Assembly: GCF_001297705.1 (NCBI RefSeq) | Contig: NZ_LIRF01000003.1 | Span: forward strand, 1,116,001-1,180,000 | Source: Chryseobacterium sp. ERMR1:04 | GTDB lineage: Bacteria > Bacteroidota > Bacteroidia > Flavobacteriales > Weeksellaceae | DNA length: 64,000 nucleotides | Reading direction: 5' to 3' | Shown: in pieces, positions 1-64,000 of the stretch | Layout: every line of letters begins with the position of its first letter | How positions within the stretch are numbered: the first letter of the stretch is position 1 | Translations under genes and position numbers: made by a program | Notes under the pieces: generated by a model | What the model was told of the DNA's origin: nothing | What the model saw: the letters and a program-made list of their open reading frames with translations, nothing else | The model's database searches: none

Positions 1-95
1 GTCTCTTGATATTCTTTAGACAGTCGGTAACTTTCAGTATCGTGGAAGCTTCCTTTTTCATGGGTGGGAACACCTGTAATTAATTTAGGTTTCAT
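1..95 (-). CDS. Partial protein of unknown function, N-terminus only
   Basis: An open frame starts at the ATG whose complement ends at 95 and runs off the left edge of the window after 31 codons. The visible start, MKPKLITGVPTHEKGS, is hydrophilic and has no signal peptide or recognisable domain. It points the same way as the stress-related genes that follow and could be another member of that block. I do not recognise the family; the frame is supported only by its start and the absence of stops. Confidence 0.4.
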   Translation of the reverse strand, partial: MKPKLITGVPTHEKGSFHDTESYRLSKEYQE

Positions 96-341
96 ATTTT
101 ATTTTTTATAAAATTTTTATCTTAGTTTTCACCATAAGAAATCTCTAATTGTTTAGATACCGAGATCCTTTTTTTCTTAACCCAATTGAAGGATAATCAG
201 TGATAAAATTGCTGAAAACTAACTGCGCCGATTCTAAAATGATTAACCAAAATGAGAATCATATAACTTCAGTTAAACGGCGTATCATTTGTAAAAATTC
301 ACTTTTATAATTTTCAAACACTGCCTGCATACAATGAAGAC

Positions 342-842
342 TTATTTTAATATAATCATTTGATTGAGTTGACATTTAAAACAACCAAGAATAAATTCTG
401 CGTAATAAAGCTGAGCTGTTGAAGCCTCTGTTTTATAATGCAGTTCCAATTTTTTAGATAGAACAATTTCATTTTTATAGGCAAATGAAAAATGCGCAAA
501 AATTTTCTCATCAGACTCTTTTACAGGAGTTGCATATCCTGTTATGGATATCCTCCAGTCTGCATTGAATAATTTAGCAACATTAAGTGACATTGCCTCC
601 GCCATTTCTTTCGAAACACAATTACACTTTCTCGCTTTCTCTTCATCTATATTAAGAAGTTTAAGTTTTTCTTCAAGAGTGTAGGCAGTAATTCCGCCTT
701 TAAAAAATTCAGATGCTTCTTTCATCTGCGAAAATGAAAACTGGAGGCAACCTGAAGTAACACTTTCCGCTACAGATACTGATTCATCAGCATCTCTCAG
801 TGCCTCACCGATGTAATCCAACAACGACTGCATAAATTCCAT
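342..842 (-). CDS. CinA C-terminal domain protein (nicotinamide-nucleotide amidase-like)
   Basis: A 166-residue stand-alone CinA C-terminal domain. The N-terminal part has the family signature as SVAESVTSGCLQFSF (usually AESCTGG), followed by FFKGGITAYT and a central VSKEMAEAM segment, all in the usual order. Family members deamidate nicotinamide mononucleotide in pyridine nucleotide salvage. Here the usual TGG of the active-site loop reads TSG, so catalysis is not certain. It lacks the molybdopterin-binding N-terminal domain of full-length CinA, as is common for short homologues. It lies 54 bp downstream of the alcohol dehydrogenase on the same strand and may share its transcript. The ATG at 842 is used; a second Met lies three codons in. 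Confidence 0.8.
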   Translation of the reverse strand: MEFMQSLLDYIGEALRDADESVSVAESVTSGCLQFSFSQMKEASEFFKGGITAYTLEEKLKLLNIDEEKARKCNCVSKEMAEAMSLNVAKLFNADWRISITGYATPVKESDEKIFAHFSFAYKNEIVLSKKLELHYKTEASTAQLYYAEFILGCFKCQLNQMIILK

Positions 843-896
843 TAGAATAATTTTTAATTGTCAAAAAATATAGCTTTTGTAATAAGTTATATCACC

Positions 897-2063
897 TCAT
901 CTCCAAGGGTCCAAAACAACTTTTACACATCCATCCTGCTTCTTATCAAATATCTCATACCCTTTTGCAACATCATTAAGTGAGAGTCGGTGTGTTATTA
1001 TATCATCTAGCTTTACCTGCCCGGTTTCCACATACTTCATTAATTTATCAATAATTGTATGAACTGGAGACTGCCCTGCCTTTAGTGTAATACCCTTATC
1101 AAAAAGTTGACCTACCCTGAAATTATCGTAATTCATGGGATAAACCCCTAATATTGAAACAAACCCACCACGTCGTACTCCACTCATACATGCGTCCAGT
1201 ACTTTGATAGATCCTTTTTCAAAATTAACTAAAGCTTTAGCTTTATCTGTCAAATTTCTGTCAGGTTCAAAACCTACGGCATCAATACACAGATCAGCAC
1301 CCCTACCGTTTGTCATGCTTCTGATTTCTTCAACAGTCTGCTTGGCATCTTTCCATAAAATTGTTTCACAGCCCGTAATGTTTTTGATCTGATCTAAGCG
1401 ATATTGTAATGTATCTATAACAATAACTTTCTTTGCGTTATGAAGAATTGCACTTTTTACAGCCATTGATCCTACGGGACCTGCACCAAAAACAGCAACC
1501 GTTTCACCTCCTTGAAGATCTGCCCACATAACACCTGTATAGCCTGTAGGAAAAATATCGGTGAGAAATAAAACCTGCTCGTCCGACAATGAATCTGCAA
1601 CCTTCGTAGGACCGAAATTAGCATAGGGAACCCTCACATATTGAGCCTGTCCACCATTATATCCGCCATATAAGTCAGTATATCCAAACATTCCTCCACC
1701 CTTTTCGGTAGTAAGACCTCCTTCCGGACCATAATTCTCTATATTTGAATTTTCACATGCTGATGGCAAGTCATGTTGACAAAAATAACATCCTCCACAT
1801 GCAATAGGAAATGGTACCACCACCCTATCACCTGCCTGCAAATGATGAATATTTTTACCTACTTCTTCAACAATTCCCATAAACTCATGTCCCATTATCA
1901 TAGGGCGGGGCTGTGGAATTCCTCCGGAATACATATGAAGATCGCTGCCACAAATCGCGGTTGAGGTCACTCGGAGAATAATATCATTTTGATCTTCTAT
2001 TTTCGGATCTTCTACGGTATCGCAGGTAATATTACCTGGCGAATGAAAAACTGCTGCTTTCAT
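897..2063 (-). CDS. Zinc-dependent alcohol dehydrogenase (formaldehyde dehydrogenase-like)
   Basis: A 388-residue medium-chain dehydrogenase of the MDR superfamily. Catalytic zinc ligands are visible at C38 and in GHE (H59, E60). The structural zinc lobe has cysteines at 89, 92, 95 and 103. A Rossmann motif, VFGAGPVGSMA, lies near residues 192-202. The insertion after the zinc lobe and the overall length resemble the glutathione-independent formaldehyde dehydrogenase/threonine dehydrogenase-like branch, so an NAD-dependent oxidation of an alcohol or aldehyde hydrate is likely; the substrate cannot be read from sequence. It belongs to the minus-strand stress block with CinA and is probably cytosolic. 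Start chosen at 2063, where MKAAVFHSPG is the typical N-terminus. Confidence 0.88.
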   Translation of the reverse strand: MKAAVFHSPGNITCDTVEDPKIEDQNDIILRVTSTAICGSDLHMYSGGIPQPRPMIMGHEFMGIVEEVGKNIHHLQAGDRVVVPFPIACGGCYFCQHDLPSACENSNIENYGPEGGLTTEKGGGMFGYTDLYGGYNGGQAQYVRVPYANFGPTKVADSLSDEQVLFLTDIFPTGYTGVMWADLQGGETVAVFGAGPVGSMAVKSAILHNAKKVIVIDTLQYRLDQIKNITGCETILWKDAKQTVEEIRSMTNGRGADLCIDAVGFEPDRNLTDKAKALVNFEKGSIKVLDACMSGVRRGGFVSILGVYPMNYDNFRVGQLFDKGITLKAGQSPVHTIIDKLMKYVETGQVKLDDIITHRLSLNDVAKGYEIFDKKQDGCVKVVLDPWR

Positions 2064-2145
2064 ATTCCTGTATTTTTGATTTGATGTATAGTATACTTAC
2101 TTAAAAAACAATTTTAAGTCATATTAAAAATTTAATTTGATTGAA

Positions 2146-2478
2146 TTATTTGCTGTATATATCCACTATCTCTTTAATAAGAAGTGTGGGATTGGAAAGT
2201 CCTGACTTACCAACTAGTAGTACAGTTAAAAATAAGTAAAGAACATACAAGGAACTCATACTAATCCCTATAATACTAAGTGTTCTTCCTGTTTTTAAAT
2301 TGTCAAAATTGTTATATTTACTCTTGTCTTTTTCATAAATAAATTTATCTTTCTTATAAAGAAAAAGAGCAACAATTCCAGTAAGAATACCGGGAATCCC
2401 ATAACAGCAACACAATGCTATTGAAGAAATACCCAGTACAAGAACTGCAGTAGTATATGGTAATTTGGATTTTTTCAT
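2146..2478 (-). CDS. Small CCC-motif membrane protein (DUF4190-like)
   Basis: A 110-residue protein with two hydrophobic hairpins. Residues about 9-42 contain the cysteine triplet in ALCCCYGIPGILTGIVALFL, and residues about 68-92 form a second membrane segment. A lysine-rich loop (about 43-65) separates them. This matches the CCC-motif or DUF4190-type membrane proteins common in flavobacteria, whose function is unknown. It sits between alcohol dehydrogenase and DUF4142 genes in the same orientation with about 80 and 280 bp gaps, so co-expression is only possible. Confidence 0.65.
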   Translation of the reverse strand: MKKSKLPYTTAVLVLGISSIALCCCYGIPGILTGIVALFLYKKDKFIYEKDKSKYNNFDNLKTGRTLSIIGISMSSLYVLYLFLTVLLVGKSGLSNPTLLIKEIVDIYSK

Positions 2479-2718
2479 ACTTTAAATTGCAAATATTAAT
2501 ATAAAACAAATTCGCACAAAACACTATGATCCATGGTCTTATATTTTATTCAACACTTATACGATAGTACATTTATATTTTAGATTTGAATAAGCACCTA
2601 ACCTAGTTTAATTATTAAAATAAACATTCTGCCATTACTTGGTTTTATTCTTCAGTTCAAAAATGATAATTTCCAAAAGAAAGTTTGAAAAAATAATGGT
2701 TAAGATGCAATAAGAAAA

Positions 2719-2745
2719 GATAATCCCACCCAACATGGGATTATC
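2719..2745 (-). terminator. Stem-loop terminator after the DUF4142 gene
   Basis: A perfect 10-bp inverted repeat, GATAATCCCA / TGGGATTATC, with a 7-nt loop lies 16 bp beyond the stop of the DUF4142 gene. On the minus strand it is followed by TTTTCTTATT, fitting a factor-independent terminator. Confidence 0.75.
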
Positions 2746-2760
2746 AAATATTTATATTAT

Positions 2761-3366
2761 TTATTTAACAGCGTCCTTAGCTTTTTCAGATATCATTAAA
2801 TGATGTTCTAAAGATGGCAGCGTCTTTTTAGCAAAAGCTCTTAAAGAAGTTTCAGACCCTTCAGCTATTTCTTTTTTAAAATCAGCTATAGTCTTTTGAT
2901 GATCACTCATCATTAGGCTTGTGTAATTACGATCGAATTCGGCACCTTTCTTTGTTTTTAACTCATCATACGTTTTCTGTTGTGTGGCATCTAAGCTTTC
3001 AGGTAAGGTATAAGCATTAGTTGATGCCCATTGTTTCAATTCACCGTTCGCTTTGCCATGATCTGTTACCATCATTTCACCCAATGCCTTTACTGAGGGG
3101 TTTGCTCCATTTTTAGCTGCAAGTTCTCCTGTCATGACTTCCATCATTCCTCCTTTTGCTGCTGCATCAGCGAATTTTTTGTCTTGATCATTTAAAGTTG
3201 AAGTAACCTTCTGAGAAGTTGAAGCAGAATCATTTTTTACAAGTCCTGAATCTGTTGGAGAAGCCATTTCAGTAGAGTCTCCCGAGTAATTAGCCTTAGT
3301 TGTTTCTTTTTTGTTACATCCTACTACTGCAGTAGTCGCTAAAAGCATTACAATTAATTTTTTCAT
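2761..3366 (-). CDS. DUF4142 lipoprotein
   Basis: A 201-residue exported protein. The N-terminus MKKLIVMLLATTAVVGC is a lipoprotein signal with the lipid-modified cysteine at 17. A Ser/Thr-rich linker (about 22-58) precedes a DUF4142 domain (about 62-198), a ferritin-like four-helix bundle family; its hallmarks VTDHGKAN and SDHQKT are both present. The role of DUF4142 is unknown, but it is often found beside stress genes, as here with YciE and catalase. It should sit in the periplasm or on the outer membrane. It has its own terminator at 2719-2745 and a 211-bp upstream gap, so it is probably monocistronic. Confidence 0.85.
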   Translation of the reverse strand: MKKLIVMLLATTAVVGCNKKETTKANYSGDSTEMASPTDSGLVKNDSASTSQKVTSTLNDQDKKFADAAAKGGMMEVMTGELAAKNGANPSVKALGEMMVTDHGKANGELKQWASTNAYTLPESLDATQQKTYDELKTKKGAEFDRNYTSLMMSDHQKTIADFKKEIAEGSETSLRAFAKKTLPSLEHHLMISEKAKDAVK

Positions 3367-3540
3367 AATAAAAATTTATAGGTTTGATATTTTATAAGTT
3401 ATTGGATTATTTGAAGTAGCAGATTTATCTTATCAGTCATACTAATCTTTTATATTGGATTTCATACATTTTCAAAGAATCATTTTTATTGCTTACAATC
3501 TGAATATTTTGTCTTTTTACTCCATATTTTATTTAAAAAA

Positions 3541-3569
3541 TCCACAAACTACAGTTTGCAGTTTATGGA
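3541..3569 (-). terminator. Stem-loop after the YciE-like gene
   Basis: TCCACAAACT pairs with AGTTTATGGA with one mismatch just beyond the stop of the DUF892 gene. On the minus strand the stem is followed by TTTTTTAAATAAAA, consistent with a terminator. Confidence 0.55.
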
Positions 3570-3577
3570 CTAATTAA

Positions 3578-4135
3578 TTATTTATCATTTTCTGCCGCTT
3601 CAAAATTGATAGCATTATAAGCAGAATCTGTCAACAATGCGTCTGCTTCTTTTTCTTCTGCAAGGGTAGCTTCGAGCAATGATGCAACTTCATCTTCACC
3701 GAGAGTTCTTGCAAAAGCAGCTAATGTTCCATAAGAGGCAATTTCATAATGTTCGATCTTCTGAGAAGCGGAAATAATTCCAGCATCACGAACGGGTCCT
3801 GCCTCAGTTTCCTCCAAAATGCTTTCACCTTCCTTGATTAAACCTTCCATTGCATCACATTTTTTACCACGGTTCGATTCACCGAGTATCTCAAAAATAT
3901 CATCTAGTCTCTTTACCTGTCCTTCAGTAACTTTTACATGATCTTCGATCGCAGAAATGAGTTTGGGTTCACTTGCATTTTTAGCCATTTTAGGAAGCGC
4001 TTTTAAGAGTGCTCTTTCGGCATAGATAATATCTTTAAGCTCATCTATAAACAGTTCTCTAAGCCCAGCAGCGGCAGAAGATTTTGCAGCGACTTTTTTT
4101 CCAGATTTTGCATCGTTATTGTCTGTATTTTTCAT
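3578..4135 (-). CDS. YciE/YciF-family ferritin-like protein (DUF892)
   Basis: A 185-residue protein with a low-complexity, Lys/Ala-rich N-terminal tail (about 1-25) and a DUF892 ferritin-like bundle (about 26-175). Characteristic segments are LFIDELKDIIYAERAL, SQKIEHYEIASYGTL and LAEEKEAD. The conserved E/H residues in these helices form the di-metal centre in the family. YciE/YciF proteins are induced by osmotic and general stress in enterobacteria; a direct enzymatic role is not established. It lies 32 bp downstream of the catalase gene on the same strand and is likely cotranscribed with it. Confidence 0.87.
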   Translation of the reverse strand: MKNTDNNDAKSGKKVAAKSSAAAGLRELFIDELKDIIYAERALLKALPKMAKNASEPKLISAIEDHVKVTEGQVKRLDDIFEILGESNRGKKCDAMEGLIKEGESILEETEAGPVRDAGIISASQKIEHYEIASYGTLAAFARTLGEDEVASLLEATLAEEKEADALLTDSAYNAINFEAAENDK

Positions 4136-4167
4136 AATAATATTTTTAAGTGAAGTAATTTAAATTT

Positions 4168-6312
4168 TCATACTAATCCATTTCTTTCTTTTTCAAACTC
4201 CCAAGCCCGGTGGTTGGCAATTGCTGCTATAAACCGTTGATGAGTATCTGAATCTTTATAGGTAATAATAGCTGGATCTGTATGTTTTTTTTTGGCTATA
4301 TCTGATAAAGAAATAATCGGTTCACTCCCATCTCCAAAATAAATGGCTTTACAATGTCTGTACGTTTCGTTGATAAAATCTACAGTCATATTTAGATTAC
4401 CCGATTTGATTAATCCATTGACTGACTCATCTCCAGGGCATACATACAATGCATCAAAGCAAACACTAGAAGTAGTAGAAAGTGAATGATCAGGAATAAA
4501 TTGCTGCCCGTCTGAAGCAATAACAGGTGATGTATTTTCTGATATTATTTGTACTACTGCTCCCTTATTTTCCAATTCCTTTTTCAGTTCATCAGTAGCA
4601 GAAGCATTGACACCACCAGTCATCATAAAACCGATAACACGGCTTTCAATAGTATCTTTTACTGTATTTTTCATGCTTAAAGCTTCAGAGGAAGTTATTT
4701 TACCTTCACTTTCTTCACTTTGTAGAGCTGAAGAATCTGTATCAGCAGGAATACTTTGGTTAGGTTGCAATAATGTCTTTACTTCAACACCAATTTTATC
4801 GGCCACTGATTGAGCTAGATTTTTATCCACAAATGCTAGCTGACCTACCATTCGTTCTCTTATCTCCGGAATGGTGACTTTAGAGAGTTCAAAAATCAAT
4901 GCATTTTGCAAATGAGTTTTTTCAGGCTCCGATTGGCTGTTATAGAAAAGTTTTGCCTGTGAATAATGTTCAACAAAACTCTCACTTCTAGCTCTTATTT
5001 TATGACCTGATATTCCCTCCTCTTGAGATGCAAAACCGCCTTCTTTCATCATTGCCTGATAAGGACATCCACCCCCAATCGAATTAGGTTCATAATTCAC
5101 TTTTCCTTTGGTAATCTGTTGTCTCATATGGCCATCGCGCTGGTTATTATGAACCGTAGTGATAGATCTGTTAATAGGAATTTCATGAAAATTCGGTGAT
5201 CCTAATCTTGAAAGTTGTGTATCAGTATAAGAAAACAACCTTCCCTGCAGCAAAGGATCATTACTAAAATCGATTCCCGGAACAAGATGTCCCGGATGAA
5301 AAGCGATTTGTTCCGTTTCAGCAAAAAAATTATCCGGATTTTTATTTAATGTTAATGTTCCGATGATTTCAACAGGAACAAGTTCCTCAGGAATAAGTTT
5401 CGTTGGATCAAGAAGATCAAAGTCAAAATCATGTTCATTTTCTTCAGGAATAATCTGTACTCCAAAATCCCATTCAGGAAATGCACCATTGTCAATAGCT
5501 TCCCAAAGATCTCTTCTGTGGAAATCTGGATCATTACCTGAAATTTTTTGTGCTTCTGGCCATGCAACAGAGTGAACCCCTAATTTTGGCTTAAAATGAA
5601 ACTTCACAAAATGGACTGCACCATCACTATTGATAAATTTGAAAGAATGTACACCAAACCCTTCCATCATCCTATAACTTCGTGGAATTGCCCGATCACT
5701 CATTAGCCACATGATCATATGAGTACTCTCGGGCATTAGCGAAATAAAATCCCAAAAGGTATTGTGGGCAGAAGAAGCTTGTGGTATTTCATGATCGGGT
5801 TCAGGTTTCACCGCATGTACCAGATCCGGAAATTTCATAGCATCCTGAATAAAGAAAACCGGTATATTATTGGCCACTAAATCATAATTACCTTCTTCAG
5901 TATAAAATTTAATAGCAAAACCTCTAACATCTCTTGCCAGATCTGTACTTCCACGACTGCCTGCAACAGTTGAAAATCTTACAAAAACAGGAGTTTCCTT
6001 ACCTATATCATTCAGAAACTTTGCTTTGGTATATTTTTCGAAATTTTTAGTGAGTTTAAAAACTCCGTGTGCACCTGATCCACGGGCATGGACAATCCTT
6101 TCAGGAATTCGTTCATGATCAAAATGTGTAATTTTTTCTCTCAGGATAAAATCTTCCAGCAAGGTAGGTGCGCGATCCCCAGCCTTAAGAGAGTCTTGAT
6201 TATTATTAATCTTCAACCCCTGGTTGGTCGTCAGTTTTTCATTACTGTTATCTATAGTATCATTTTGAAGTTGATCAAGCTTCGCATTGGATCCGGGTTT
6301 TTCATTTTCCAT
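4168..6312 (-). CDS. katE: Catalase HPII, large-subunit clade 2 catalase
   Basis: A 714-residue monofunctional haem catalase that splits hydrogen peroxide into water and oxygen. The catalytic His is H75 in ERIVHARGSG and the distal Asn is N148 in the NNIPVFF segment. The proximal haem-ligating Tyr is Y362 in GRLFSYTDTQ; these spacings equal those of E. coli HPII (H128, N201, Y415). After the core and a linker (about 500-555), the C-terminal portion (about 557-705) is the DJ-1/PfpI-like domain typical of large-subunit enzymes. The N-terminal 50 residues are variable. It is first in a probable katE-yciE transcript, preceded by a promoter with a Crp/Fnr-like palindrome. Confidence 0.96.
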   Translation of the reverse strand: MENEKPGSNAKLDQLQNDTIDNSNEKLTTNQGLKINNNQDSLKAGDRAPTLLEDFILREKITHFDHERIPERIVHARGSGAHGVFKLTKNFEKYTKAKFLNDIGKETPVFVRFSTVAGSRGSTDLARDVRGFAIKFYTEEGNYDLVANNIPVFFIQDAMKFPDLVHAVKPEPDHEIPQASSAHNTFWDFISLMPESTHMIMWLMSDRAIPRSYRMMEGFGVHSFKFINSDGAVHFVKFHFKPKLGVHSVAWPEAQKISGNDPDFHRRDLWEAIDNGAFPEWDFGVQIIPEENEHDFDFDLLDPTKLIPEELVPVEIIGTLTLNKNPDNFFAETEQIAFHPGHLVPGIDFSNDPLLQGRLFSYTDTQLSRLGSPNFHEIPINRSITTVHNNQRDGHMRQQITKGKVNYEPNSIGGGCPYQAMMKEGGFASQEEGISGHKIRARSESFVEHYSQAKLFYNSQSEPEKTHLQNALIFELSKVTIPEIRERMVGQLAFVDKNLAQSVADKIGVEVKTLLQPNQSIPADTDSSALQSEESEGKITSSEALSMKNTVKDTIESRVIGFMMTGGVNASATDELKKELENKGAVVQIISENTSPVIASDGQQFIPDHSLSTTSSVCFDALYVCPGDESVNGLIKSGNLNMTVDFINETYRHCKAIYFGDGSEPIISLSDIAKKKHTDPAIITYKDSDTHQRFIAAIANHRAWEFEKERNGLV

Positions 6313-6479
6313 AATTTCATTGATGTTAATTAGTTATCATACTATATTTACGTTTTGTGGATACATTATCTATTAGAATCTTATAATCTATATAGTTTCC
6401 CTCTGCATTTGGAATAACAGAGTCATCTAATATTTTTTGGCAATACATAATTATATGATAATTCAATTTTGGTGTATTT

Positions 6480-6524
6480 CAAAACTACAAATAGACATAA
6501 GCTCACCCTATGACCAAAGTCATA
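6480..6524 (-). promoter_or_regulatory. Predicted katE promoter with Crp/Fnr-like operator
   Basis: Reading leftwards, the palindrome TATGACCAAAGTCATA (6509-6524, core TGA-N6-TCA) is followed by TAGTTTTG (6487-6480), an exact match to the Bacteroidetes -7 consensus TAnnTTTG. The centre-to-centre distance is 33 bp, which would place the operator at about -42 relative to the start of transcription. The rest of the 380-bp gap (6313-6692) between katE and the sugar operon shows no gene. Confidence 0.55.
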
Positions 6525-6692
6525 ATGCATACTTATTAAATAAATTTAACTGCATAATAAAGAGCAACACTCAACATATAGTCCTAATGATCAAAACTTT
6601 TGCATATAATATCTAAAAGTGAAGATTATAAAAGGTTTAGTGCTTATCAATAAAGACCTCTTTACAGCTTCTGGATAGGATTCATACAAAGT

Positions 6693-7871
6693 TTAAATAA
6701 ATAAACTAAACATATCTAAACTTTTTTTGAATTGATTGAAAGCTTTTAAACTATCTAAATTTGCTTCTCTAGCTAGAGAAATTGGATTTAAAATATCCCA
6801 AAGCCCACTGTGATGCCAGACATTTAAATCATCCCAATCAGGGCGATCAATTATTGGATAATAGCAACACCCTAAAAGCGGTATTCCTGCTCTCAAAACA
6901 GAAATACATTCTTGGGTTATAAGACGTATCCACTTTGCACGGTCTTCTCCGGGATGACTAGTTTCTGAAATAATCATCGGTCTCCCATATCTTGTGAAAA
7001 CGGTTTGAATTAAAGAATACAGAGAGCGAAATAGAGGGTGCGGGGGCTCTTCTGCCCAAGGTAAAAATTCATGGGTTTCATTAATCCACTGGTTATTGTA
7101 ATAATAATTGACGCCAATAATGTCTAGATATTCGGGCTTACCTCCAAGTTCGGGACACATCTTGCCAGAAAGAATATCATGAACCTGAAATTGTTCAAAA
7201 TGTTTATTTTCAGCTTCAAGTAATGATTTAACATCACTTACATTGCTGGTTACAATACTAATAAGAGGTTCGGTTACCATTATTCTTATGCACGGATCAA
7301 CTGCTTTCATTAGTTCGATACTTTCAATATAGGCTTTCATCAAAGCATATTTCACTTCCCACCCCTGCCCTATACAATAGGGTGAAGTTCCTCGTACGTC
7401 ACCACCCAACCAGGAAATAAAACTGACTTCGTTAATTGGTGTTACAATCAAATATCCATCTGGAACCAAACTTCTATATTTAACAACAAATTCGCGGCAT
7501 AAATTACTAAACCTTCTGGCAAACATAGGATGTAGTGGCGTGAGATCATCAGGATAACCAAAATGACAAATATCCCAAATCACCTGCATATTTTTCGAGT
7601 GAGAAATTTTAATAATACGTTCTACTTCTGTCCAGTCATATTGATAGGGCTTAATTTCCACGGTGCTCCACTGAATCCCTTCCCTTACTGTGTCAATTCC
7701 CAAAACTTTCAAGTTATTATAGTCTTCTTCCAAATAGTTGTCATGTCCTGAAGCCTTGTATAAGTTTACTCTGTTTCCGAATGCATTTTGCTGATCTGCA
7801 CATTCAAAACCACCCATTAGAAAACTTTTGAAAGGATTGAGATTTGATGGCAGAAAATCATTACTGAACAT
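6693..7871 (-). CDS. Glycoside hydrolase-like protein (GH1/GH5-type TIM barrel)
   Basis: A 392-residue cytosolic protein with the fold signals of clan A glycosidases. It shows a Trp/Glu-rich barrel start (REGIQWSTVE), an acid/base-like TPINE (E148) and a nucleophile-like IISE (E303) after strand 7. Such family-1-like proteins occur beside UDP-galactopyranose mutase and glycosyltransferase genes. Its ATG at 7871 overlaps the end of the mutase gene by 11 bp, so it is the last gene of a three-gene operon. It may trim or remodel the glycan built by the other two products; the substrate is unknown. No signal peptide is visible. Confidence 0.72.
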   Translation of the reverse strand: MFSNDFLPSNLNPFKSFLMGGFECADQQNAFGNRVNLYKASGHDNYLEEDYNNLKVLGIDTVREGIQWSTVEIKPYQYDWTEVERIIKISHSKNMQVIWDICHFGYPDDLTPLHPMFARRFSNLCREFVVKYRSLVPDGYLIVTPINEVSFISWLGGDVRGTSPYCIGQGWEVKYALMKAYIESIELMKAVDPCIRIMVTEPLISIVTSNVSDVKSLLEAENKHFEQFQVHDILSGKMCPELGGKPEYLDIIGVNYYYNNQWINETHEFLPWAEEPPHPLFRSLYSLIQTVFTRYGRPMIISETSHPGEDRAKWIRLITQECISVLRAGIPLLGCCYYPIIDRPDWDDLNVWHHSGLWDILNPISLAREANLDSLKAFNQFKKSLDMFSLFI

Positions 7872-8964
7872 ATTCTTTCTGATTTATCAACTTACGGAAA
7901 AGTGCAAGTGACTGTGCTACTACCTGATCCATATTATAATATTTGTAGGTTCCTAAGCGACCAGTGAAAAAGATATTGGGATAATCTTCTGCCAGTTTCT
8001 TATATTTACTATAAATTTCCTGATTTTGCTTTCTCGGGATTGGATAGTAAGGATCGCCTTCAGCAGCCGGATATTCATAAACTATCGTCGTTTTATCATT
8101 TCTTTGTCCTGTTAAGAATTTAAATTCTGTAATTCTTGTATATTGATTGGAGGTCGGATAGTTAATTGTTCCAGTTGCCTGATAATTTTCCTGATTTAGT
8201 GTTTCAAACTTAAAATTAATAGAACGGTATGGTAATTTTCCATAGCAATAATCAAAATAAGAATCGATCGGACCTGTATAAATTAATGTTCTAAAGGGAA
8301 TTACATCAAGAATATCTTTATAATCAGTTTGTAACATGATGCTGATATTTTTATGTGAAAGCATTTTTTTAAACATTTCAGTATATCCATTTTTAGGCAT
8401 TGCCTGAAAAGTATCGGTAAAATAACGATCATCTTTATTCGTCCTTGTAGGAACTCTTGCCGTCACTGACGCATCAAGTTCTGACGGATCAAGATCCCAT
8501 TGTTTTTTGGTATATCCTTTAAAAAATTTTTCATAAAGTTCTCTTCCGACAACATTTAATACAACATCTTCAGAAGTTAGTATGGGATTTCTCTTTTCAG
8601 CTTTTGTGGCTAAAAAATCTGTTACTTCATCTGAAGATAAGTTTTTACCATATAATTCATTAATCGTAGTAAGATTAATTGGAATAGGTACCAACATTCC
8701 GTCTACACTACCTAAAACACGATGTTCATAAGGTCGCCACTCTGTAAATTTTCCTAAATATGTGAAAACATCTTCAGAATTGGTGTGAAAAATGTGAGGT
8801 CCGTATTTGTGGGTGAGAATACCTTCTTCATTATAAAAATCATAGGCATTTCCTGCAATATGATTGCGTTTATCAACAATTAAAACTTTCTTTCCTTCCT
8901 GAGCTAAGCGCTCAGCTAAAACCGCTCCGGCAAAACCGCAGCCCACTATTAAAAAATCATACAT
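7861..8964 (-). CDS. glf: UDP-galactopyranose mutase
   Basis: A 367-residue flavoenzyme converting UDP-galactopyranose to UDP-galactofuranose, the donor of galactofuranose for surface glycans. The N-terminal FAD-binding motif GCGFAGAVLAERLA and the family segments HKYGPHIFHT and FKGYTKKQWDLDP are present, and the length is typical for the family. It overlaps both neighbours (8 bp with the glycosyltransferase, 11 bp with the hydrolase-like gene), indicating translational coupling. A galactofuranose-containing glycan or glycolipid made under the same conditions as the stress genes is an inference from context. Confidence 0.95.
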   Translation of the reverse strand: MYDFLIVGCGFAGAVLAERLAQEGKKVLIVDKRNHIAGNAYDFYNEEGILTHKYGPHIFHTNSEDVFTYLGKFTEWRPYEHRVLGSVDGMLVPIPINLTTINELYGKNLSSDEVTDFLATKAEKRNPILTSEDVVLNVVGRELYEKFFKGYTKKQWDLDPSELDASVTARVPTRTNKDDRYFTDTFQAMPKNGYTEMFKKMLSHKNISIMLQTDYKDILDVIPFRTLIYTGPIDSYFDYCYGKLPYRSINFKFETLNQENYQATGTINYPTSNQYTRITEFKFLTGQRNDKTTIVYEYPAAEGDPYYPIPRKQNQEIYSKYKKLAEDYPNIFFTGRLGTYKYYNMDQVVAQSLALFRKLINQKEYVQ

Positions 8965-10069
8965 GATTGATTTGTTTTTTTATATTAACAACTTTCACCT
9001 CATTAATTAATACATTCATTCTATTAAATGTCTGATCCCAAGATTCATCTTCCAGAAAATGATCTACTGTACGCAACCAATGATCCTTGTCAGGATTTGT
9101 AAATATTGCTTCTGCAGCAGTTACGAAAGATTCTGAACCATCAATAATATGAACTAAACCTGCATTTCCATAGGGTTGTACTACGTCTTTAATGGCAGTT
9201 GAGATGACAGCTTTTCCTGCCGCTAAATATTCAGGAGTTTTGGTTGGACTAATAAATTCGGTTGATTCATTTAATGCAAATAAAATTAGGGCAATATCCC
9301 AATATGCGATGTACATTGGCAATTCAGCATAACTCTTGGGGCCTAAATAATGAATATTTTCTGCCTTTGGTAAATCATCAGGATGTATTTTAACAACAGG
9401 ACCAATAATGATAAACTGCCATTCCGTACGTTTTGCAGAAACTTCACGAAGGAGTTCAATATCAAACCGTTCGTCTACCACCCCAAAAAATCCTAACCTT
9501 GGAAACCCAATGGATTTTTGATCATAAGGTTCCTGCAGAATGGTCCGGGCTTTTCCAAAGTGAGCCTTATCAATGCTGCTGGGTATTGCATGAATATTGT
9601 GATGTCTATTTTTTTTTGCCTGATAAAGAGAATGGCCTCCTGTAAATACAATATCAGCCTTTTTAAAAAGCTCATCTTCAAATTGTAAAAGCTGAGGAGG
9701 GGCAAAACGGAACGCTGATAACTCATCCATGGAGTCATAAATGATCTTTTTAGGGCTAAGCTTATCCGTAAACTGGAGTGCCATGGGAGTATAATACCAA
9801 CAGATGTAATCTTCAATATTATATTCTTCCAAAAGTTTGTCGATAAGATTTATGATTCTACCATTGGTAGTTTCATCCTGGGTTGTGACTAACAATTCCA
9901 CAATACAAATACCATTTTGTATGTTGACCTTATATGTATCAGAATCTCCAATTTTTGGTTCCTCAATATAAAATACCTGATACTCCTTTGAAAACCTTGT
10001 TAAAAGGTGTTGAGGTCGTTGATAAACAAAGTTCCACGACAAGTGACTGAAACATAATAAGTATTTCAT
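8957..10069 (-). CDS. Glycosyltransferase, GT-B fold (GT1/GT4-like)
   Basis: A 370-residue protein starting MKYLLCFSHLSWNFVYQRPQ, a start seen in glycosyltransferases with a role in surface sugars. The C-terminal half has the nucleotide-sugar site with FISPTKTPEYLAAGKAV, a variant of the E-X7-E region. It is the first gene of the operon with the mutase and the hydrolase-like protein, so it may use UDP-galactofuranose. A promoter with a Crp/Fnr-like palindrome lies directly upstream. It has no membrane segment and is probably cytosolic or peripheral. Confidence 0.85.
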   Translation of the reverse strand: MKYLLCFSHLSWNFVYQRPQHLLTRFSKEYQVFYIEEPKIGDSDTYKVNIQNGICIVELLVTTQDETTNGRIINLIDKLLEEYNIEDYICWYYTPMALQFTDKLSPKKIIYDSMDELSAFRFAPPQLLQFEDELFKKADIVFTGGHSLYQAKKNRHHNIHAIPSSIDKAHFGKARTILQEPYDQKSIGFPRLGFFGVVDERFDIELLREVSAKRTEWQFIIIGPVVKIHPDDLPKAENIHYLGPKSYAELPMYIAYWDIALILFALNESTEFISPTKTPEYLAAGKAVISTAIKDVVQPYGNAGLVHIIDGSESFVTAAEAIFTNPDKDHWLRTVDHFLEDESWDQTFNRMNVLINEVKVVNIKKQINHV

Positions 10070-10092
10070 ATTCTCATATAATTTATTATGAA

Positions 10093-10138
10093 CAAATTAA
10101 TGTGATACAATATGTATGTCCTATGATAATAATCATAG
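10093..10138 (-). promoter_or_regulatory. Predicted promoter and Crp/Fnr-like operator of the sugar operon
   Basis: CTATGATAATAATCATAG (10121-10138) has 7-bp inverted arms and a TGA-N6-TCA core. On the minus strand it is followed by TTAATTTG (10100-10093), seven of eight bases of a TAnnTTTG-type box. The centre-to-centre spacing is 33 bp, the same as upstream of katE. The glycosyltransferase ATG is 24 bp further on. Confidence 0.5.
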
Positions 10139-10378
10139 ATGAAAAATGGGAGACGAATAGATGACTATATATTATTTATTGCATTATCATTTTTCCAGAA
10201 ATTATGGTAACTATTACATTTTATTAAAGAAATCCAAACATTCTATACGGTGAACCTTTATCTAATTACATATTTTATAATTGATTCTATTTAACACAAA
10301 TAAAAATTTAAAAATACCAAAGTATGATTCAAAACATAATAATAAAAAACGATTTGCATTATATTTGCTATATATAAT

Positions 10379-10426
10379 TTGCTGATGAATTATAATATCT
10401 CCTAGTCCATTATGGAGCTTCAGCAA
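10379..10426. other. Structured inverted repeat in the 10.07-10.63 kb gap
   Basis: TTGCTGA (10379) pairs with TCAGCAA (ending 10426), enclosing CTCC/GGAG and the 11-base palindrome TCCATTATGGA (10406-10416). The 562-bp gap between the divergent glycosyltransferase and crp-like genes otherwise shows no gene. The structure could belong to an untranslated leader or a small RNA; no T-run follows on either strand. Confidence 0.35.
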
Positions 10427-10631
10427 TTCTTATAGGGAAGTCGTCTCATATATATTTATAAAAGAGATACTACACCATTTCCTCATGAACTTTCCAATAC
10501 ACCTTCACTAGATTGTTGCTTTAAAAAACATTGCAGCATACAGCTAAATTACGATCTCCGTAATACGCTGATGATCCTTTTTGCTGGGAATATAGGTCAA
10601 TCCTTATCATTAACCACAAAAAATTAAAAGT

Positions 10632-11228
10632 ATGTTTATTAAAGAAGAACTTCTGCACTCTATTGGAGCAGCAGAACAAAATTATAGACCTGGGGATTAT
10701 ATATTTCGCGAAGGCGGAACTCCTCAATTCTATTTTCAGTTAGTTAACGGTGATATTAAACTAAATAATTACAATAGCGCTGGTAAAGAGTTTATTCAAA
10801 GTATTTTAACTTATAAAAATGCTATAGGAGAATATATGCTGTATACAGAAAATAAATATCCTATGAATGCTGTAGCTCTTACGAATTGTACAATCATTAA
10901 ATTATGCGGGAAAAGTTTACTACACTATTTAGATCAAAATCCAAGTCATTATTTAGATCTGTGCAGATCATTATCAAAGCATCTCTACCGCAAATTTGTT
11001 CTCACTCAAAAAATATCGTGTCACAGTGCAGTTGAAAGATTAAAAGAAGTGCTGGAGTTTATGAAACAGGAGCAGGAAAACAAAGCTCCATTCACCTATG
11101 AAGTTCCTATGACACGACAGCAATTAGCATCATTAACAGGTTTATGTGTTGAAACAACTATTAGGGCTATAAAAAAGATGGAGCGAGAAAATCTACTTCG
11201 AATTGCAAATAGAAAAATTCTGTATTAA
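10632..11228 (+). CDS. Crp/Fnr-family transcriptional regulator, paralogue 1
   Basis: A 198-residue regulator with a cyclic-nucleotide-binding-like beta-barrel (about 15-115) and a C-terminal winged helix (about 145-198). The recognition region is TRQQLASLTGLCVETTIRA. The barrel lacks the conserved cAMP-contacting Arg/Ser pattern, as in most flavobacterial members, so the effector is unknown. No cysteine cluster for an iron-sulfur centre is present. It is divergent from the sugar operon and is a close relative of the regulator at 12037-12633, sharing the helix-turn-helix almost residue for residue. It is a candidate activator of the TGA-N6-TCA sites nearby. Confidence 0.88.
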   Translation: MFIKEELLHSIGAAEQNYRPGDYIFREGGTPQFYFQLVNGDIKLNNYNSAGKEFIQSILTYKNAIGEYMLYTENKYPMNAVALTNCTIIKLCGKSLLHYLDQNPSHYLDLCRSLSKHLYRKFVLTQKISCHSAVERLKEVLEFMKQEQENKAPFTYEVPMTRQQLASLTGLCVETTIRAIKKMERENLLRIANRKILY

Positions 11229-12036
11229 TATTTACGAAAAACTTTTCGATATTTTATTTGATAGTTGAATAAATCATGAAGAGTCCTAGACGTCTATGGT
11301 AAAAGTTAGCTAAAGCAGGAACTGCTTTATTTACAATCATCATCATTACCACTCAAGCTGTTTATACAAATAAGATAAATGGCAATTTTATAATAACAAG
11401 ATAGTTCAGGCAGAGATAATTCAGAAAAAATTGATTATCAAAATAGCGTATATACTTCTCAAGCAGGTAAACTGCAATTATAGATTATAGTATAAAAGCA
11501 AGCAAAATGGCAATATTAATTGAAAGCTTACCTCAAAATCAATTGTATTGCCAAAAACTGCCGCTAATTTTTCAAAAGACACCGGTAGAAGAATTAAGAC
11601 CAAAAAAAATTAAAATTATTGAAATTTCTTTTTTATAAATGCTGTATTCTTAGCATTAAAATATCATCCTTAATGATGAAGTTAAGTTGATGCTCTACTT
11701 CAATTCCACTATATACTATTTACGTAGCAATGCGATTTGACGCAAATATTAAGCTGTAGTCGAATCAAGGTAAATCTGAAATATCGAATCACGATATTTT
11801 GATGTCTGGGAATTTCGGCGATGATGAGATCTATTTGAAAAACATTTGATATTTAAAGCTTAGTTGACGCAATGATTATTATAGAAATTATTGGTAAATA
11901 CTTTTAAAATTACTTATTAAATTAAACCTTTACTGCATATTAAATATAGAAGTTAAATCATTAATATTTTATAAAAAGAAACAACAATTAGTAATAAATA
12001 TGAAGCGAATTACCTGATCTACAAACTCTCTCTTAT
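11229..12036. other. Gene-free, apparently decayed stretch between two crp-like genes
   Basis: About 0.8 kb with no convincing gene on either strand. The plus-strand frame from 11275 reads like a broken membrane protein (KLAKAGTALFTIIIITTQAV) interrupted by several stops, then a 44-codon open stretch from 11506. It may be a decayed gene, but no family is recognisable. Confidence 0.4.
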
Positions 12037-12633
12037 CTAACCAAAAATTTTACCATCTACGATTTTTACAAAATTTTCCTTCTCTAATAATTTGACTGTT
12101 CGAATAACTGTCTCCGTTCTTAAACCAGTTAAAGAAGCTAATTGCTTTCTGGTGTAAGGTACCTCATAATCAAAAGGTTCAAGCAGTTCTTCAACGCTTT
12201 TGAGATAACTAATCACCGCAATAATTTTACTACGAGGATCACCATATGCCATTAAATTTATAAGCTTACGTTGATGATTTATATATAGAGAAGTAAACTG
12301 GTAAAGTTTGATTATTATTTCAGGATTTTTTTCTAACAGCTCAAAAAATTTTTCTCTACTTATTGCATATATATCCATGCTACTTAAAGCTATTGCATTA
12401 ATAGTATAGAAAGTTTCCGCACATAGATAAGTTTCCCCAACGGGCTCTCCCCTGCCTAGAATCTGATGTATAAATTCATTACTGCCAATTTTGTCACTTG
12501 CAATTTTTAAACTGCCCCTTTTGATTTGATAATAATATTGGGCATATGTTTCAGGACGAAGTAAATATTCACCTTTTTCTAAGGTTATCAGATGAGCCCC
12601 ATGAGTTTTCAGCAATCTTTCTTTAATGATCAT
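12037..12633 (-). CDS. Crp/Fnr-family transcriptional regulator, paralogue 2
   Basis: A 198-residue regulator of the same length and architecture as the one at 10632-11228: effector barrel about 15-115, dimerisation helix, and winged helix about 145-198 with TRKQLASLTGLRTETVIRT. The recognition helices of the two paralogues are almost identical, so they may bind overlapping sites. The effector pocket differs more, suggesting different signals. It faces paralogue 1 across decayed DNA. A TGA-N6-TCA element lies 116 bp upstream of its start, so it may be autoregulated or cross-regulated. Confidence 0.88.
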   Translation of the reverse strand: MIIKERLLKTHGAHLITLEKGEYLLRPETYAQYYYQIKRGSLKIASDKIGSNEFIHQILGRGEPVGETYLCAETFYTINAIALSSMDIYAISREKFFELLEKNPEIIIKLYQFTSLYINHQRKLINLMAYGDPRSKIIAVISYLKSVEELLEPFDYEVPYTRKQLASLTGLRTETVIRTVKLLEKENFVKIVDGKIFG

Positions 12634-12748
12634 AATCTGTAAATTTTAAAGATTAAGAAATTCTGATTACGTTTGAATAAAATAAACAGCTTTAAACCTC
12701 ATCCTTTGAATAGAATTGTAATATAGAAACAAGTTTTAACCCGTCATA

Positions 12749-12760
12749 TGATTTAAGTCA
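12749..12760 (-). promoter_or_regulatory. TGA-N6-TCA element upstream of the crp-like gene
   Basis: TGATTTAAGTCA lies in the 468-bp gap upstream of paralogue 2. At the distance where the other sites have a -7 box, only a poor TAnnTTTG match is seen (TATATTAC), so this is the weakest of the four sites. Confidence 0.3.
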
Positions 12761-12991
12761 CAATACCTACTGATGTAGAATGACAATGATTTCTTATGAA
12801 CGTTTAAATGGTAAATCTTTCTCTTAGATTGTTGTATAATTTTTTTATTATCAGTTATCTTTTTCATAAATGTTTTTTCTGATTTTTAATTTTCCTTAAA
12901 TGCAATCTATTATATGTTTTTGTAACCTCCTTAAAAGAGGGTTTCATATTTTCTACATCATCATTGTATCTGCAGTCTTATTATGAAAATA

Positions 12992-13020
12992 ATTGAGGCT
13001 ACTATTTAAGTAGCCTCAAT
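12992..13020 (-). terminator. Stem-loop terminator after the GG-leader peptide gene
   Basis: A perfect 12-bp inverted repeat, ATTGAGGCTACT / AGTAGCCTCAAT, with a 5-nt loop, lies 81 bp beyond the peptide stop codon. On the minus strand TATTTTCAT follows. Confidence 0.65.
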
Positions 13021-13101
13021 ATCGATTTTGTTTACGCTCATCACTATAGTTCTCAAAAATAACAGAACTTTACATACCATAAAGGATGAGCATGGAAACT
13101 C

Positions 13102-13281
13102 TTAATCAATGAGAATAGGACCATTGCTGCATGCTTGTCCTAATGGAATACATACTCCATTGCATTTATACGATGTATGTGGATTACAAGGACAATCTTT
13201 AGGTGGAATATTAGAACAGTTAACAATTCCTCCGTTTAAAGATCTTAATTCAAAACGAGAAAGTTTTTTTAAATTTTTCAT
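13102..13281 (-). CDS. GG-leader bacteriocin-like precursor peptide
   Basis: A 59-codon gene. The leader MKNLKKLSRFELRSLNGG ends in a double glycine, the processing site of peptidase-containing exporters, and is the form seen in flavobacterial bacteriocin-like or natural-product precursor families. The 41-residue core has six cysteines (21, 31, 33, 43, 47 and 54 of the precursor) and ends GPILID. It might form disulfides or be a RiPP substrate. No modification enzyme, exporter or immunity gene lies beside it, so maturation would need factors encoded elsewhere. A 15-base palindrome lies just upstream and a terminator downstream, supporting a real transcription unit. Confidence 0.75.
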   Translation of the reverse strand: MKNLKKLSRFELRSLNGGIVNCSNIPPKDCPCNPHTSYKCNGVCIPLGQACSNGPILID

Positions 13282-13295
13282 AGTTAAATAGTTTG

Positions 13296-13310
13296 TTAGT
13301 GATTCACTAA
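13296..13310 (-). promoter_or_regulatory. Palindrome just upstream of the GG-leader peptide start
   Basis: TTAGTGATTCACTAA is a perfect palindrome around its central base and ends 15 bp upstream of the ATG. Its position suggests an operator or 5'-leader structure; no protein can be assigned. Confidence 0.4.
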
Positions 13311-13492
13311 TTTAATAAAAAAGCAGCTAATAGTCAAAAAAAGTTCTATAAAAAACATAATGATAAGATAAATAATATTTTGTACTCAAAATCTAGCTGA
13401 CAATATCAATTAGAGTAGATCCTCAATTTTTTACACATCACTAATAAGAGGTATGTAATAGAATAATAGGAATTAGGATGAAGTACTCATCC

Positions 13493-14242
13493 CTATTGAT
13501 AAACCCCATTAATCTGTAAAACACCTTTAGCCATAAATTGATTTAAAGAACTTACTGATGGTGCAGGTCTAGCTATTGCTAAATCTGCAGATGCACTTCC
13601 TGCGGTATTTCTTCTTGTGGCATATATTTCTATTGTATGAGCTCCAACTGATAGATTTGATGATTGTCCTAAAACAGACCATTTATCAGTAGTACCTGAA
13701 AAACCATTTCCTGATATAGCAAACATTCTGGTGGCAATTAACTTTCCGTCTAAAAATATTCCTATAGCATAGGAAATAGTCATATCACCTGTCATTGCTG
13801 CAGCTGAATCATATTGAACCATCCCTTCTACTGAAATATTAATCGTATTACTTGGCTGAATAATATTCAAAGTTGATTGTAATCCCGATATCTTTATCCA
13901 ACTCCCATTTCCTGGTGTAATACTACTTGCCGGAACGCTATTTTCGTTATACGTAGTTGAACCTGTTTGTCCTGTTTGTGTAAGAAGCAATCCAGTGCTG
14001 TTACTTACAGAAGGTAAGACAAAGGTAAGATTACTTCTGTCAGTTGATGATTTTATCACTCCATTTGAATCAATCAATAAATAAGCTCCAGATCCCGCCT
14101 TTACGCCTTCAACTCTCAAGGGATCATTAGTTCCATTAGCTACAATATGCAGCATATTTTTTGGATTAGCAGTATTAATACCAACTTGAGCGAAGGTAGT
14201 TGCATAAGCTGAAAAAATTAATAAAAAGAATATTTTTTTCAT
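13493..14242 (-). CDS. Secreted protein of unknown function, tail-fibre-like start
   Basis: A 249-residue exported protein. The signal peptide MKKIFFLLIFSAYATTFAQ is cleaved before VGINTANPKNMLHI, a start repeated in many Bacteroidetes extracellular proteins. The rest is Ser/Thr/Gly-rich and predicted beta-rich (about 40-245), with a jelly-roll-like character but no catalytic motif. No T9SS C-terminal domain is evident. It lies 211 bp upstream of the GG-leader peptide on the same strand; a functional link is not shown. Function unknown. Confidence 0.7.
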   Translation of the reverse strand: MKKIFFLLIFSAYATTFAQVGINTANPKNMLHIVANGTNDPLRVEGVKAGSGAYLLIDSNGVIKSSTDRSNLTFVLPSVSNSTGLLLTQTGQTGSTTYNENSVPASSITPGNGSWIKISGLQSTLNIIQPSNTINISVEGMVQYDSAAAMTGDMTISYAIGIFLDGKLIATRMFAISGNGFSGTTDKWSVLGQSSNLSVGAHTIEIYATRRNTAGSASADLAIARPAPSVSSLNQFMAKGVLQINGVYQ

Positions 14243-14770
14243 TTTTAGTTTATTATTGTTAGAGTATAAATTAAGATTAAAAATAGCCTCTGGTATTCTT
14301 ATGTTTTTTTGGGATCTAAAGAAATTTAAGAGGCTAATAAAGTGTTCATCTATGTTCTTAGAATCCGAATAATTCTATGATTTAAATTCTACTATTTGTA
14401 TTTTTTAACACCAATAATTACCTGACAGAGTATTATTGATTATTTTATTAACTAAAAACACAATTTTCGTTAAAATTTTAATGGCGCAAAGTACCGATAT
14501 TTTACTATCAAATCACGTAGAATACGCATCGATATATATCGACAATAATGTAGATATTTATCGATAAAACAAGATTGAAACTTCATCGCAGTTTCTAATA
14601 AAATATTAACTGTCTAATGAGTATGTAAAGGGCGGATTAGCTTGTAAAACAATATAATTCTATCAGCTAATAAAAAATAGAAAAGAATACTACAAATTTC
14701 TGAATACCATATCAATACTTTAGTATTTTACATATTTAATTAATACAATCGTGATGTAACTTTTATGGTA
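14243..14770. other. Gene-free stretch with AT-rich palindromes
   Basis: No gene is seen in this gap. It contains the 14-bp palindrome TCGATATATATCGA (14529-14542) and the 10-bp palindrome TTATCGATAA (14558-14567) within 40 bp. Two ATCGAT-centred palindromes this close could be protein-binding sites for the secreted-protein promoter or part of an element end. Confidence 0.4.
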
Positions 14771-14802
14771 ATAGATGCTATGCTTTGTAGCATAGCATCT
14801 AT
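14771..14802 (-). terminator. Strong hairpin beyond the mob operon
   Basis: A perfect 14-bp stem, ATAGATGCTATGCT / AGCATAGCATCTAT, with a 4-nt loop lies 73 bp beyond the mobC stop. It is the natural candidate for the mob operon terminator, although only ATTACC and not a T-run follows. It could instead mark the element's left end. Confidence 0.5.
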
Positions 14803-14874
14803 TTGGATAGCACTTTTTATAAACATATTTTTCTGCTAAGTTTAAATTCTAGTAAGAACGCAGAATTATTTAGC

Positions 14875-16875
14875 TTACTTTTTAGTAATCAAATGTTGCA
14901 AATCAGGATCATTCTCAATACGCTTCAACTCCTTTTCAATAATAGCCACAACATCACTTTTTATTTTTTTATATTGGATATCAATTTGATGTTTCATAGT
15001 ATCCTCACCTTCTTCATTTACAAATGAGACAACATCTGGAATCTTCTGATAGTTCATGGTTTCAGCATGCACCTTTTCATTATCTACGACAATTTCAGCA
15101 TGAAACATTTTCTGTTCTATGCGTTCATTGTAATTATCAGACACCGCCCCTACGAAGATTCCCTGAGTCAATGTCGAAATCTTAGAGGCCGGAATAAGAC
15201 TGTCTAATTGCGTAGAAATTGAAGTTGATTTATCATTTCTGTTGATGGTCATACTTTGGCGTTTCTGCAAAACCTTCCCAAAACGTTCGGAAAGATTTTT
15301 AGCCGTCTCTCCAACGACCTGACCACTGAAAATATTACCTACCGTATTTTGTATCACTTTACTTTCCTTGTCTCCATAATCACGGGTTAATTGCGAAAAG
15401 TCCTGAAAGCCTAAACAAACCGCTACTTTATTACTTCTTGCTGTGGCAATAAGATGATCCAGCCCTCTAAAATAAATAGTAGGCAGCTCATCGATGATCA
15501 CCGAACTCTTCAATTGCCCTTTTTTATTAATAAGTTTTACAATCCTGGAATTATAAAGACCCAATGCCGCAGAATAAATATTTTGCCGGTCAGGATTATT
15601 TCCCACACAGAGTATCTTAGGTTCATTAGGGTTATTAATATCCAATGAAAAATCATCACCTGTCATCACCCAGTATAGCTGGGGTGAAATCATTCTTGAC
15701 AAAGGTATTTTTGCTGAAGCAATCTGACCTTGCAATTGATCTTGCGCTCCTCCCTGCCAGGCATCCATAAAAGGAGACAGGTAATTTTCTAATTCAGGGT
15801 AGGACGTTAGGATCGTAAACACATCAGAATATTTTTTGTTAAGCAATTCTATAGCATGAGGAAAAGTACAATAGGTACCACCGTCATATATCTTTAAAAA
15901 CCAAATAATAGCTGCCAACAGGATAATTGGAGATTCAACAAAGAAATCTCCCTGTTTTTGAATCCAGCTTCTGTTCAGATTCAGCATAATGGTATAGGCT
16001 GCTTCATAGGCATCAGAAATATCCGTCATAAAATCAGGATTTAAGGGATTACATCGGTGACTTTTTCTGGGGTCATCAAAATTGATGATGTAGAATGTAG
16101 GTTTTACTTTATACGCATTGTGATTTTTTAGCAAATGGTTATAGGCAATGGTAGAAAGATCATCAAATTTAAAATCATAGATATACATAGAAAAACCTTT
16201 TTCAATCTGCTGTTTGATGTAATTATTAATAATCGCATATGATTTTCCTGATCCGGGAGTTCCCAATACAATGGTTGCCCGAAATGGATTTACAATATTA
16301 ATCCAGCCATTATTCCACTTTCCTTTATAATAAAACCGAGTGGGAAGGTTGACTGAATATTCATTTTCCATCAATTGGGTTTCCTGCAAAAAACTTTCAT
16401 TCTCATGATTAAAAACATCATCCATCAGATTATGGGATAGCAGCCTACTCATCCATAAGCCCGCCATAAGAAGAATAATATATCCTATGCCCAACGTCAG
16501 CATATATAAGAAAGTACCGATAGATGAAGATAATTGAAATAGAGGGGTATTAAAAAAGTAAAGTATAAACCCTACGATTAAAGCAAGATTAATGTTAGAC
16601 CAGATAATCTTCTCATTTTTTACCCCTTTTGTTCCCAGACAGCTCAAGGCAAGCAATACCAGTGCAAATATTTTGGTATAGAGGGGATGGGAAAATAGTT
16701 TTGCTGTTTTTTGGAAATTGTACAATATGGTATTTATAATCTCGAGCGTCCATCCTCTTTCCATAAAAAAACCATAACAATACCAGTATAGATGCATCAA
16801 AAGAATGAGTATGCTCACTGCTCTCATGAAGGCCATAATCTTTGCTAAACCTCTTAAGTCATCTTCTCCCTGCAT
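14875..16875 (-). CDS. mobC: Conjugative coupling ATPase (MobC/TraG, VirD4-like)
   Basis: A 666-residue type IV coupling protein that links the relaxosome to the transfer channel. Four or so N-terminal membrane segments (about 12-37, 66-82, 96-112, 118-143) precede the ATPase domain. Walker A is GTPGSGKS (205-212) and a Walker B-like strand is SSVIIDELPTIYF, followed by the TraG motif ATARSNKVAVCLGFQDFSQL. It closes the mobA-mobB-mobC set, 152 bp beyond mobB. The start at 16875 gives a hydrophilic 11-residue N-terminus before the first membrane segment. Confidence 0.93.
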   Translation of the reverse strand: MQGEDDLRGLAKIMAFMRAVSILILLMHLYWYCYGFFMERGWTLEIINTILYNFQKTAKLFSHPLYTKIFALVLLALSCLGTKGVKNEKIIWSNINLALIVGFILYFFNTPLFQLSSSIGTFLYMLTLGIGYIILLMAGLWMSRLLSHNLMDDVFNHENESFLQETQLMENEYSVNLPTRFYYKGKWNNGWINIVNPFRATIVLGTPGSGKSYAIINNYIKQQIEKGFSMYIYDFKFDDLSTIAYNHLLKNHNAYKVKPTFYIINFDDPRKSHRCNPLNPDFMTDISDAYEAAYTIMLNLNRSWIQKQGDFFVESPIILLAAIIWFLKIYDGGTYCTFPHAIELLNKKYSDVFTILTSYPELENYLSPFMDAWQGGAQDQLQGQIASAKIPLSRMISPQLYWVMTGDDFSLDINNPNEPKILCVGNNPDRQNIYSAALGLYNSRIVKLINKKGQLKSSVIIDELPTIYFRGLDHLIATARSNKVAVCLGFQDFSQLTRDYGDKESKVIQNTVGNIFSGQVVGETAKNLSERFGKVLQKRQSMTINRNDKSTSISTQLDSLIPASKISTLTQGIFVGAVSDNYNERIEQKMFHAEIVVDNEKVHAETMNYQKIPDVVSFVNEEGEDTMKHQIDIQYKKIKSDVVAIIEKELKRIENDPDLQHLITKK

Positions 16876-17027
16876 TTCTTATTATTTAAAATCGGGAGTG
16901 AATATAAATTTTGCTATTCCTTCGAGAAGAAAACAGGAGACATTGGCTTTCAGATGGATACATTTGGCTTACAGCACAATATCTTAGCAAAAGAAAATAA
17001 ACAGACTGTATCTGTTGTAATTCTTTT

Positions 17028-18320
17028 TTAAAGATTTCGTTTCCTTCTTTTTTTCATCCGAGACGCAAATTGCAATTCCTGATCATCTTCATTTTGATTC
17101 AGATAGAATAGCCCGCCTACTCCATCAATAATTCCACTCATATCCTGATGATTACTTTGCGGGCTGTCTAAAAAACTAAACAAAGGATGGATACTATCCA
17201 ATAAAGAATCCTTATAATCTTCAACATTTAGAATTTCCGTCTTTTGATCAACGGTCTGTTTTACATCCGCCCCTATTTTTTGAGTCCATCTTTCATTAAA
17301 GGAATTGATAGAAAACTCTTTTCCCAAATGCGAACCATTCCACACTGTTTTAGAATGATGGTCAACAAATGTGATTCCGTATCGATGTCCATTATTATTT
17401 CTGCGGATTACAGTATTAATGCCTTGCTTCGTTAATATATTTTTAAAATCCTTTTCATTATTGGTAGATCTTATCGTATTTAAAATAGCTGTACTAAGAC
17501 TTAGTTTTGATGCATCATTTTTTAAGGTTTCTTTGCATTTAGTAAAATAATCCTCCAAAGCCGCCAGCCCTGAGTTTTTACCAAATAAAGATGCTTTGAA
17601 AGAATGCCCCATGCGCTCTCCTTTTGAGTTGAGTGGAAAATACAACAATCCGCTTTTCATCTTTCCGCTTAATTCACCTTCTGTCTTTTCAGCAGCAATA
17701 TTGAATAGAGAAAGAAGCGCATTGTATTCACCCAAAGATCGAAACTTATAATAACTGGGTAAATAACGAATAACAGAAGCAATCTGACTTTTCACATCAC
17801 CAGAGGCATATTCTACGGGACGAAAAATCTTTTCATTCCGACGTTGCTCTTTTTCCGTAGCAGGGATCAAGCTATACTTTTTTTCTATCTTTCGACAAAG
17901 ATTCATAGACCTTCTTTTTTCAAATGTATCCGAGATCTTTCTGCCTTCTTCGTCCACACACACAGATACGATATGGATATGAATACGATCGATATCCGTA
18001 TGCTTGAAAACCACAAAAGGTTGCTCTCCATACCCCATTTCCTGCATATAATCTTCCGCCATTTCTCTGAATTGATCATCACTTACCTTATCTTTAGGAT
18101 CAGGGTTAAGCGAAATATGTACGGTATGCTTCTCTGTATTTCGGTTCGCAACAAGATAAGATTCAAACGATTCTGTTAATTGAGAAACCGTATACTTCCT
18201 GTTAGGAGTTTCAATCATTCTGTTTGTAAGTAAAATCATTCCGCTCCCTCGTTCAATTTTGACATTATTATATGCCAATGCTCCATACAAATTACTTCCC
18301 CTTCCAATTTTTGCAATCAT
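17028..18320 (-). CDS. mobB: Relaxase (MobB, MobA/VirD2 family)
   Basis: A 430-residue relaxase that nicks and covalently binds the transfer origin. The N-terminal relaxase domain (about 1-180) has the metal-binding histidine cluster KHTDIDRIHIHIVSV (H107, H114, H116). The candidate catalytic Tyr lies near the N-terminus (Y12 or Y17). The C-terminal half is variable and ends in a basic RMKKRRKRNL tail. It follows mobA by 8 bp, as expected for a relaxosome pair. The start MIAKIGRGSNLYGALAYN is the standard N-terminus for the family. Confidence 0.93.
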   Translation of the reverse strand: MIAKIGRGSNLYGALAYNNVKIERGSGMILLTNRMIETPNRKYTVSQLTESFESYLVANRNTEKHTVHISLNPDPKDKVSDDQFREMAEDYMQEMGYGEQPFVVFKHTDIDRIHIHIVSVCVDEEGRKISDTFEKRRSMNLCRKIEKKYSLIPATEKEQRRNEKIFRPVEYASGDVKSQIASVIRYLPSYYKFRSLGEYNALLSLFNIAAEKTEGELSGKMKSGLLYFPLNSKGERMGHSFKASLFGKNSGLAALEDYFTKCKETLKNDASKLSLSTAILNTIRSTNNEKDFKNILTKQGINTVIRRNNNGHRYGITFVDHHSKTVWNGSHLGKEFSINSFNERWTQKIGADVKQTVDQKTEILNVEDYKDSLLDSIHPLFSFLDSPQSNHQDMSGIIDGVGGLFYLNQNEDDQELQFASRMKKRRKRNL

Positions 18321-18328
18321 AACACACT

Positions 18329-18769
18329 CTATTTTTTCAGATACTGCAGTTCAAATTCTTCTGTAAGCTTTATGATTTTTTGACATAAACCAGTCATTTC
18401 TACGGTCTGTTTTGCCAGTGTATTGAGTAGTGCAGTCGCTTTCTGTTCAGAATAATTGGTGTATAATACTTTCACCACTTGATTATAATTGACTCCCACA
18501 GCCCTAAACTGAGTATATAAAGAAGTTAATCTCATGTAAAAATCCATAGAGCCTTTATCAATTTTGACTGTTCTTATCTCACGGGAAAATAATGCGGAAA
18601 CAATAAACTTTGCTTTGTTTGTAAAGCCAGATGCTTCAAAAAGCTTCATCATTTTTATATTTTCCTCGTTGGTCAATCTAAAAACATGACGATAGATGCT
18701 GGGATTTATTTTAGGTTTTCGTCCCCCTCTATTTCTGTAATGATGATCTTTCTTATCCATTATATCCAT
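18329..18769 (-). CDS. mobA: Relaxosome accessory protein MobA
   Basis: A 146-residue basic protein with a ribbon-helix-helix-like N-terminus (RHVFRLTNEENIKMMKLF, about 28-45) and a helical C-terminus (about 75-140). Such MobA proteins bind oriT and help the relaxase in Bacteroidetes elements. It starts the mob operon and is separated from the candidate oriT by about 40 bp. An alternative start lies three codons in (18760). Confidence 0.85.
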   Translation of the reverse strand: MDIMDKKDHHYRNRGGRKPKINPSIYRHVFRLTNEENIKMMKLFEASGFTNKAKFIVSALFSREIRTVKIDKGSMDFYMRLTSLYTQFRAVGVNYNQVVKVLYTNYSEQKATALLNTLAKQTVEMTGLCQKIIKLTEEFELQYLKK

Positions 18770-18806
18770 TTTAAATACGTTAACAAACCTCGACTTCGGA
18801 GAGTGT

Positions 18807-18878
18807 TTGCCCCCCGGTAGGGCAAGTTGTTTTGAGGTACAAAAAAACAGTTATGAGGCACTCAAAACACAACTTGCC
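18807..18878. other. Candidate origin of transfer (oriT)
   Basis: Two nested inverted repeats lie just upstream of mobA. The first is TTGCCC / GGGCAA (18807-18825). The second is GGCAAGTTG...TTTTGAG paired with CTCAAAACACAACTTGCC (18821-18836 and 18861-18878), with a two-base bulge. The sequence is more GC-rich than its surroundings. Position beside the relaxosome genes and the dyad structure are what an oriT looks like, but the nick site cannot be read from sequence. Confidence 0.55.
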
Positions 18879-19109
18879 GTGTTCCTATGAACACCAAATA
18901 AAGCACTTATTGACTGAGTAAATAACGAAACAAAAACAACCAAAAGCAATTGACATTTTATTCATTAGCATTGAAAAAATTTATAAAACCTTCTTCAGTC
19001 AAAACATCTTACAAAGTAAAATCTCATGATGTTTTGATTGTAGTATAACAATCTGCCAAACACTTCCTTTCGATGACAAGATCTGCCCACATTATAAAAG
19101 TACCTATCA

Positions 19110-19225
19110 ATCTCCATTTCTTTGTCTTTACAGGATTGTACAGGGATATAATTAGTTAGGCATGTAAATATTTACATAGACCTCCATGCAGAAGAATAGG
19201 GACAGATACCTATTGAAATGGAGAT
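19110..19225. promoter_or_regulatory. Nested dyad upstream of the tra operon
   Basis: The perfect 16-bp palindrome ATGTAAATATTTACAT (19162-19177) lies at the centre of a wider dyad with 11-bp arms ATCTCCATTTC (19110-19120) and GAAATGGAGAT (19215-19225). The two symmetry centres differ by only 2 bp. The region is about 210 bp upstream of traA and is a plausible operator for tra control or a partition site for the ParA-like TraA. The other sequence between 18879 and 19437 shows no gene. Confidence 0.5.
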
Positions 19226-19437
19226 CTCTGAGCAGATAGTTCTATATGAACGAATGTATGTACATCCATCAGTACAATGGTACAATAAGTACTTACCTGC
19301 TTAAAGCTCTCCTTATATATGCAACTGTATAGAAAGCTTTGTACATATGTATACCTTTAAGATACTACCAATATACATGAGATAAAATATAACTGAAGTT
19401 ATACATCAATACATACATAATTAAAAATATTGAAAAT

Positions 19438-20205
19438 ATGAATTCACAACACAGCACAAAATTTATTGCTTTTTCTTCCCAAAAAGGAGGTGTCGGAAAA
19501 AGTACATTTACAACTTTAATAGGAAGTATCTTACATTATCGCCTTGGGTATAATATTGCCGTATTCGATGTCGATTTTCCACAACATAGCTTAATAAAAA
19601 TGAGGTCCCGTGATCTTGTAACGGTAATGGAAAATGAAAATTTCAAAAAGCTTGCTTATAAACAATTTACCACCATCAACAAAAAAGCATACCCCATTAT
19701 TCAAGGTAAGGCTGAGAGTGTACTGGATGCCGCTCAAGAATTTATAAACAACTCCTCTATGCCTATCGATATCATTTTCTTTGATCTGCCGGGAACTGTG
19801 AATACTCCAGGCATTCTGAATACCTTAGCAGCCATGCATCATATTTTCACTCCAATCACAGCAGACCGCCTGGTCATGGAGAGTACATTGATTTTCACAC
19901 AGCTGCTCCAAGATGTTATCATGAAAAAAGGAGGAACTTCTATAGAAACAATCCATCTCTTTTGGAATCAGGTTGACGGACGAGAAACAACTCCTTTGTA
20001 TAAAACCTATGATCAACTTATTAAACATTTGGGCTTAAACCTGATGCAAAGCCAGGTCAAGAACAGCAGTCGTTTCCGTAAAGAAAGTGAGGTGAATAGT
20101 AAAGTGGTCTTCCGTTCTACACTACTCCCTCCAGATGAGCGTTTGATGAAAGCCAGTCAGCTGGATCTTTTTATCAATGAATTTTTAAAAATCATTCAAT
20201 TATAG
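19438..20205 (+). CDS. traA: ParA-family ATPase TraA
   Basis: A 255-residue ParA/MinD-type ATPase. The deviant Walker A KGGVGKST lies at about residues 16-23, and the FDLPGT Walker B-like segment near 118. Such proteins open the tra operons of Bacteroidetes elements; a role in element maintenance or positioning of the transfer apparatus is assumed by family. The next gene starts 4 bp after its stop. Confidence 0.9.
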   Translation: MNSQHSTKFIAFSSQKGGVGKSTFTTLIGSILHYRLGYNIAVFDVDFPQHSLIKMRSRDLVTVMENENFKKLAYKQFTTINKKAYPIIQGKAESVLDAAQEFINNSSMPIDIIFFDLPGTVNTPGILNTLAAMHHIFTPITADRLVMESTLIFTQLLQDVIMKKGGTSIETIHLFWNQVDGRETTPLYKTYDQLIKHLGLNLMQSQVKNSSRFRKESEVNSKVVFRSTLLPPDERLMKASQLDLFINEFLKIIQL

Positions 20206-20209
20206 CGAT

Positions 20210-20641
20210 ATGGAGAAAAATACTACTAAAAAAATAACACCCGATATCGATGAAGAACTGATGATGAATCTGATGGTTGACGGCGTTAAAAAAGAAGGTT
20301 TAGAGATTCAGCCAGTACATATCGTAGAAAATGAAAAATCTAAGTTTGAAACCGTACCGCAGGGAAAACTTATTCCTAAAGAAAAGAGCAAAGTAAAAAG
20401 AACCATTGAAATAGATTACGAAAGCACTTTTTTAAGAAAAACAGATACCAATGCCCGTGATGGTAAGACCGTTTATATAAGACCCGATTTCCATGAAAAG
20501 CTATCTCGCATAGTACAGGTTATTGGTGAGGATAAGTTCACTATTTATGCTTATTTAGACAATTTACTCTCCTATCACTTTCAAGAATTTGGGGATCAGA
20601 TCATCAAAAGTTTTAATGATAAATACAAACCAATTTTATAG
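20210..20641 (+). CDS. traB: Conjugal transfer protein TraB-like (DUF3408)
   Basis: A 143-residue hydrophilic protein. Residues about 80-143 (VYIRPDFHEKLSRIVQVIG and LDNLLSYHFQEF) match DUF3408, a small conserved domain of Bacteroidetes conjugation operons with a ribbon-helix-helix-like look. The N-terminal half is charged and probably disordered. It is tightly packed between traA and the next gene. A DNA-binding or partition partner role for TraA is an inference from position. Confidence 0.75.
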   Translation: MEKNTTKKITPDIDEELMMNLMVDGVKKEGLEIQPVHIVENEKSKFETVPQGKLIPKEKSKVKRTIEIDYESTFLRKTDTNARDGKTVYIRPDFHEKLSRIVQVIGEDKFTIYAYLDNLLSYHFQEFGDQIIKSFNDKYKPIL

Positions 20642-20643
20642 CT

Positions 20644-21264
20644 ATGGAAACGATCATCTTCTTATGTCTTCTGATTGTCATTGCATTGCTTTTGCATGAT
20701 AAGATTTTCAAAAAAAATTCGAAACAAAAAATGCCAAAGGAAAAACTCAATCTGGATACCCACATGCTGGGTCATCCTAAATCTGTAATAAGCTTGTCAA
20801 AAGAGAAGAATTTTATCGAAACACAGATTCATAAGCCAACTATTAATTCTGACAGTACAAATGTGGAATCCGATCAAAATAACATTCAAAATATTAATGA
20901 AAAACAAGAAAATACATCCAATACCCAACTTGATTTTAATGCGGAGGAAGAAGAATTTAAAAAACAGAGAGTTTCACGTTCGGACCACAGTTTAGCACAA
21001 GGGATTACCGGTGAAGAATTTAATGCTGCGAAGATACTCCTGCAAAAAGATAAAGTATACTTACCTGAGCAAGAGACATCAACAGCTCTACTTCAAAAGA
21101 TACACGGTACAGAGCTATTCAATTTATTGGAAAGCTCTATAGAGGGAGCCTCACAAAAAATAGCAGAACTGTTAGATAACAGCTTTCCTCCTGAAGCTGA
21201 TATACATACTTCCTTATTCCTAAAAGATGATTTAAACAATTTTGATATCGAAGAATTTATTTAA
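20644..21264 (+). CDS. traD: Conjugal transfer protein TraD-like, single membrane anchor
   Basis: A 206-residue protein with one N-terminal membrane segment (about 3-20, IIFLCLLIVIALLLHDKIF) followed by a long acidic, polar linker and a conserved C-terminal part (about 118-200, ITGEEFNAAKILLQ). Position between DUF3408 and traE genes corresponds to traC/traD of Bacteroidetes elements. The exact letter is uncertain. It starts 2 bp after the previous stop. Confidence 0.6.
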   Translation: METIIFLCLLIVIALLLHDKIFKKNSKQKMPKEKLNLDTHMLGHPKSVISLSKEKNFIETQIHKPTINSDSTNVESDQNNIQNINEKQENTSNTQLDFNAEEEEFKKQRVSRSDHSLAQGITGEEFNAAKILLQKDKVYLPEQETSTALLQKIHGTELFNLLESSIEGASQKIAELLDNSFPPEADIHTSLFLKDDLNNFDIEEFI

Positions 21265-21453
21265 TTAATAAATCGTTGGAAAAGAAAACACTAACCGTAA
21301 TACGTTGGTATTTTTTTATTCATTAATGGAAGCCAATGACTGCCAAACAACTCCTGTAAACGACTATTTATCAGAACCCATCTATTTCCATAACATCTTT
21401 GTCAGCAGACCTGTAAGGTGCAGGATCACAATAATAAATTTCATGTTTTAGTT

Positions 21454-21759
21454 ATGGAGAAACAAAGAGAAAAACTACTGATGGTAAGTTTAAGCTTACT
21501 TGTAACGACAGCAGCTCTCGCCCAAGGCAACGGTACGGCAGGGATCAATGAGGCCACCCAAATGGTAACTTCTTATTTTGAACCCGCTACCCAACTTATC
21601 TATGCCATTGGCGCAGTAGTCGGATTGATTGGAGGAGTCAAGGTCTACAATAAATTCAGCAGTGGAGATCCTGACACCAGCAAAACAGCAGCAAGTTGGT
21701 TTGGCGCCTGTATATTCCTCATCGTAGCGGCAACTATACTCCGTTCATTCTTCCTTTAA
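21454..21759 (+). CDS. traE: Conjugal transfer protein TraE (DUF4134, VirB2/B3-like)
   Basis: A roughly 101-residue exported membrane protein with an N-terminal signal-like stretch ending TTAALAQ and two membrane helices (about 45-65 and 80-98). This is the DUF4134 pattern, thought to be the pilin-like VirB2 counterpart. The ATG at 21454 (MEKQREKLL) is chosen because family members start with a short basic segment; an upstream GTG at 21418 would add 12 residues. The 189-bp gap to the preceding gene could hold a secondary promoter. Confidence 0.85.
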   Translation: MEKQREKLLMVSLSLLVTTAALAQGNGTAGINEATQMVTSYFEPATQLIYAIGAVVGLIGGVKVYNKFSSGDPDTSKTAASWFGACIFLIVAATILRSFFL

Positions 21760-21766
21760 AAAGATA

Positions 21767-22102
21767 TTGATGAATACATATAACATCAACAACGGCATCG
21801 GAAGAACCGTAGAGTTCAAAGGATTAAAAGCACAGTACCTGTTTATTTTTGCAGGAGGATCACTCGGAATACTTATTCTTTTAATGATCATGTATATGGC
21901 AGGAGTCCGCAGTTACATCTGTCTTTTTATGGGAGGTGTAACAAGCGGCGTTTTAATAGGACAGACTTTTTCACTGAACAGGAAATATGGGGAACATGGT
22001 CTGATGAAATTACGTGCTGGGAAGAAGCATCCGCGATACATCATTAACCGAAAACCCATATTCAGAATCCTCAGAATCATTTCTAAAAAAGAGGCAGCAT
22101 GA
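21767..22102 (+). CDS. traF: Conjugal transfer protein TraF (DUF4133, VirB3-like)
   Basis: A 111-residue protein with two adjacent membrane helices (about 24-47 and 50-65), a basic cytoplasmic C-terminus and the NINNGIGRTVEFKGLKAQY start typical of DUF4133. It corresponds to VirB3, which anchors the VirB4 ATPase. Its stop codon overlaps the start of traG by 4 bp. Confidence 0.88.
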   Translation: MMNTYNINNGIGRTVEFKGLKAQYLFIFAGGSLGILILLMIMYMAGVRSYICLFMGGVTSGVLIGQTFSLNRKYGEHGLMKLRAGKKHPRYIINRKPIFRILRIISKKEAA

Positions 22103-24606
22103 GAAATACTTCCAAAACATCAACCCTGGAGAGTAAATTTCCATTGCTGGCAGTAGAAGATAGTTGCATTATCTCAAAAGAGGCAGATATCACCATTTGT
22201 TTTAAGGTGAGGTTACCTGAACTTTTTACGGTGGCATCAGCAGAATATGAAGCCATTCATTCCACCTGGCATAAAGCCATAAAAACATTACCTGATTTCA
22301 GTATCGTTCACAAGCAGGATTGGTACATCAAAGAAAACTACCAACCTGATCTGTCACAAGACAGCCAAAGCTTTCTTTCAAGATCTTTTGAACGTCATTT
22401 TAATGAAAGACCTTTTCTCAATCATTACTGTTACTTGTTTATCACCAAAACGAGTAAAGAACGGATGAGAAGCCAAAGTAACTTTTCATCACTTTGTAAA
22501 GGAACTCTTATTCCCAAAGAACTAAGGGATAAAGAAACGATCAGCAGATTCATGGAATCAGTTGATCAATTCGAAAGGATTATGAACGACAGTGGCTACA
22601 TCCATATGGAAAAAATGACAACAGATGAGATCACTGGAACTCAAAATCAATCAGGACTGTTAGATCAGTATCTTACGTTATCGAGAGAAACAGGTACTCC
22701 GCTTCAGGATTTGGCACTGGGATCTGAAGAGATGCGGATTGGTAATAATCGGATCAGTATGCATACACTCTCTGACACAGATGACCTTCCGGGGAGTGTA
22801 TCCTCTCATATGAGATATGAAAAATTAAGCACAGACCGAAGTGACTGTTTATTATCCTTTGCTTCTCCCGTTGGACTTTTACTGAACTGTAATCATGTTT
22901 ATAATCAATACATATTCATAGATAACAGTGATGAAAATTTAAGCAAATTTGAAAAATCTGCCAGAAATATGCATTCGTTGGCCAGATACAGCAGAGCCAA
23001 TCAGATCAATAAAGAATGGATTGAAAAATATCTCAATGAGGCACATTCTTATGGTCTGCAATCCATTAGGGCGCATTTTAACGTAATGTCCTGGTCAGAC
23101 AATCCTTTTGAGCTCAAACAACTTAAAAATGATACCGGAAGTGCATTAGCACTTATGGAATGTAAGCCCAGACATAACACAACAGATGTAGCAACATTGT
23201 ATTGGTCAGGCATGCCTGGTAATGCAGGAGATTTTCCAAGTGAAGAAAGTTTCTATACCTTCATCGAACCTGCATTATGTTTTTTCACTGAGGAAACCAA
23301 TTATCAGAATTCACCGTCCCCTTTTGGAATTAAAATGGCAGACCGTCTTACCGGTAAACCGATTCATCTGGATATCTCTGATCTTCCGATGAAGCAGGGA
23401 ATTATTACGAACCGGAATAAATTTATTTTGGGCCCTTCAGGGAGTGGTAAGTCATTCTTCACCAATCACATGGTCAGACAGTATTATGAGCAGGGCGCAC
23501 ATGTTCTTTTGATAGACACCGGAAATTCTTATCAGGGTTTATGTGAACTTATAAAGGGAAAAACTAAAGGAGAAGATGGAGTTTACTTTACCTATACCGA
23601 AGATCATCCCATCGCCTTTAATCCTTTTTATACCGATGACGGCGTATTTGATATAGAAAAAAGAGAAAGTATTAAAACGTTGATTCTTACCCTGTGGAAA
23701 AGAGATGATGAACCGCCTACCCGCTCTGAAGAAGTTGCCTTATCGAATGCGGTAAGCGGATATATCGAGCAAATCAAAAAAAATGAGACCACTCCTTCTT
23801 TCAATGGTTTTTATGAGTATGTTAAAGACGGTTACCTGTTGATTCTGGAGCAAAAGAAAGTCCGTGAAAAAGATTTTGATATCGCCAATTTTCTCAATGT
23901 TTTAGAGCCGTATTATAAAGGTGGTGAATATGATTACCTCCTCAATTCGGACCAGCAGCTTGATCTACTATCCAAACGATTTATCGTATTTGAGATCGAT
24001 GCGATAAAAGATCATAAAATTTTATTTCCGATTGTCACCATTATCATTATGGAAGGCTTTATCAACAAAATGAGAAGGCTAAAAGGAATCCGAAAAATGA
24101 TACTGATTGAAGAGGCGTGGAAAGCTATTGCTAAAGAAGGAATGGCTGAATACATCAAATACCTGTTCAAAACTGTAAGAAAATTCTTTGGCGAAGCTAT
24201 TGTGGTAACGCAGGAGGTCGATGATATCATTCATTCTCCGATTGTTAGAGAAAGTATCATCAACAGTTCTGACTGTAAGATCTTATTGGATCAGCGTAAG
24301 TACATGAACAAGTTTGATGATATTCAGGCTATGCTTGGTCTTACAGATAAGGAAAAAGCACAGGTTCTTTCTATTAATATGAATAATGATTCGGGCAGGT
24401 TATATAAAGAAGTTTGGATCGGATTAGGAGGAACACACTCAGCAGTATATGCAACAGAAGTCTCCACAGAAGAGTATCTCGCTTACACTACAGAAGAAAC
24501 TGAAAAATTGGAAGTCATGAATCTGGCTTCAGAACTTGACGGTAATATGGAACATGCCATCAAGAGGATTTCTCTTAGAAGAATAAAATCGAACAAAGAA
24601 AATTAA
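22099..24606 (+). CDS. traG: Conjugation ATPase TraG (VirB4-like)
   Basis: An 835-residue ATPase that energises assembly of the transfer channel. The N-terminal part (about 1-430) is the VirB4/CagE-type domain. Walker A is GPSGSGKS (445-452) and Walker B is KMILIEEAWKAI near 670, followed by FGEAIVVTQEVDDI. Length and order are complete, with no frameshift. It overlaps traF by 4 bp, so translation is coupled. Confidence 0.95.
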   Translation: MRNTSKTSTLESKFPLLAVEDSCIISKEADITICFKVRLPELFTVASAEYEAIHSTWHKAIKTLPDFSIVHKQDWYIKENYQPDLSQDSQSFLSRSFERHFNERPFLNHYCYLFITKTSKERMRSQSNFSSLCKGTLIPKELRDKETISRFMESVDQFERIMNDSGYIHMEKMTTDEITGTQNQSGLLDQYLTLSRETGTPLQDLALGSEEMRIGNNRISMHTLSDTDDLPGSVSSHMRYEKLSTDRSDCLLSFASPVGLLLNCNHVYNQYIFIDNSDENLSKFEKSARNMHSLARYSRANQINKEWIEKYLNEAHSYGLQSIRAHFNVMSWSDNPFELKQLKNDTGSALALMECKPRHNTTDVATLYWSGMPGNAGDFPSEESFYTFIEPALCFFTEETNYQNSPSPFGIKMADRLTGKPIHLDISDLPMKQGIITNRNKFILGPSGSGKSFFTNHMVRQYYEQGAHVLLIDTGNSYQGLCELIKGKTKGEDGVYFTYTEDHPIAFNPFYTDDGVFDIEKRESIKTLILTLWKRDDEPPTRSEEVALSNAVSGYIEQIKKNETTPSFNGFYEYVKDGYLLILEQKKVREKDFDIANFLNVLEPYYKGGEYDYLLNSDQQLDLLSKRFIVFEIDAIKDHKILFPIVTIIIMEGFINKMRRLKGIRKMILIEEAWKAIAKEGMAEYIKYLFKTVRKFFGEAIVVTQEVDDIIHSPIVRESIINSSDCKILLDQRKYMNKFDDIQAMLGLTDKEKAQVLSINMNNDSGRLYKEVWIGLGGTHSAVYATEVSTEEYLAYTTEETEKLEVMNLASELDGNMEHAIKRISLRRIKSNKEN

Positions 24607-24625
24607 TCATTTACAATTTACGACA

Positions 24626-25258
24626 ATGAAAAATATAATAATAACAATACTAATCTCAGTATTTATTGGTGCCACAACCTATGCGAAAGCACAATTTGTA
24701 GTCACCGATCCAACGAATCTTGCCTCTGGAATTCTGAATTCTGCCAATGAAATTGTGCAGACTTCCAATACCGTCTCTAATGTGGTCAAAAATTTTAATG
24801 AAGTTAAAAAAGTGTACGAACAAGGCAAAGAGTATTATGATAAGCTTAAAGCCATCAATAATTTAATAAAGGATGCCCGAAAGGTTCAGCAGACCGTCTT
24901 GCTTGTAGGTGATGTATCCGAAATGTATGTTCATAATTTTGGAAAGATGCTCAATGATCCCAATTTTAATACACAGGAACTTACCGCTATTGCCAATGGA
25001 TATTCTGCCCTACTAACAGAGAGTACAGAACTTCTTAAAGAGTTGAAACAAATTGTAAGTACAACCAATCTGTCTCTTAATGACAAGGAACGTATGGATG
25101 TAATTGACAGAGTATACAAAGAGGTCAAAGAGTATCACAATCTGGTTCGCTACTACACGAACAAGAATATTTCTGTAAGCTATTTACGAGCTAAAAAACA
25201 GAACAATACCGAAAGGGTCTTACAACTGTATGGAACTTCAAATCAAAAATACTGGTAA
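24626..25258 (+). CDS. traI: Conjugal transfer protein TraI (DUF4141, VirB5-like)
   Basis: A 210-residue exported protein with a signal peptide (about 1-22, ending TYAKA) and a helical, coiled-coil body rich in K/E. This is the DUF4141 pattern, equivalent to VirB5-type periplasmic pilus components. The segment NSANEIVQTSNTVSNVVKNF is typical of the family. It ends 1 bp before the chosen traJ start. Confidence 0.87.
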   Translation: MKNIIITILISVFIGATTYAKAQFVVTDPTNLASGILNSANEIVQTSNTVSNVVKNFNEVKKVYEQGKEYYDKLKAINNLIKDARKVQQTVLLVGDVSEMYVHNFGKMLNDPNFNTQELTAIANGYSALLTESTELLKELKQIVSTTNLSLNDKERMDVIDRVYKEVKEYHNLVRYYTNKNISVSYLRAKKQNNTERVLQLYGTSNQKYW

Positions 25259-25259
25259 A

Positions 25260-26252
25260 ATGGAGACGAATAACTTACACGAAGTATTGCGCTTGGTTTA
25301 CGAAGAAATGATGCCTTTATGTGCGGATATGGCAGCAGTAGCAAAAGGCGTCGCTGGATTAGGGGCATTATTCTATGTGGCTATTAAAGTTTGGCAGGCA
25401 TTGAGCCGCGCTGAACCGATTGACCTGTTTCCTATGTTACGGCCTTTTGCTATTGGAATCTGTATCATGTTTTTCTCCACTATCGTGTTGGGAAGTATCA
25501 ATGGTGTATTAAGTCCAATCGTTCAGGGGAGTCATTCAATGCTTGAAGGTCAGGTTTTAGATCTCAATGCGCTGCAGCAGAAAAAAGATCTGCTAGAAAG
25601 AGAGGCAACGTTACGAAATCCCGAGATGGCTTATTTGATCTCTGATGAAGAGTTTGATAAGAAGCTGGAAGAGCTGGGTTGGTCACCTTCAGACCTAATA
25701 ACGATGTCGGGAATGTATATTGAAAGAAAGATGTTTTCTATTAAAAAAGATATTCGGGATGGATTTCGTGAATTTTTGGAAATTTTATTTCAGTCAGCCG
25801 CACTTGTCATTGACACGATACGAACTTTCTTTTTGATTGTATTGGCTATACTAGGACCTATTGCTTTTGCCATCTCCGTCTGGGATGGTTTTCAAAGCAC
25901 ATTAACGCAGTGGCTCACTCGTTATATCAGTGTTTACCTATGGCTTCCGGTTGCAGATATATTCAGTGCGATACTGGCTAAGATCCAATCTCTGATTATT
26001 GAAAAAGATATTGAAATACTGGCTGATCCCAATTTTATTCCTGATACTTCTAACACAGTTTATATCATTTATATGATTATTGGAATCATAGGATATTTTA
26101 CGGTTCCGACCGTTACTGGCTGGATAATACAGGCAGGCGGAGCAGGAAATTTCACACGCAATGTAAATCAGATCGCACAAAAATCGGGAAATATTGCGGG
26201 AGCCGCGGCAGGCTCAGCTATAGGAAATATATCTGAAAGATTACTTAAATAA
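25260..26252 (+). CDS. traJ: Conjugal transfer membrane protein TraJ (VirB6-like)
   Basis: A 330-residue polytopic inner-membrane protein. Hydrophobic segments occur near residues 35-55, 65-85, 180-200, 215-240 and 265-290. The start METNNLHEVLRLVYEEMMP at 25260 matches the usual N-terminus better than the upstream ATG at 25230, which would overlap traI. The family is the VirB6-like channel component of the Bacteroidetes T4SS. Confidence 0.92.
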   Translation: METNNLHEVLRLVYEEMMPLCADMAAVAKGVAGLGALFYVAIKVWQALSRAEPIDLFPMLRPFAIGICIMFFSTIVLGSINGVLSPIVQGSHSMLEGQVLDLNALQQKKDLLEREATLRNPEMAYLISDEEFDKKLEELGWSPSDLITMSGMYIERKMFSIKKDIRDGFREFLEILFQSAALVIDTIRTFFLIVLAILGPIAFAISVWDGFQSTLTQWLTRYISVYLWLPVADIFSAILAKIQSLIIEKDIEILADPNFIPDTSNTVYIIYMIIGIIGYFTVPTVTGWIIQAGGAGNFTRNVNQIAQKSGNIAGAAAGSAIGNISERLLK

Positions 26253-26268
26253 TTAAAATCTCATCACA

Positions 26269-26892
26269 ATGGAATTTAAAATCTTAAGAAATATTGAAAA
26301 CAGTTTTAAGCAAATCAGGTTATTTACCTTTGTTTTTACCCTGCTATGCTTTGGTGTGGTTGCTTTAGTTGTTTATCAATCTTACCATTTCGCAGAAGAG
26401 CAGCGAAAGAAAATTTATGTTTTGGATAATGGTAAATCACTGATGGTAGCACTCTCTCAGGATATGTCAATCAACCGACCTGTGGAAGCTAGAGAACATG
26501 TAAGACGTTTTCATGAATTGTTCTTTACCATGTCTCCCGACAAAAATGCCATAGAAAGCAATATGAAAAGAGCATTCAATCTTGCTGACCAATCTGCTTT
26601 CAACTATTATAAAGACCTTTCTGAAAAAGGGTACTATAACAGGATCATCTCAGGAAATGTACAGCAAAGAATTGAGATTGACAGTGTTGTTGCCAATTTC
26701 AACAGCTATCCTTATGAGGTAAAAACGTTTGCTCGACAATTCATTATCAGATCAAGTAATCTTACAAAACGAAGCCTTATTACCCACTGTGAATTGGTTA
26801 ATTCAGTACGATCAGACAGTAATCCTCAGGGATTTATCATTGAAAAATTTAACGTCGTTGAAAATAAGGATGTTGAAACCGTAGACCGATAA
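26269..26892 (+). CDS. traK: Conjugal transfer protein TraK (VirB8-like)
   Basis: A 207-residue protein with a short cytoplasmic N-terminus, one membrane helix (about 18-40) and a periplasmic domain (about 60-205). The start MEFKILRNIENSFKQIR and the segment REHVRRFHELFFTM are standard for TraK. It corresponds to VirB8, the assembly scaffold of the channel. It continues the tra operon with a 16-bp gap. Confidence 0.92.
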   Translation: MEFKILRNIENSFKQIRLFTFVFTLLCFGVVALVVYQSYHFAEEQRKKIYVLDNGKSLMVALSQDMSINRPVEAREHVRRFHELFFTMSPDKNAIESNMKRAFNLADQSAFNYYKDLSEKGYYNRIISGNVQQRIEIDSVVANFNSYPYEVKTFARQFIIRSSNLTKRSLITHCELVNSVRSDSNPQGFIIEKFNVVENKDVETVDR

Positions 26893-26902
26893 ATAAATCA
26901 TT

Positions 26903-27184
26903 ATGAAAAAGTTGAATAAAGCAATTGATCAATATATAAAGAATGTAGAACAACATTGGAAAGCAATACCTGAAAAACGCCAACGGATATTAACAAAAAT
27001 ATTTTTTACAGGATATACACTGCTTACCATTAGTATTATCCTTCAGAATTGGTTAAAAGAAGGGAGTCGTAAAAACATTCCTCTTGGAGGACATATCAGT
27101 ACTGTTCTGAGAGGATTGAACGTAAAGACAGAATCAGCGGAAGTTAAGCTTATTAACCATCAACAAAAATCAGAAAATGAATGA
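26903..27184 (+). CDS. traL: Conjugal transfer protein TraL-like
   Basis: A 93-residue protein with one membrane helix (about 31-48) and a basic N-terminus. Small TraL/DUF3989 proteins occupy exactly this position between TraK and TraM. The body is poorly conserved, so the name rests mostly on position. Its 3' end overlaps traM by 8 bp. Confidence 0.65.
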   Translation: MKKLNKAIDQYIKNVEQHWKAIPEKRQRILTKIFFTGYTLLTISIILQNWLKEGSRKNIPLGGHISTVLRGLNVKTESAEVKLINHQQKSENE

Positions 27185-28490
27185 TTCCACAAAAAACAAT
27201 ATAAAAATAATAGAAAATGGTTTCGGAGTTTTAGCAGAGAATGAATCACAGGAAAACAAAAAATTACAATGGGAAAATATAAAGAAGCCCATCATCTATT
27301 TTTTGATGTCTATTGCCTGTCTGGGATGTTTATATCTGATTTTTAAACCGAAGGATAAAATGAAAATGGAAAATGCAGGTATTAATTCAGCTATTCCACA
27401 GGCGGCTGATGATAAACTACAGTCGGACAAGCAGAAAGCATATGAACAACAATTACTGGATAAGAAAAATGGAGAAAAAAGAAATTCATTAACCAGCCTA
27501 TCTGATTATTGGAGTGATCCTGGATCTGCGAACAACACAATGGGTAGAGGAATCAATGAAAACTCTGTTGATAATTCAAAAAACACAGGTATTACAGATC
27601 AGAATGCAGTAAGCAGTTATCACAGTGCACAGCAGACTTTAGGCTCTTTTTACAGTAGAGATGATCAGGAAATCAATACGCTGAAACAGGAAATCAACAG
27701 ACTGAAGAATGAATCATCACGAAAAGACGCGGAACCGACAAAAACCGGAATCAATGAACAACTTGAACTGATGGAAAAATCATATCAGATGGCTGGAAAA
27801 TATCTACCTCTTCCGGTTAATCAGGAAAAGAACGAAGAACATAAAATTACCGAACCACCACTTAACCAAAGTAAAGTTCATTTAACCACTGCAAAGCCTG
27901 AAACACAAAATCTTGTCTCCAGTTTGTATCGAGAAATGAATGACAGCATTTTTCTAACCGAATTGAATCAAAATAGATTTCATGATATAGAGCAAAATAC
28001 TTCCGGTATTAAAAGTAGAAACAGCATTCGTGCTGTGATTTATGAAACTAAAATTGTAACCCAGGAAAGCTTTATATCCTTGAGACTTTTAGAAACAATG
28101 CTCCTTGGAAAAAGCAAAATCCCGGAAGGAAGTATATTAAAAGCCTCCGGAAAATTTCAGGGAGGAAGATTGCTTTTGAAGATATCAACTATTGAATATA
28201 ATGGGAACGTACAAAAGGTCGAAATAGATATACATGACAACGACGGACAATTGGGACTTAACGTTCCATACTCTCCTGAACAAAATGCCATGACCGACAT
28301 CTTAGCCAATATGGGTCAAACATCAGGAACGAATATTATGATGACCCAATCTGCCCAGCAGCAGATCGCAGCAGATCTTACAAAAGGGGCAGTTCAAGGC
28401 ATATCAGGATATTTTCAGAAGAAGATCAAGCTTCCAAAAGTCACTGTAAAAGCAGGTCATCAAGTCTTTCTTATCTCAAAAAAGAGTTAA
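27177..28490 (+). CDS. traM: Conjugative transposon protein TraM (VirB10-like)
   Basis: A 437-residue protein with a cytoplasmic N-terminus, one membrane helix (about 37-55), a long polar periplasmic linker (about 60-280) and a conserved C-terminal domain (about 285-437). The C-terminal domain includes IRAVIYETKIVTQESFISLR and KLPKVTVKAGHQVFL. It is the VirB10 counterpart spanning the periplasm. The N-terminus overlaps traL. Confidence 0.9.
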   Translation: MNDSTKNNIKIIENGFGVLAENESQENKKLQWENIKKPIIYFLMSIACLGCLYLIFKPKDKMKMENAGINSAIPQAADDKLQSDKQKAYEQQLLDKKNGEKRNSLTSLSDYWSDPGSANNTMGRGINENSVDNSKNTGITDQNAVSSYHSAQQTLGSFYSRDDQEINTLKQEINRLKNESSRKDAEPTKTGINEQLELMEKSYQMAGKYLPLPVNQEKNEEHKITEPPLNQSKVHLTTAKPETQNLVSSLYREMNDSIFLTELNQNRFHDIEQNTSGIKSRNSIRAVIYETKIVTQESFISLRLLETMLLGKSKIPEGSILKASGKFQGGRLLLKISTIEYNGNVQKVEIDIHDNDGQLGLNVPYSPEQNAMTDILANMGQTSGTNIMMTQSAQQQIAADLTKGAVQGISGYFQKKIKLPKVTVKAGHQVFLISKKS

Positions 28491-28507
28491 ATAACAAATT
28501 TAAAACA

Positions 28508-29407
28508 ATGAACATTATACTAAAAAAATGGCTGGTATTTATCTTACTCTCATTTTCAATGAGCTTATTGAGTTCTCAGGAAATGCAGGAATCTACCTCC
28601 TTGAACGATGCAAAATTAGAACCTTTCAAACTGGAAGTAACTTATAATAAAACAACTCATTTAATATTTCCATCACCGATACGATATGTTGATTTAGGAA
28701 GTGAAAATCTTATAGCCAACAAAGCGGAAGATGTGGGAAATGTTCTCCGAATAAAAGCAGGTATCAATGGTTTTGAAGAAGAAACTAACTTTTCAGTTAT
28801 TACTCAGGACGGTAAATTTTACAATTTTGATGTATTATATAGTCCCCATCCTAATACGCTGAATTATGATCTTCTTAAATTACATCAAACGCAAGAAAAA
28901 GAATATTCTACGGATGTACAATTTGAAGAACTTAAAGGAAACTCATCTTCACTTAATGAAGCAATTATGAAAACGCTGTATGAAAATCCTAAAAGAACCA
29001 TTACGCATATCGGTATCAAAAGTTTTGGAATCCGGTTTTTATTAAAGTCTTTGTATATATATGAAGGAAAGTTTTACTTTATTTTTCAAATGACGAATAA
29101 AAGTAATATATCGTATGATATCGACTTTATCAACTTCAAAATTATAGATAAAAAAAATCTCAAACGTACCATTATTCAAGAGAAAATATTAACTCCTCTT
29201 CGCATCTATCCTATTATTAACGCTGTAAGTAATCAAGCTTCCTCAATTGTTCTCTATCTGTTAGATCAATTCACACTGTTTGATGATCAGATACTGGAAA
29301 TAGAAGTTTTTGAAAAAAATGGGGGACGTCATCAGAAGATCGAAGTTGAAAATATTGATCTGATCAATGCAAAAATAGTTAGAGATATTCACTTAAAAAT
29401 GAAATAA
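28508..29407 (+). CDS. traN: Conjugative transposon protein TraN (DUF4138, VirB9-like)
   Basis: A 299-residue exported protein with a signal peptide (about 1-24) and the DUF4138 body. The conserved start of the mature part, LEVTYNKTTHLIFPSPIRYVD, and VLRIKAG are family hallmarks. It corresponds to VirB9, the outer-membrane-side partner of TraM. It ends 1 bp before traO. Confidence 0.92.
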   Translation: MNIILKKWLVFILLSFSMSLLSSQEMQESTSLNDAKLEPFKLEVTYNKTTHLIFPSPIRYVDLGSENLIANKAEDVGNVLRIKAGINGFEEETNFSVITQDGKFYNFDVLYSPHPNTLNYDLLKLHQTQEKEYSTDVQFEELKGNSSSLNEAIMKTLYENPKRTITHIGIKSFGIRFLLKSLYIYEGKFYFIFQMTNKSNISYDIDFINFKIIDKKNLKRTIIQEKILTPLRIYPIINAVSNQASSIVLYLLDQFTLFDDQILEIEVFEKNGGRHQKIEVENIDLINAKIVRDIHLKMK

Positions 29408-29408
29408 G

Positions 29409-29966
29409 ATGAATAAGAAACTCATTTATATGATTGTATTACTATTGCTTAGTCTTACAGTAAGAGCGCAACGTATGCTTCCGAAACAAAAAGGAATAGA
29501 AGCAAATTTCGGATTATTGTTTACATCAGATTCACAGTATTACTTTGTGAACACAGGTATAATCATTCATACCAAAAAAGGAAATTATCATAGTTACACA
29601 TTAGAATACAGCAGAGATAATATACCGTACAGAAACACTGAAATTCGTATTGAAAGCTACACTGCTGAGGCAGGTTACAGTTTAAACTTAATTGCCAACC
29701 GTACCCGAAATTTGATGATCAATTCCTCATTATCTGCCACGGCAGGATATGAAGAAATCAATAAAGGAGAGCTCCTTTTATATGATGGTGCCAGATTAAT
29801 AAATCAATCTTCTTTTGTGTACGGTGTAAGCGGAAAACTTAGCATGGAAATATATCTTTCCGACCGGATTGTACTGCTTACTTCTGGAAAACTACAACAC
29901 TTGTGGAATACATCATTAAGTCCTTTGAGATGTTCAGTCGGTATTGGAATACGATTTAATTTATAA
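29409..29966 (+). CDS. traO: Conjugal transfer protein TraO, outer-membrane barrel-like
   Basis: A 185-residue exported protein with a signal peptide ending in VRAQ (about 1-20) and a beta-rich body with alternating hydrophobic strands ending in GIGIRFNL, an outer-membrane C-terminal signature. Position after TraN is that of TraO in Bacteroidetes elements. Confidence 0.85.
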   Translation: MNKKLIYMIVLLLLSLTVRAQRMLPKQKGIEANFGLLFTSDSQYYFVNTGIIIHTKKGNYHSYTLEYSRDNIPYRNTEIRIESYTAEAGYSLNLIANRTRNLMINSSLSATAGYEEINKGELLLYDGARLINQSSFVYGVSGKLSMEIYLSDRIVLLTSGKLQHLWNTSLSPLRCSVGIGIRFNL

Positions 29967-29977
29967 AGAAAATTATT

Positions 29978-30424
29978 ATGAAAAACTCAATCAATATTGC
30001 CCACGGGTTTCTCTCCATTCTGTATAGTGTACTGATCTTATTTTTATTTGAGATCAGCCTTGCTTCATGTACCCAGGACGAGTTACAAATACAGCAGAAT
30101 TTTCCTTTTGAAATTTCAGTAATGCCAACTCCGAAAAATATTTCTAAAGATGAAACAGTTGAGATCCGTTTTCAAGTTTTACCTTTGGGAGGCTATTCTG
30201 AAACCCAATATTTTTTAAGGTATTTTCAATATGACGGATCGGGAACACTACAGTATTTCAATAATACGCCTTATTTACCCAATGACTTATATCCATTATT
30301 ACAAAAACAATTCAGATTATACTACACCTCTACTTCAGAAATATCACAATCATTTACAATCTGGATCATTGATAATTTTGGAAATGAGAAAGAAATTAAA
30401 TTTCAATTTAACATTAAAGATTAG
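29978..30424 (+). CDS. traQ: Conjugal transfer protein TraQ (DUF3872)
   Basis: A 148-residue lipoprotein-like protein. A hydrophobic segment (about 12-30) ends in SLASC, followed by the DUF3872 body with FEISVMPTPKNISKDETVEIRF and RYFQYDGSG. This family closes tra operons. No traP-type primase gene separates it from traO, unlike CTnDOT. It ends the intact tra run; no gene follows before the RadC-like gene on the opposite strand. Confidence 0.85.
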   Translation: MKNSINIAHGFLSILYSVLILFLFEISLASCTQDELQIQQNFPFEISVMPTPKNISKDETVEIRFQVLPLGGYSETQYFLRYFQYDGSGTLQYFNNTPYLPNDLYPLLQKQFRLYYTSTSEISQSFTIWIIDNFGNEKEIKFQFNIKD

Positions 30425-30559
30425 TTTATCCACTTTTACTCCTATTTAAGTTAATGATTACAGAATATGTATAAATACAAATAATTAGAATCCTTTTGAT
30501 GTAAATCTTTTTTGAGCAAGAGCTTAGCAAGGCAAAAAAAATGATTTTATTATGTAATA

Positions 30560-30604
30560 AGCGAAAAGATGTTTCCGACTAAAGAGAGGAATTATCTTTT
30601 CGCT
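30560..30604 (+). other. Long stem-loop at the end of the tra operon
   Basis: AGCGAAAAGAT pairs perfectly with ATCTTTTCGCT across a 23-nt loop, 136 bp after the traQ stop. No T-run follows on the plus strand, so it may be an attenuator or RNA 3'-end structure. Confidence 0.4.
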
Positions 30605-30617
30605 AAAAAATAGTGAT

Positions 30618-30647
30618 AAAAAAAGCGGTAATTTAAAAAATTCCGCT
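30618..30647 (-). terminator. Terminator after the RadC-like gene
   Basis: AGCGG...CCGCT with an AT-rich inner stem lies 31 bp beyond the stop of the RadC-like gene. On the minus strand it is followed by a seven-T run. Confidence 0.65.
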
Positions 30648-30677
30648 CTTCTCGTTTACTTATTCTTCGTCAAAAAT

Positions 30678-31121
30678 CTATAGTTTACCATCATCTGCAA
30701 AAGAAGTATATTCAGTGGATGTCAAAATACAATGATCTAGCAGTTGTATATTAAGTAATTTTGAAGCTTCTTTTATATTTTGAGTAACTTTAACATCTTC
30801 CACTGATGGTTTTAAATTTCCTGATGGATGATTATGAGCTATTATTATACATGAAGCATTACATAAAAGTGCAGCCTGCATAATAATTCTTACGTCTACT
30901 AATGATGAAGAAATTCCAGATTCAGAAATCTTTCTTATCCCCAGCACTTTATTTGCCTGATTTAAGTAAAGTGTGTAAAATGATTCTCTGTAATCAATTT
31001 CATCACTGTCAAAATGTTCTCTGAACACCTTAACAGCATCATTTGAATTTGTAATTAGTCTCTCTGAATTCCCTTTTCGAGAATAGCTTAATTTTATTTC
31101 GTTTACGATATTGAATTTCAT
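30678..31121 (-). CDS. RadC-like JAB/MPN domain protein
   Basis: A 147-residue protein with the JAMM metal motif IIIAHNHPSGNLKPSVEDV (about 93-112). It lacks the N-terminal helix-hairpin-helix part of full-length RadC (about 220 residues), the usual short form in mobile elements and near tra operons. The biochemical role is unknown, though DNA metabolism is often proposed. It is convergent with the tra operon and has its own terminator. It lies 70 bp downstream of the DUF932 gene. Confidence 0.87.
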   Translation of the reverse strand: MKFNIVNEIKLSYSRKGNSERLITNSNDAVKVFREHFDSDEIDYRESFYTLYLNQANKVLGIRKISESGISSSLVDVRIIMQAALLCNASCIIIAHNHPSGNLKPSVEDVKVTQNIKEASKLLNIQLLDHCILTSTEYTSFADDGKL

Positions 31122-31191
31122 CTTTCTTGCTCTGAGTACAGCAGAGACTCTTATTTCCTGTACTTAAAAATGATAAAAAATATTCTAAAAA

Positions 31192-32264
31192 TCAATTCAT
31201 AAAAATTGCATCTACACCTTGATGAGCAAACTTTTCGCAAAGATCAAAAGTCTTTTGAGATTTTAATTGTGCTGTACCTCCCAATACGATAGACTGTAAT
31301 TTCGCTTCATCATTTTTATAATTTTTTACGTTTTGATAATAACCTGTCACTGCATTGTATGCTCCAAACAAAGTTCCTTTTGTAGTTTCCATTTGTTGGG
31401 TATCACTCATCATAGCGTACATAAAAGCATCATCAACTGAATTTTTAAAAACGGTTGACAGCTCATCAAAATTTCCCTTTTGTAAATGATCAAATGTTTC
31501 CTTATTAGGACATAAGGCCAACTGAATAAGTTTTTTCATTTCTTTGTCATTAACATTGATTTTAGCCCAATGATTAAATACTGCTTCTAACTCATTGCTC
31601 AGCATATTTGCTAATCCCATTACTTTGTGAGCATCATCCAAACGCTGTTTTGCTCCAGCTGTATGTCTAATTCTTACAACATTACTCATATTCCGCAACG
31701 ACGCATTTAAAGTATTTTGACAAACGATACGTATGGGCGTAAAAGCAGCTGTTATGCTTCCGCTACCATCATGAGATGTGGTAAGAAATATGTATTTTTC
31801 TGTAACATCATCCCCGTTTCCTACTCGAATATAATCGGGTAATTTAGCCGTAATAAATATTCGTTCGCCATCTCCCAGTGCACCTGCAGTTTCATAGAAA
31901 ATTCCATTTCCACCTCCAACAATGGAATCAAAAAATACAAAGGCTTCATGATTCTGGACAATTTGATAGTCCTTTCCAACGACTCCTAAGACCTTGTTAT
32001 TATCTGTTCTTATGTTAGCGAAATAATCAGGAACTTCTAATTCGGAATCAGTTAATTCCATAACTTCGTCCATTTCTTTAATTTCAGAAATTTTGTAAAA
32101 AGCGGTGATTTTTCCACCTCATAATCAATACCGGCAAATTTTATCGCTTCTTCACTTGTAGGATATTCTTCTACCACTTGCCCTAAATTGTGCCACGCTT
32201 TTTCCTTCACACTGAAAAATGAATATTTTCCTGTTCTATTGTTGAAATTTAATTGGTGTGCCAT
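31192..32264 (-). pseudogene. DUF932 (phage/plasmid-like TIGR03299) gene with a frameshift
   Basis: The N-terminal 60 codons (32264-32080, MAHQLNFNNRTGKYSFFSV) are in one frame and the rest (from about 32085 to 31192) in another. In the second frame, KISEIKEMDEVMELTDSE continues the domain directly. The break lies at about 32078-32100, beside TTTTTACAAAA, and corresponds to one lost base. The combined reading gives a roughly 350-residue DUF932 protein; a second ATG in the new frame (32073) might make an N-terminally shortened product of 293 residues. DUF932 proteins are common on plasmids and elements, function unknown. A sequencing indel cannot be excluded. Confidence 0.8.
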
Positions 32265-32600
32265 GATATAATTGTTTTGATATTAGAAAATGATTTGATG
32301 ATGGTAATAAGGGAAATAATCCTCCTCATTGTTTCCCTTATATATGGATTTAGAAATTTCTTTCTTACTCTATTTTCACTGAACAAATTGCAGGTTTTCG
32401 CATTCTTTGTCAACATTTCGATAATGTCCATAATCGTTGTTTTTTAAGATTGTACATATTGACTTGTTTTCTATCTCATCATTGTTTTATCTCTTAAAAC
32501 CTATCCATCCTTCGATGAATATTTTTCAAAAGAAAAACCGAAAAAAAGAAAGCAGATAATCTTAGCGGAAAAAAGGGAAAACCAAAAGGAAACGGAATAA

Positions 32601-32693
32601 TTGGAGGGTACCTTTAGGGAGGAAGCCGTTTATGCCGTAGTCTTTTGGTTGGCAAATGGAAAGGCTGACCGCTATACCTTAGCTGCCTTTTAA
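32601..32693 (+). other. GC-rich patch with a short open C-terminal-like frame
   Basis: The stretch is distinctly more GC-rich than the flanking AT-rich DNA. The plus strand reads, after a stop, LEGTFREEAVYAVVFWLANG and on to ADRYTLAAF before TAA. The upstream frame carries a basic stretch (KPKGNGIIGGYL). It looks like the end of a decayed or shifted gene, or a conserved non-coding patch. The rest of the gap 32265-32937 shows no gene. Confidence 0.35.
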
Positions 32694-32937
32694 TCGGTTT
32701 CTTATGAAACATATTTTACATAAAAATCAATTAAATTTACTCCCAGCTGATTATATTTTTGAACAATAAAATAGTCTTGATAAAATTGGACAGCTGTTGA
32801 GTAAGATTGTTTATGGAAAGAAGACATTTAAAGACAAATATTTCATCGAAACGTCATAACTGTATTCTTTAAAATTCAGTATTATAAATTCATCTGAATC
32901 ATGAGATTATCTCAGAGATAAGAAATAAATATGACAG

Positions 32938-33162
32938 ATGGTTATGAAAAATACTTCTTCACAAAAAAGGTCTCAAAAAAGAGAATTAGACGTTGAAAGA
33001 AATACGTGCCGTAAGTATATTTTACAAAAAATTTCTGTAGAAAAATCAAGGAAAATTCTTTCTGAGTCAGGACTTCGTTTAGCTGAAGATGAACTGAAAG
33101 AAGTTATAGAATTACTTCATCATATAGCTGAACTCATTATAAACGGATTTATTGTAAAATAA
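32938..33162 (+). CDS. Small basic protein upstream of the recombinase, unknown
   Basis: A 74-residue hydrophilic protein (start at 32938, or at the second Met, 32944). A charged N-terminus (QKRSQKRELDVERN) precedes an amphipathic helical part (about 38-70, LRLAEDELKEVIELLHHIA). It lies 51 bp upstream of the recombinase on the same strand. A recombination directionality factor or a small regulator is conceivable from position; no family is recognised. Confidence 0.5.
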   Translation: MVMKNTSSQKRSQKRELDVERNTCRKYILQKISVEKSRKILSESGLRLAEDELKEVIELLHHIAELIINGFIVK

Positions 33163-33213
33163 ATTTCCATATATTGCACTAACAACCAACGTGTTAATAA
33201 CAAACAAACACTT

Positions 33214-34786
33214 ATGCAGATAGCAGATTTATATATAAGAGTTTCTACAGATGAACAGGCAGAAAAAGGCTATTCTCAAAGAGATCAGCTGGAAAGACTG
33301 GAAAAATATTGTAATCAAAATCAAATTACTATTGGACAAGTAATCTTTGAAGATCATTCAGCAAAAAACTTCACCAGACCTGAGTGGATCAAATATATTA
33401 ATTATATAAAAAAAGAAGTGTAAAATCAAATATAGTATTATTTACAAAATGGGATAGATTTAGTAGAAACGCAGGAGATGCCTATCAGATGATCAAGTTA
33501 TTGCAAAATAACAATATTTCACCACAAGCAATTGAGCAGCCTTTAGATATGTCTATTCCTGAAAATAAGATGATGCTAGCTATATATCTCGCAGCACCGG
33601 AAGTTGAAAATGACAGAAGAGCTCTAAATACATTCTATGGTATGAGAAGAGCAAAAAAGGAAGGTCGTATTATGGGTACCGCTTCTTATGGATACATCAA
33701 TAAATGTACTGAAGAAGGTAGAAAATATGTTGCTCTAAAAGAACCTGAAGCTTCTAATATGCGTTGGGCATTTAATGAGCTTTCCAAAGGTATTCACGCT
33801 GCAAATCAGATCAGACTAAAAATGAATACGATGGGTGGTTCAGAAATAAGTAGCACATCCTTTTATAGATCAATAAGAAATCCAATTTATTGTGGAAAAG
33901 TTTATATCAAAGCATATAAAGATGAAAATGATTGTATTGTTGCAGGAAAACACGAAGGCATAATATCAGAAGCCATATTTAACAAGGTTCAATGTGTTCT
34001 TAACAACAAAAAAAAGAATGAACGGCCAAAAGGAAAAATAATTTCTATTGAACAGCTTCCTCTACGAGGTTTTTTGAAATGTCCAAAATGCAGTTCCAAT
34101 ATTTCAGGTAGCGGTTCAAAAGGAAAAAAAAACATTTATTACTATTACCATTGTAATTCTAAATGTGGATACCGATACAGTTCAGATGTTGTCAATAAGG
34201 CCTTTGAAAGTGAGCTTAAAAAATTTGAATATAACGAAGGTGCAAGCAAATTATTACGAGAAATAATCTTGGCTAATTTTAAACATATCCAGCACAGTGT
34301 AGATATAAAAAAAAGGAAATTTCAACCCAAATTGGACAGTTAAATGACCGATTAAATAGCGCAAGGGAAAAATATTTGGAAGATCGTTTAGATTATGAAG
34401 ATTATGAAATAATTAAAAACGACAGTAAACAAAAAGTTGACAATCTAGAAATGGAATTACAAAATCAAAAATTAACCCGTAAAAATATAGATATTAGGCA
34501 GAAACTTGACGGTGCATTAAAATCACTTCCAAATCTCTCAAAACTCTATGAAACAGGTGATATTGAAACAAAAAGATTGATTTTGTGTTCGATTTTCTCT
34601 GAAAAACTTGAATTTCAAGAAATAGCTTTTCGAACACCTAAACTAAATTCTGCAGCAGCCATTATACTACTCATTAACAACAAGTTAAAAAATAAAAAAG
34701 AGGGAGAAAGCAATAAAAAAAATGCTTTCTCCCTCTGGGTGACCTCGGAGGGGTTCGAACCCCCAACCCTCAGAGCCGAAATCTGA
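33214..34786 (+). pseudogene. Large serine recombinase, broken by two frameshifts
   Basis: Fragment 1 (33214-33423) has the resolvase start ADLYIRVSTDEQAEKGYS, with the catalytic Ser about residue 11. The frame then shifts near 33420 and continues VLFTKWDRFSRNAGDAYQM, holding the catalytic arginines, then fragment 2 (33489-34343) with the recombinase domain and a zinc ribbon (CPKC, later CNSKC). A second shift at an A8 run near 34308 leads to fragment 3, a coiled coil ending about 34700. Both breaks are at A-rich runs. The last codons (from about 34700) are translated host DNA: the tRNA terminator and tRNA-Arg. It is the element's integrase, presumably inactive. Confidence 0.88.
34699..34736 (-). 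terminator. Terminator of tRNA-Arg
   Basis: A perfect 14-bp stem, AGAGGGAGAAAGCA / TGCTTTCTCCCTCT, with a 10-nt loop sits 4 bp beyond the tRNA 3' end. On the minus strand it is followed by TTTTTTATTTTTT. Confidence 0.85.
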
Positions 34787-34813
34787 TATTCTATCCAGTT
34801 GAACTACGAAGCC
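34740..34813 (-). tRNA. tRNA-Arg (anticodon TCG)
   Basis: The minus strand folds as a complete tRNA: acceptor GGCTTCG with CGAGGTC, D-arm GTTCAACTGGATAGAAT, anticodon stem TCAGA/TCTGA with loop TTTCGGC (anticodon TCG), and T-arm GGGGGTTCGAACCCC. The discriminator is A; CCA is not encoded. The recombinase reading frame ends inside this gene, marking the chromosome junction of the mobile element. Confidence 0.95.
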
Positions 34814-34874
34814 GGTTTTATGAATAATTGGTAATAAGTACTATTTAAAATCGCTTATTACCAATTACTTATTA

Positions 34875-36641
34875 TTAGAATGTAATCTTCACACCTCCCA
34901 AAATCTGTGCACCAAGAACTTTATATCCTTTATACATTTGGTAATTTGAGTTGAAAAGATTGTTTCCTAGTGCGAAAATACTGAAATTTTTGTGAATTTT
35001 GTACTCTGCGGAAAGATTTAAATCTGCATACCCTCCTACTTTGTCGTTGGTATTCTCTGTTGACTGGAACATCATCGGACTTCCAACTCCCTCAATAGCA
35101 AAAGAATTCGTTGTTCTGTCGCTTGCAAAAATACCTTTGAAACCTAGTAATAATTTTTTATCAAGCATGGTATATTTAGCTCCAATACTTGCATTAAGCA
35201 ATGGAACGTTGTAGATATTTTCGTAATTCTTCAGGCTATATTTCGTAAATCTTACGTCTGCATCTACAATTAAGTTCTCCAATGGAAAATACTGCACACT
35301 TCCTTTAATATCACTTACATTTCCATCATCATAGGTCGCAGAGAACGTATTCGCATAGTTGTAAGCAGAACGGTTAAGCGTGTAGGTATCATCAAACAGA
35401 CCATTTGCTTTAAAGAACATAATGTCTTTCATTTTTCCAAAACCTGCAGAGAAATCATATTTGAACGTTTCATCAATATCTCCTCTCAAACCAACATAGA
35501 AATGGTATTTTGTTTCGGTAGGCTTCAATGTCTGGTCAGATAAAACAAAAGGATTTTGTTGCAATAGATCAGAGTAGGTATTTAATTTTAACCCTCCGTC
35601 TACTCCACCATAAAACTTAAATTCTTTTGCTGCTGCAAACTGGAACTCAGCCTGTGGAAACCAATACGCTTTATTGTTTTTCATTTGTTCTGCCATCAAC
35701 GCATTGTTGTTTTTGGCATTCAAGAATGAAAATGAAGAACCTACCATTAAGTAAGAGTCTCCTTTTCTAAACGTCACTTTCGGAGTTAAACTTGTATTCA
35801 CAAAATTAGACGAGTTTTTATCTCTGATATCAAATTCTGATTTTACGGCTTCTAAACCAACGCCTAGATCTGCATTTAAAACAATTCCGGATTTACCTAC
35901 ATCCACACCGTGTTTAGATAAATTAGCCAAGATAGAAACCTGATTTTCCTGTGCATCGAAATGATCTTTCAAGAATGAAGATTTTACTCTTACATCATTT
36001 AAAATTTCATTAGAATAGAAGTCATAGTATCCATTTACTTTAAACTGATTAACTCTTTGATCTAAATCAATATTTGCAGCAGGCTCTAGGGCATAAATAC
36101 CGTAGTAATTATTATTCGTTAAACCATATTCAGCGTTTAGATTAAACTTTCCTTTTTCTCCATAAGAATTTAAGAAAGCTCCAATTGTAGCTGCACTTTG
36201 TTTAGAATCCCAGGCATATTCTTTCTTCAGTCCCAGCGTGGAAAGGAAGTGAGCGTCTAATCCAACCTCCAACTTGTTTTGAAGCGTTTTTGAGACATTC
36301 ATATCTCCTAAGATCTTTCCATAATTACCCATTCCAAACTGGATATAATTATTTTGAGCCGTTCCGTCAAATTTCGGAGTAACATCTTGCCCCTGAATCG
36401 TAGATGTTTTAAAATCTGAAACTGCAGGAACATCGGTGATGGTATATTTTACAGGGTTCTGAGATTTCTCTTCCGGTGGATAATTCTTAATGGTTTCCAC
36501 AGAAGTTTTTTTCTTCTCGATCTTTTTAACTTCCGGTTCTCTTTTTTTATTAAGAATCAGTTTTTCTTCCTTGATCTGAGAAAACGCAATCTGCGAAACT
36601 CCTAAAAATAATATAGATAATATTTGAATTCTTCTGTTCAT
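34875..36641 (-). CDS. Outer-membrane beta-barrel protein (TonB-receptor-like, no plug)
   Basis: A 588-residue exported protein with a signal peptide (about 1-21, ending IAFSQ) and a Lys/Glu-rich linker (22-60). The remaining part is a barrel of alternating strands ending in GGVKITF, the outer-membrane C-terminal pattern. The carboxy part resembles TonB-dependent receptors, but no plug domain or TonB box is visible. It lies 76 bp downstream of the TPR gene and is probably cotranscribed. A partner role with the TPR protein at the cell envelope is inferred. Confidence 0.75.
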   Translation of the reverse strand: MNRRIQILSILFLGVSQIAFSQIKEEKLILNKKREPEVKKIEKKKTSVETIKNYPPEEKSQNPVKYTITDVPAVSDFKTSTIQGQDVTPKFDGTAQNNYIQFGMGNYGKILGDMNVSKTLQNKLEVGLDAHFLSTLGLKKEYAWDSKQSAATIGAFLNSYGEKGKFNLNAEYGLTNNNYYGIYALEPAANIDLDQRVNQFKVNGYYDFYSNEILNDVRVKSSFLKDHFDAQENQVSILANLSKHGVDVGKSGIVLNADLGVGLEAVKSEFDIRDKNSSNFVNTSLTPKVTFRKGDSYLMVGSSFSFLNAKNNNALMAEQMKNNKAYWFPQAEFQFAAAKEFKFYGGVDGGLKLNTYSDLLQQNPFVLSDQTLKPTETKYHFYVGLRGDIDETFKYDFSAGFGKMKDIMFFKANGLFDDTYTLNRSAYNYANTFSATYDDGNVSDIKGSVQYFPLENLIVDADVRFTKYSLKNYENIYNVPLLNASIGAKYTMLDKKLLLGFKGIFASDRTTNSFAIEGVGSPMMFQSTENTNDKVGGYADLNLSAEYKIHKNFSIFALGNNLFNSNYQMYKGYKVLGAQILGGVKITF

Positions 36642-36717
36642 TATGTATTGTATTTATGTATTAAAGTAAAATGAAGCAATTAATATGAATACATTTTACA
36701 TGAATACGACGTACATG

Positions 36718-39681
36718 TTACTTTTTAATCTGTTTTTTAACCTCTTTAGCTTCAGCAACGATCTCCGGGAAGTCTTTGTAATTAGAGATGATCTGATCAC
36801 AAGTATAACTCGCCTGATAATTATCTTTTAAGCCTATATAGTTTTTAGCCATCAGCACCAATGCTTTTGCTCCCCAATATTCTTCTGAAGAATAATTGTT
36901 TGCCAACTTAAAGATGGTTTCATTGGAAGATTTAAACGCTTTCGCTTTGTTTTGATAGAACGCTTTTGAGTATAATGCTTCTGCCGCTACTTCTGTATTT
37001 GAAGATTTTTCAAGAGAAACATAAGCTGCCTGTGCATCTTTATCTTTTCCTGAGTTCATCAAACTTCTAGCCTTAATTACTTTTGCCGTTTCAATCACTG
37101 CGGCTGAGTTTTTATTATTAGAGATCACCGCATCTGCTAATTTTTCAGCTTGAGAGAAATTCTTTTCATCTGCATACATTTTCATTAATTCTACATTCGC
37201 GTAGTTTTTAATGTTAACATCTGATGAGTTTTTAAGATTCTCCAGGTATTTTTTAGCGTCTGCATTATTTCCTTGAGCAACATAAATCTGAGCTAAACGA
37301 GTCTGTGCATCATCCTGATAATCATTCTGAACATTCGCAACCTCTTGTAAAACAAGCAGAGCTTTTATTATATTCTTCGTTTGATAATAACTCTCTCCCA
37401 GTTCATATTTAGCCTGATAAAGTCCTTCTCCGGTTGGATTTTGCGTTAAATATTTCTCGTAGTAAGAAATTGCATTCTTGTAATCTTTCTTGGTGAAATA
37501 CTGTTTTCCTGTTGATAAATTGATCTCGTCAATTTCAGAAGCATCCACATTTACACCAATATTTTTAGCAAAACTTTCATATCCTGCAACATCTCCATTT
37601 TTCGTAAAGATGGGTTTTGCAGCCTGAACGATCTTTTGAGCATAGGCTGTATTTTTATATTGTTCGCCTAAAGATTTCAGTTCAGATAGTGCTTTATCAC
37701 TTTGATTCTGATCAATATAATTCTGAGCTCTATAGATGGATGCATTGGCAATCAAATCTTTATCAGAAGAAGTTTTTATTACTTTTCCGAAGAAATCATT
37801 AGAATTAGAGAAATCATCCTGAGCAGCGTAAGCCGTTCCCATTTCGTACTGAGCATCATCATAATATTCAGAACCCGGATATTTAGATAAAAGATTTTTT
37901 AGATTGGTAATTTTCGCCTGAGTATCTCCTTTAAATCCTAAAGCCATTGCTTTTTGGAATAAAGTATAATCTGTTGCGTCTTCATTTTTATCGTAGATCG
38001 CGATGGCTTCGTTCAAGTCATTATTCGCGTAATGAATATCTGCCAAACGAAGCTCTGCATCATTTTTAAACTCAGGTTTCGGATTGGTTAAATATTGCTT
38101 AAAATACGTTTCTGCCTGATCAAATTTCTTAGATTTAAAATAAGCATACCCTAAATCATAAGGCAACTGCTGTTTTTCAGGGAAAGTCTCTGTAAGCAAT
38201 TTTTCATAGCGTGTAATTGCAGAAGGATAATTTCCTTTCTGATAATAGGTTTGAGCCAACCAATATAAAGCTCTGCTATTAAATTCTTTATTAATATTAA
38301 ATCCTAAACTTCTTAGGAAATATTTTTCGGCTTCGTCAAAATTTCCTTTGTTGAATTCTTCCGTTCCCAACAAATAAGAAACTTCCTGATCTACTTTATC
38401 GATATCAGGAGACGAACTTTGAAGCTTGTCGATCGCATTCAGTGTTTCTTTAAAGTTTCCTGAATACAGATATGATTTCACCAAAAGTGACCTCATCTCA
38501 GATGCATTAGCACCATTCTGATTTTCGTTGATATAGCTTTGAATAACCGCTGATGGACTTTCAAACGGGTTTCCAATATCGTAACTTAACTTCGCGTATT
38601 GTTCGTGGGCTAATTTTTTAACCTTCGGATCATAATTCATCTGATAAGACGAACGAAACGCCGAAAGTGCCTCTTGCTTTTTATCAACCGCCAAATAAGC
38701 ATTTCCAAGCTGATAATAGGCATTTTGAGCTAAAGCAGAATTACTGTTCACCAATTGGTTATAATAAGAAACCGCTTCATCATATTTTTTAAGCTGAGCG
38801 GCCACAAATCCCATTTCGTAAAGGTCATTTTCAGACGGGCTTTGCTGAACATTCAGATAATCTTTTAAGTGAGGATATGCAGAAGTATAATCCTTTTTCA
38901 TGAAATAACTTTCACCAATGATCTTGTGAACCTCCGCTTTATAAGCAGCAGAAATATCTTCATTTAATAAAAGATTCCCTTCTGAAATGGCTTTATCATA
39001 ATTCTTGTCATTATAATACATTTGCACATAATAAGGACGAACCAGTTTCGAAAATTTAGGTTGATCTTTTACCGAATCAAAATATTGAAAAGCCTTATCG
39101 TTTTGTCTGTTGGAGTAATATAAATGTCCCAACATATAAGCAATGTCTCCTTTTTGAGATTCATCAGCTGTTTTATATGCTTCTTCCAATGCATCTGTTG
39201 CCCCTTTGGAATCACCCATCATAAATTTAGCATACCCTAACTTCAGAATATACTGTGTATTTTCCTCTTTTGAAAGCTGATACTGATTCACTTTTTTCAA
39301 AGTTTCCAATGCCTTTTCAAAATCTTTTTTCGCCAGATAATAATCTGCCAGCGGCAAATTGGCCTGTGCAAAATAAGCAGAGTTCGGATATTCTTTCATA
39401 AAAGCCGTTAATCCTTCTTCAGCATGATTTTTCTGAAGAATAACACCAATTACGTTATCAAAAAACTGGGCAGCTTCTTTTTTCGATCTAGACAAATTTT
39501 GATTATAAAAATATTGTCTTGCATATTCGTATTGAGAAGCATTGTATATTTTGGTCTGATAAAGATTTTCGGCTAAATTGAACCTGTAATTATCTTGCTG
39601 GGTAAAGTATTGAGACTGCTGTCCCTCGGAAATACCGAAATAAAATACAGCAGCTGCTAAGAGTATTTTTTTTGATTTCAT
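36718..39681 (-). CDS. Large tetratricopeptide-repeat protein, exported
   Basis: A 987-residue protein with an N-terminal signal peptide (about 1-20) and TPR-like helical repeats across most of the length (for example LNLAYAK/FMMGDSKGATDALEEAY- and YYQKGNYPSAITRYEKLL-type segments). Such repeats mediate protein-protein contacts. It precedes the barrel gene in one transcript. It may act in the periplasm as a scaffold for envelope assembly; the pair is common in flavobacteria, function unknown. Confidence 0.85.
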   Translation of the reverse strand: MKSKKILLAAAVFYFGISEGQQSQYFTQQDNYRFNLAENLYQTKIYNASQYEYARQYFYNQNLSRSKKEAAQFFDNVIGVILQKNHAEEGLTAFMKEYPNSAYFAQANLPLADYYLAKKDFEKALETLKKVNQYQLSKEENTQYILKLGYAKFMMGDSKGATDALEEAYKTADESQKGDIAYMLGHLYYSNRQNDKAFQYFDSVKDQPKFSKLVRPYYVQMYYNDKNYDKAISEGNLLLNEDISAAYKAEVHKIIGESYFMKKDYTSAYPHLKDYLNVQQSPSENDLYEMGFVAAQLKKYDEAVSYYNQLVNSNSALAQNAYYQLGNAYLAVDKKQEALSAFRSSYQMNYDPKVKKLAHEQYAKLSYDIGNPFESPSAVIQSYINENQNGANASEMRSLLVKSYLYSGNFKETLNAIDKLQSSSPDIDKVDQEVSYLLGTEEFNKGNFDEAEKYFLRSLGFNINKEFNSRALYWLAQTYYQKGNYPSAITRYEKLLTETFPEKQQLPYDLGYAYFKSKKFDQAETYFKQYLTNPKPEFKNDAELRLADIHYANNDLNEAIAIYDKNEDATDYTLFQKAMALGFKGDTQAKITNLKNLLSKYPGSEYYDDAQYEMGTAYAAQDDFSNSNDFFGKVIKTSSDKDLIANASIYRAQNYIDQNQSDKALSELKSLGEQYKNTAYAQKIVQAAKPIFTKNGDVAGYESFAKNIGVNVDASEIDEINLSTGKQYFTKKDYKNAISYYEKYLTQNPTGEGLYQAKYELGESYYQTKNIIKALLVLQEVANVQNDYQDDAQTRLAQIYVAQGNNADAKKYLENLKNSSDVNIKNYANVELMKMYADEKNFSQAEKLADAVISNNKNSAAVIETAKVIKARSLMNSGKDKDAQAAYVSLEKSSNTEVAAEALYSKAFYQNKAKAFKSSNETIFKLANNYSSEEYWGAKALVLMAKNYIGLKDNYQASYTCDQIISNYKDFPEIVAEAKEVKKQIKK

Positions 39682-39876
39682 TTAATATCAAATTTTAAAA
39701 TGGGTAAGCCATGAAATGAAGGCTAGTATTTTAAATTTTAGGTGGATTTTATCCACAATTCATCAACGAAAATATTGAAAAGATATTGCATAAACAAGCC
39801 TTTTAACATATTGTTAATACCCTGATTCTTTTTTAATATTAATTAACTTTCCCATAAGAAACATTAAGAAAACATT

Positions 39877-39904
39877 AATTATTTCCAGGAAATAATTACA
39901 TTTG
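39877..39904 (+). promoter_or_regulatory. Permease promoter with an overlapping palindrome
   Basis: TACATTTG (39897-39904) matches the Bacteroidetes -7 consensus TAnnTTTG exactly. The preceding 10-bp arms AATTATTTCC and GGAAATAATT (39877-39897, central A) form a perfect palindrome abutting the box, where a repressor would block initiation. No good -33 TTTG is seen at the expected distance. Confidence 0.5.
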
Positions 39905-39932
39905 TTTTTTTCAACCCCAATATAGACATTTA

Positions 39933-41603
39933 ATGAATCAACTTTTTAGAAGGAAAAACTACTCAGAGACAGATACATCCACTCATCTTTTGAGGGTTTT
40001 AGGTGTTTGGGACATCGTATTTTTTGGTATTGCAGCTATTATCGGAGCAGGAAGTTTCAGCAGTTTGGGCGAAGCTGTATTCAGAGGAGGCCCCGGCGTT
40101 ATTCTGCTCTATTTAATTTGCGGTTTCGCCTGTGGTTTTACTGCTTTATGCTACGCAGAATTTGCCAGCAGAATCCCAACTGCCGGATCTGCTTACACTT
40201 ATGCTTACGCCAGCTTTGGCGAATTAATAGCCTGGATCATTGGTTGGGCTTTAATTATGGAATATTCTTTCGGAAATATCTATGTCGCCTTTTCATGGTC
40301 TGATTATTTTACAAGCTTTCTCGAGCGACTCGGAATGCACATCCCCGATTATTTAACCTGCAGTTATACCGAAGCTAAAAAAGCTTTTATGAATGGTTCT
40401 CAAAACAAAGACCTTCTTAACGCATGGAAATCTGCTCCTCTTATCGGAAGCCTAAAATTCATCGTTGACGTTCCTGCTTTGGTTATCAACGGCTTAATCA
40501 CCTGGTTATGTTATGTTGGAGTGAAAGAAAGTAAAAACTTCAATAATTCATTGGTTATTTTAAAATTAGCCGTTATCGTTTTGGTTATTTTAGTTGGTTT
40601 TGCCTACATCAATACAGAAAACTGGACGCCAGTGAATCCAGAGACCCACGTTGCTTCTTTCATGCCGAATGGTTTTGCAGGAGTCATGAGTGCCGTTTCC
40701 GGAGTTTTCTTTGCCTATATCGGTTTTGATGCCTTAAGTGTTCTTTCTGAAGAGACTAAAGATCCTCAAAAAACCTTACCAAAAGGAATGATCATTTCAT
40801 TGGTTCTTTGTACGGTCATTTATATTGCATTGACTTTAGTTCTTACAGGAATGGTAGATTACAGAAAATTTGATGGGATTGGAGATCCTCTTTCATTCAT
40901 ATTTGAAAAATCAAATGCCAATGTTGCCTGGATGGAGCTTACCGTTTCTTTTGTTGCCATTGTTGCCATTACCACCGTATTATTGGTTTTCCAAATGGGA
41001 CAGCCAAGAATCTGGTACGCAATGAGCCGTGACGGATTGATGCCTGCAAAATTCAAGACTGTACACCCCAAATATAAAACGCCATCATTCGCTACTGTTG
41101 TTACGGGGATCGCTGTAGGAGTTCCGATTTTGTTTACAGACAAAACATTCATCTTAGATTTTACGAGTATCGGAACCATTTTCGCCTTCGTTTTAGTATG
41201 TGCGGGAGTTTTAATGCTTCCTGCTAAAGAGAAGATCAAAGGCAGATTCCACCTTCCTTATATTAATGGAAAGATCATATTCCCTATTATTTTTATCGGT
41301 GGATTAGTTGGTTTTTACCTATGGCAACCAGAATTTTTTCATAGTTTAAAAGACTGGCATGATCCTAAAGAAGGCGAGTTTAGAGCTTCTATCCTTGTTT
41401 ATATTATGATTAATTTAATCCTATGTGTCTTTACTTTTATAAAGAATTTCTCATTAATTCCTTTGATCGGATTGAGTTCATGCTTATATCTTCTTACCGG
41501 AATGAGCCATGAAAACTGGTTCTGGTTCGGACTTTGGTTTGCATTAGGTTTAGTGATTTACTTCTGCTACGGATATAGAAACAGTAAACTTAGAGAGGCT
41601 TAG
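39933..41603 (+). CDS. APC-family amino acid permease
   Basis: A 556-residue inner-membrane transporter with about 12-14 hydrophobic segments. The first helix carries the substrate-binding GIAAIIGAGSFSSLGEA, typical of the cationic amino acid transporter branch (IGxGxF). The C-terminal pair of helices is longer than in E. coli permeases. Substrate is not certain, but an amino acid such as Lys or Arg is plausible. It is monocistronic with a terminator at 41633-41670 and a promoter with a palindromic operator. Confidence 0.9.
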   Translation: MNQLFRRKNYSETDTSTHLLRVLGVWDIVFFGIAAIIGAGSFSSLGEAVFRGGPGVILLYLICGFACGFTALCYAEFASRIPTAGSAYTYAYASFGELIAWIIGWALIMEYSFGNIYVAFSWSDYFTSFLERLGMHIPDYLTCSYTEAKKAFMNGSQNKDLLNAWKSAPLIGSLKFIVDVPALVINGLITWLCYVGVKESKNFNNSLVILKLAVIVLVILVGFAYINTENWTPVNPETHVASFMPNGFAGVMSAVSGVFFAYIGFDALSVLSEETKDPQKTLPKGMIISLVLCTVIYIALTLVLTGMVDYRKFDGIGDPLSFIFEKSNANVAWMELTVSFVAIVAITTVLLVFQMGQPRIWYAMSRDGLMPAKFKTVHPKYKTPSFATVVTGIAVGVPILFTDKTFILDFTSIGTIFAFVLVCAGVLMLPAKEKIKGRFHLPYINGKIIFPIIFIGGLVGFYLWQPEFFHSLKDWHDPKEGEFRASILVYIMINLILCVFTFIKNFSLIPLIGLSSCLYLLTGMSHENWFWFGLWFALGLVIYFCYGYRNSKLREA

Positions 41604-41632
41604 TTTTCAAAAAGTTAACAATAAATTATAAT

Positions 41633-41670
41633 AAAAGGGCAAAATTGTGAGATCGCAGTTTTGCCCTTTT
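41633..41670 (+). terminator. Terminator after the permease gene
   Basis: AAAAGGGCAAAA pairs perfectly with TTTTGCCCTTTT (12 bp, 14-nt loop) and continues into TTGCTTTTAT. It works on both strands by sequence. Confidence 0.85.
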
Positions 41671-41745
41671 TGCTTTTATCACCCGTTCTTAAAAATTGGC
41701 GGACTTATTGCTTTATCCCCTCCAACAATTTTAAACTAAAAACCC

Positions 41746-42060
41746 ATGTCTGAAAGAATAAAAACCTACAGAGAATTCTATCAGTTCTATCTTACAGAAC
41801 ATCATAAACTAGGCACTCGAATCTTTCATTTTATCGGAACACTGCTCGTATTTTTTGTCATTGGATATGTGATCAATTCGGGCAAAGAAAGGTTCTTATG
41901 GTACGTTCCGATCTTCGGATACGGATTTGCGTGGTTCAGCCATGCAGTGATTGAAAAAAATAAGCCTGCCACCTTTAAATATCCTCTTTGGTCACTGATC
42001 TCAGACTTTAGATTATTCTTTGAATTATTGATTGGAAAGCAAAAATTTAATGGCGGATAA
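41746..42060 (+). CDS. DUF962 / Mpo1-like membrane protein
   Basis: A 104-residue protein with two membrane segments (about 26-42, 51-65) and conserved His residues in EHHKLGTRIFHFIGTL and FAWFSHAVIEK, the DUF962 pattern. The yeast relative Mpo1 is a 2-hydroxy fatty acid dioxygenase, so a lipid oxidation role is possible. It ends in a cytosolic tail with FELLIGKQKF. It has its own short leader. Confidence 0.85.
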   Translation: MSERIKTYREFYQFYLTEHHKLGTRIFHFIGTLLVFFVIGYVINSGKERFLWYVPIFGYGFAWFSHAVIEKNKPATFKYPLWSLISDFRLFFELLIGKQKFNGG

Positions 42061-42211
42061 TACGTCTTATTGACTCTTAGTCTTTTATATTATTTGTTAA
42101 AAATCATAAGCAGCTTCAAAGGACTAGAAACCAAAGAACAAGGCTAAAACAACGCTTATTTCATTGAAATTTCGGCACAGTAATTGTCAGGTAAGGATCA
42201 AAATCAGAGTT

Positions 42212-42559
42212 ATGAAAAGTATTACAACTATTGTAAAAGGAACGTTTTCGGCGCTAGCAATATTCGCCATCACGCAATGTACAGCATCCGCAAATGCTTC
42301 TGGAGGAGATGAAAAAACATTTATTGTTGGACCACAAACTGCAGATTGCACAGGAGTTGCTCCTATGAAATGTCTTCAGGTGAAAGAAACTCAATCTGGA
42401 AGCTGGACAAACTTTTACACCAATATTGAAGGGTTCACGTATGAGCCAGGTTATGAATATGTCTTAAAAGTAAAAACTGAAAAAATTGAAAACCCACCAA
42501 TGGATGGCTCTTCAATTAAATATACTTTAGTGAAGCAAGTTTCTAAAACTAAGAAATAA
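42212..42559 (+). CDS. DUF4377 lipoprotein or secreted protein
   Basis: A 115-residue exported protein starting MKSITTIVKGTFSALAIFA, with a cysteine (ITQC) at the end of the signal, a weak lipobox. The body has APMKCLQVKE and GFTYEPGYEYVLKVKTE, the DUF4377 hallmarks found in META/HslJ-associated proteins. The ATG at 42212 is chosen because the signal peptide starts there; the frame is open 16 codons further upstream. Confidence 0.78.
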   Translation: MKSITTIVKGTFSALAIFAITQCTASANASGGDEKTFIVGPQTADCTGVAPMKCLQVKETQSGSWTNFYTNIEGFTYEPGYEYVLKVKTEKIENPPMDGSSIKYTLVKQVSKTKK

Positions 42560-42561
42560 AA

Positions 42562-42593
42562 AAAATCCCTTTCAACATTTTGAAAGGGATTTT
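42562..42593. terminator. Bidirectional terminator between DUF4377 and stomatin-like genes
   Basis: AAATCCCTTTCA pairs with TGAAAGGGATTT, flanked by A and T runs, between convergent genes. It can serve both. Confidence 0.85.
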
Positions 42594-42607
42594 TCTATTG
42601 TAATAAT

Positions 42608-43546
42608 CTATTCCTGATGATCTCTGTTTTTCGGAGGTTCGGGTAATTGCGCTTTATTAACTTCATCCATTTTCTGTGTTGCCGCCATAGAAACAACCAA
42701 ATCATTCAGCATAGAGCTTGCTGCTTGTGGCGAATTGGGCAATAACACCAAATTGCTTCTGTTATTTGCTCCGATGGAATGTAAAGTATCATAATGCTGT
42801 GTAACTACAATTAAAGCCGAAGCTTCTTGTGCATTGATTCCTGCAGCATTCAGCATTTTTACAGACTCTTCAAGACCTTTTGCTATCTCTCTTCTTTGAT
42901 CTGCAATCCCCTGTCCCTGAAGTTTTTTAGATTCTGCCTCAGCCTTGGCAACGGCAACAATTCGTATTCTTTGCGCTTCAGATTCGTATTCTGCGGCAGT
43001 TTTTTCACGTTCTGCAGCGTTGATTCTGTTCATGGCATGTTTTACCTGCTCATCCGGATCAATATCGGTTACCAACGCTTTGATAATATCATAGCCATAA
43101 CTTTGCATTGCTTCCTGCAATTCACTTTTTACAGCAACCGCAATATCATCTTTTCTTACGAAAACATCATCTAATTTGGTTTTTGGAACTTCTGCTCGTA
43201 CAACATCAAAAACGTAAGATGTAATTTGATTTTCAGGATTTTCTAAACGATAATAAGCATCTTTTACATTTTCTCTGATTACCTGATACTGCACAGAAAC
43301 TTTCATTTTAATGAAAACATTATCCAAAGTTTTGGTATCAATGATAACATCCAGTTGTTGAATTCTCAGATTCAGGCGCTTAGAAATCTGATCTAAAAAT
43401 GGAATTTTCAAATGCAAACCCGCATGGCTGACTTTTAAGAATTTACCTAATCTTTCTACGACTGCTGCAGACTCCTGCTTTACCGTAAAAAAAGAGGCGA
43501 ACAACGTGATCAGTCCGAAAAAGACCAAAATACCTAAATAGATCAT
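42608..43546 (-). CDS. SPFH/band-7 (stomatin-like) membrane protein
   Basis: A 312-residue protein with an N-terminal membrane segment (about 2-20) and an SPFH/band-7 domain (about 20-190). The motif VVERLGKF, ALVTDIDPDEQVKHAMN and the long coiled-coil AEREKTAAEYESEAQRIRI (about 190-240) are typical of the stomatin/HflK-like class. Such proteins form membrane microdomain scaffolds. It is monocistronic on the minus strand. Confidence 0.92.
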   Translation of the reverse strand: MIYLGILVFFGLITLFASFFTVKQESAAVVERLGKFLKVSHAGLHLKIPFLDQISKRLNLRIQQLDVIIDTKTLDNVFIKMKVSVQYQVIRENVKDAYYRLENPENQITSYVFDVVRAEVPKTKLDDVFVRKDDIAVAVKSELQEAMQSYGYDIIKALVTDIDPDEQVKHAMNRINAAEREKTAAEYESEAQRIRIVAVAKAEAESKKLQGQGIADQRREIAKGLEESVKMLNAAGINAQEASALIVVTQHYDTLHSIGANNRSNLVLLPNSPQAASSMLNDLVVSMAATQKMDEVNKAQLPEPPKNRDHQE

Positions 43547-43735
43547 AGTTTTAATTTTTGTTAAATATGTCGTAATTATTTACGTTTTGTTAAATGGAAC
43601 TTATCTTTCAAAGGCCCTATTTTCAAAAATAGGTAAAATAATCATATTTAATACCTTGGAAACCAAAACACTTTTTAATTGATGTAAAACTTAAATTATT
43701 TTCATCCTCTTAAAATATAATTTTAATAAAAAACT

Positions 43736-43743
43736 TACTTTTG
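43736..43743 (+). promoter_or_regulatory. Predicted -7 box for the third Crp/Fnr-family gene
   Basis: TACTTTTG matches TAnnTTTG exactly and lies 17 bp upstream of the ATG. No clear -33 element is found, so only the -7 match supports it. Confidence 0.4.
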
Positions 43744-43760
43744 AATATTAATTACCCATT

Positions 43761-44333
43761 ATGATTGATGCAAAGCACCTATTAAAAGGACACATTTCAA
43801 AATTCGCTTCTCTTACTGACGAGCAGTTGGACTATGTTTTTTCACATTTTAATAGGATCGATTTAAAAAAAGGACAAATGCTGATTACAGAAGGAGATTT
43901 CGTAAACCATGAGTATTTCGTTCTTGATGGTTGTCTGAAAGCATTTTACTTGAATGACAGTATGAAAATGTTTATCCTTCAGTTTGCCATGCCGAGCTGG
44001 TGGGTTACAGATTTTGATGCACTCTATACTAAAGACAGAGCAACCATCAATGTTGACTGTGTTAGCAATGCCAGCATCTTATCCATCTCCAATGAAGACC
44101 GAGAGAAAATCTGCAAAGAGATTCATGAGGTTGAACATTTTTTCAGATGGCGAACGAATAAAGGGTATGTTGCCGCCCAAAAACGACTGCTTTCCTTTAT
44201 GAATAACGATGCCAAATTCAGGTATGAAGAGGTTTTAGCATTGTACCCTCAATTATATAATTTAGTTCCGAAACACTTAATTGCAGCCTATTTAGGAGTT
44301 ACAAGGGAGACGTTAAGCAGACTTCATCAATAA
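43761..44333 (+). CDS. Crp/Fnr-family transcriptional regulator
   Basis: A 190-residue regulator with a cNMP-binding barrel (about 20-115) and a short winged-helix C-terminus ending in LIAAYLGVTRETLSRLHQ. It is less similar to the two paralogues at 10.6 and 12.0 kb than they are to each other. Family members of this type often respond to oxidative or nitrosative signals, but the effector is not readable. It lies directly upstream of the yceI cluster; a palindrome suited to a Crp-type protein sits in the gap, so it may control these genes. Confidence 0.88.
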   Translation: MIDAKHLLKGHISKFASLTDEQLDYVFSHFNRIDLKKGQMLITEGDFVNHEYFVLDGCLKAFYLNDSMKMFILQFAMPSWWVTDFDALYTKDRATINVDCVSNASILSISNEDREKICKEIHEVEHFFRWRTNKGYVAAQKRLLSFMNNDAKFRYEEVLALYPQLYNLVPKHLIAAYLGVTRETLSRLHQ

Positions 44334-44359
44334 AAACTCAATATAAACTTCCCATATTT

Positions 44360-44405
44360 CGTGATGTAGGTCACGTAACATTTTTCTTCAATCGGCTGAC
44401 ATTTG
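44360..44405 (+). promoter_or_regulatory. Predicted yceI promoter with Crp/Fnr-like operator
   Basis: CGTGATGTAGGTCACG (44360-44375, core TGA-N6-TCA) is followed by GACATTTG (44398-44405), seven of eight bases of TAnnTTTG. The centre-to-centre distance is 34 bp. The yceI ATG at 44430 is 24 bp further on, so the layout resembles the katE and sugar-operon promoters. Confidence 0.5.
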
Positions 44406-44429
44406 TATCATCATTTAAAACCCATTAAA

Positions 44430-44963
44430 ATGGATACAAAAAATTTCAAAATCAACAGCGAAAACAGCTTAGTTGAATGGATCGGAAGAAAAGTAACCGG
44501 AGCCCACAACGGAACAATCGAAGTAAAAGAAGGAAATTTTACTTTTGAAAATGACATTCTTTTTTCAGGAAAATTTGTAATCAACACAAGATCGATCAAA
44601 ATTCTTGATATCGAAGATCCTGAAACCAATACCCAATTTGCCCATCATTTGGCTTCTGATGATTTCTTTAACTCAGATCAGTTTCCTGATGCCGTTTTCG
44701 AAATCAAGCATGCAGAACCTAGTGAAAATAATCTTTATCATGTAACCGGAGATCTTACCATTAAAGGAATTACCCACTCCATTGATACAAGTTTACAGAT
44801 CGTTAAGACAGATAATATTGCAGTTTTAGACACTAAAATTGTTATCGACAGAACCAAATTCAATATCAAATTCAGATCATCCAATTTCTTCACTAATCTT
44901 GGTGACACCTTGATCTACAATAACTTTGATCTGAATATTCATTTAGTTGCAGACGCACAGTAA
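44430..44963 (+). CDS. YceI-family protein
   Basis: A 177-residue protein with the YceI-like lipocalin fold. Family marks are SLVEWIGRKVTGAHNGTI, FPDAVFEIKHAE and GDLTIKGITH. It lacks a signal peptide, so it would be cytosolic, unlike E. coli YceI. Family members bind isoprenoid-like ligands in a hydrophobic pocket. The ATG at 44430 gives MDTKNFKINSENS, the usual start; the frame extends 9 codons upstream. It is the first of a run of small oxidoreductase-type genes after the Crp-like regulator. Confidence 0.88.
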   Translation: MDTKNFKINSENSLVEWIGRKVTGAHNGTIEVKEGNFTFENDILFSGKFVINTRSIKILDIEDPETNTQFAHHLASDDFFNSDQFPDAVFEIKHAEPSENNLYHVTGDLTIKGITHSIDTSLQIVKTDNIAVLDTKIVIDRTKFNIKFRSSNFFTNLGDTLIYNNFDLNIHLVADAQ

Positions 44964-45038
44964 TTTATTAACAACAAACTTGTTTCAATTCTTATTTCAA
45001 CCACAAATCGAAGATTATCTCCTTTTAGTCGATGAATG

Positions 45039-45121
45039 ATATTTCGACGGAGTCAAAAGTTACAAAAGATGAACACATAAGTTTAAAAAAAATCTTTGCA
45101 TATTGAGCGGAGTCGAAATAT
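45039..45121. repeat. Inverted copies of a GGAGTCGAAA-type repeat
   Basis: ATATTTCGAC (45039-45048) and GTCGAAATAT (45112-45121) are exact inverted arms. The nearby GACGGAGTC and GCGGAGTC are related forms of the intergenic repeat GAGCGGAGTCGAAA, common in flavobacterial genomes. A weak relative (GAGCCGAGTC) is seen near 51.35 kb. Confidence 0.55.
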
Positions 45122-45245
45122 TATTCTTTTGCAAAACTCTTTTTTCTAATAATCAAGTAAAGGTTAAACATCCAAATAGCTTTTCTCTCTCTTTTGCGGT
45201 TAAAATAATAGTTCAAATAAACTTAACCTTTAAAAATTCAACATC

Positions 45246-45464
45246 ATGCCATTTATAAAAATAGATGTTTTACGCGAAGACCTTAGCCGCGAAAAAAAAC
45301 AAGAATTAATCAAAAAAATAAGCGAGGCGGTGACCACAGTTCTGAATAAAGATCCGCATCTAACCCACATCATGATCAATGAAATAGAAGATGACAACTG
45401 GGGATATGCAGGAGAACAGGTTTCCGTATTAAAAGAACAAGGATTTTCAACCGAAAAAAAGTAA
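45246..45464 (+). CDS. Tautomerase (4-oxalocrotonate tautomerase-like)
   Basis: A 72-residue protein starting MPFIKIDVLRE; the second residue, Pro, becomes the N-terminal catalytic proline after Met removal. The helix KKQELIKKISEAVTTVL and THIMINEIEDDNWG fit the small 4-oxalocrotonate tautomerase family. It is likely hexameric. It is the first of three tightly spaced genes (tautomerase, SDR, NTF2-like), 7 bp before the SDR gene. Confidence 0.9.
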   Translation: MPFIKIDVLREDLSREKKQELIKKISEAVTTVLNKDPHLTHIMINEIEDDNWGYAGEQVSVLKEQGFSTEKK

Positions 45465-45471
45465 ATTAAAA

Positions 45472-46203
45472 ATGAAAAAACAAACAGTTATTGTTACAGG
45501 CGCCTCATCAGGAATCGGCTTAGAAATTGCCCGCTATTTTCTGGACAGAGGAGATTGCGTAGTGATCAATTCACTCACAGCATCAAAATTAGAACAGGTT
45601 TATAACGAGTTGGGAGCAGGTGAGAATCTTGCCATGGTTGCAGGAAGTGTCGCAGACAAAGCCGTTGGAGAAAAATTAGCAAAAACGGCGATTGAAAAAT
45701 TCGGTTCGATTGATGTACTGGTTAATAATGCAGGAATTTATGACAACAAACCCTTTTTAGAAGTTACGGAAGAATATTTAGATCAATTTTTAAATACCAA
45801 TTTAAAAGGAACATTTTTCACCACACAATCTGTAATTCCACAGATGCAACTGCAAAAAGATGGAGTAATCATCAATATCGGTACGCCATTGGTTTACCAT
45901 GCGATCGCACAATCTCCATCTACAGCACCCATTGCAAGTAAAGGAGCAATTCATGCTTTAACATTACAACTGGCAGCAGAATTCGGGAAAGATAATATCA
46001 GAGTAAATACCGTTGCTGCAGGCCTCATAAGAACTCCAATGCACGATGAACATATTGATAACAATGCAGGTTTACATTTAATCAACCGCATTGGAGAACC
46101 GGAAGAGATTGCTCACATGGTTCATGCTATTGCTAAAAATAAATTGATTTCCGGTGCCATCATTAATGTAGATGGAGGAATGGGTGCCGGCCATAATTTA
46201 TAA
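45472..46203 (+). CDS. SDR-fold protein lacking the catalytic tyrosine
   Basis: A 243-residue classical-length SDR. The cofactor motif TGASSGIG (9-16) and NNAG (85-88) are intact. The active-site YxxxK is degenerate: lysine is K157 but position 153 is Pro in STAPIASKGA, and the usual active-site Ser region reads IINIGTPLVYH without the Ser. The C-terminal VDGGMGAGH is typical. Cofactor binding is expected; conventional carbonyl reduction is doubtful. It sits between tautomerase and NTF2-like genes. Confidence 0.88.
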   Translation: MKKQTVIVTGASSGIGLEIARYFLDRGDCVVINSLTASKLEQVYNELGAGENLAMVAGSVADKAVGEKLAKTAIEKFGSIDVLVNNAGIYDNKPFLEVTEEYLDQFLNTNLKGTFFTTQSVIPQMQLQKDGVIINIGTPLVYHAIAQSPSTAPIASKGAIHALTLQLAAEFGKDNIRVNTVAAGLIRTPMHDEHIDNNAGLHLINRIGEPEEIAHMVHAIAKNKLISGAIINVDGGMGAGHNL

Positions 46204-46204
46204 C

Positions 46205-46657
46205 ATGAAATACTTATCATTATGGGTATGGCTGTTTATCTTTCCGATAAGCAGCTTTGCTCAAAAAGCCAACATCATGAACACAGATACCACACAAGAA
46301 ACAGAAATAAGAAATGTAATCGAGCAATATTATTCCAAAGGAATTTATGAAGGAAACACCGAGCTTTTAAAAGATATTTTTCATAAAGACGCTTTACTTT
46401 TTGGAGATGTAAAAGGAGTTCCTTATTACAAAACCGCCGCACAATATATTGAGGGTGTTGGAAGCCGACTAAGTCCGGAAAAATCAGGGAAAGCGTTTAA
46501 AGCAACAATCATTTCTATTGACGTCATAAACACGATTGCTACCGCAAAATTAAATGTAAAAATGTATGATTTTAATTATTATAATTTTATAACTTTCCAT
46601 AAAATTGATGGTAAATGGCTTATCGTCAATAAAACATTAACTGATGTAGAACTTTAA
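46205..46657 (+). CDS. Exported NTF2-like protein (SnoaL/DUF4440 type)
   Basis: A 150-residue protein with a signal peptide (MKYLSLWVWLFIFPISSFAQ) and an NTF2-like fold with ETEIRNVIEQYYSKGIYEGN and DGKWLIVNKTL. Lumazine-binding or SnoaL-like relatives are common. The ATG at 46205, 1 bp after the SDR stop, starts the signal peptide. Function unknown. Confidence 0.8.
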   Translation: MKYLSLWVWLFIFPISSFAQKANIMNTDTTQETEIRNVIEQYYSKGIYEGNTELLKDIFHKDALLFGDVKGVPYYKTAAQYIEGVGSRLSPEKSGKAFKATIISIDVINTIATAKLNVKMYDFNYYNFITFHKIDGKWLIVNKTLTDVEL

Positions 46658-46672
46658 TTTTAAATTAAAATC

Positions 46673-47749
46673 ATGTGGAATAAAAACAGAATAACAGATT
46701 TGTTGGGAATAGAATATCCCATTTTCCAAGGACCTTTTGGGGGCGGATTATCAACTGTCGAGTTGACCTCTACCGTCAGCAATCTTGGTGGACTGGGCGG
46801 ATTCGGAGCCTATACGCTATCTCCTGACGAAATGTATGAAGTTGACAAACAAATCAAACAAAAGACTGACAAACCTTATAATCTTAACCTTTGGGTGAAT
46901 GATCATGATATTATTGATAAAGAACATACAGAGAAACAATACAAAAAGACTGTTGAGATTTTTAAACCTTATTATGATCGTTTACATATTGAAATCCCTG
47001 CACTTCCACCCTCTTTTGAATCGAGATTTCAGAATCAGCTACAAGTTGTTTTTGACATAAAGCCTAAAGTCTTCAGCTTTATGTTTGGGCTGCTGGATCA
47101 GGATATTATTGAAAGATTGAAAAATCAGGGAACCATTGTAGCCGGAAATGCAACAACTTTGGACGAAGCCATCGCCTTAGAAAATATCGGGGTTGATGTG
47201 ATTGTTGCTTCAGGTTTTGAAAGTGGCGGCCACCGACCTTCATTTTTGGATAAAGCCGAGCTTTCAACGACAGGAACATTTGCGTTGATTCAATTAATTA
47301 AAGATAAAGTAAACATTCCCATTGTAGCTGCAGGAGGAATTGCAAGCGGCCGTGGAATTGCTGCTGCCATGACACTGGGCGCAGAAGCTGTACAAATAGG
47401 AACTGCATTTTTGGCGACTGAAGAATCAGGAGCATTGCCTGTTCACAGAGAATTTCTTTTTTCGGATGCGGCAAAATACACCACCCTTTCCAGAGCGTAT
47501 ACCGGAAGATTAGGACGAGGAATTACCACCGAAATAACAAGAGAATTATTGACTGCCACAGATCAAACGTTACCTTTTCCATTGCAAACAACGTTCATTT
47601 CATCCATGAGAAAAGCTGCTTTAGAACAGCAAAAAAATGAATTGGTTTTCTTCTGGGCAGGCCAGATAGCTCCACTATTAAAACATAAAAAAGCATCAAC
47701 ATTAATGCAATCATTAATAGAAGATGCTTCAAAAATTCTTTTAAAATAA
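46673..47749 (+). CDS. Nitronate monooxygenase (2-nitropropane dioxygenase family)
   Basis: A 358-residue flavin enzyme with the TIM-barrel family start IEYPIFQGPFGGG, the segment GVDVIVASGFESGGHRPS containing the catalytic His, and the FMN-phosphate segment VAAGGIASGRGIAAAMTLGAEAVQIGTAFL written here in parts: VAAGGIASGRG and GAEAVQIGTAF. It oxidises alkyl nitronates. It is the last gene of the run after the Crp-like regulator, which together suggests oxidative or nitro-compound metabolism. Confidence 0.92.
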   Translation: MWNKNRITDLLGIEYPIFQGPFGGGLSTVELTSTVSNLGGLGGFGAYTLSPDEMYEVDKQIKQKTDKPYNLNLWVNDHDIIDKEHTEKQYKKTVEIFKPYYDRLHIEIPALPPSFESRFQNQLQVVFDIKPKVFSFMFGLLDQDIIERLKNQGTIVAGNATTLDEAIALENIGVDVIVASGFESGGHRPSFLDKAELSTTGTFALIQLIKDKVNIPIVAAGGIASGRGIAAAMTLGAEAVQIGTAFLATEESGALPVHREFLFSDAAKYTTLSRAYTGRLGRGITTEITRELLTATDQTLPFPLQTTFISSMRKAALEQQKNELVFFWAGQIAPLLKHKKASTLMQSLIEDASKILLK

Positions 47750-47756
47750 TAAAATG

Positions 47757-47793
47757 GGGAATCGACTACATCGTCATTCCAATTTCGATTCCC
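47757..47793. terminator. Bidirectional terminator overlapping the dgt stop
   Basis: GGGAATCGA pairs with TCGATTCCC across 19 nt. The stem includes the last codons of the dGTPase gene. It separates the convergent nitronate monooxygenase and dGTPase genes. Confidence 0.65.
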
Positions 47794-49124
47794 TTTATTT
47801 TTCTGTATAGATCGGTGGCGTAATTGTCGGTCATTCCAGATACGAAATCAATCACTCCCAATACTCTTTGATAATCTGTTCCGTCTTCGTAAATAAACTG
47901 ATTTGGAAGGAGCTTTAATGCCATTTTATCGTAAGATTTTCTTTCATCTTTTGATTTTAAAATGGAAGGAATAAAATGATCCAACAATTCATACATTACG
48001 TTGTAACCCGCATTTTCAATCTCTACAACCGCTTTATGATTGTAAATTTTCTCAATTGAAAAACTTTCAATATCCTGTAGCGTTTTATTTTCGGATTTAT
48101 AAATATCCAGCAACGCCTTATCTAATTTTCCTTCAAGAATCGTATTAAAGTTTAATTTATAATTTTCGATAGAATTATTAATTAACGCATTGATCACTTT
48201 CGCTCTTAGATAAGATATTTTTTCATTTTCATTCGAAATCGAGTCCAGTTTTCTTTTCACTTTATTCACATCATCCGTTTCAGACTTCACCAATTCAAAA
48301 AACAGGTTTTTACAATCTGCTGTTGAAACAATCCCCAGTCTGTGGGCATCTTCCATATCAATAATGTTATAGCAAATATCATCTGCGGCTTCTACCAACC
48401 AAACAAATGGATGCCTTTTAAAAATATGAGGTTCCTCACTTTCTGAGATCAAATTGGTCGCTTTCGCAATTTCAAGAAAAGTATCTTTTTCATTTTGGAA
48501 AAAACCGAATTTCTTTCTGTGAATAATTCCTTTTTCCTTCGCAATGGCTTCGCAAGGATATTTTGCAATACTTGCCAACGTCGTCATGGTCAACTGGCTT
48601 CCTCCCGCGTCTTTTCCTTGTTGCTGATGTGCTAATACTCGTATCGCATTCGCATTTCCTTCAAAATTAACCAGATCTGCCCATTCTTTTTCATTGAATT
48701 TAGGCTTTAAATCCTTTTCATTTTTTTCAAAATAACTTGCAATGGCATCTTCCCCTGAATGTCCAAAAGCCGGGTTTCCAACGTCATGACAAAGGCAGGC
48801 TGCTGCAATTACATTTCCTAAATTGTGAAGGTAAAAACTTTTAGAATCTTCGTTTAGATCACTTTGAAAATTATCTGTGATAAACTCTCCGATAATACTT
48901 CCTAAACTTCTTCCTACAGATGAAACTTCTAAAGAATGTGTCAAACGGTTGTGTACAAAAACACTCCCAGGAAGTGGAAAAACCTGCGTCTTATTTTGCA
49001 GTCTTCTAAATGCAGAAGAAAAGATAATTCTGTCGAAATCTCTTTGGAAATCTGTTCGTGAAGCTCTGGTATGTGGATTATTTCCTGTGCGCTGATTCGT
49101 AAAAATCTGATTCAAGTTCATCAT
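47766..49124 (-). CDS. dgt: dGTP triphosphohydrolase, HD family
   Basis: A 452-residue protein that splits dGTP into deoxyguanosine and triphosphate. The start RTDFQRDFDRIIFSSAFRRL, the helix NRLTHSLEVSSVGRS and the metal-binding HDVGNPAFGHSGEDAI are diagnostic. The HD-superfamily metal residues H and D are in place. It is a monocistronic housekeeping gene in regulating dNTP pools. A TAnnTTTG match (TAATTTTG, 49136-49129) lies immediately upstream of the ATG, which would give a very short leader. Confidence 0.95.
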   Translation of the reverse strand: MMNLNQIFTNQRTGNNPHTRASRTDFQRDFDRIIFSSAFRRLQNKTQVFPLPGSVFVHNRLTHSLEVSSVGRSLGSIIGEFITDNFQSDLNEDSKSFYLHNLGNVIAAACLCHDVGNPAFGHSGEDAIASYFEKNEKDLKPKFNEKEWADLVNFEGNANAIRVLAHQQQGKDAGGSQLTMTTLASIAKYPCEAIAKEKGIIHRKKFGFFQNEKDTFLEIAKATNLISESEEPHIFKRHPFVWLVEAADDICYNIIDMEDAHRLGIVSTADCKNLFFELVKSETDDVNKVKRKLDSISNENEKISYLRAKVINALINNSIENYKLNFNTILEGKLDKALLDIYKSENKTLQDIESFSIEKIYNHKAVVEIENAGYNVMYELLDHFIPSILKSKDERKSYDKMALKLLPNQFIYEDGTDYQRVLGVIDFVSGMTDNYATDLYRKIKGIEIGMTM

Positions 49125-49191
49125 TCTCCAAAATTACTTCAAATTTTAATTTTATGGAATAGTATTTGAAATTTTATTGAAAAGTAAAGCC

Positions 49192-49926
49192 ATGCCAGAA
49201 GGTCCCTCCATCTTATTAATGAAAGAAGATCTGCAAAAATTTGCAGGTAAAAAAGTTATGACTGCATCCGGAGATTCCAACTTCGAAAAAGCACCTTTAG
49301 AAGGTGAAATTTTAAGAGAAATAAAGACTTTTGGAAAACAGACGTATCTTGTTTTTGATGAATTTGCAATTAGAATTCATTTATTGATGTTTGGGTCTTA
49401 CAGTGTGAACGGACATACAAAACCAGATAAAAACTTACGTTTAGGACTGGAATTCAAAACGGGTGGAATGTACTTTTATACCTGCAACGTAACATTAGTT
49501 GATCCTGAACTTTTATTAAAAATAGATTGGGAAGCCGACATCATGAGTGAGGAATGGAATCCTAAAAAAACTGAACAAAAACTAGGCTCAAATTCTAAAA
49601 TGATGGTTTGCGACGCTTTGATGAATCAGGATATTTTCTCAGGCGTTGGCAATATTATTAAGAATGAAGTTTTGTTCAGAATTGGTATTCAACCCGAAAG
49701 TCTTATCGGAAATTTACCTCCGAAAAAAGTAAAAGAACTCATTGCCGAAGCCCAAAAGTACAGTTTCGATTTTCTAGAATGGAAAAGAGAATCTGTACTG
49801 AAAAAGCACTGGCAGGTTTACAGTAAAAAGATATGTCCCATTTGTGGTCAGAAGCTCATCAAAAAAAATACAGGCCTAGGAAAGAGAAGTAGTTTTTACT
49901 GTGATAAAGATCAAAAGCTTTATTAA
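49192..49926 (+). CDS. DNA glycosylase, Fpg/Nei family
   Basis: A 244-residue base-excision enzyme. The start MPEGPS at 49192 is required because the N-terminal Pro and the Glu at 3 are catalytic; the frame is open 5 codons further upstream. The helix-two-turn-helix segment NQDIFSGVGNIIKNEVLF is intact. The C-terminal zinc finger has CPIC near 220 but the last Cys is replaced (YCDKDQKLY), so only three of the four zinc cysteines remain. It is adjacent to dgt in divergent orientation. Confidence 0.9.
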   Translation: MPEGPSILLMKEDLQKFAGKKVMTASGDSNFEKAPLEGEILREIKTFGKQTYLVFDEFAIRIHLLMFGSYSVNGHTKPDKNLRLGLEFKTGGMYFYTCNVTLVDPELLLKIDWEADIMSEEWNPKKTEQKLGSNSKMMVCDALMNQDIFSGVGNIIKNEVLFRIGIQPESLIGNLPPKKVKELIAEAQKYSFDFLEWKRESVLKKHWQVYSKKICPICGQKLIKKNTGLGKRSSFYCDKDQKLY

Positions 49927-49986
49927 AAATCATGTTTTTAAGAACAAAGAAATATCTTATTTTTATAAAAACTTAAAAACAATATA

Positions 49987-50613
49987 ATGACCGACAACAC
50001 GTGGCTTGGCCGATGGGACGACAGGTACAGCAATGATGAATTTGCATATGGTACCCAACCCAACAACTATTTAAAAGATCGATTACAAAAATTAGAACCA
50101 GCTTCTATTCTCTTTCCAGCTGAAGGAGAAGGAAGAAATGCTGTTTTCGCAGCTCAACTTGGATGGAAGGTTTCTGCTTTTGACATTAGTTCTGAAGGTA
50201 AAAACAAAGCATTACAGCTTGCGGAAAGCAACAACGTAACAATTGATTATCAAGTAGGCGAATTGCAAACATTGAATTTTCAGGAAGAACAGTTTGATGC
50301 GATTGCGCTTATTTACGCCCATTTTCCGGCTGATATTAAGTCGGCTATTCATAAAATGTTAGACCAATATCTTCGTAAAGGGGGCTATATTATTTTCGAA
50401 GCTTTCAGTAAAAATCATCTTAAATTGGTTTTGAAAAATGAAAAAGTAGGTGGCCCTAAAGACATTGGTTCTCTGTTTTCTATCGATGAAATTACCTCTG
50501 ATTTTCCAAATTATGAGATTATCGAATTAATAGAAACGGAAATTGAGCTTAATGAAGGGGTGTTTCATAATGGAACAGGATCTGTGATTCGGTTTGTAGG
50601 AAAGAAAAAATAA
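49987..50613 (+). CDS. Class I SAM-dependent methyltransferase
   Basis: A 208-residue methyltransferase. The start [17 protein letters not shown] and motif [20 protein letters not shown] resemble TehB/thiopurine-type small methyltransferases. Motif IV is [12 protein letters not shown]. Substrate unknown. It lies 60 bp downstream of the glycosylase gene, and 21 bp upstream of the next, so an operon is possible. Confidence 0.87.
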
Positions 50614-50634
50614 CTTTTAAAACTCATAAAAATA

Positions 50635-51033
50635 ATGCCGGAAAATTTTGACAGAACCCAACCTCTTGATGCTGTAAAATACTTCAGAAACTGCATCTTA
50701 ACAGGTGACTTAGAAGGAGCATTAAGCTGCTTTGATAAAGATGCAACATATATTGAAAGAGACGGAGAAGAAATAAAAGGATTAGAAAACATCAAAAAAC
50801 CATTAGAGCACCTTTGTGGCTGGAAACCCAATATCCAAGGGATAAAACATAAAGCGACTGTCGTAGGAAATCTTGCCGTATGGGCAGATAAATGGATCCT
50901 AAAAGCCAGCGCCCCAGATGGAACTCCTATTGAAATGAATGGAGCAACCACCTGTATGATGAAAAAAAATGAAGAAGGAATTTGGTTATGGCTAGTCGAC
51001 AATCCTTTTGCAGGACAAATATTTGAGGATTAA
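50635..51033 (+). CDS. Cytosolic NTF2-like protein (SnoaL-type)
   Basis: A 132-residue protein with NTF2-like features: a helical start DAVKYFRNCILTGDLEGALS and a sheet with DATYIERDG and EIKGLENIKKPLEHL. It has no signal peptide. It resembles limonene-1,2-epoxide-hydrolase or nuclear-transport-factor type small proteins. Function unknown. Confidence 0.8.
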   Translation: MPENFDRTQPLDAVKYFRNCILTGDLEGALSCFDKDATYIERDGEEIKGLENIKKPLEHLCGWKPNIQGIKHKATVVGNLAVWADKWILKASAPDGTPIEMNGATTCMMKKNEEGIWLWLVDNPFAGQIFED

Positions 51034-51096
51034 ATAATCTATCTTAAAATCATATCTCTTATAAATTTTTAAGATCTTAATATTTAGAAATCTGCC

Positions 51097-51150
51097 TGTC
51101 CTTTTGCCTTGAAGCAAACGGACCAAAAATTCAAGACTGGAAACTGTAGC
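51097..51150. repeat. Direct repeat, copy 1
   Basis: A 54-bp unit that recurs at 51480-51533 with about five mismatches. It contains the internal hairpin GTCCTTTTGC / GCAAACGGAC (one mismatch). No gene is seen in the 528-bp gap 51034-51561. Confidence 0.7.
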
Positions 51151-51479
51151 TAAAAATGAGTCCTGCTCTCTAAAAATTCTAAAACTTGCGCGAAATGTAC
51201 TATTTGTTCTCCGAGTCAAAATTTGTCTCGCGCTTCAAACATAAGAGTTTTCTTGACGTTCACAGAATTCATTTTATTAACGCTACAGCTTCCTAGGTCG
51301 ATTATTAATTGTCATCAAAATGTAGATTTTTAACAGAATCTCATGCTGAGCCGAGTCAAAGCACTTCATTTTATGTACAGTAAGTTTGGGATAAAGCCAA
51401 TTGGAGGTATTTTAAAATGAAAACGGGCTAAGACCTGTTCCTATTTATTTATATTGTTGAAAAAATTCTCTTTTTAAGA

Positions 51480-51560
51480 TGTCCTTTTGCCTTGAAGCAA
51501 ACGGGCCAGAAGTTCAAGACTGGAAGCTGTAACGAATTAATGCTACAGCTTCCAAAGTCG
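51480..51560. repeat. Direct repeat, copy 2, with a hairpin terminator-like end
   Basis: Copy 2 (51480-51533) is followed by TACAGCTTCC (51543-51552), which pairs with GGAAGCTGTA inside the copy. This hairpin lies just beyond the LytTR stop at 51562 and may terminate that gene. The sequence downstream of copy 1 (51282-51320) resembles this and the LytTR 3' end, so about 380 bp may have been duplicated. Confidence 0.6.
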
Positions 51561-51561
51561 T

Positions 51562-52293
51562 TTATGAATTACCATCCAAATTTAAAGATCCACCAGAATA
51601 TCTTGTAAAAAAAGCTGATTTATACACTTCTCCCAGCGGAATCTCTGAATCTTCGATATATATATTATGATTATCAAAAGAATCAATGCAGTTGATATTC
51701 ACCACGTATGATTTGCTTACCCTCAAGAAAATATCCTCAGAAATTTTCTGATGGATTGTCTTTAAATTCATAGCCGTAATCAGTTTTTGAGTCTGGGTAT
51801 GGATAACCACATAATCCTTTAGCCCTTCAATAAATTTAATCTCCGAAAAATTGATTTTATAATACCTTCTATCTGCTTTAATAAACAGAAAATCTGCAGT
51901 ATTAGATTCCACCGTGTTTTTTACCGTATCTCTGGATAAAAGTTCTTTATACAAAACGGCTTTTTCTATGGCTTTTTCCAACCTTTGTTTATCGATAGGT
52001 TTAAGTAAATAATCCACCGCTTCCAGTTCATAACTCTTTAAAGCATATTGAGAATAGGCTGTGGTAAAAATAACCAACGTCTCTTTGGGAAGCATTTCAG
52101 CAAACTCCAATCCCGTCACCAAAGGCATTTCTATATCCAGAAAAATAAGGTCTACTTCATTTGTTTTTAAAAACTCGATGGCAGCAGGTGCATTTGAAAA
52201 TTTGCCCAATACTTCAACCTGAGACACTTCATTAATCAGCGACTGCATTTCTGCTCTTGCCAACGGTTCATCATCAATTATAATACAATTCAT
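51562..52293 (-). CDS. LytTR-type response regulator
   Basis: A 243-residue two-component response regulator. The receiver domain (about 1-120) has the phospho-acceptor Asp at 53 in DLIFLDIEMP and acidic residues at 7-8. The C-terminal LytTR DNA-binding domain (about 145-243) has DFLFIKADRRYYKINFSEIK and RVSKSYVVNINCID. It partners the kinase gene immediately upstream, which it overlaps by 4 bp. Confidence 0.93.
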   Translation of the reverse strand: MNCIIIDDEPLARAEMQSLINEVSQVEVLGKFSNAPAAIEFLKTNEVDLIFLDIEMPLVTGLEFAEMLPKETLVIFTTAYSQYALKSYELEAVDYLLKPIDKQRLEKAIEKAVLYKELLSRDTVKNTVESNTADFLFIKADRRYYKINFSEIKFIEGLKDYVVIHTQTQKLITAMNLKTIHQKISEDIFLRVSKSYVVNINCIDSFDNHNIYIEDSEIPLGEVYKSAFFTRYSGGSLNLDGNS

Positions 52294-53363
52294 ACAGGAA
52301 TTATTAGATTTACGGTATATTCTTTATCGGTAGAAATGATCTCTAAATGGTATTGATTCTGATACAAAAGCTCGAGACGTCTTTTGATATTCGCTAATCC
52401 CAATCCTCCATACTTCTTATCAGAAATAGAATAATTAGGGTTTTGAGAATTGGTACAGATAAAAGTTAGCTTTTTGTTTTCTACTTTGATGTTGATCTTT
52501 ACATAAGATTCCTGATCATCAATTTCAACACTATGCTTTACTGCATTTTCTACAAAAGTGGTAAATAAATTGGGCGGAATAAAAGTGCTGTTCAAAACTC
52601 TTTTATCATTTTCGCTATTGATCTCTACAGAAAAGCTTTCCCTTCTTATTTTTTCCAAATTAAGAAAATTGGATAGAAAATCTATTTCAGAAGTTAACAA
52701 CGTCTTTTCTTCCCCGTTTTCGTACAGCTGATACCTTAAAAATTCTGAAAGCTTGATGATTACCATGGTTGCTTTTTCAGGATCGGTTCTTATCAATGCT
52801 TTTACATTATTAAGCATATTAAACAAGAAATGAGGATTGATCTGATTTCGCAGCTCATTCAATTCCATATTTAAAGTGAGGTTACTTAATTCAGTAATTC
52901 TCTTATTATCCCTTGTCCATTTCTGGAGTAATTTCACAGTGGTGGTGGTTAATATAATAGGAATACACATCATCACCCCTTCATACAATCCGCCTTTATT
53001 CGGCCTCGGAATTTCATGAAGCCTATATTCTAAAAAATAACTGTTAAAGACATACCCTATCATATTCAAACCAATGATTCCAAGCAAGACCAACAAGACG
53101 AGATATGAAATATAGTAGGCTTTAAAGAAAAATAGCGGAACCAAAATATAAATATTGATGTAGGCCATGATGAGCAGGCAAACATATACAAAAACCAGAA
53201 TGTAATATTGAGAAACCCCACTGAACTCATGCCAGAACCTCGCATTATACAACAATCCAAAGAAGAAGATCATAAACACCAAGTGTCTCCAAAACCGATA
53301 ACGATTTCGTACAAGAAAATCTATAACGAGCGTATCGTTAGGCGCACTGGGTTTATATTTCAT
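52290..53363 (-). CDS. LytS/YehU-type sensor histidine kinase
   Basis: A 357-residue kinase with four hydrophobic segments (about 21-200) and the histidine-kinase internal region. The phospho-acceptor His is in NQINPHFLFNMLNNVKAL, the N-box is TTFVENAVKHS and the G-box GGLGLANIKRRL. The ATG at 53363 (MKYKPSAPNDTLV) is chosen; an in-frame start at 53507 would add 48 residues with an unlikely extra segment. It overlaps the regulator gene. No ligand-binding domain is present, so it probably senses membrane state. Confidence 0.9.
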   Translation of the reverse strand: MKYKPSAPNDTLVIDFLVRNRYRFWRHLVFMIFFFGLLYNARFWHEFSGVSQYYILVFVYVCLLIMAYINIYILVPLFFFKAYYISYLVLLVLLGIIGLNMIGYVFNSYFLEYRLHEIPRPNKGGLYEGVMMCIPIILTTTTVKLLQKWTRDNKRITELSNLTLNMELNELRNQINPHFLFNMLNNVKALIRTDPEKATMVIIKLSEFLRYQLYENGEEKTLLTSEIDFLSNFLNLEKIRRESFSVEINSENDKRVLNSTFIPPNLFTTFVENAVKHSVEIDDQESYVKINIKVENKKLTFICTNSQNPNYSISDKKYGGLGLANIKRRLELLYQNQYHLEIISTDKEYTVNLIIPV

Positions 53364-53553
53364 ATTAATTTGATCATTTTCAACAAAACAAAAATAAGTA
53401 ATAACGAAAACAATCTGCATAATATTATACCAACCTGCCATTTTATTATACAAAAATTCTACGCTCCCGATTTGGTATAAAATGTAGGGGCTTTGGTATA
53501 AAAACAAAAATCTGAGGGGTTATTCTCTATTCCTTTGCTCCTGTATAATTTAT

Positions 53554-53988
53554 ATGCTTATGGAATTGACCGTTTTTCAGGAACTCACAGAACAGATTAC
53601 ATTAGAATGTTTTTTTATGACAGACTCTCAAAAAGAAGAAAAAGTAATTCAGCTTATTGACCTTCATCATTTTATAGAATGTTATAATTCAAAAATTAAA
53701 ATGATCAATTATACCCACCACCCTATTAATATTATAGAGGAAAATGGCATTAAAAAAGGAATATTATTTTATGACCTGAAGCATTCTTCATTATTTGACC
53801 TTAACGCTTACGAATCCTTTAAAAGACAGCACCACCTTCAGGAATTATGGTTTGTTTTTGTAGAGGAAGAAATGAACACCAACACCCATCTCTACACCGA
53901 TTTCAGTATTGAAAACAGTATTGAAATATTTTATGACAACATATTCTTATTCAACTTCTTTCAATCCACCATAAAAAAAATAAAATAA
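53554..53988 (+). CDS. Hypothetical protein with Asp/His-rich composition
   Basis: A 144-residue hydrophilic protein (or 142 if the second Met at 53560 is used). It has no signal peptide or membrane segment. Segments such as LIDLHHFIECYNSKIKM and SLFDLNAYESFKR suggest a mixed fold. It starts 46 bp beyond the upstream end of the two-component genes, in the opposite orientation, and 2 bp separates it from the DUF6268 gene. I do not recognise the family. Confidence 0.65.
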   Translation: MLMELTVFQELTEQITLECFFMTDSQKEEKVIQLIDLHHFIECYNSKIKMINYTHHPINIIEENGIKKGILFYDLKHSSLFDLNAYESFKRQHHLQELWFVFVEEEMNTNTHLYTDFSIENSIEIFYDNIFLFNFFQSTIKKIK

Positions 53989-53990
53989 CG

Positions 53991-54971
53991 ATGAATACTT
54001 TTAGAAAAGCATTGGTTCCACTAGCCTTTTTTCCTTTTAAAAATATTGTCTTTGCACAAAAAAAAGACAGTATTCCCAACAAGCTAATCGCTTTTGTTAC
54101 TGATAAATTCCCGCAAGCCCGAGATCTGAATATTGAATACACCCAGCTGACTCCTTATAACTACTCTTCCGCATTTCAGGGAGCAGATTTGCCTGATAAT
54201 AAGGTGAAAAATTTCAGTCAGGTGAATGCCAATGCTAATATCTATTTCATTAAAAACAGAAAATGGATGCTAAGTACGGCTTTGAATTATCGTTATACTT
54301 CGATTGAAACAGAAAATGCGACTTCTTTATTCTCTAATGAAAGCAGTAATAAAGCCGATTTCCATTACCATTCAGAAGCTTTGAATTTTACTTATTTTTC
54401 AAAATTATTCAATAAAACCGCCATCTACTCCGCCACCGCTTCGGTAGACGGAAGTGATCAGCATTTTGAAAGACTTCGAGGAATGTTGACCGGAAATATC
54501 ATTTTAAAAGCCACTCCAACCACCAGAATGACCTTAGGCTTAGCGGTGATGATCGACCCAAGTACGCAAGTTCCTGTGCTTCCTATCTTTACTTATGAAC
54601 ACAAATTTAGTAATGGCTGGGTTGCTGATGTTATTTTACCTCAAAAGCTTTTAATAAGGAAAGATGTTTTTTCGAACGGACGTATTTCTTTAGGTTCAGA
54701 AATGAACAATACCTCTTTTTACCTTTATCAGGCAGATAAAACGTATGAATTCAGACAATTAAATATTAATTCAGGGATTATTTATGAACATAATTTAGGT
54801 TCAAATTTTATAGGAACCTTAAAAACCGGCGTCAGAGCAACCCCGAATTCCAGGATATTTGATAAAGAAGAATCTTTCAAAGATTACATTTTTGAAGCCA
54901 AACCCAAACCTTCATTTTATTTCAATGTCGGAGTTTCTTACAATCCTTTTGGAAAGCTTAGAAAGAAATAA
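53991..54971 (+). CDS. DUF6268 outer-membrane barrel protein
   Basis: A 326-residue beta-barrel-like protein with many alternating strands (TALNYRYTSIETENA, YEHKFSNGWVADVILPQK) and a C-terminal YNPFGKLRKK. The N-terminal MNTFRKALVPLAFFPFKNIVFAQ is a signal peptide. It resembles DUF6268 proteins of flavobacteria; function unknown. It forms a likely pair with the upstream hypothetical gene. Confidence 0.78.
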   Translation: MNTFRKALVPLAFFPFKNIVFAQKKDSIPNKLIAFVTDKFPQARDLNIEYTQLTPYNYSSAFQGADLPDNKVKNFSQVNANANIYFIKNRKWMLSTALNYRYTSIETENATSLFSNESSNKADFHYHSEALNFTYFSKLFNKTAIYSATASVDGSDQHFERLRGMLTGNIILKATPTTRMTLGLAVMIDPSTQVPVLPIFTYEHKFSNGWVADVILPQKLLIRKDVFSNGRISLGSEMNNTSFYLYQADKTYEFRQLNINSGIIYEHNLGSNFIGTLKTGVRATPNSRIFDKEESFKDYIFEAKPKPSFYFNVGVSYNPFGKLRKK

Positions 54972-55071
54972 TTCTAACGCTTTTTCAATTCATCATTTCT
55001 TATTTACCACTTTAAAGGCTATAACTGCCAAACAGTTTACCCCCTAGAAGCATTATTAAAATCCATTATCC

Positions 55072-55728
55072 ATGGCTGTACCCAAACAAATATTTCAAAC
55101 TTTTAAAACCAACAAACTTCCTCTGATTACGAAATTACACATCTGGAATATGAGAAGGAAAAATCCAGAATACCGTTATTTCTTTTATGATGACCACGAT
55201 ATCCAACATTTTTTAAAAACCGAGTTTCCACCTGAATATATTGAAAGCTATAACAAATTAACTATCGGCGCCGCAAAAGCAGATTTTTTCAGGTATGCTA
55301 TTTTGTATAAAAAAGGAGGCGTTTATTTAGATATAGACAGCGCCATTACAAGACCTTTAAAAGAGTTGATAAAAGAGGAAGACGAAGCCGTAATCAGCGC
55401 AGAAAGGCATCCGGAGCTTTACGTTCAATGGGGACTTATTTTCAATAAAAAGCATCCTTTCCTAAAAAAAACCTTAGAATTAATGTTGGATAATATAAAA
55501 ACACATCGTTATCCTAACAACATTCACGCGACTACAGGGCCTACCGTTTTCAGTAAAGCAATTACACAGTCTTTACGGGAAGATCCTAGTATATCTTACC
55601 GATTATTTGATGGGATTGAATTTCGTGGCTATTTAAAATTCAAATATAAACTCGGAAAGTTTTTTCTGTATGAAAAAAAAGCCGAACATTGGAAACAGAA
55701 AGAAAAAACACAAGATATTATTATGTAA
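55072..55728 (+). CDS. Glycosyltransferase, GT32-like (DXD sugar-binding)
   Basis: A 218-residue protein with the DXD-type region KADFFRYAILYKKGGVYLDI (about 70-89) followed by DSAI, and the start IPKQIFQTFKT-like VPKQIFQTFKTNKLP. This is the GT32/capsular polysaccharide synthesis pattern. It is cytosolic, likely adding a sugar to surface glycans. The next gene follows 40 bp further on. Confidence 0.9.
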   Translation: MAVPKQIFQTFKTNKLPLITKLHIWNMRRKNPEYRYFFYDDHDIQHFLKTEFPPEYIESYNKLTIGAAKADFFRYAILYKKGGVYLDIDSAITRPLKELIKEEDEAVISAERHPELYVQWGLIFNKKHPFLKKTLELMLDNIKTHRYPNNIHATTGPTVFSKAITQSLREDPSISYRLFDGIEFRGYLKFKYKLGKFFLYEKKAEHWKQKEKTQDIIM

Positions 55729-55768
55729 GTTTGTTATTAGTATTCTATCGAAAATAACAGATTTAAAA

Positions 55769-56380
55769 ATGATTCGCATCACTGACTTTATAAAAAACTT
55801 TTCTGATTTTTATTCTCATGAAAACTTTCAACCTTGGGAGATTATCGATCATTTGCAACCTATTTTGGAAGACCAATTCAAAACTCTTACTGATGATTAT
55901 GTTATTTCAGAGGATGTTGCCATTCATAAAACGGCTGTCGTTGAGCAGAATGTAATTTTTAAAGGAAAAGTTATTATTGGTGAAAATTCTTTCATTGGTG
56001 CTAATGCTTATCTGAGAGGCCCGATTTATATTGGGAAAAATGTGAAAATTGGTCCGGGAAGTGAGATCAAGCAAAGTATAATCTTCAACGATACCGCCGT
56101 TGCCCACTTTAATTATATTGGAAACAGCATTATTGGAAACCGGATTAATTTTGAAGCCGGATCTATCTGCGCCAATCATTATAACGAAAGAAAAGATAAA
56201 CAAATCTCCGTGCTTTTTAACTCAGAAATTATTCAAACAAATACTCAGAAATTCGGAGCGTTCGTTGGAGATGATTCAAGAATTGGAGCCAATGCCGTCT
56301 TATCGCCAGGTACTATTTTAATTAAAGAAAGTATTGTAAAAAGACTGGAATTGATTGAACAATTACAACAGGAAAGCTAA
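55769..56380 (+). CDS. Left-handed beta-helix acyl/nucleotidyl-transferase-like protein
   Basis: A 203-residue protein with hexapeptide repeats over about 45-190, for example IHKTAVVEQNVIFKGKVIIG, IGANAYLRGPIYIG and IGANAVLSPGTIL. The fold is that of LpxA/GlmU-type transferases. The ATG at 55769 starts MIRITDFIKNF; an in-frame upstream start at 55670 overlaps the previous gene and is less likely. Its substrate is unknown. Confidence 0.87.
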   Translation: MIRITDFIKNFSDFYSHENFQPWEIIDHLQPILEDQFKTLTDDYVISEDVAIHKTAVVEQNVIFKGKVIIGENSFIGANAYLRGPIYIGKNVKIGPGSEIKQSIIFNDTAVAHFNYIGNSIIGNRINFEAGSICANHYNERKDKQISVLFNSEIIQTNTQKFGAFVGDDSRIGANAVLSPGTILIKESIVKRLELIEQLQQES

Positions 56381-56446
56381 GCTTAGTACTTTGTTTTTAA
56401 AGCCCGAATAATCAAATATACCATTAAAATACTGACTGTTTCACTG

Positions 56447-56503
56447 TCATTCCTTAGAAATCCAAACTAACTGAGAAGCTCTGTCTAGATTCTTGCGGAA
56501 TGA
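56447..56503. repeat. REP-like intergenic palindrome
   Basis: TCATTCC (56447) and GGAATGA (ending 56503) frame a longer imperfect dyad of the kind found repeatedly in flavobacterial intergenic regions. Most of the paired sequence is AGAAATCCAAACTAA with its complement TAGATTCTTGCG. A second GGAATG lies 8 bp further on. Confidence 0.6.
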
Positions 56504-56589
56504 GAAACGGAATGGAAAAAGTGAACTATAAGAGAAGACATTCGATTCATCAACCTTCTATTCAAGCGAAACTATTGTGATGAATACAG

Positions 56590-56925
56590 TTAATGGGTTC
56601 CCATTTTTGAGAATACATTAATCACAATCACTCCAATTACGATCAATGCAAGTCCAATGATAGCAGGCAGATCAGGAACCTGCTTAAATGCTACAATTCC
56701 GATGATTGTGATACAGATAATCCCAACCCCTGACCAAATGGCATACGTGATGCCTACCGGTATCTGACGCAGTGTTAAACTTAAAAAATAAAATGCTGCT
56801 GCATACCCTATCACCGTTACGACGGAAGGAATCAATTTTGAAAATTCTTCAGATTTTTTCAGAAAAGTTGTGGCAATAATTTCAAAAACAATTGCCAACA
56901 TAAGATAGATATAACTGCGTCCCAT
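56590..56925 (-). CDS. SMR-family multidrug efflux protein
   Basis: A 111-residue protein with four membrane helices (about 3-20, 32-50, 57-78, 85-105). The essential membrane Glu is E15 in YLMLAIVFEIIATTFLKKSE, and the family segment PVGITYAIWSGVGI is present. Such proteins export cationic drugs using the proton gradient as dimers. The ATG at 56925 gives the usual short N-terminus MGRSYIYLML. Its exact substrate and subgroup are unclear. Confidence 0.92.
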   Translation of the reverse strand: MGRSYIYLMLAIVFEIIATTFLKKSEEFSKLIPSVVTVIGYAAAFYFLSLTLRQIPVGITYAIWSGVGIICITIIGIVAFKQVPDLPAIIGLALIVIGVIVINVFSKMGTH

Positions 56926-57416
56926 AATTCCTTATACTTTACTTACAAAAGTAGTGAAATTTGGCAGCTATTTCATTTTGCCTAATTGTCAGTGTCATCT
57001 AAGGCACAAAAACTGACATCCCAACAACGAATAAAATTCACACTAGTTGGAATAAATAATAAATTCTGTTAACATAAAAATTCGTTTACCTTACAATTTC
57101 GACGATTTCAAACATGCATCTAGCACAATAGTATGCATCCCATTTCATTTGTTTTGTATTATCAAGTCTTAAATACAAAACATAAAACGGTTAACAGATT
57201 GATAAAAATTTATGAATAAGACAATAAATGTAGTCATAAATTTTTGATAATATATTAAATTAATGTAAACAAACAAGTAGCTAAAATTAAGAATAAACCA
57301 CGATAACTAACTGATAAACATCACTATTATTTGCTTTGGCATGTAATTTGAAAGTAGTAATATTGCAATTGAAAAATAGTCAGTAAAACCCCAATAAATT
57401 AAAAATTAAACAAAAA

Positions 57417-57500
57417 TGATTACATACATCGGTATAGCAACATGTTTAGTAGTATTCGCATCTTATTTTATGACCGTAAAAAAAGAGCAGAAAAACTAAT
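57417..57500 (+). CDS. Possible 27-residue membrane peptide
   Basis: An ATG opens a 27-codon frame that starts MITYIGIATCLVVFASYF and ends KKEQKN, a single hydrophobic helix with a basic tail. It lies in an otherwise gene-free gap (56926-57781), and a plus-strand terminator follows at 57677-57708, so the region is probably transcribed. It resembles small membrane subunits such as KdpF only in size. Whether it is translated is unknown. Confidence 0.35.
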
Positions 57501-57587
57501 TTGAGTTTTCTAGAGAGATATAGCCTATAGAAAAACTTCAACTTATTTATATTGTTTATGTTTTTGATCTGAGCTTTCGGATCGCAC

Positions 57588-57616
57588 GCTCTTTTACTCT
57601 TCTTGGGTAAAAGAGC
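57588..57616 (+). other. Perfect 10-bp inverted repeat
   Basis: GCTCTTTTAC pairs with GTAAAAGAGC with a 9-nt loop between the small peptide frame and the terminator. It may be part of a leader or small RNA. Confidence 0.45.
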
Positions 57617-57676
57617 AGAAAAAACATAAGAAACAATATTTCCCAACGCAACAAATTTTAATTATATTTTTTAGTC

Positions 57677-57708
57677 AAGCTGAACACTGCGTTCAGCTTT
57701 TCTTTTTT
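57677..57708 (+). terminator. Strong plus-strand terminator
   Basis: AAGCTGAAC pairs with GTTCAGCTT (5-nt loop), followed by TTCTTTTTT. No annotated plus-strand gene ends just before it, which indicates a short transcript from about 57.4 kb. Confidence 0.75.
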
Positions 57709-57741
57709 CCACCCTTTACAGCATAAAAAATTCGAAAACTC

Positions 57742-57749
57742 TATCTTTG
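57742..57749 (+). promoter_or_regulatory. Predicted -7 box of the AAA ATPase gene
   Basis: TATCTTTG matches TAnnTTTG exactly and lies 32 bp upstream of the ATG. It is preceded immediately by the strong terminator, consistent with a separate transcript. Confidence 0.5.
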
Positions 57750-57781
57750 TAAAGAATCTATAAAGAAAACCTCTCGATATT

Positions 57782-58504
57782 ATGAACCTGTATGACCTTA
57801 TTATTCAAGACAAAGAAGAAGTAACCCTTAATAATGTATTCCTTGAGCCTACCAATAAGGAAGCGTTTATACAGCTGATTAAAGAGCATACCTATATCAA
57901 AGAAATACAGGAATACGGACTTCCTGTTAATAATAAAATTCTTCTTCAGGGAAGTTCAGGATGCGGAAAAACTATGACCGCCAAAGCAATAGCGAATGCG
58001 CTGGGTAAAAATATCATGATCCTTAACCTCAGTAATATTGTATCGTCCCGAATTGGAGAAACTTCTCAGAACATCAAAATGATTTTTGATAAAGCCGGCC
58101 GTGAAAGATCCGTCCTTTTCTTAGATGAATTGGATCAGATAGGAAAAGCAAGGGGCAGCGACGATAAAGATGTAGGTGAAATGAGAAGATTGGTCAACAC
58201 CTTGATTCAGTTGATTGATTATTATCCCGAAAATGCCCTTCTCTTGTGTGCCACGAATCACCCTGAAATCATTGACACCGCTATCCTCCGACGTTTTCAG
58301 TTGAAAATTAATTATGAAATGCCTTCTAAAGAATTTTTAGATTCTTTTTATGATAATTTATTGTCGAAGTTTCCTGAAGACATGCGCAATATTGAAAGGA
58401 AATACGAGATTTCTTTTGCAGAGGCGAAAGATTATGCTTTTACAGTGGTGAAAGGGAGATTGATTGAGAAGTTGGAAGGGAAGGAACAAGTTATAAAAAA
58501 TTAA
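57782..58504 (+). CDS. AAA-family ATPase
   Basis: A 240-residue single AAA module. Walker A is GSSGCGKT (about 60-67), Walker B is VLFLDELDQIG (about 111-121), and the sensor region is LLCATNHPEIIDTAILRRFQ. It lacks the protease or membrane parts of FtsH-like proteins; size and architecture are like small AAA ATPases of unknown target. It lies 7 bp upstream of a lipoprotein gene, its likely operon partner. Confidence 0.88.
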   Translation: MNLYDLIIQDKEEVTLNNVFLEPTNKEAFIQLIKEHTYIKEIQEYGLPVNNKILLQGSSGCGKTMTAKAIANALGKNIMILNLSNIVSSRIGETSQNIKMIFDKAGRERSVLFLDELDQIGKARGSDDKDVGEMRRLVNTLIQLIDYYPENALLLCATNHPEIIDTAILRRFQLKINYEMPSKEFLDSFYDNLLSKFPEDMRNIERKYEISFAEAKDYAFTVVKGRLIEKLEGKEQVIKN

Positions 58505-58511
58505 AAAACTC

Positions 58512-58880
58512 ATGAAATTCGGGCTTGTTTTATTATTCTTAATACACTTAACCTCTTGTTCTGAAAAGCATGAATATACCGGCGAAGTAAGCTTTAAATC
58601 TTGTAAAGTAAACTACCCTCTTCACGATGAAGAAAAAGAAAAGAAAATTAATTATGAAGCCATTCCAAATCAATGGGAATATGAGTCTGCACTCCGAAAA
58701 TTAGCACTTTGTCTTTGTGAAAAGTATAATCAAAACCCGGATGAAGAAACTAAAGAAAAAATTATAGGAATCTATAAATACGAGTTTGAATATTACGACA
58801 GGAATGATTTATTTAAAAAAGTAAATTTTGATTCTATTTTGATAAATAACAAAGACGTTTTTAATCCAGATATGTGGTAA
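58512..58880 (+). CDS. Small lipoprotein of unknown function
   Basis: A 122-residue lipoprotein with signal MKFGLVLLFLIHLTSC, the lipid-modified cysteine at 16. The body is acidic and helical (KIIGIYKYEFEYYDRN). It has two further cysteines near 70-75 (LALCLCEKY). No domain is recognised. It is probably cotranscribed with the AAA ATPase and is terminated at 58976-59001. Confidence 0.65.
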   Translation: MKFGLVLLFLIHLTSCSEKHEYTGEVSFKSCKVNYPLHDEEKEKKINYEAIPNQWEYESALRKLALCLCEKYNQNPDEETKEKIIGIYKYEFEYYDRNDLFKKVNFDSILINNKDVFNPDMW

Positions 58881-58975
58881 TATTTTAGGCATCTACATAC
58901 TATTTGACACCAACTTTAAAATCTACTGATTAACCTATCTTATAATAATTCTTATTTACGGATTTTATATAAAGG

Positions 58976-59001
58976 AAAAGAGGACTATATGTCCTCTTTT
59001 T
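58976..59001 (+). terminator. Terminator after the AAA/lipoprotein unit
   Basis: AAAAGAGGAC pairs perfectly with GTCCTCTTTT with a 5-nt loop, ending in T. It lies 95 bp beyond the lipoprotein stop. Confidence 0.75.
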
Positions 59002-59029
59002 GAATAATATAACTTAAAATCAATCCAAA

Positions 59030-59251
59030 ATGGAAAATACAGAAAACAAAAACATTGAAAAAATTACAAATGAAGAATTATTTCAAGAATTTAAAAGACG
59101 TGGATTTTATATAATACCAAATGAAATAAAACCCAATAGATCTTTAAATTATATTGTGGTAGCCGTTGAAAAACCTAATTGTGATATTTTTGTAGATTAT
59201 AAACATGATATAGAAAAATACAGAACAGGTTCAGATGAAACAGATTTTTAA
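59030..59251 (+). CDS. Small hypothetical protein
   Basis: A 73-residue charged protein (MENTENKNIEKITNEELFQE start; YIVVAVEKPNCDIFVD core). It has a helix-strand-strand look but no recognised family. It is convergent with the next gene, 2 bp separating their ends, so the two could be overlapping in their 3' ends only. Confidence 0.5.
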   Translation: MENTENKNIEKITNEELFQEFKRRGFYIIPNEIKPNRSLNYIVVAVEKPNCDIFVDYKHDIEKYRTGSDETDF

Positions 59252-59253
59252 AA

Positions 59254-59565
59254 TTATTTTACAATTTTAAGATTGTGCATTTTTATTGGTCCATCAACCT
59301 TTGATACTATAAGACCAAAGTCTGTCCAAACAGTTTCAACTAAATTTTTGGCTATTCTTGCTACTTCTGTTTCATCATCGATTATTTCATTTTCTTCATT
59401 AAGAAGTTTTTCATATAAATGATATTGTCCCCTAGGTAAGTGATAAGTATTTTTATCACTTTTAATCGTCTTTAAAAATTTATTTTCGATCATAATTTCA
59501 TGAAGATCATCATAATCAGCATCTTCAGATCCATATAACTCTACACGCACGATAAATCTTGCCAT
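59254..59565 (-). CDS. DUF2622-like small protein
   Basis: A 103-residue protein with the start MARFIVRVELYGSEDADYDD and GQYHLYEKLLNEEN, resembling DUF2622. The motif VETVWTDFGLIVSKVDGPIK near the end is conserved in that family. Function unknown, but members are sometimes linked with toxin-like systems. It is convergent with the previous small gene. Confidence 0.6.
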   Translation of the reverse strand: MARFIVRVELYGSEDADYDDLHEIMIENKFLKTIKSDKNTYHLPRGQYHLYEKLLNEENEIIDDETEVARIAKNLVETVWTDFGLIVSKVDGPIKMHNLKIVK

Positions 59566-59638
59566 AATATTTAATAGTTTAAAATTAGACTATAAAATTA
59601 CAAAGAAAAATATCATATTTATTACGGAAAACCATAGT

Positions 59639-59668
59639 AAAATCTCACTTTTTTACCAGTGGGATTTT
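59639..59668. other. Imperfect hairpin in the gap upstream of the S41 peptidase gene
   Basis: AAAATCTCACT pairs with AGTGGGATTTT with one G-T mismatch. It lies between divergent genes, so it does not terminate an annotated transcript. A TAnnTTTG match (TATTTTTG, 59722-59729) follows on the plus strand. Confidence 0.35.
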
Positions 59669-59845
59669 ATTTAGAAACTTTTCTTAATTCTTATTAAATC
59701 CACATTTAACTGAAAATTTATTATTTTTGGAAGAACATCTTTTGAAGTGGCTGATAACCTTACTATGATTTATAAATACATAAAAAACAAGTAACCTTGT
59801 AACATTTCAAGCCTTTTAGATGTCTTCATATTATACATTGAACCC

Positions 59846-61309
59846 ATGAAAAACTTCAAAGCAATAGCTGCCTCGTCTTTATTTACCTTATTATCAACAT
59901 TCACTTACGCTCAAGATTGCAATTGCACCAAAAATTTCGAGTGGGTAAAGAAAACTTTTGAAGAAAATGATGCCGGATTTCAATACGCATTAAAGCAAAA
60001 AGGGAATCAAGCCTACGGCGACCTTAATAAAAGAATCTCAGAAAAAGTAAAATCAGCTAAAACATTCGGTGAGTGCAGTCCTATTTTGTATGAATGGCTT
60101 ACTTTTTTCCGTTCAGGCCATGTGGCGATAAGAACTACTGCGAAACAACAGTCTCCAAAATCAACTCCTACCGAAAAATCAAATAATCAATTTGCGAACT
60201 GGGAAACCTTGTCGGTAGAAACCCCGGATTTCAAAAAGTATTTAGACAAAAAGAAAACGGCTGACTATGAAGGAATCTGGTACACCGAACCTTATACCAT
60301 TGGAATTAAAAAGAAGGGCGATCAATACATCGGATTTATCATAGAATCGGGTGCTGAAACCTGGACGAAAGGGCAGGTAAAACTAAAATTAGATTTCTCC
60401 AACGGTAAAACAAACTCCGTTTATTATATGCGTGACCATTCTGCCGTAGAATCAAAAGAAATAGCATTAACCGGAAAAAACAATCTACAGATTGGGGATT
60501 TTAACCTTTCAAGGATCTATCCTAAACTTGAGGATGAAACAAAATATGCGCAGTATTTTAAGTCACTTAACGCCAATGAACCGTATGTTGAAAAACTAAA
60601 CGAAAATACATTATATTTTAGAATCCCTTCTTTTCAGGCTTCTAAGAAACAAAAAATTGACAGCGTTATTGCCGCTAACAAAAGCAAAATCCTTTCCACA
60701 GAAAACCTCATCATCGACATTAGAAACGGAACAGGAGGAAGTGATGCCAGCTACAGCAATATCCTTCCTTTGATCTACACCAATCCTATTAGAACCGTAG
60801 GAGTAGAATATTTATCTACCAAACTGAACAATCAGAGAATGCTTGATTTCATCAACAAACCTGAATACGGATTTAGTGAAGACAATAAAAAGTGGGCCAA
60901 AACTTCATTTGACAAACTAGAAAAAGAACAAGGACAATTTATCAATCTCAATGAAAACGTGGTGACTATTACCAAATACGACACCGTTCATCAATATCCT
61001 AAAAATGTAGGAATTATCATTAATCAAAAAAATGGAAGTACAGACGAACAGTTTTTACTCGCTGCAAAACAAAGCAAGAAAGTAAAATTATTTGGAACAA
61101 CAACTTTTGGAGTTTTAGATGTTTCCAACATGTATTATGTTCCTTCGCCTTGTAATGAATTTGAATTAGGGTATTCACTTTCAAGAAGCATGCGTATTCC
61201 CGATTTTACCATCGATGAAAAAGGACTACAACCCGACTTTTATCTGGACAGAAGTATACCGCTATACGAATGGACTGAGCATGTAAATATGATTTTAAAC
61301 GGAAAATAA
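59846..61309 (+). CDS. S41-family peptidase, exported
   Basis: A 487-residue exported protease of the C-terminal-processing (S41) type with a signal peptide (about 1-22, ending TYAQ). Segments with the S41 core are ILSTENLIIDIRNGTGGSDA and NQKNGSTDEQFLLAAKQSKK, the latter carrying the candidate catalytic Ser in a Ser-x-x-Glu context. A C-terminal segment KLFGTTTFGVLD is the usual last element. No PDZ is evident. Acts in the periplasm or outside; substrate unknown. Confidence 0.85.
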   Translation: MKNFKAIAASSLFTLLSTFTYAQDCNCTKNFEWVKKTFEENDAGFQYALKQKGNQAYGDLNKRISEKVKSAKTFGECSPILYEWLTFFRSGHVAIRTTAKQQSPKSTPTEKSNNQFANWETLSVETPDFKKYLDKKKTADYEGIWYTEPYTIGIKKKGDQYIGFIIESGAETWTKGQVKLKLDFSNGKTNSVYYMRDHSAVESKEIALTGKNNLQIGDFNLSRIYPKLEDETKYAQYFKSLNANEPYVEKLNENTLYFRIPSFQASKKQKIDSVIAANKSKILSTENLIIDIRNGTGGSDASYSNILPLIYTNPIRTVGVEYLSTKLNNQRMLDFINKPEYGFSEDNKKWAKTSFDKLEKEQGQFINLNENVVTITKYDTVHQYPKNVGIIINQKNGSTDEQFLLAAKQSKKVKLFGTTTFGVLDVSNMYYVPSPCNEFELGYSLSRSMRIPDFTIDEKGLQPDFYLDRSIPLYEWTEHVNMILNGK

Positions 61310-61336
61310 AAGAGCTAATTCTAATTACTTTTATAG

Positions 61337-61462
61337 AAACTTTACAATCTATTAACTCTTGCAAAAGATCTAAATCGAGAAAGCTTTCTCTTTGAGGATG
61401 GTAAGACTTGGGAGTATGATGAATATTATTTTATATTTGGATCTTTGAAATTTGAATTCTAA
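61337..61462 (+). pseudogene. Possible gene fragment, no start codon
   Basis: A 41-codon open stretch between the S41 and ankyrin genes, with no ATG, reads protein-like to its end: NRESFLFEDGKTWEYDEYY and FIFGSLKFEF. It ends in a normal stop before the ankyrin gene. It is probably the C-terminus of a lost gene. The family is not recognised. Confidence 0.35.
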
Positions 61463-61477
61463 CAAAACTAAAACCTT

Positions 61478-62194
61478 ATGAAAACCAAAAAATTAATGAT
61501 TGCTTTATCATTATTTACCTTTACTTCTGCTTATTCTCAAAAAATATTTAATGCCATTAAAGATCAGAACTTTGAAAAAGTAAATTAATTAATTGAAAAA
61601 GGAGAAGATGTCAACCAAAAATCAAAAGAGAACGGCATTACCCCCTTATATGCTGCAGCAGGAACAGGAGATGCAAAAATTGTTGAACTTCTTATCAGTA
61701 AAGGCGCAGATGTAAATACACCACTGAAAACTACCGCGACCCCGTTGAATATTGCTGCTCAAGAAGGATTTATAAAAGTTGTTGAACTTCTTTTAAAAAG
61801 CAATGTAAACCCAAATTTTAAAGATGCAAATGGCTGGTCAGCATTAAGATTTGCTACAAGAAATAATCAATTCGAAGTCGTAAAACTTTTAGTAGAAAAT
61901 AAGTCTGAAATTGACACCCAAGCTAATGATAATGCAACACCATTAGCTTCAGCAATAGGAAAAGGCTATTTGAATATTGCAGAATATCTTATTAAAAATG
62001 GAGCAAACATCAATAATATAGATAAAGACCATGAAACTCCAATTATGTACTGCGCGCAAGGAGGAAACTTAGCAACAGTAAAGTTTCTTCTTCAATATAA
62101 ACCTGATTTAATTATTAAAAACAAAGATGGTAAAACAGCTTTGGATATGGCAAGAGAAAAAGGTAATACAGAAATAGCAAAGCTTTTACAATAG
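61478..62194 (+). pseudogene. Exported ankyrin-repeat protein with an internal stop
   Basis: The frame starts with a signal peptide (MKTKKLMIALSLFTFTSAYS, then QK), then ankyrin repeats from about residue 25 to 238. A TAA stop at 61586-61588 falls at codon 37, followed in frame by LIEKGEDVNQKSKENGITPL. No base is gained or lost, so one substitution (to Glu, Gln or Lys for example) would restore the 238-codon frame. Six to seven repeats of the A-x-x-G-x-x-x-x-x-x-LL type are intact after it. Loss by a nonsense mutation is more likely than readthrough; a re-initiated product lacking the signal is possible. Confidence 0.82.
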
Positions 62195-62277
62195 ACTCCA
62201 TTTATTAAAAGTTATACAGTTTTCATGTCATTATTAGCATTAGGACAAAAAAATAACCATAACTTAAAACAAAAAGA

Positions 62278-63267
62278 ATGTCACATTTTAATTTTTTTAA
62301 AGTATTAGAAAAGGACAATAAAGAATTGATTCACTCCGCATTTATTTCATATTTACTCGATAATAATAAAAACTTCAGGAAACAATTTATTCACGAAAAT
62401 ATAGAAGATTTTGACGTTTCTGAACTAGAAAAATCATATAGTTACAAAAAAACAAAAATTCGAATCGATATAGAACTTAGAAGTAAAGACCGCAAACATA
62501 TAATCTTCATAGAAAATAAGTTCAAATCATTTCCAACTAATAAACAATTAAAAAATTATAATATAGTTTTCAACAACAAATTTGACAAATCACTTAAATT
62601 AAAGAAAATTTTATTTTGTTTTGATAAAAGTATCATTAGATTTGAAACAGATTGGGAAATATTTGACTACAAAGATTTATTAGAATTTTTACAACAAGAT
62701 TATAAAAGTGAAAAGATAAATGACGAAAATATTTTTGTTAAACATTATATCTCATTTTTAGGAAATTACATAGAGACTTACAAAAATTTAAAATCAAATT
62801 GTAATCACCTATTCAATTCCAATTTAAATAAGGATGAAAAATTTTGGGTTCGACTTTTAAATTCCCAAATCGCTATAGAATTTGAAAAAAAATTCAATGA
62901 CCAGTGTTTTGATTTTCATATTAATCCTGGGAATACATCAATACCATTATTAAATATCATTCCTAAACACTGGAAAGACAAAATAAAAGAAGAAGTTCTT
63001 ATTCAACTTCAAGGAAATAATTTAAAATTCTATTTACACTCAAACAATAAAGAGGCTGCAGAAAAATTAATCAGATATTGTGAAACCAAAATTTGGAATA
63101 AAAATATTGAACTTAAAAAATTAACTAAAAGAAAACAAAATTCTTGCTTTATTTTCAAAACAAAACTAACTGAAAATCTAGATAATAATTTCACATATAA
63201 AGAATTGTACGAACTAATTATTAATTTCTACAGCAAAATCAATGAAATAATAACAAATTACAAATAG
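62278..63267 (+). CDS. PD-(D/E)XK nuclease family protein (PDDEXK_4-like)
   Basis: A 329-residue cytosolic protein. The N-terminal third has the nuclease signature: start HSAFISYLLDNNK, then KIRIDIELRS (Asp) and HIIFIENKFKS (Glu-Asn-Lys, E-x-K). This is the PDDEXK_4 arrangement found in stand-alone proteins of bacterial defence islands. The rest has basic and hydrophobic segments with no clear domain. The gene is notably AT-rich and ends in a strong terminator. It may be a restriction or anti-phage nuclease; no partner gene is adjacent. Confidence 0.82.
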   Translation: MSHFNFFKVLEKDNKELIHSAFISYLLDNNKNFRKQFIHENIEDFDVSELEKSYSYKKTKIRIDIELRSKDRKHIIFIENKFKSFPTNKQLKNYNIVFNNKFDKSLKLKKILFCFDKSIIRFETDWEIFDYKDLLEFLQQDYKSEKINDENIFVKHYISFLGNYIETYKNLKSNCNHLFNSNLNKDEKFWVRLLNSQIAIEFEKKFNDQCFDFHINPGNTSIPLLNIIPKHWKDKIKEEVLIQLQGNNLKFYLHSNNKEAAEKLIRYCETKIWNKNIELKKLTKRKQNSCFIFKTKLTENLDNNFTYKELYELIINFYSKINEIITNYK

Positions 63268-63401
63268 TATAAGCTAAAATACATTCTTTAATATAGTTCT
63301 TATCATATTTAATGTAATACTCAAAAGACATTCATATTGAAATATAAGAAGAAATTATACGATATGTAAACAAACTGTAATTTTCATCTAAATATTGAAC
63401 A

Positions 63402-63440
63402 AAAAAAAGAGGCTGCCCGAAAAGGGTCAGCCTCTTTTTT
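63402..63440 (+). terminator. Strong terminator after the PD-(D/E)XK gene
   Basis: AAAAAAGAGGCTG...CAGCCTCTTTTTT with inner CCC/GGG forms a long stem. It lies 135 bp after the stop. The remaining gap (63441-63690) shows no gene. Confidence 0.85.
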
Positions 63441-63690
63441 ATATCACAAAGCGCAATTAAAAATAAGTTTTACTAATTTTCTATAATTGAACAAAAAAAA
63501 AAAAATACTCATTTTTAATAGATCAATAAAAAATTTCGCATCAGTTCAAAATATACATATAAACTAGTCTTATTTTATATTACCCTAAGAATTTCCTACA
63601 CTTCAGCACCAATCCCAACAGGAGTCAACTAGTTGTTTGTCAAATATTTAGATATTATATTTGTTATTGAATTTAATAAATATACACCTT

Positions 63691-63882
63691 ATGAAAAAAT
63701 CACTTACCTATTATTTACTCTTTGTAATACCATTCTTTTTTTCCTGTAACCTAAAAGCGGCCTCTACTTTAGTCAGTGAAAATAAATCGACCCTTATAGC
63801 AACTGTATTAGTAACATGCTTAATAATGGCTGTAACCTTTATAATATCTTTCACTTTGCGAAAAATGAATAAGAAAAAGTAA
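63691..63882 (+). CDS. Small lipoprotein-like membrane protein
   Basis: A 63-residue protein with a signal-like N-terminus ending in FFFSC (MKKSLTYYLLFVIPFFFSC) and a second membrane helix (about 37-55, IATVLVTCLIMAVTFIISF). The ATG at 63691 is the natural start of the signal; the frame extends 10 codons further upstream. Lys-rich end. Function unknown. A terminator follows immediately. Confidence 0.6.
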   Translation: MKKSLTYYLLFVIPFFFSCNLKAASTLVSENKSTLIATVLVTCLIMAVTFIISFTLRKMNKKK

Positions 63883-63888
63883 AACAAA

Positions 63889-63921
63889 AAACCACCCGCT
63901 TAGCATCTAAACGGGTGGTTT
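63889..63921. terminator. Bidirectional terminator
   Basis: AACCACCCG pairs with CGGGTGGTT, flanked by A and T, between the small membrane gene and the gcvP end. It serves both. Confidence 0.85.
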
Positions 63922-63941
63922 CATATCTGTTATTTAGTCTA

Positions 63942-64000
63942 TTACATATAAGCTTCAATAGGCTCACAAGTACAAACTAAGTTTCTATCTCCGTAAGCTT
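63942..64000 (-). CDS. gcvP: Glycine dehydrogenase (decarboxylating), C-terminal end
   Basis: The last 18 codons plus a stop of a gene entering from the right: YGDRNLVCTCEPIEAYM. This is the typical C-terminus of the P-protein of the glycine cleavage system, which decarboxylates glycine with pyridoxal phosphate. The rest is outside the window. Confidence 0.88.
   Translation of the reverse strand, partial: AYGDRNLVCTCEPIEAYM

What the first reader, a model, noticed from the sequence alone, without database searches (positions are those of the whole stretch)
13102..13281. Cysteine-rich GG-leader peptide without neighbouring maturation genes
The 59-codon gene has a classical double-glycine leader, six cysteines in the core, a palindrome at the start and a terminator. 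It is short enough to be missed by gene callers. No exporter or modifying enzyme is adjacent.
Basis: partly seen in the sequence, partly recalled or inferred. Interest (0 to 1): 0.55.

Follow-up and report, generated by a model that had tools for sequence, protein, structure and literature searches.

The report
Orphan disulfide-rich bacteriocin-like peptide gene
This is a real small gene for a probably secreted, cysteine-rich peptide of a Chryseobacterium-like bacterium, one of about 27 in its genome that probably share a single export and disulfide-forming machine encoded elsewhere, most likely as weapons against related bacteria.

Summary
The gene is on the minus strand (13281 to 13102): 59 aa, an 18-aa double-glycine leader, a 41-aa core with six cysteines, and a hairpin terminator downstream. 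It matches the known NCBIfam leader family NF047798 (leader_Chryseo, "bacteriocin-like protein"). It is under purifying selection (dN/dS about 0.1); 19 aligned relatives all keep six core cysteines, with GG in 16 and GA in 3. In this genome 27 such leaders score over the cut-off; all 27 cores have at least two cysteines, 26 an even number. The genome has one exporter with a C39 leader peptidase, on another contig, in a locus VKOR-thioredoxin / two leader peptides / C39-ABC exporter / HlyD. Across 173 genomes of the genus, leaders track the VKOR-thioredoxin oxidase (both 159, oxidase only 3, leaders only 1, neither 10), but only 4 independent pairs on well-supported branches back this (p 0.125). 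In one genome a 62%-identical relative lies in the leader cluster 5' of the VKOR gene. Best reading: exported, cleaved and oxidised in trans by that hub, probably as an antibacterial peptide. The peptide is a new member of a known kind; the layout, many peptides and one oxidase hub, is the interesting part. No activity is shown.

The parts
13102..13281 (-). Precursor peptide gene, 59 codons plus stop
   Evidence: dN/dS 0.10-0.12 to three relatives
13228..13281 (-). 18-aa double-glycine leader MKNLKKLSRFELRSLNGG, family NF047798
   Evidence: 33.9 bits vs cut-off 23.5, residues 1-18
13105..13227 (-). 41-aa six-cysteine core; predicted mature peptide, 4290.945 Da with three disulfides
   Evidence: cleavage and disulfides are inferred
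13307..13314 (-). -7-like promoter motif TAAATTAG (TANNTTNG)
   Evidence: the motif is within 90 nt upstream of 13 of 26 own-genome leader genes vs 13.5% of single-base shuffles; chosen after seeing the sequences; its role as a Bacteroidetes -7 box is recalled, not from a call
13296..13310 (.). Palindrome TTAGTGAATCACTAA, overlaps the -7-like motif; possible operator, not conserved intact
12992..13020 (-). Intrinsic-terminator-like hairpin, 12-bp perfect stem (scored on either strand)

Best explanation
The gene makes a precursor whose leader is recognised and cut after Gly18 by a C39-ABC exporter encoded elsewhere in the genome (G000 contig C8), while the VKOR-thioredoxin protein of the same locus makes three disulfides in the 41-aa core; HlyD carries the path through the periplasm. 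The mature peptide is most likely a small antibacterial (bacteriocin-like) peptide aimed at related bacteria. Shown: a real gene, conserved leader and six Cys, the hub locus with intact motifs, association of leaders with the oxidase. Inferred: cleavage, export, disulfides, use of this hub by this peptide, and the antibacterial role.
For: Leader family hit. Six core Cys in 20 of 20 aligned members, GG/GA 17/3. dN/dS 0.07-0.17 in 10 pairs. 27 leaders over cut-off in the genome: core Cys 12.4% vs 0.82% in 44 long window ORFs; 27 of 27 have 2 or more Cys, 26 of 27 an even number (p 4e-7). Single C39 exporter over cut-off, with DCGPTC, H and D motifs; VKOR-thioredoxin with exactly six Cys in three pairs, kept in 5 of 5 compared. 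The two genes flank two leader peptides. Leaders of the two hub-linked peptides share 10 and 12 of 18 residues with the window leader, cores 1 and 3 of 40 without gaps. Genus: oxidase-and-leader table 159, 3, 1, 10 of 173, p 6e-13. In G143 a relative 62% identical to the window peptide sits in the leader cluster 5' of the VKOR gene. 14 of 20 members weakly match Bacteriocin_IIc, best E 0.0036. Precedent: bacteroidetocins, GG-processed, disulfide-like on gels, weakened by deletion of the adjacent thiol oxidoreductase (PMC6671954, section 8 and passages).
Against: No transcript, mass or activity data. Phylogenetic support is thin: on a one-gene tree of 30 chosen genomes only 4 independent pairs on well-supported branches, median p 0.125. 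G069 has four Cys-bearing leaders but neither oxidase (E up to 1e-20) nor exporter (E up to 1e-150). Seven leaderless, oxidase-less genomes still have a related C39 exporter, and other genomes hold up to seven C39 domains, so the single-exporter argument is clean only for the own genome. The core is neutral (charge -0.2 at pH 7) whereas bacteroidetocins A and B are basic (+6, +2). No immunity gene was looked for.
Confidence: 0.62

Rival explanations
1. A secreted signalling peptide (pheromone) matured the same way, read by a two-component system.
For: In G143, G001 and G040 a pair of genes that look like a histidine kinase and a LuxR-type response regulator are divergent from the leader cluster beside the VKOR gene; only the G143 pair was scanned, and its best family hits are below those families' cut-offs.
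Against: No such pair was seen by eye among the own-genome hub ORFs or beside the window gene; 27 leader peptides in one genome with unlike cores suit an arsenal better than one signal.
Confidence: 0.15
2. A secreted disulfide-rich inhibitor or host-directed peptide, e.g. a small protease inhibitor.
For: Profile search of solved structures gives only the insect metalloproteinase inhibitor IMPI (E 0.13, 0.16) and an LRP1 fragment (E 0.26); the IMPI match is to the C-x-C ... G-x-C-I-P stretch.
Against: Those E-values are not significant; no inhibitor family among the 7 Pfam families matched by any of 20 members at E up to 5; the structure model is too poor to compare (mean pLDDT 63).
Confidence: 0.1
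3. A relic: gene stranded in a variable region and no longer exported.
For: In 15-17 kb around its three closest relatives only the peptide gene and at most 41 bp upstream match the window; the own ribD-yigZ site, the family's usual home, is empty.
Against: dN/dS about 0.1, intact leader, promoter-like motif, terminator, and an intact hub in the same genome.
Confidence: 0.1

Closest known systems
NCBIfam NF047798 leader_Chryseo ('bacteriocin-like protein')
   Same: Leader matches over the full 18 positions, 33.9 bits vs cut-off 23.5
   Different: The model covers the leader only; the six-Cys core reaches no Pfam or NCBIfam family of its own
Bacteroidetocins (proposed class IIf bacteriocins, PMC6671954; section 8 and passages seen)
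   Same: Bacteroidetes GG-leader peptide with paired Cys and a core of 41 (there 42) aa; thiol oxidoreductase and C39-ABC exporter in the genome
   Different: Leader 18 aa rather than 15-16, six Cys rather than four in A and B, neutral rather than basic, maturation genes not adjacent, target unknown; sequences not compared here
Chryseoviridin / graspetide loci of Chryseobacterium (PMC8939145, passages)
   Same: RiPP precursors of the same genus; the paper says the GG peptidase is not typically encoded in ATP-grasp loci
   Different: Those cores are tied by ATP-grasp ligases; none among the 15 window proteins scanned

Membership tests
NF047798 leader_Chryseo | score over curated cut-off | tested here: met
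   33.9 vs 23.5 bits
Double-glycine leader peptide cut by a C39 exporter | GG or GA at the cleavage site kept in homologues | tested here: met
   17 GG and 3 GA of 20
Double-glycine leader peptide cut by a C39 exporter | C39-ABC exporter in the genome | tested here: met
   one over cut-off, contig C8
Double-glycine leader peptide cut by a C39 exporter | cleavage observed | not testable with these tools
   needs mass spectrometry
Bacteroidetocin (class IIf) | adjacent thiol oxidoreductase and C39-ABC genes (and TM protein) | tested here: not met
   own-genome C39 exporter and VKOR-thioredoxin are on contig C8, window on C3; a separate TM protein was not searched for
Bacteroidetocin (class IIf) | 15-16 aa leader | tested here: not met
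   18 aa by the family model; feature from PMC6671954 passages
Bacteroidetocin (class IIf) | kills Bacteroidetes | not testable with these tools
   needs assay
Class IIa bacteriocin | YGNGVXC motif | tested here: not met
   core reads YKCNGVC and the stretch varies in relatives; motif from PMC6671954
Lanthipeptide / graspetide | modifying enzyme beside the precursor | tested here: not met
   none among the 15 window proteins scanned, which include the nearest four on either side that reach 150 aa; 29 further ORFs of 150 aa or more were not scanned

The most novel reading that the evidence does not exclude
Chryseobacterium genomes run a dispersed arsenal: dozens of diverse disulfide peptides per genome (27 here, up to at least 46) sharing one leader code and served in trans by one conserved oxidase-plus-exporter hub, so that a single 180-bp gene moved anywhere in the genome is a ready-to-use new secreted peptide.
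Probability: 0.55. Interest if true: 0.62.

Novelty: new member of a known kind. Interest (0 to 1): 0.42.

Why it matters
It turns an apparent orphan into a testable case of trans maturation: one oxidase and one exporter may serve dozens of peptides. If so, searches that require exporter and peptide side by side would miss most such peptides here (25 of the 27 own-genome leaders lie outside the hub locus), and the hub offers a single genetic switch to reveal them by mass spectrometry.

Tried and rejected
Fold of the core: AlphaFold gave mean pLDDT 63.4, pTM 0.35; no fold search was run. Fold of the VKOR-thioredoxin protein: mean pLDDT 45.4, not used. The idea that its N-terminus is a degenerate C39 domain that docks leaders: comparison with the exporter's C39 domain gave probability 0.3 (of 100) and E 0.21, C39 family E 0.105; unsupported. 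Mobile carriage: no relative in plasmids or phages (E up to 0.01) or viral contigs. Attachment-site repeat between 34.3-35.0 kb and 12.6-14.9 kb: only short matches, none convincing, so whether the gene is inside the conjugative element is open. Palindrome as a shared operator: not intact upstream of L045-L047. DUF805b RNA as its regulator: the window has only the tRNA at gathering score. Papers: searches with the family name or accession, and Chryseobacterium, VKOR, vitamin K epoxide reductase, C39 and double-glycine in combinations, listed no paper whose title or abstract start dealt with this family; DUF805b, none. The library is open-licence only.

Full report
Identity of the feature. The ORF of 13102-13281 reads on the minus strand. 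Its first 18 residues match NF047798 leader_Chryseo at 33.9 bits (cut-off 23.5); the only other NCBIfam hit, CCPGW_fam, is far below its cut-off and covers the leader, and Pfam gives none. A terminator-like perfect hairpin lies at 12992-13020 and a palindrome at 13296-13310 that overlaps a TAAATTAG motif 33 nt before the ATG. TANNTTNG occurs within 90 nt upstream of 13 of 26 own-genome leader genes, against 13.5% of single-base shuffles; I chose the motif after seeing the sequences, and its role as a -7 box is recalled. The palindrome therefore looks like promoter plus first transcribed bases; an operator is possible but not supported by conservation.

Is it real. Relatives at E up to 1e-6 occur in 25 of 173 genomes of the genus, the own genome included. 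A profile of 20 members finds 61 of 320 genomes of the family at E up to 1e-8, all in one genus of 33; the weaker ones were not checked for the six-Cys pattern. The alignment holds the window peptide and 19 of the 26 relatives fetched; all 20 have six core Cys. Left out were L050 (same peptide as L049), L062 (no ATG at the match start) and L064-L068; read by eye, L050, L062, L064, L065 and L066 also have six, L067 and L068 have eight. Nei-Gojobori dN/dS is 0.07-0.17 in 10 pairs, 0.10-0.12 for the window gene against L045, L046 and L047; dS is high in several, so the values are approximate.

Where it sits. Of the 18 best relatives (L045-L062), 12 lie between ribD and a yigZ-like gene, one (L055) shows only the yigZ-like side, and five (L045, L046, L047, L056, L057) lie elsewhere (gene names from reading, not from a family search). 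In the own genome ribD and the yigZ-like gene are 5 bp apart with no peptide between. The window copy lies between a Crp-family regulator and a protein without Pfam match, next to a conjugative element with TraG, relaxase, TraJ, TraM and a recombinase and tRNA-Arg. Around its three nearest relatives only the peptide gene and at most 41 bp upstream match the window. So the family has a stable orphan home in many species and has moved in others.

The rest of the repertoire. The own genome has 27 leaders over cut-off, one of them only with its frame neighbours; one search gives 26. In those 27, core Cys is 143 of 1157 residues (12.4%) against 0.82% in 44 long ORFs of the window; 27 of 27 have two or more, 26 of 27 an even number (the core is everything after residue 18 from the start of the model match). 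Among 25 with an aligned start the site is GG in 20, GA in 2, AG, GD and GS in one each. In 160 of 173 genomes of the genus at least one leader passes; the largest count is 46 (three genomes), a lower bound because one search scored at most 49 candidates a genome.

The hub. One Peptidase_C39 domain in the own genome passes its cut-off. Around it lie, in one direction, a GLPGLI protein, a large protein with sub-cut-off carboxypeptidase-regulatory hits, a VKOR-thioredoxin fusion, two leader peptides, the C39-ABC exporter and an HlyD-family protein. The fusion has exactly six Cys: a loop pair, CRVC and CGFC, kept in the five proteins compared with CRIC in one. The order VKOR, leader, C39-ABC was also read by eye from coordinates in 15 other genomes (G003, G005, G019, G040, G044, G050, G051, G068, G071, G083, G094, G102, G147, G154, G157). 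Those lists are partial, so this is no census; G038 has its listed leaders before the VKOR gene instead. Other genomes are not as simple as the own one: 0 to 7 C39 domains and 0 to 5 oxidase hits per genome.

Association. Oxidase (E up to 1e-20) is in 162 of 173 genomes, leaders in 160, both in 159, neither in 10, oxidase only in 3 (G030, G089, G137), leaders only in 1 (G069); Fisher p 6e-13. On a closer look G089 and G137 have weak leader hits (14.6-19.7 bits, cut-off 23.5) whose peptides are Cys-rich, and G030's oxidase hit is weak (4.9e-37); the same search also rings below cut-off in 2 of 14 control genomes, so the weak hits prove little. G069 stays an exception. Re-reading the three that way gives p 1.6e-16, a choice made after seeing them. 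Leaders against exporter (E up to 1e-150) is weaker: 158, 10, 2, 3, p 0.003. These p-values treat genomes as independent. On a tree of one TPR protein for 30 genomes (13 leaderless, G069, 16 others that I chose) the oxidase changes 7 times and leaders 8 times; four independent pairs on supported branches, leaders going the same way in 3.6 on average and the other way in 0.0 (in a few pairings one pair goes the other way), p 0.125-0.625. The direction fits; the events are too few for proof.

Linking the orphan to the hub. In G143 the relative L056 (62% identical) lies in a run of leader peptides on the VKOR gene's strand, about 2.4 kb 5' of it; the exporter there is some 12 kb further on. More distant relatives L063, L066, L069 and L070 lie in the same kind of cluster in G031, G001, G040 and G143. 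Hub-linked own-genome leaders share 10 and 12 of 18 residues with the window leader, cores 1 and 3 of 40.

Function. Bacteroidetocins give the nearest worked example: no leader fragments but many fragments starting right after GG were found by mass spectrometry, migration changes on reduction, deletion of the adjacent oxidoreductase or TM gene weakens activity, and they act on Bacteroidales (PMC6671954; section 8 and passages). Their target BamA was seen only in a search listing (PMC8546649). The window peptide fails two of their defining features (adjacent genes, leader length), so it is not filed there, though it may work alike. Antibacterial action is an inference by analogy, and signalling or inhibition remain open.

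Noticed in passing
L074-L078 (hub regions of G143, G001, G031, G040); L024:1447-1482; L036:1572-1606: DUF805b cis-regulatory RNA (RF02914) sits 17-21 nt upstream of leader peptide genes: 10 of 12 distinct sites over gathering score in five hub regions of four genomes. In the own genome 2 of 30 leader loci (L009-L038) have it over gathering score, one being the first hub-linked leader, plus L034 below it. The loci were chosen because the motif had been seen.
   Followed up: partly
G143 and G031 hub regions (L074:5125-6063 and 12430-15522; L077:10155-13266): A thiopeptide-type bacteriocin biosynthesis protein (TIGR03891, over cut-off) and a grasp-with-spasm-like ATP-grasp (below its cut-off) lie between exporter and VKOR in G143; G031 has ORFs like the former by eye. 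The hub may serve several peptide classes.
   Followed up: partly
G069 (L168, L171, L174, L176): Four leader peptides with 2-6 Cys but no VKOR-thioredoxin or close C39 exporter.
   Followed up: partly
G004, G018, G036, G037, G060, G105, G110: Related C39-ABC exporter present but neither VKOR-thioredoxin nor leaders over cut-off: what it exports there is unknown.
   Followed up: no
window 14875-34813: Conjugative element genes (TraG, relaxase, TraJ, TraM, DUF4138) up to a recombinase and tRNA-Arg; left boundary not found.
   Followed up: partly
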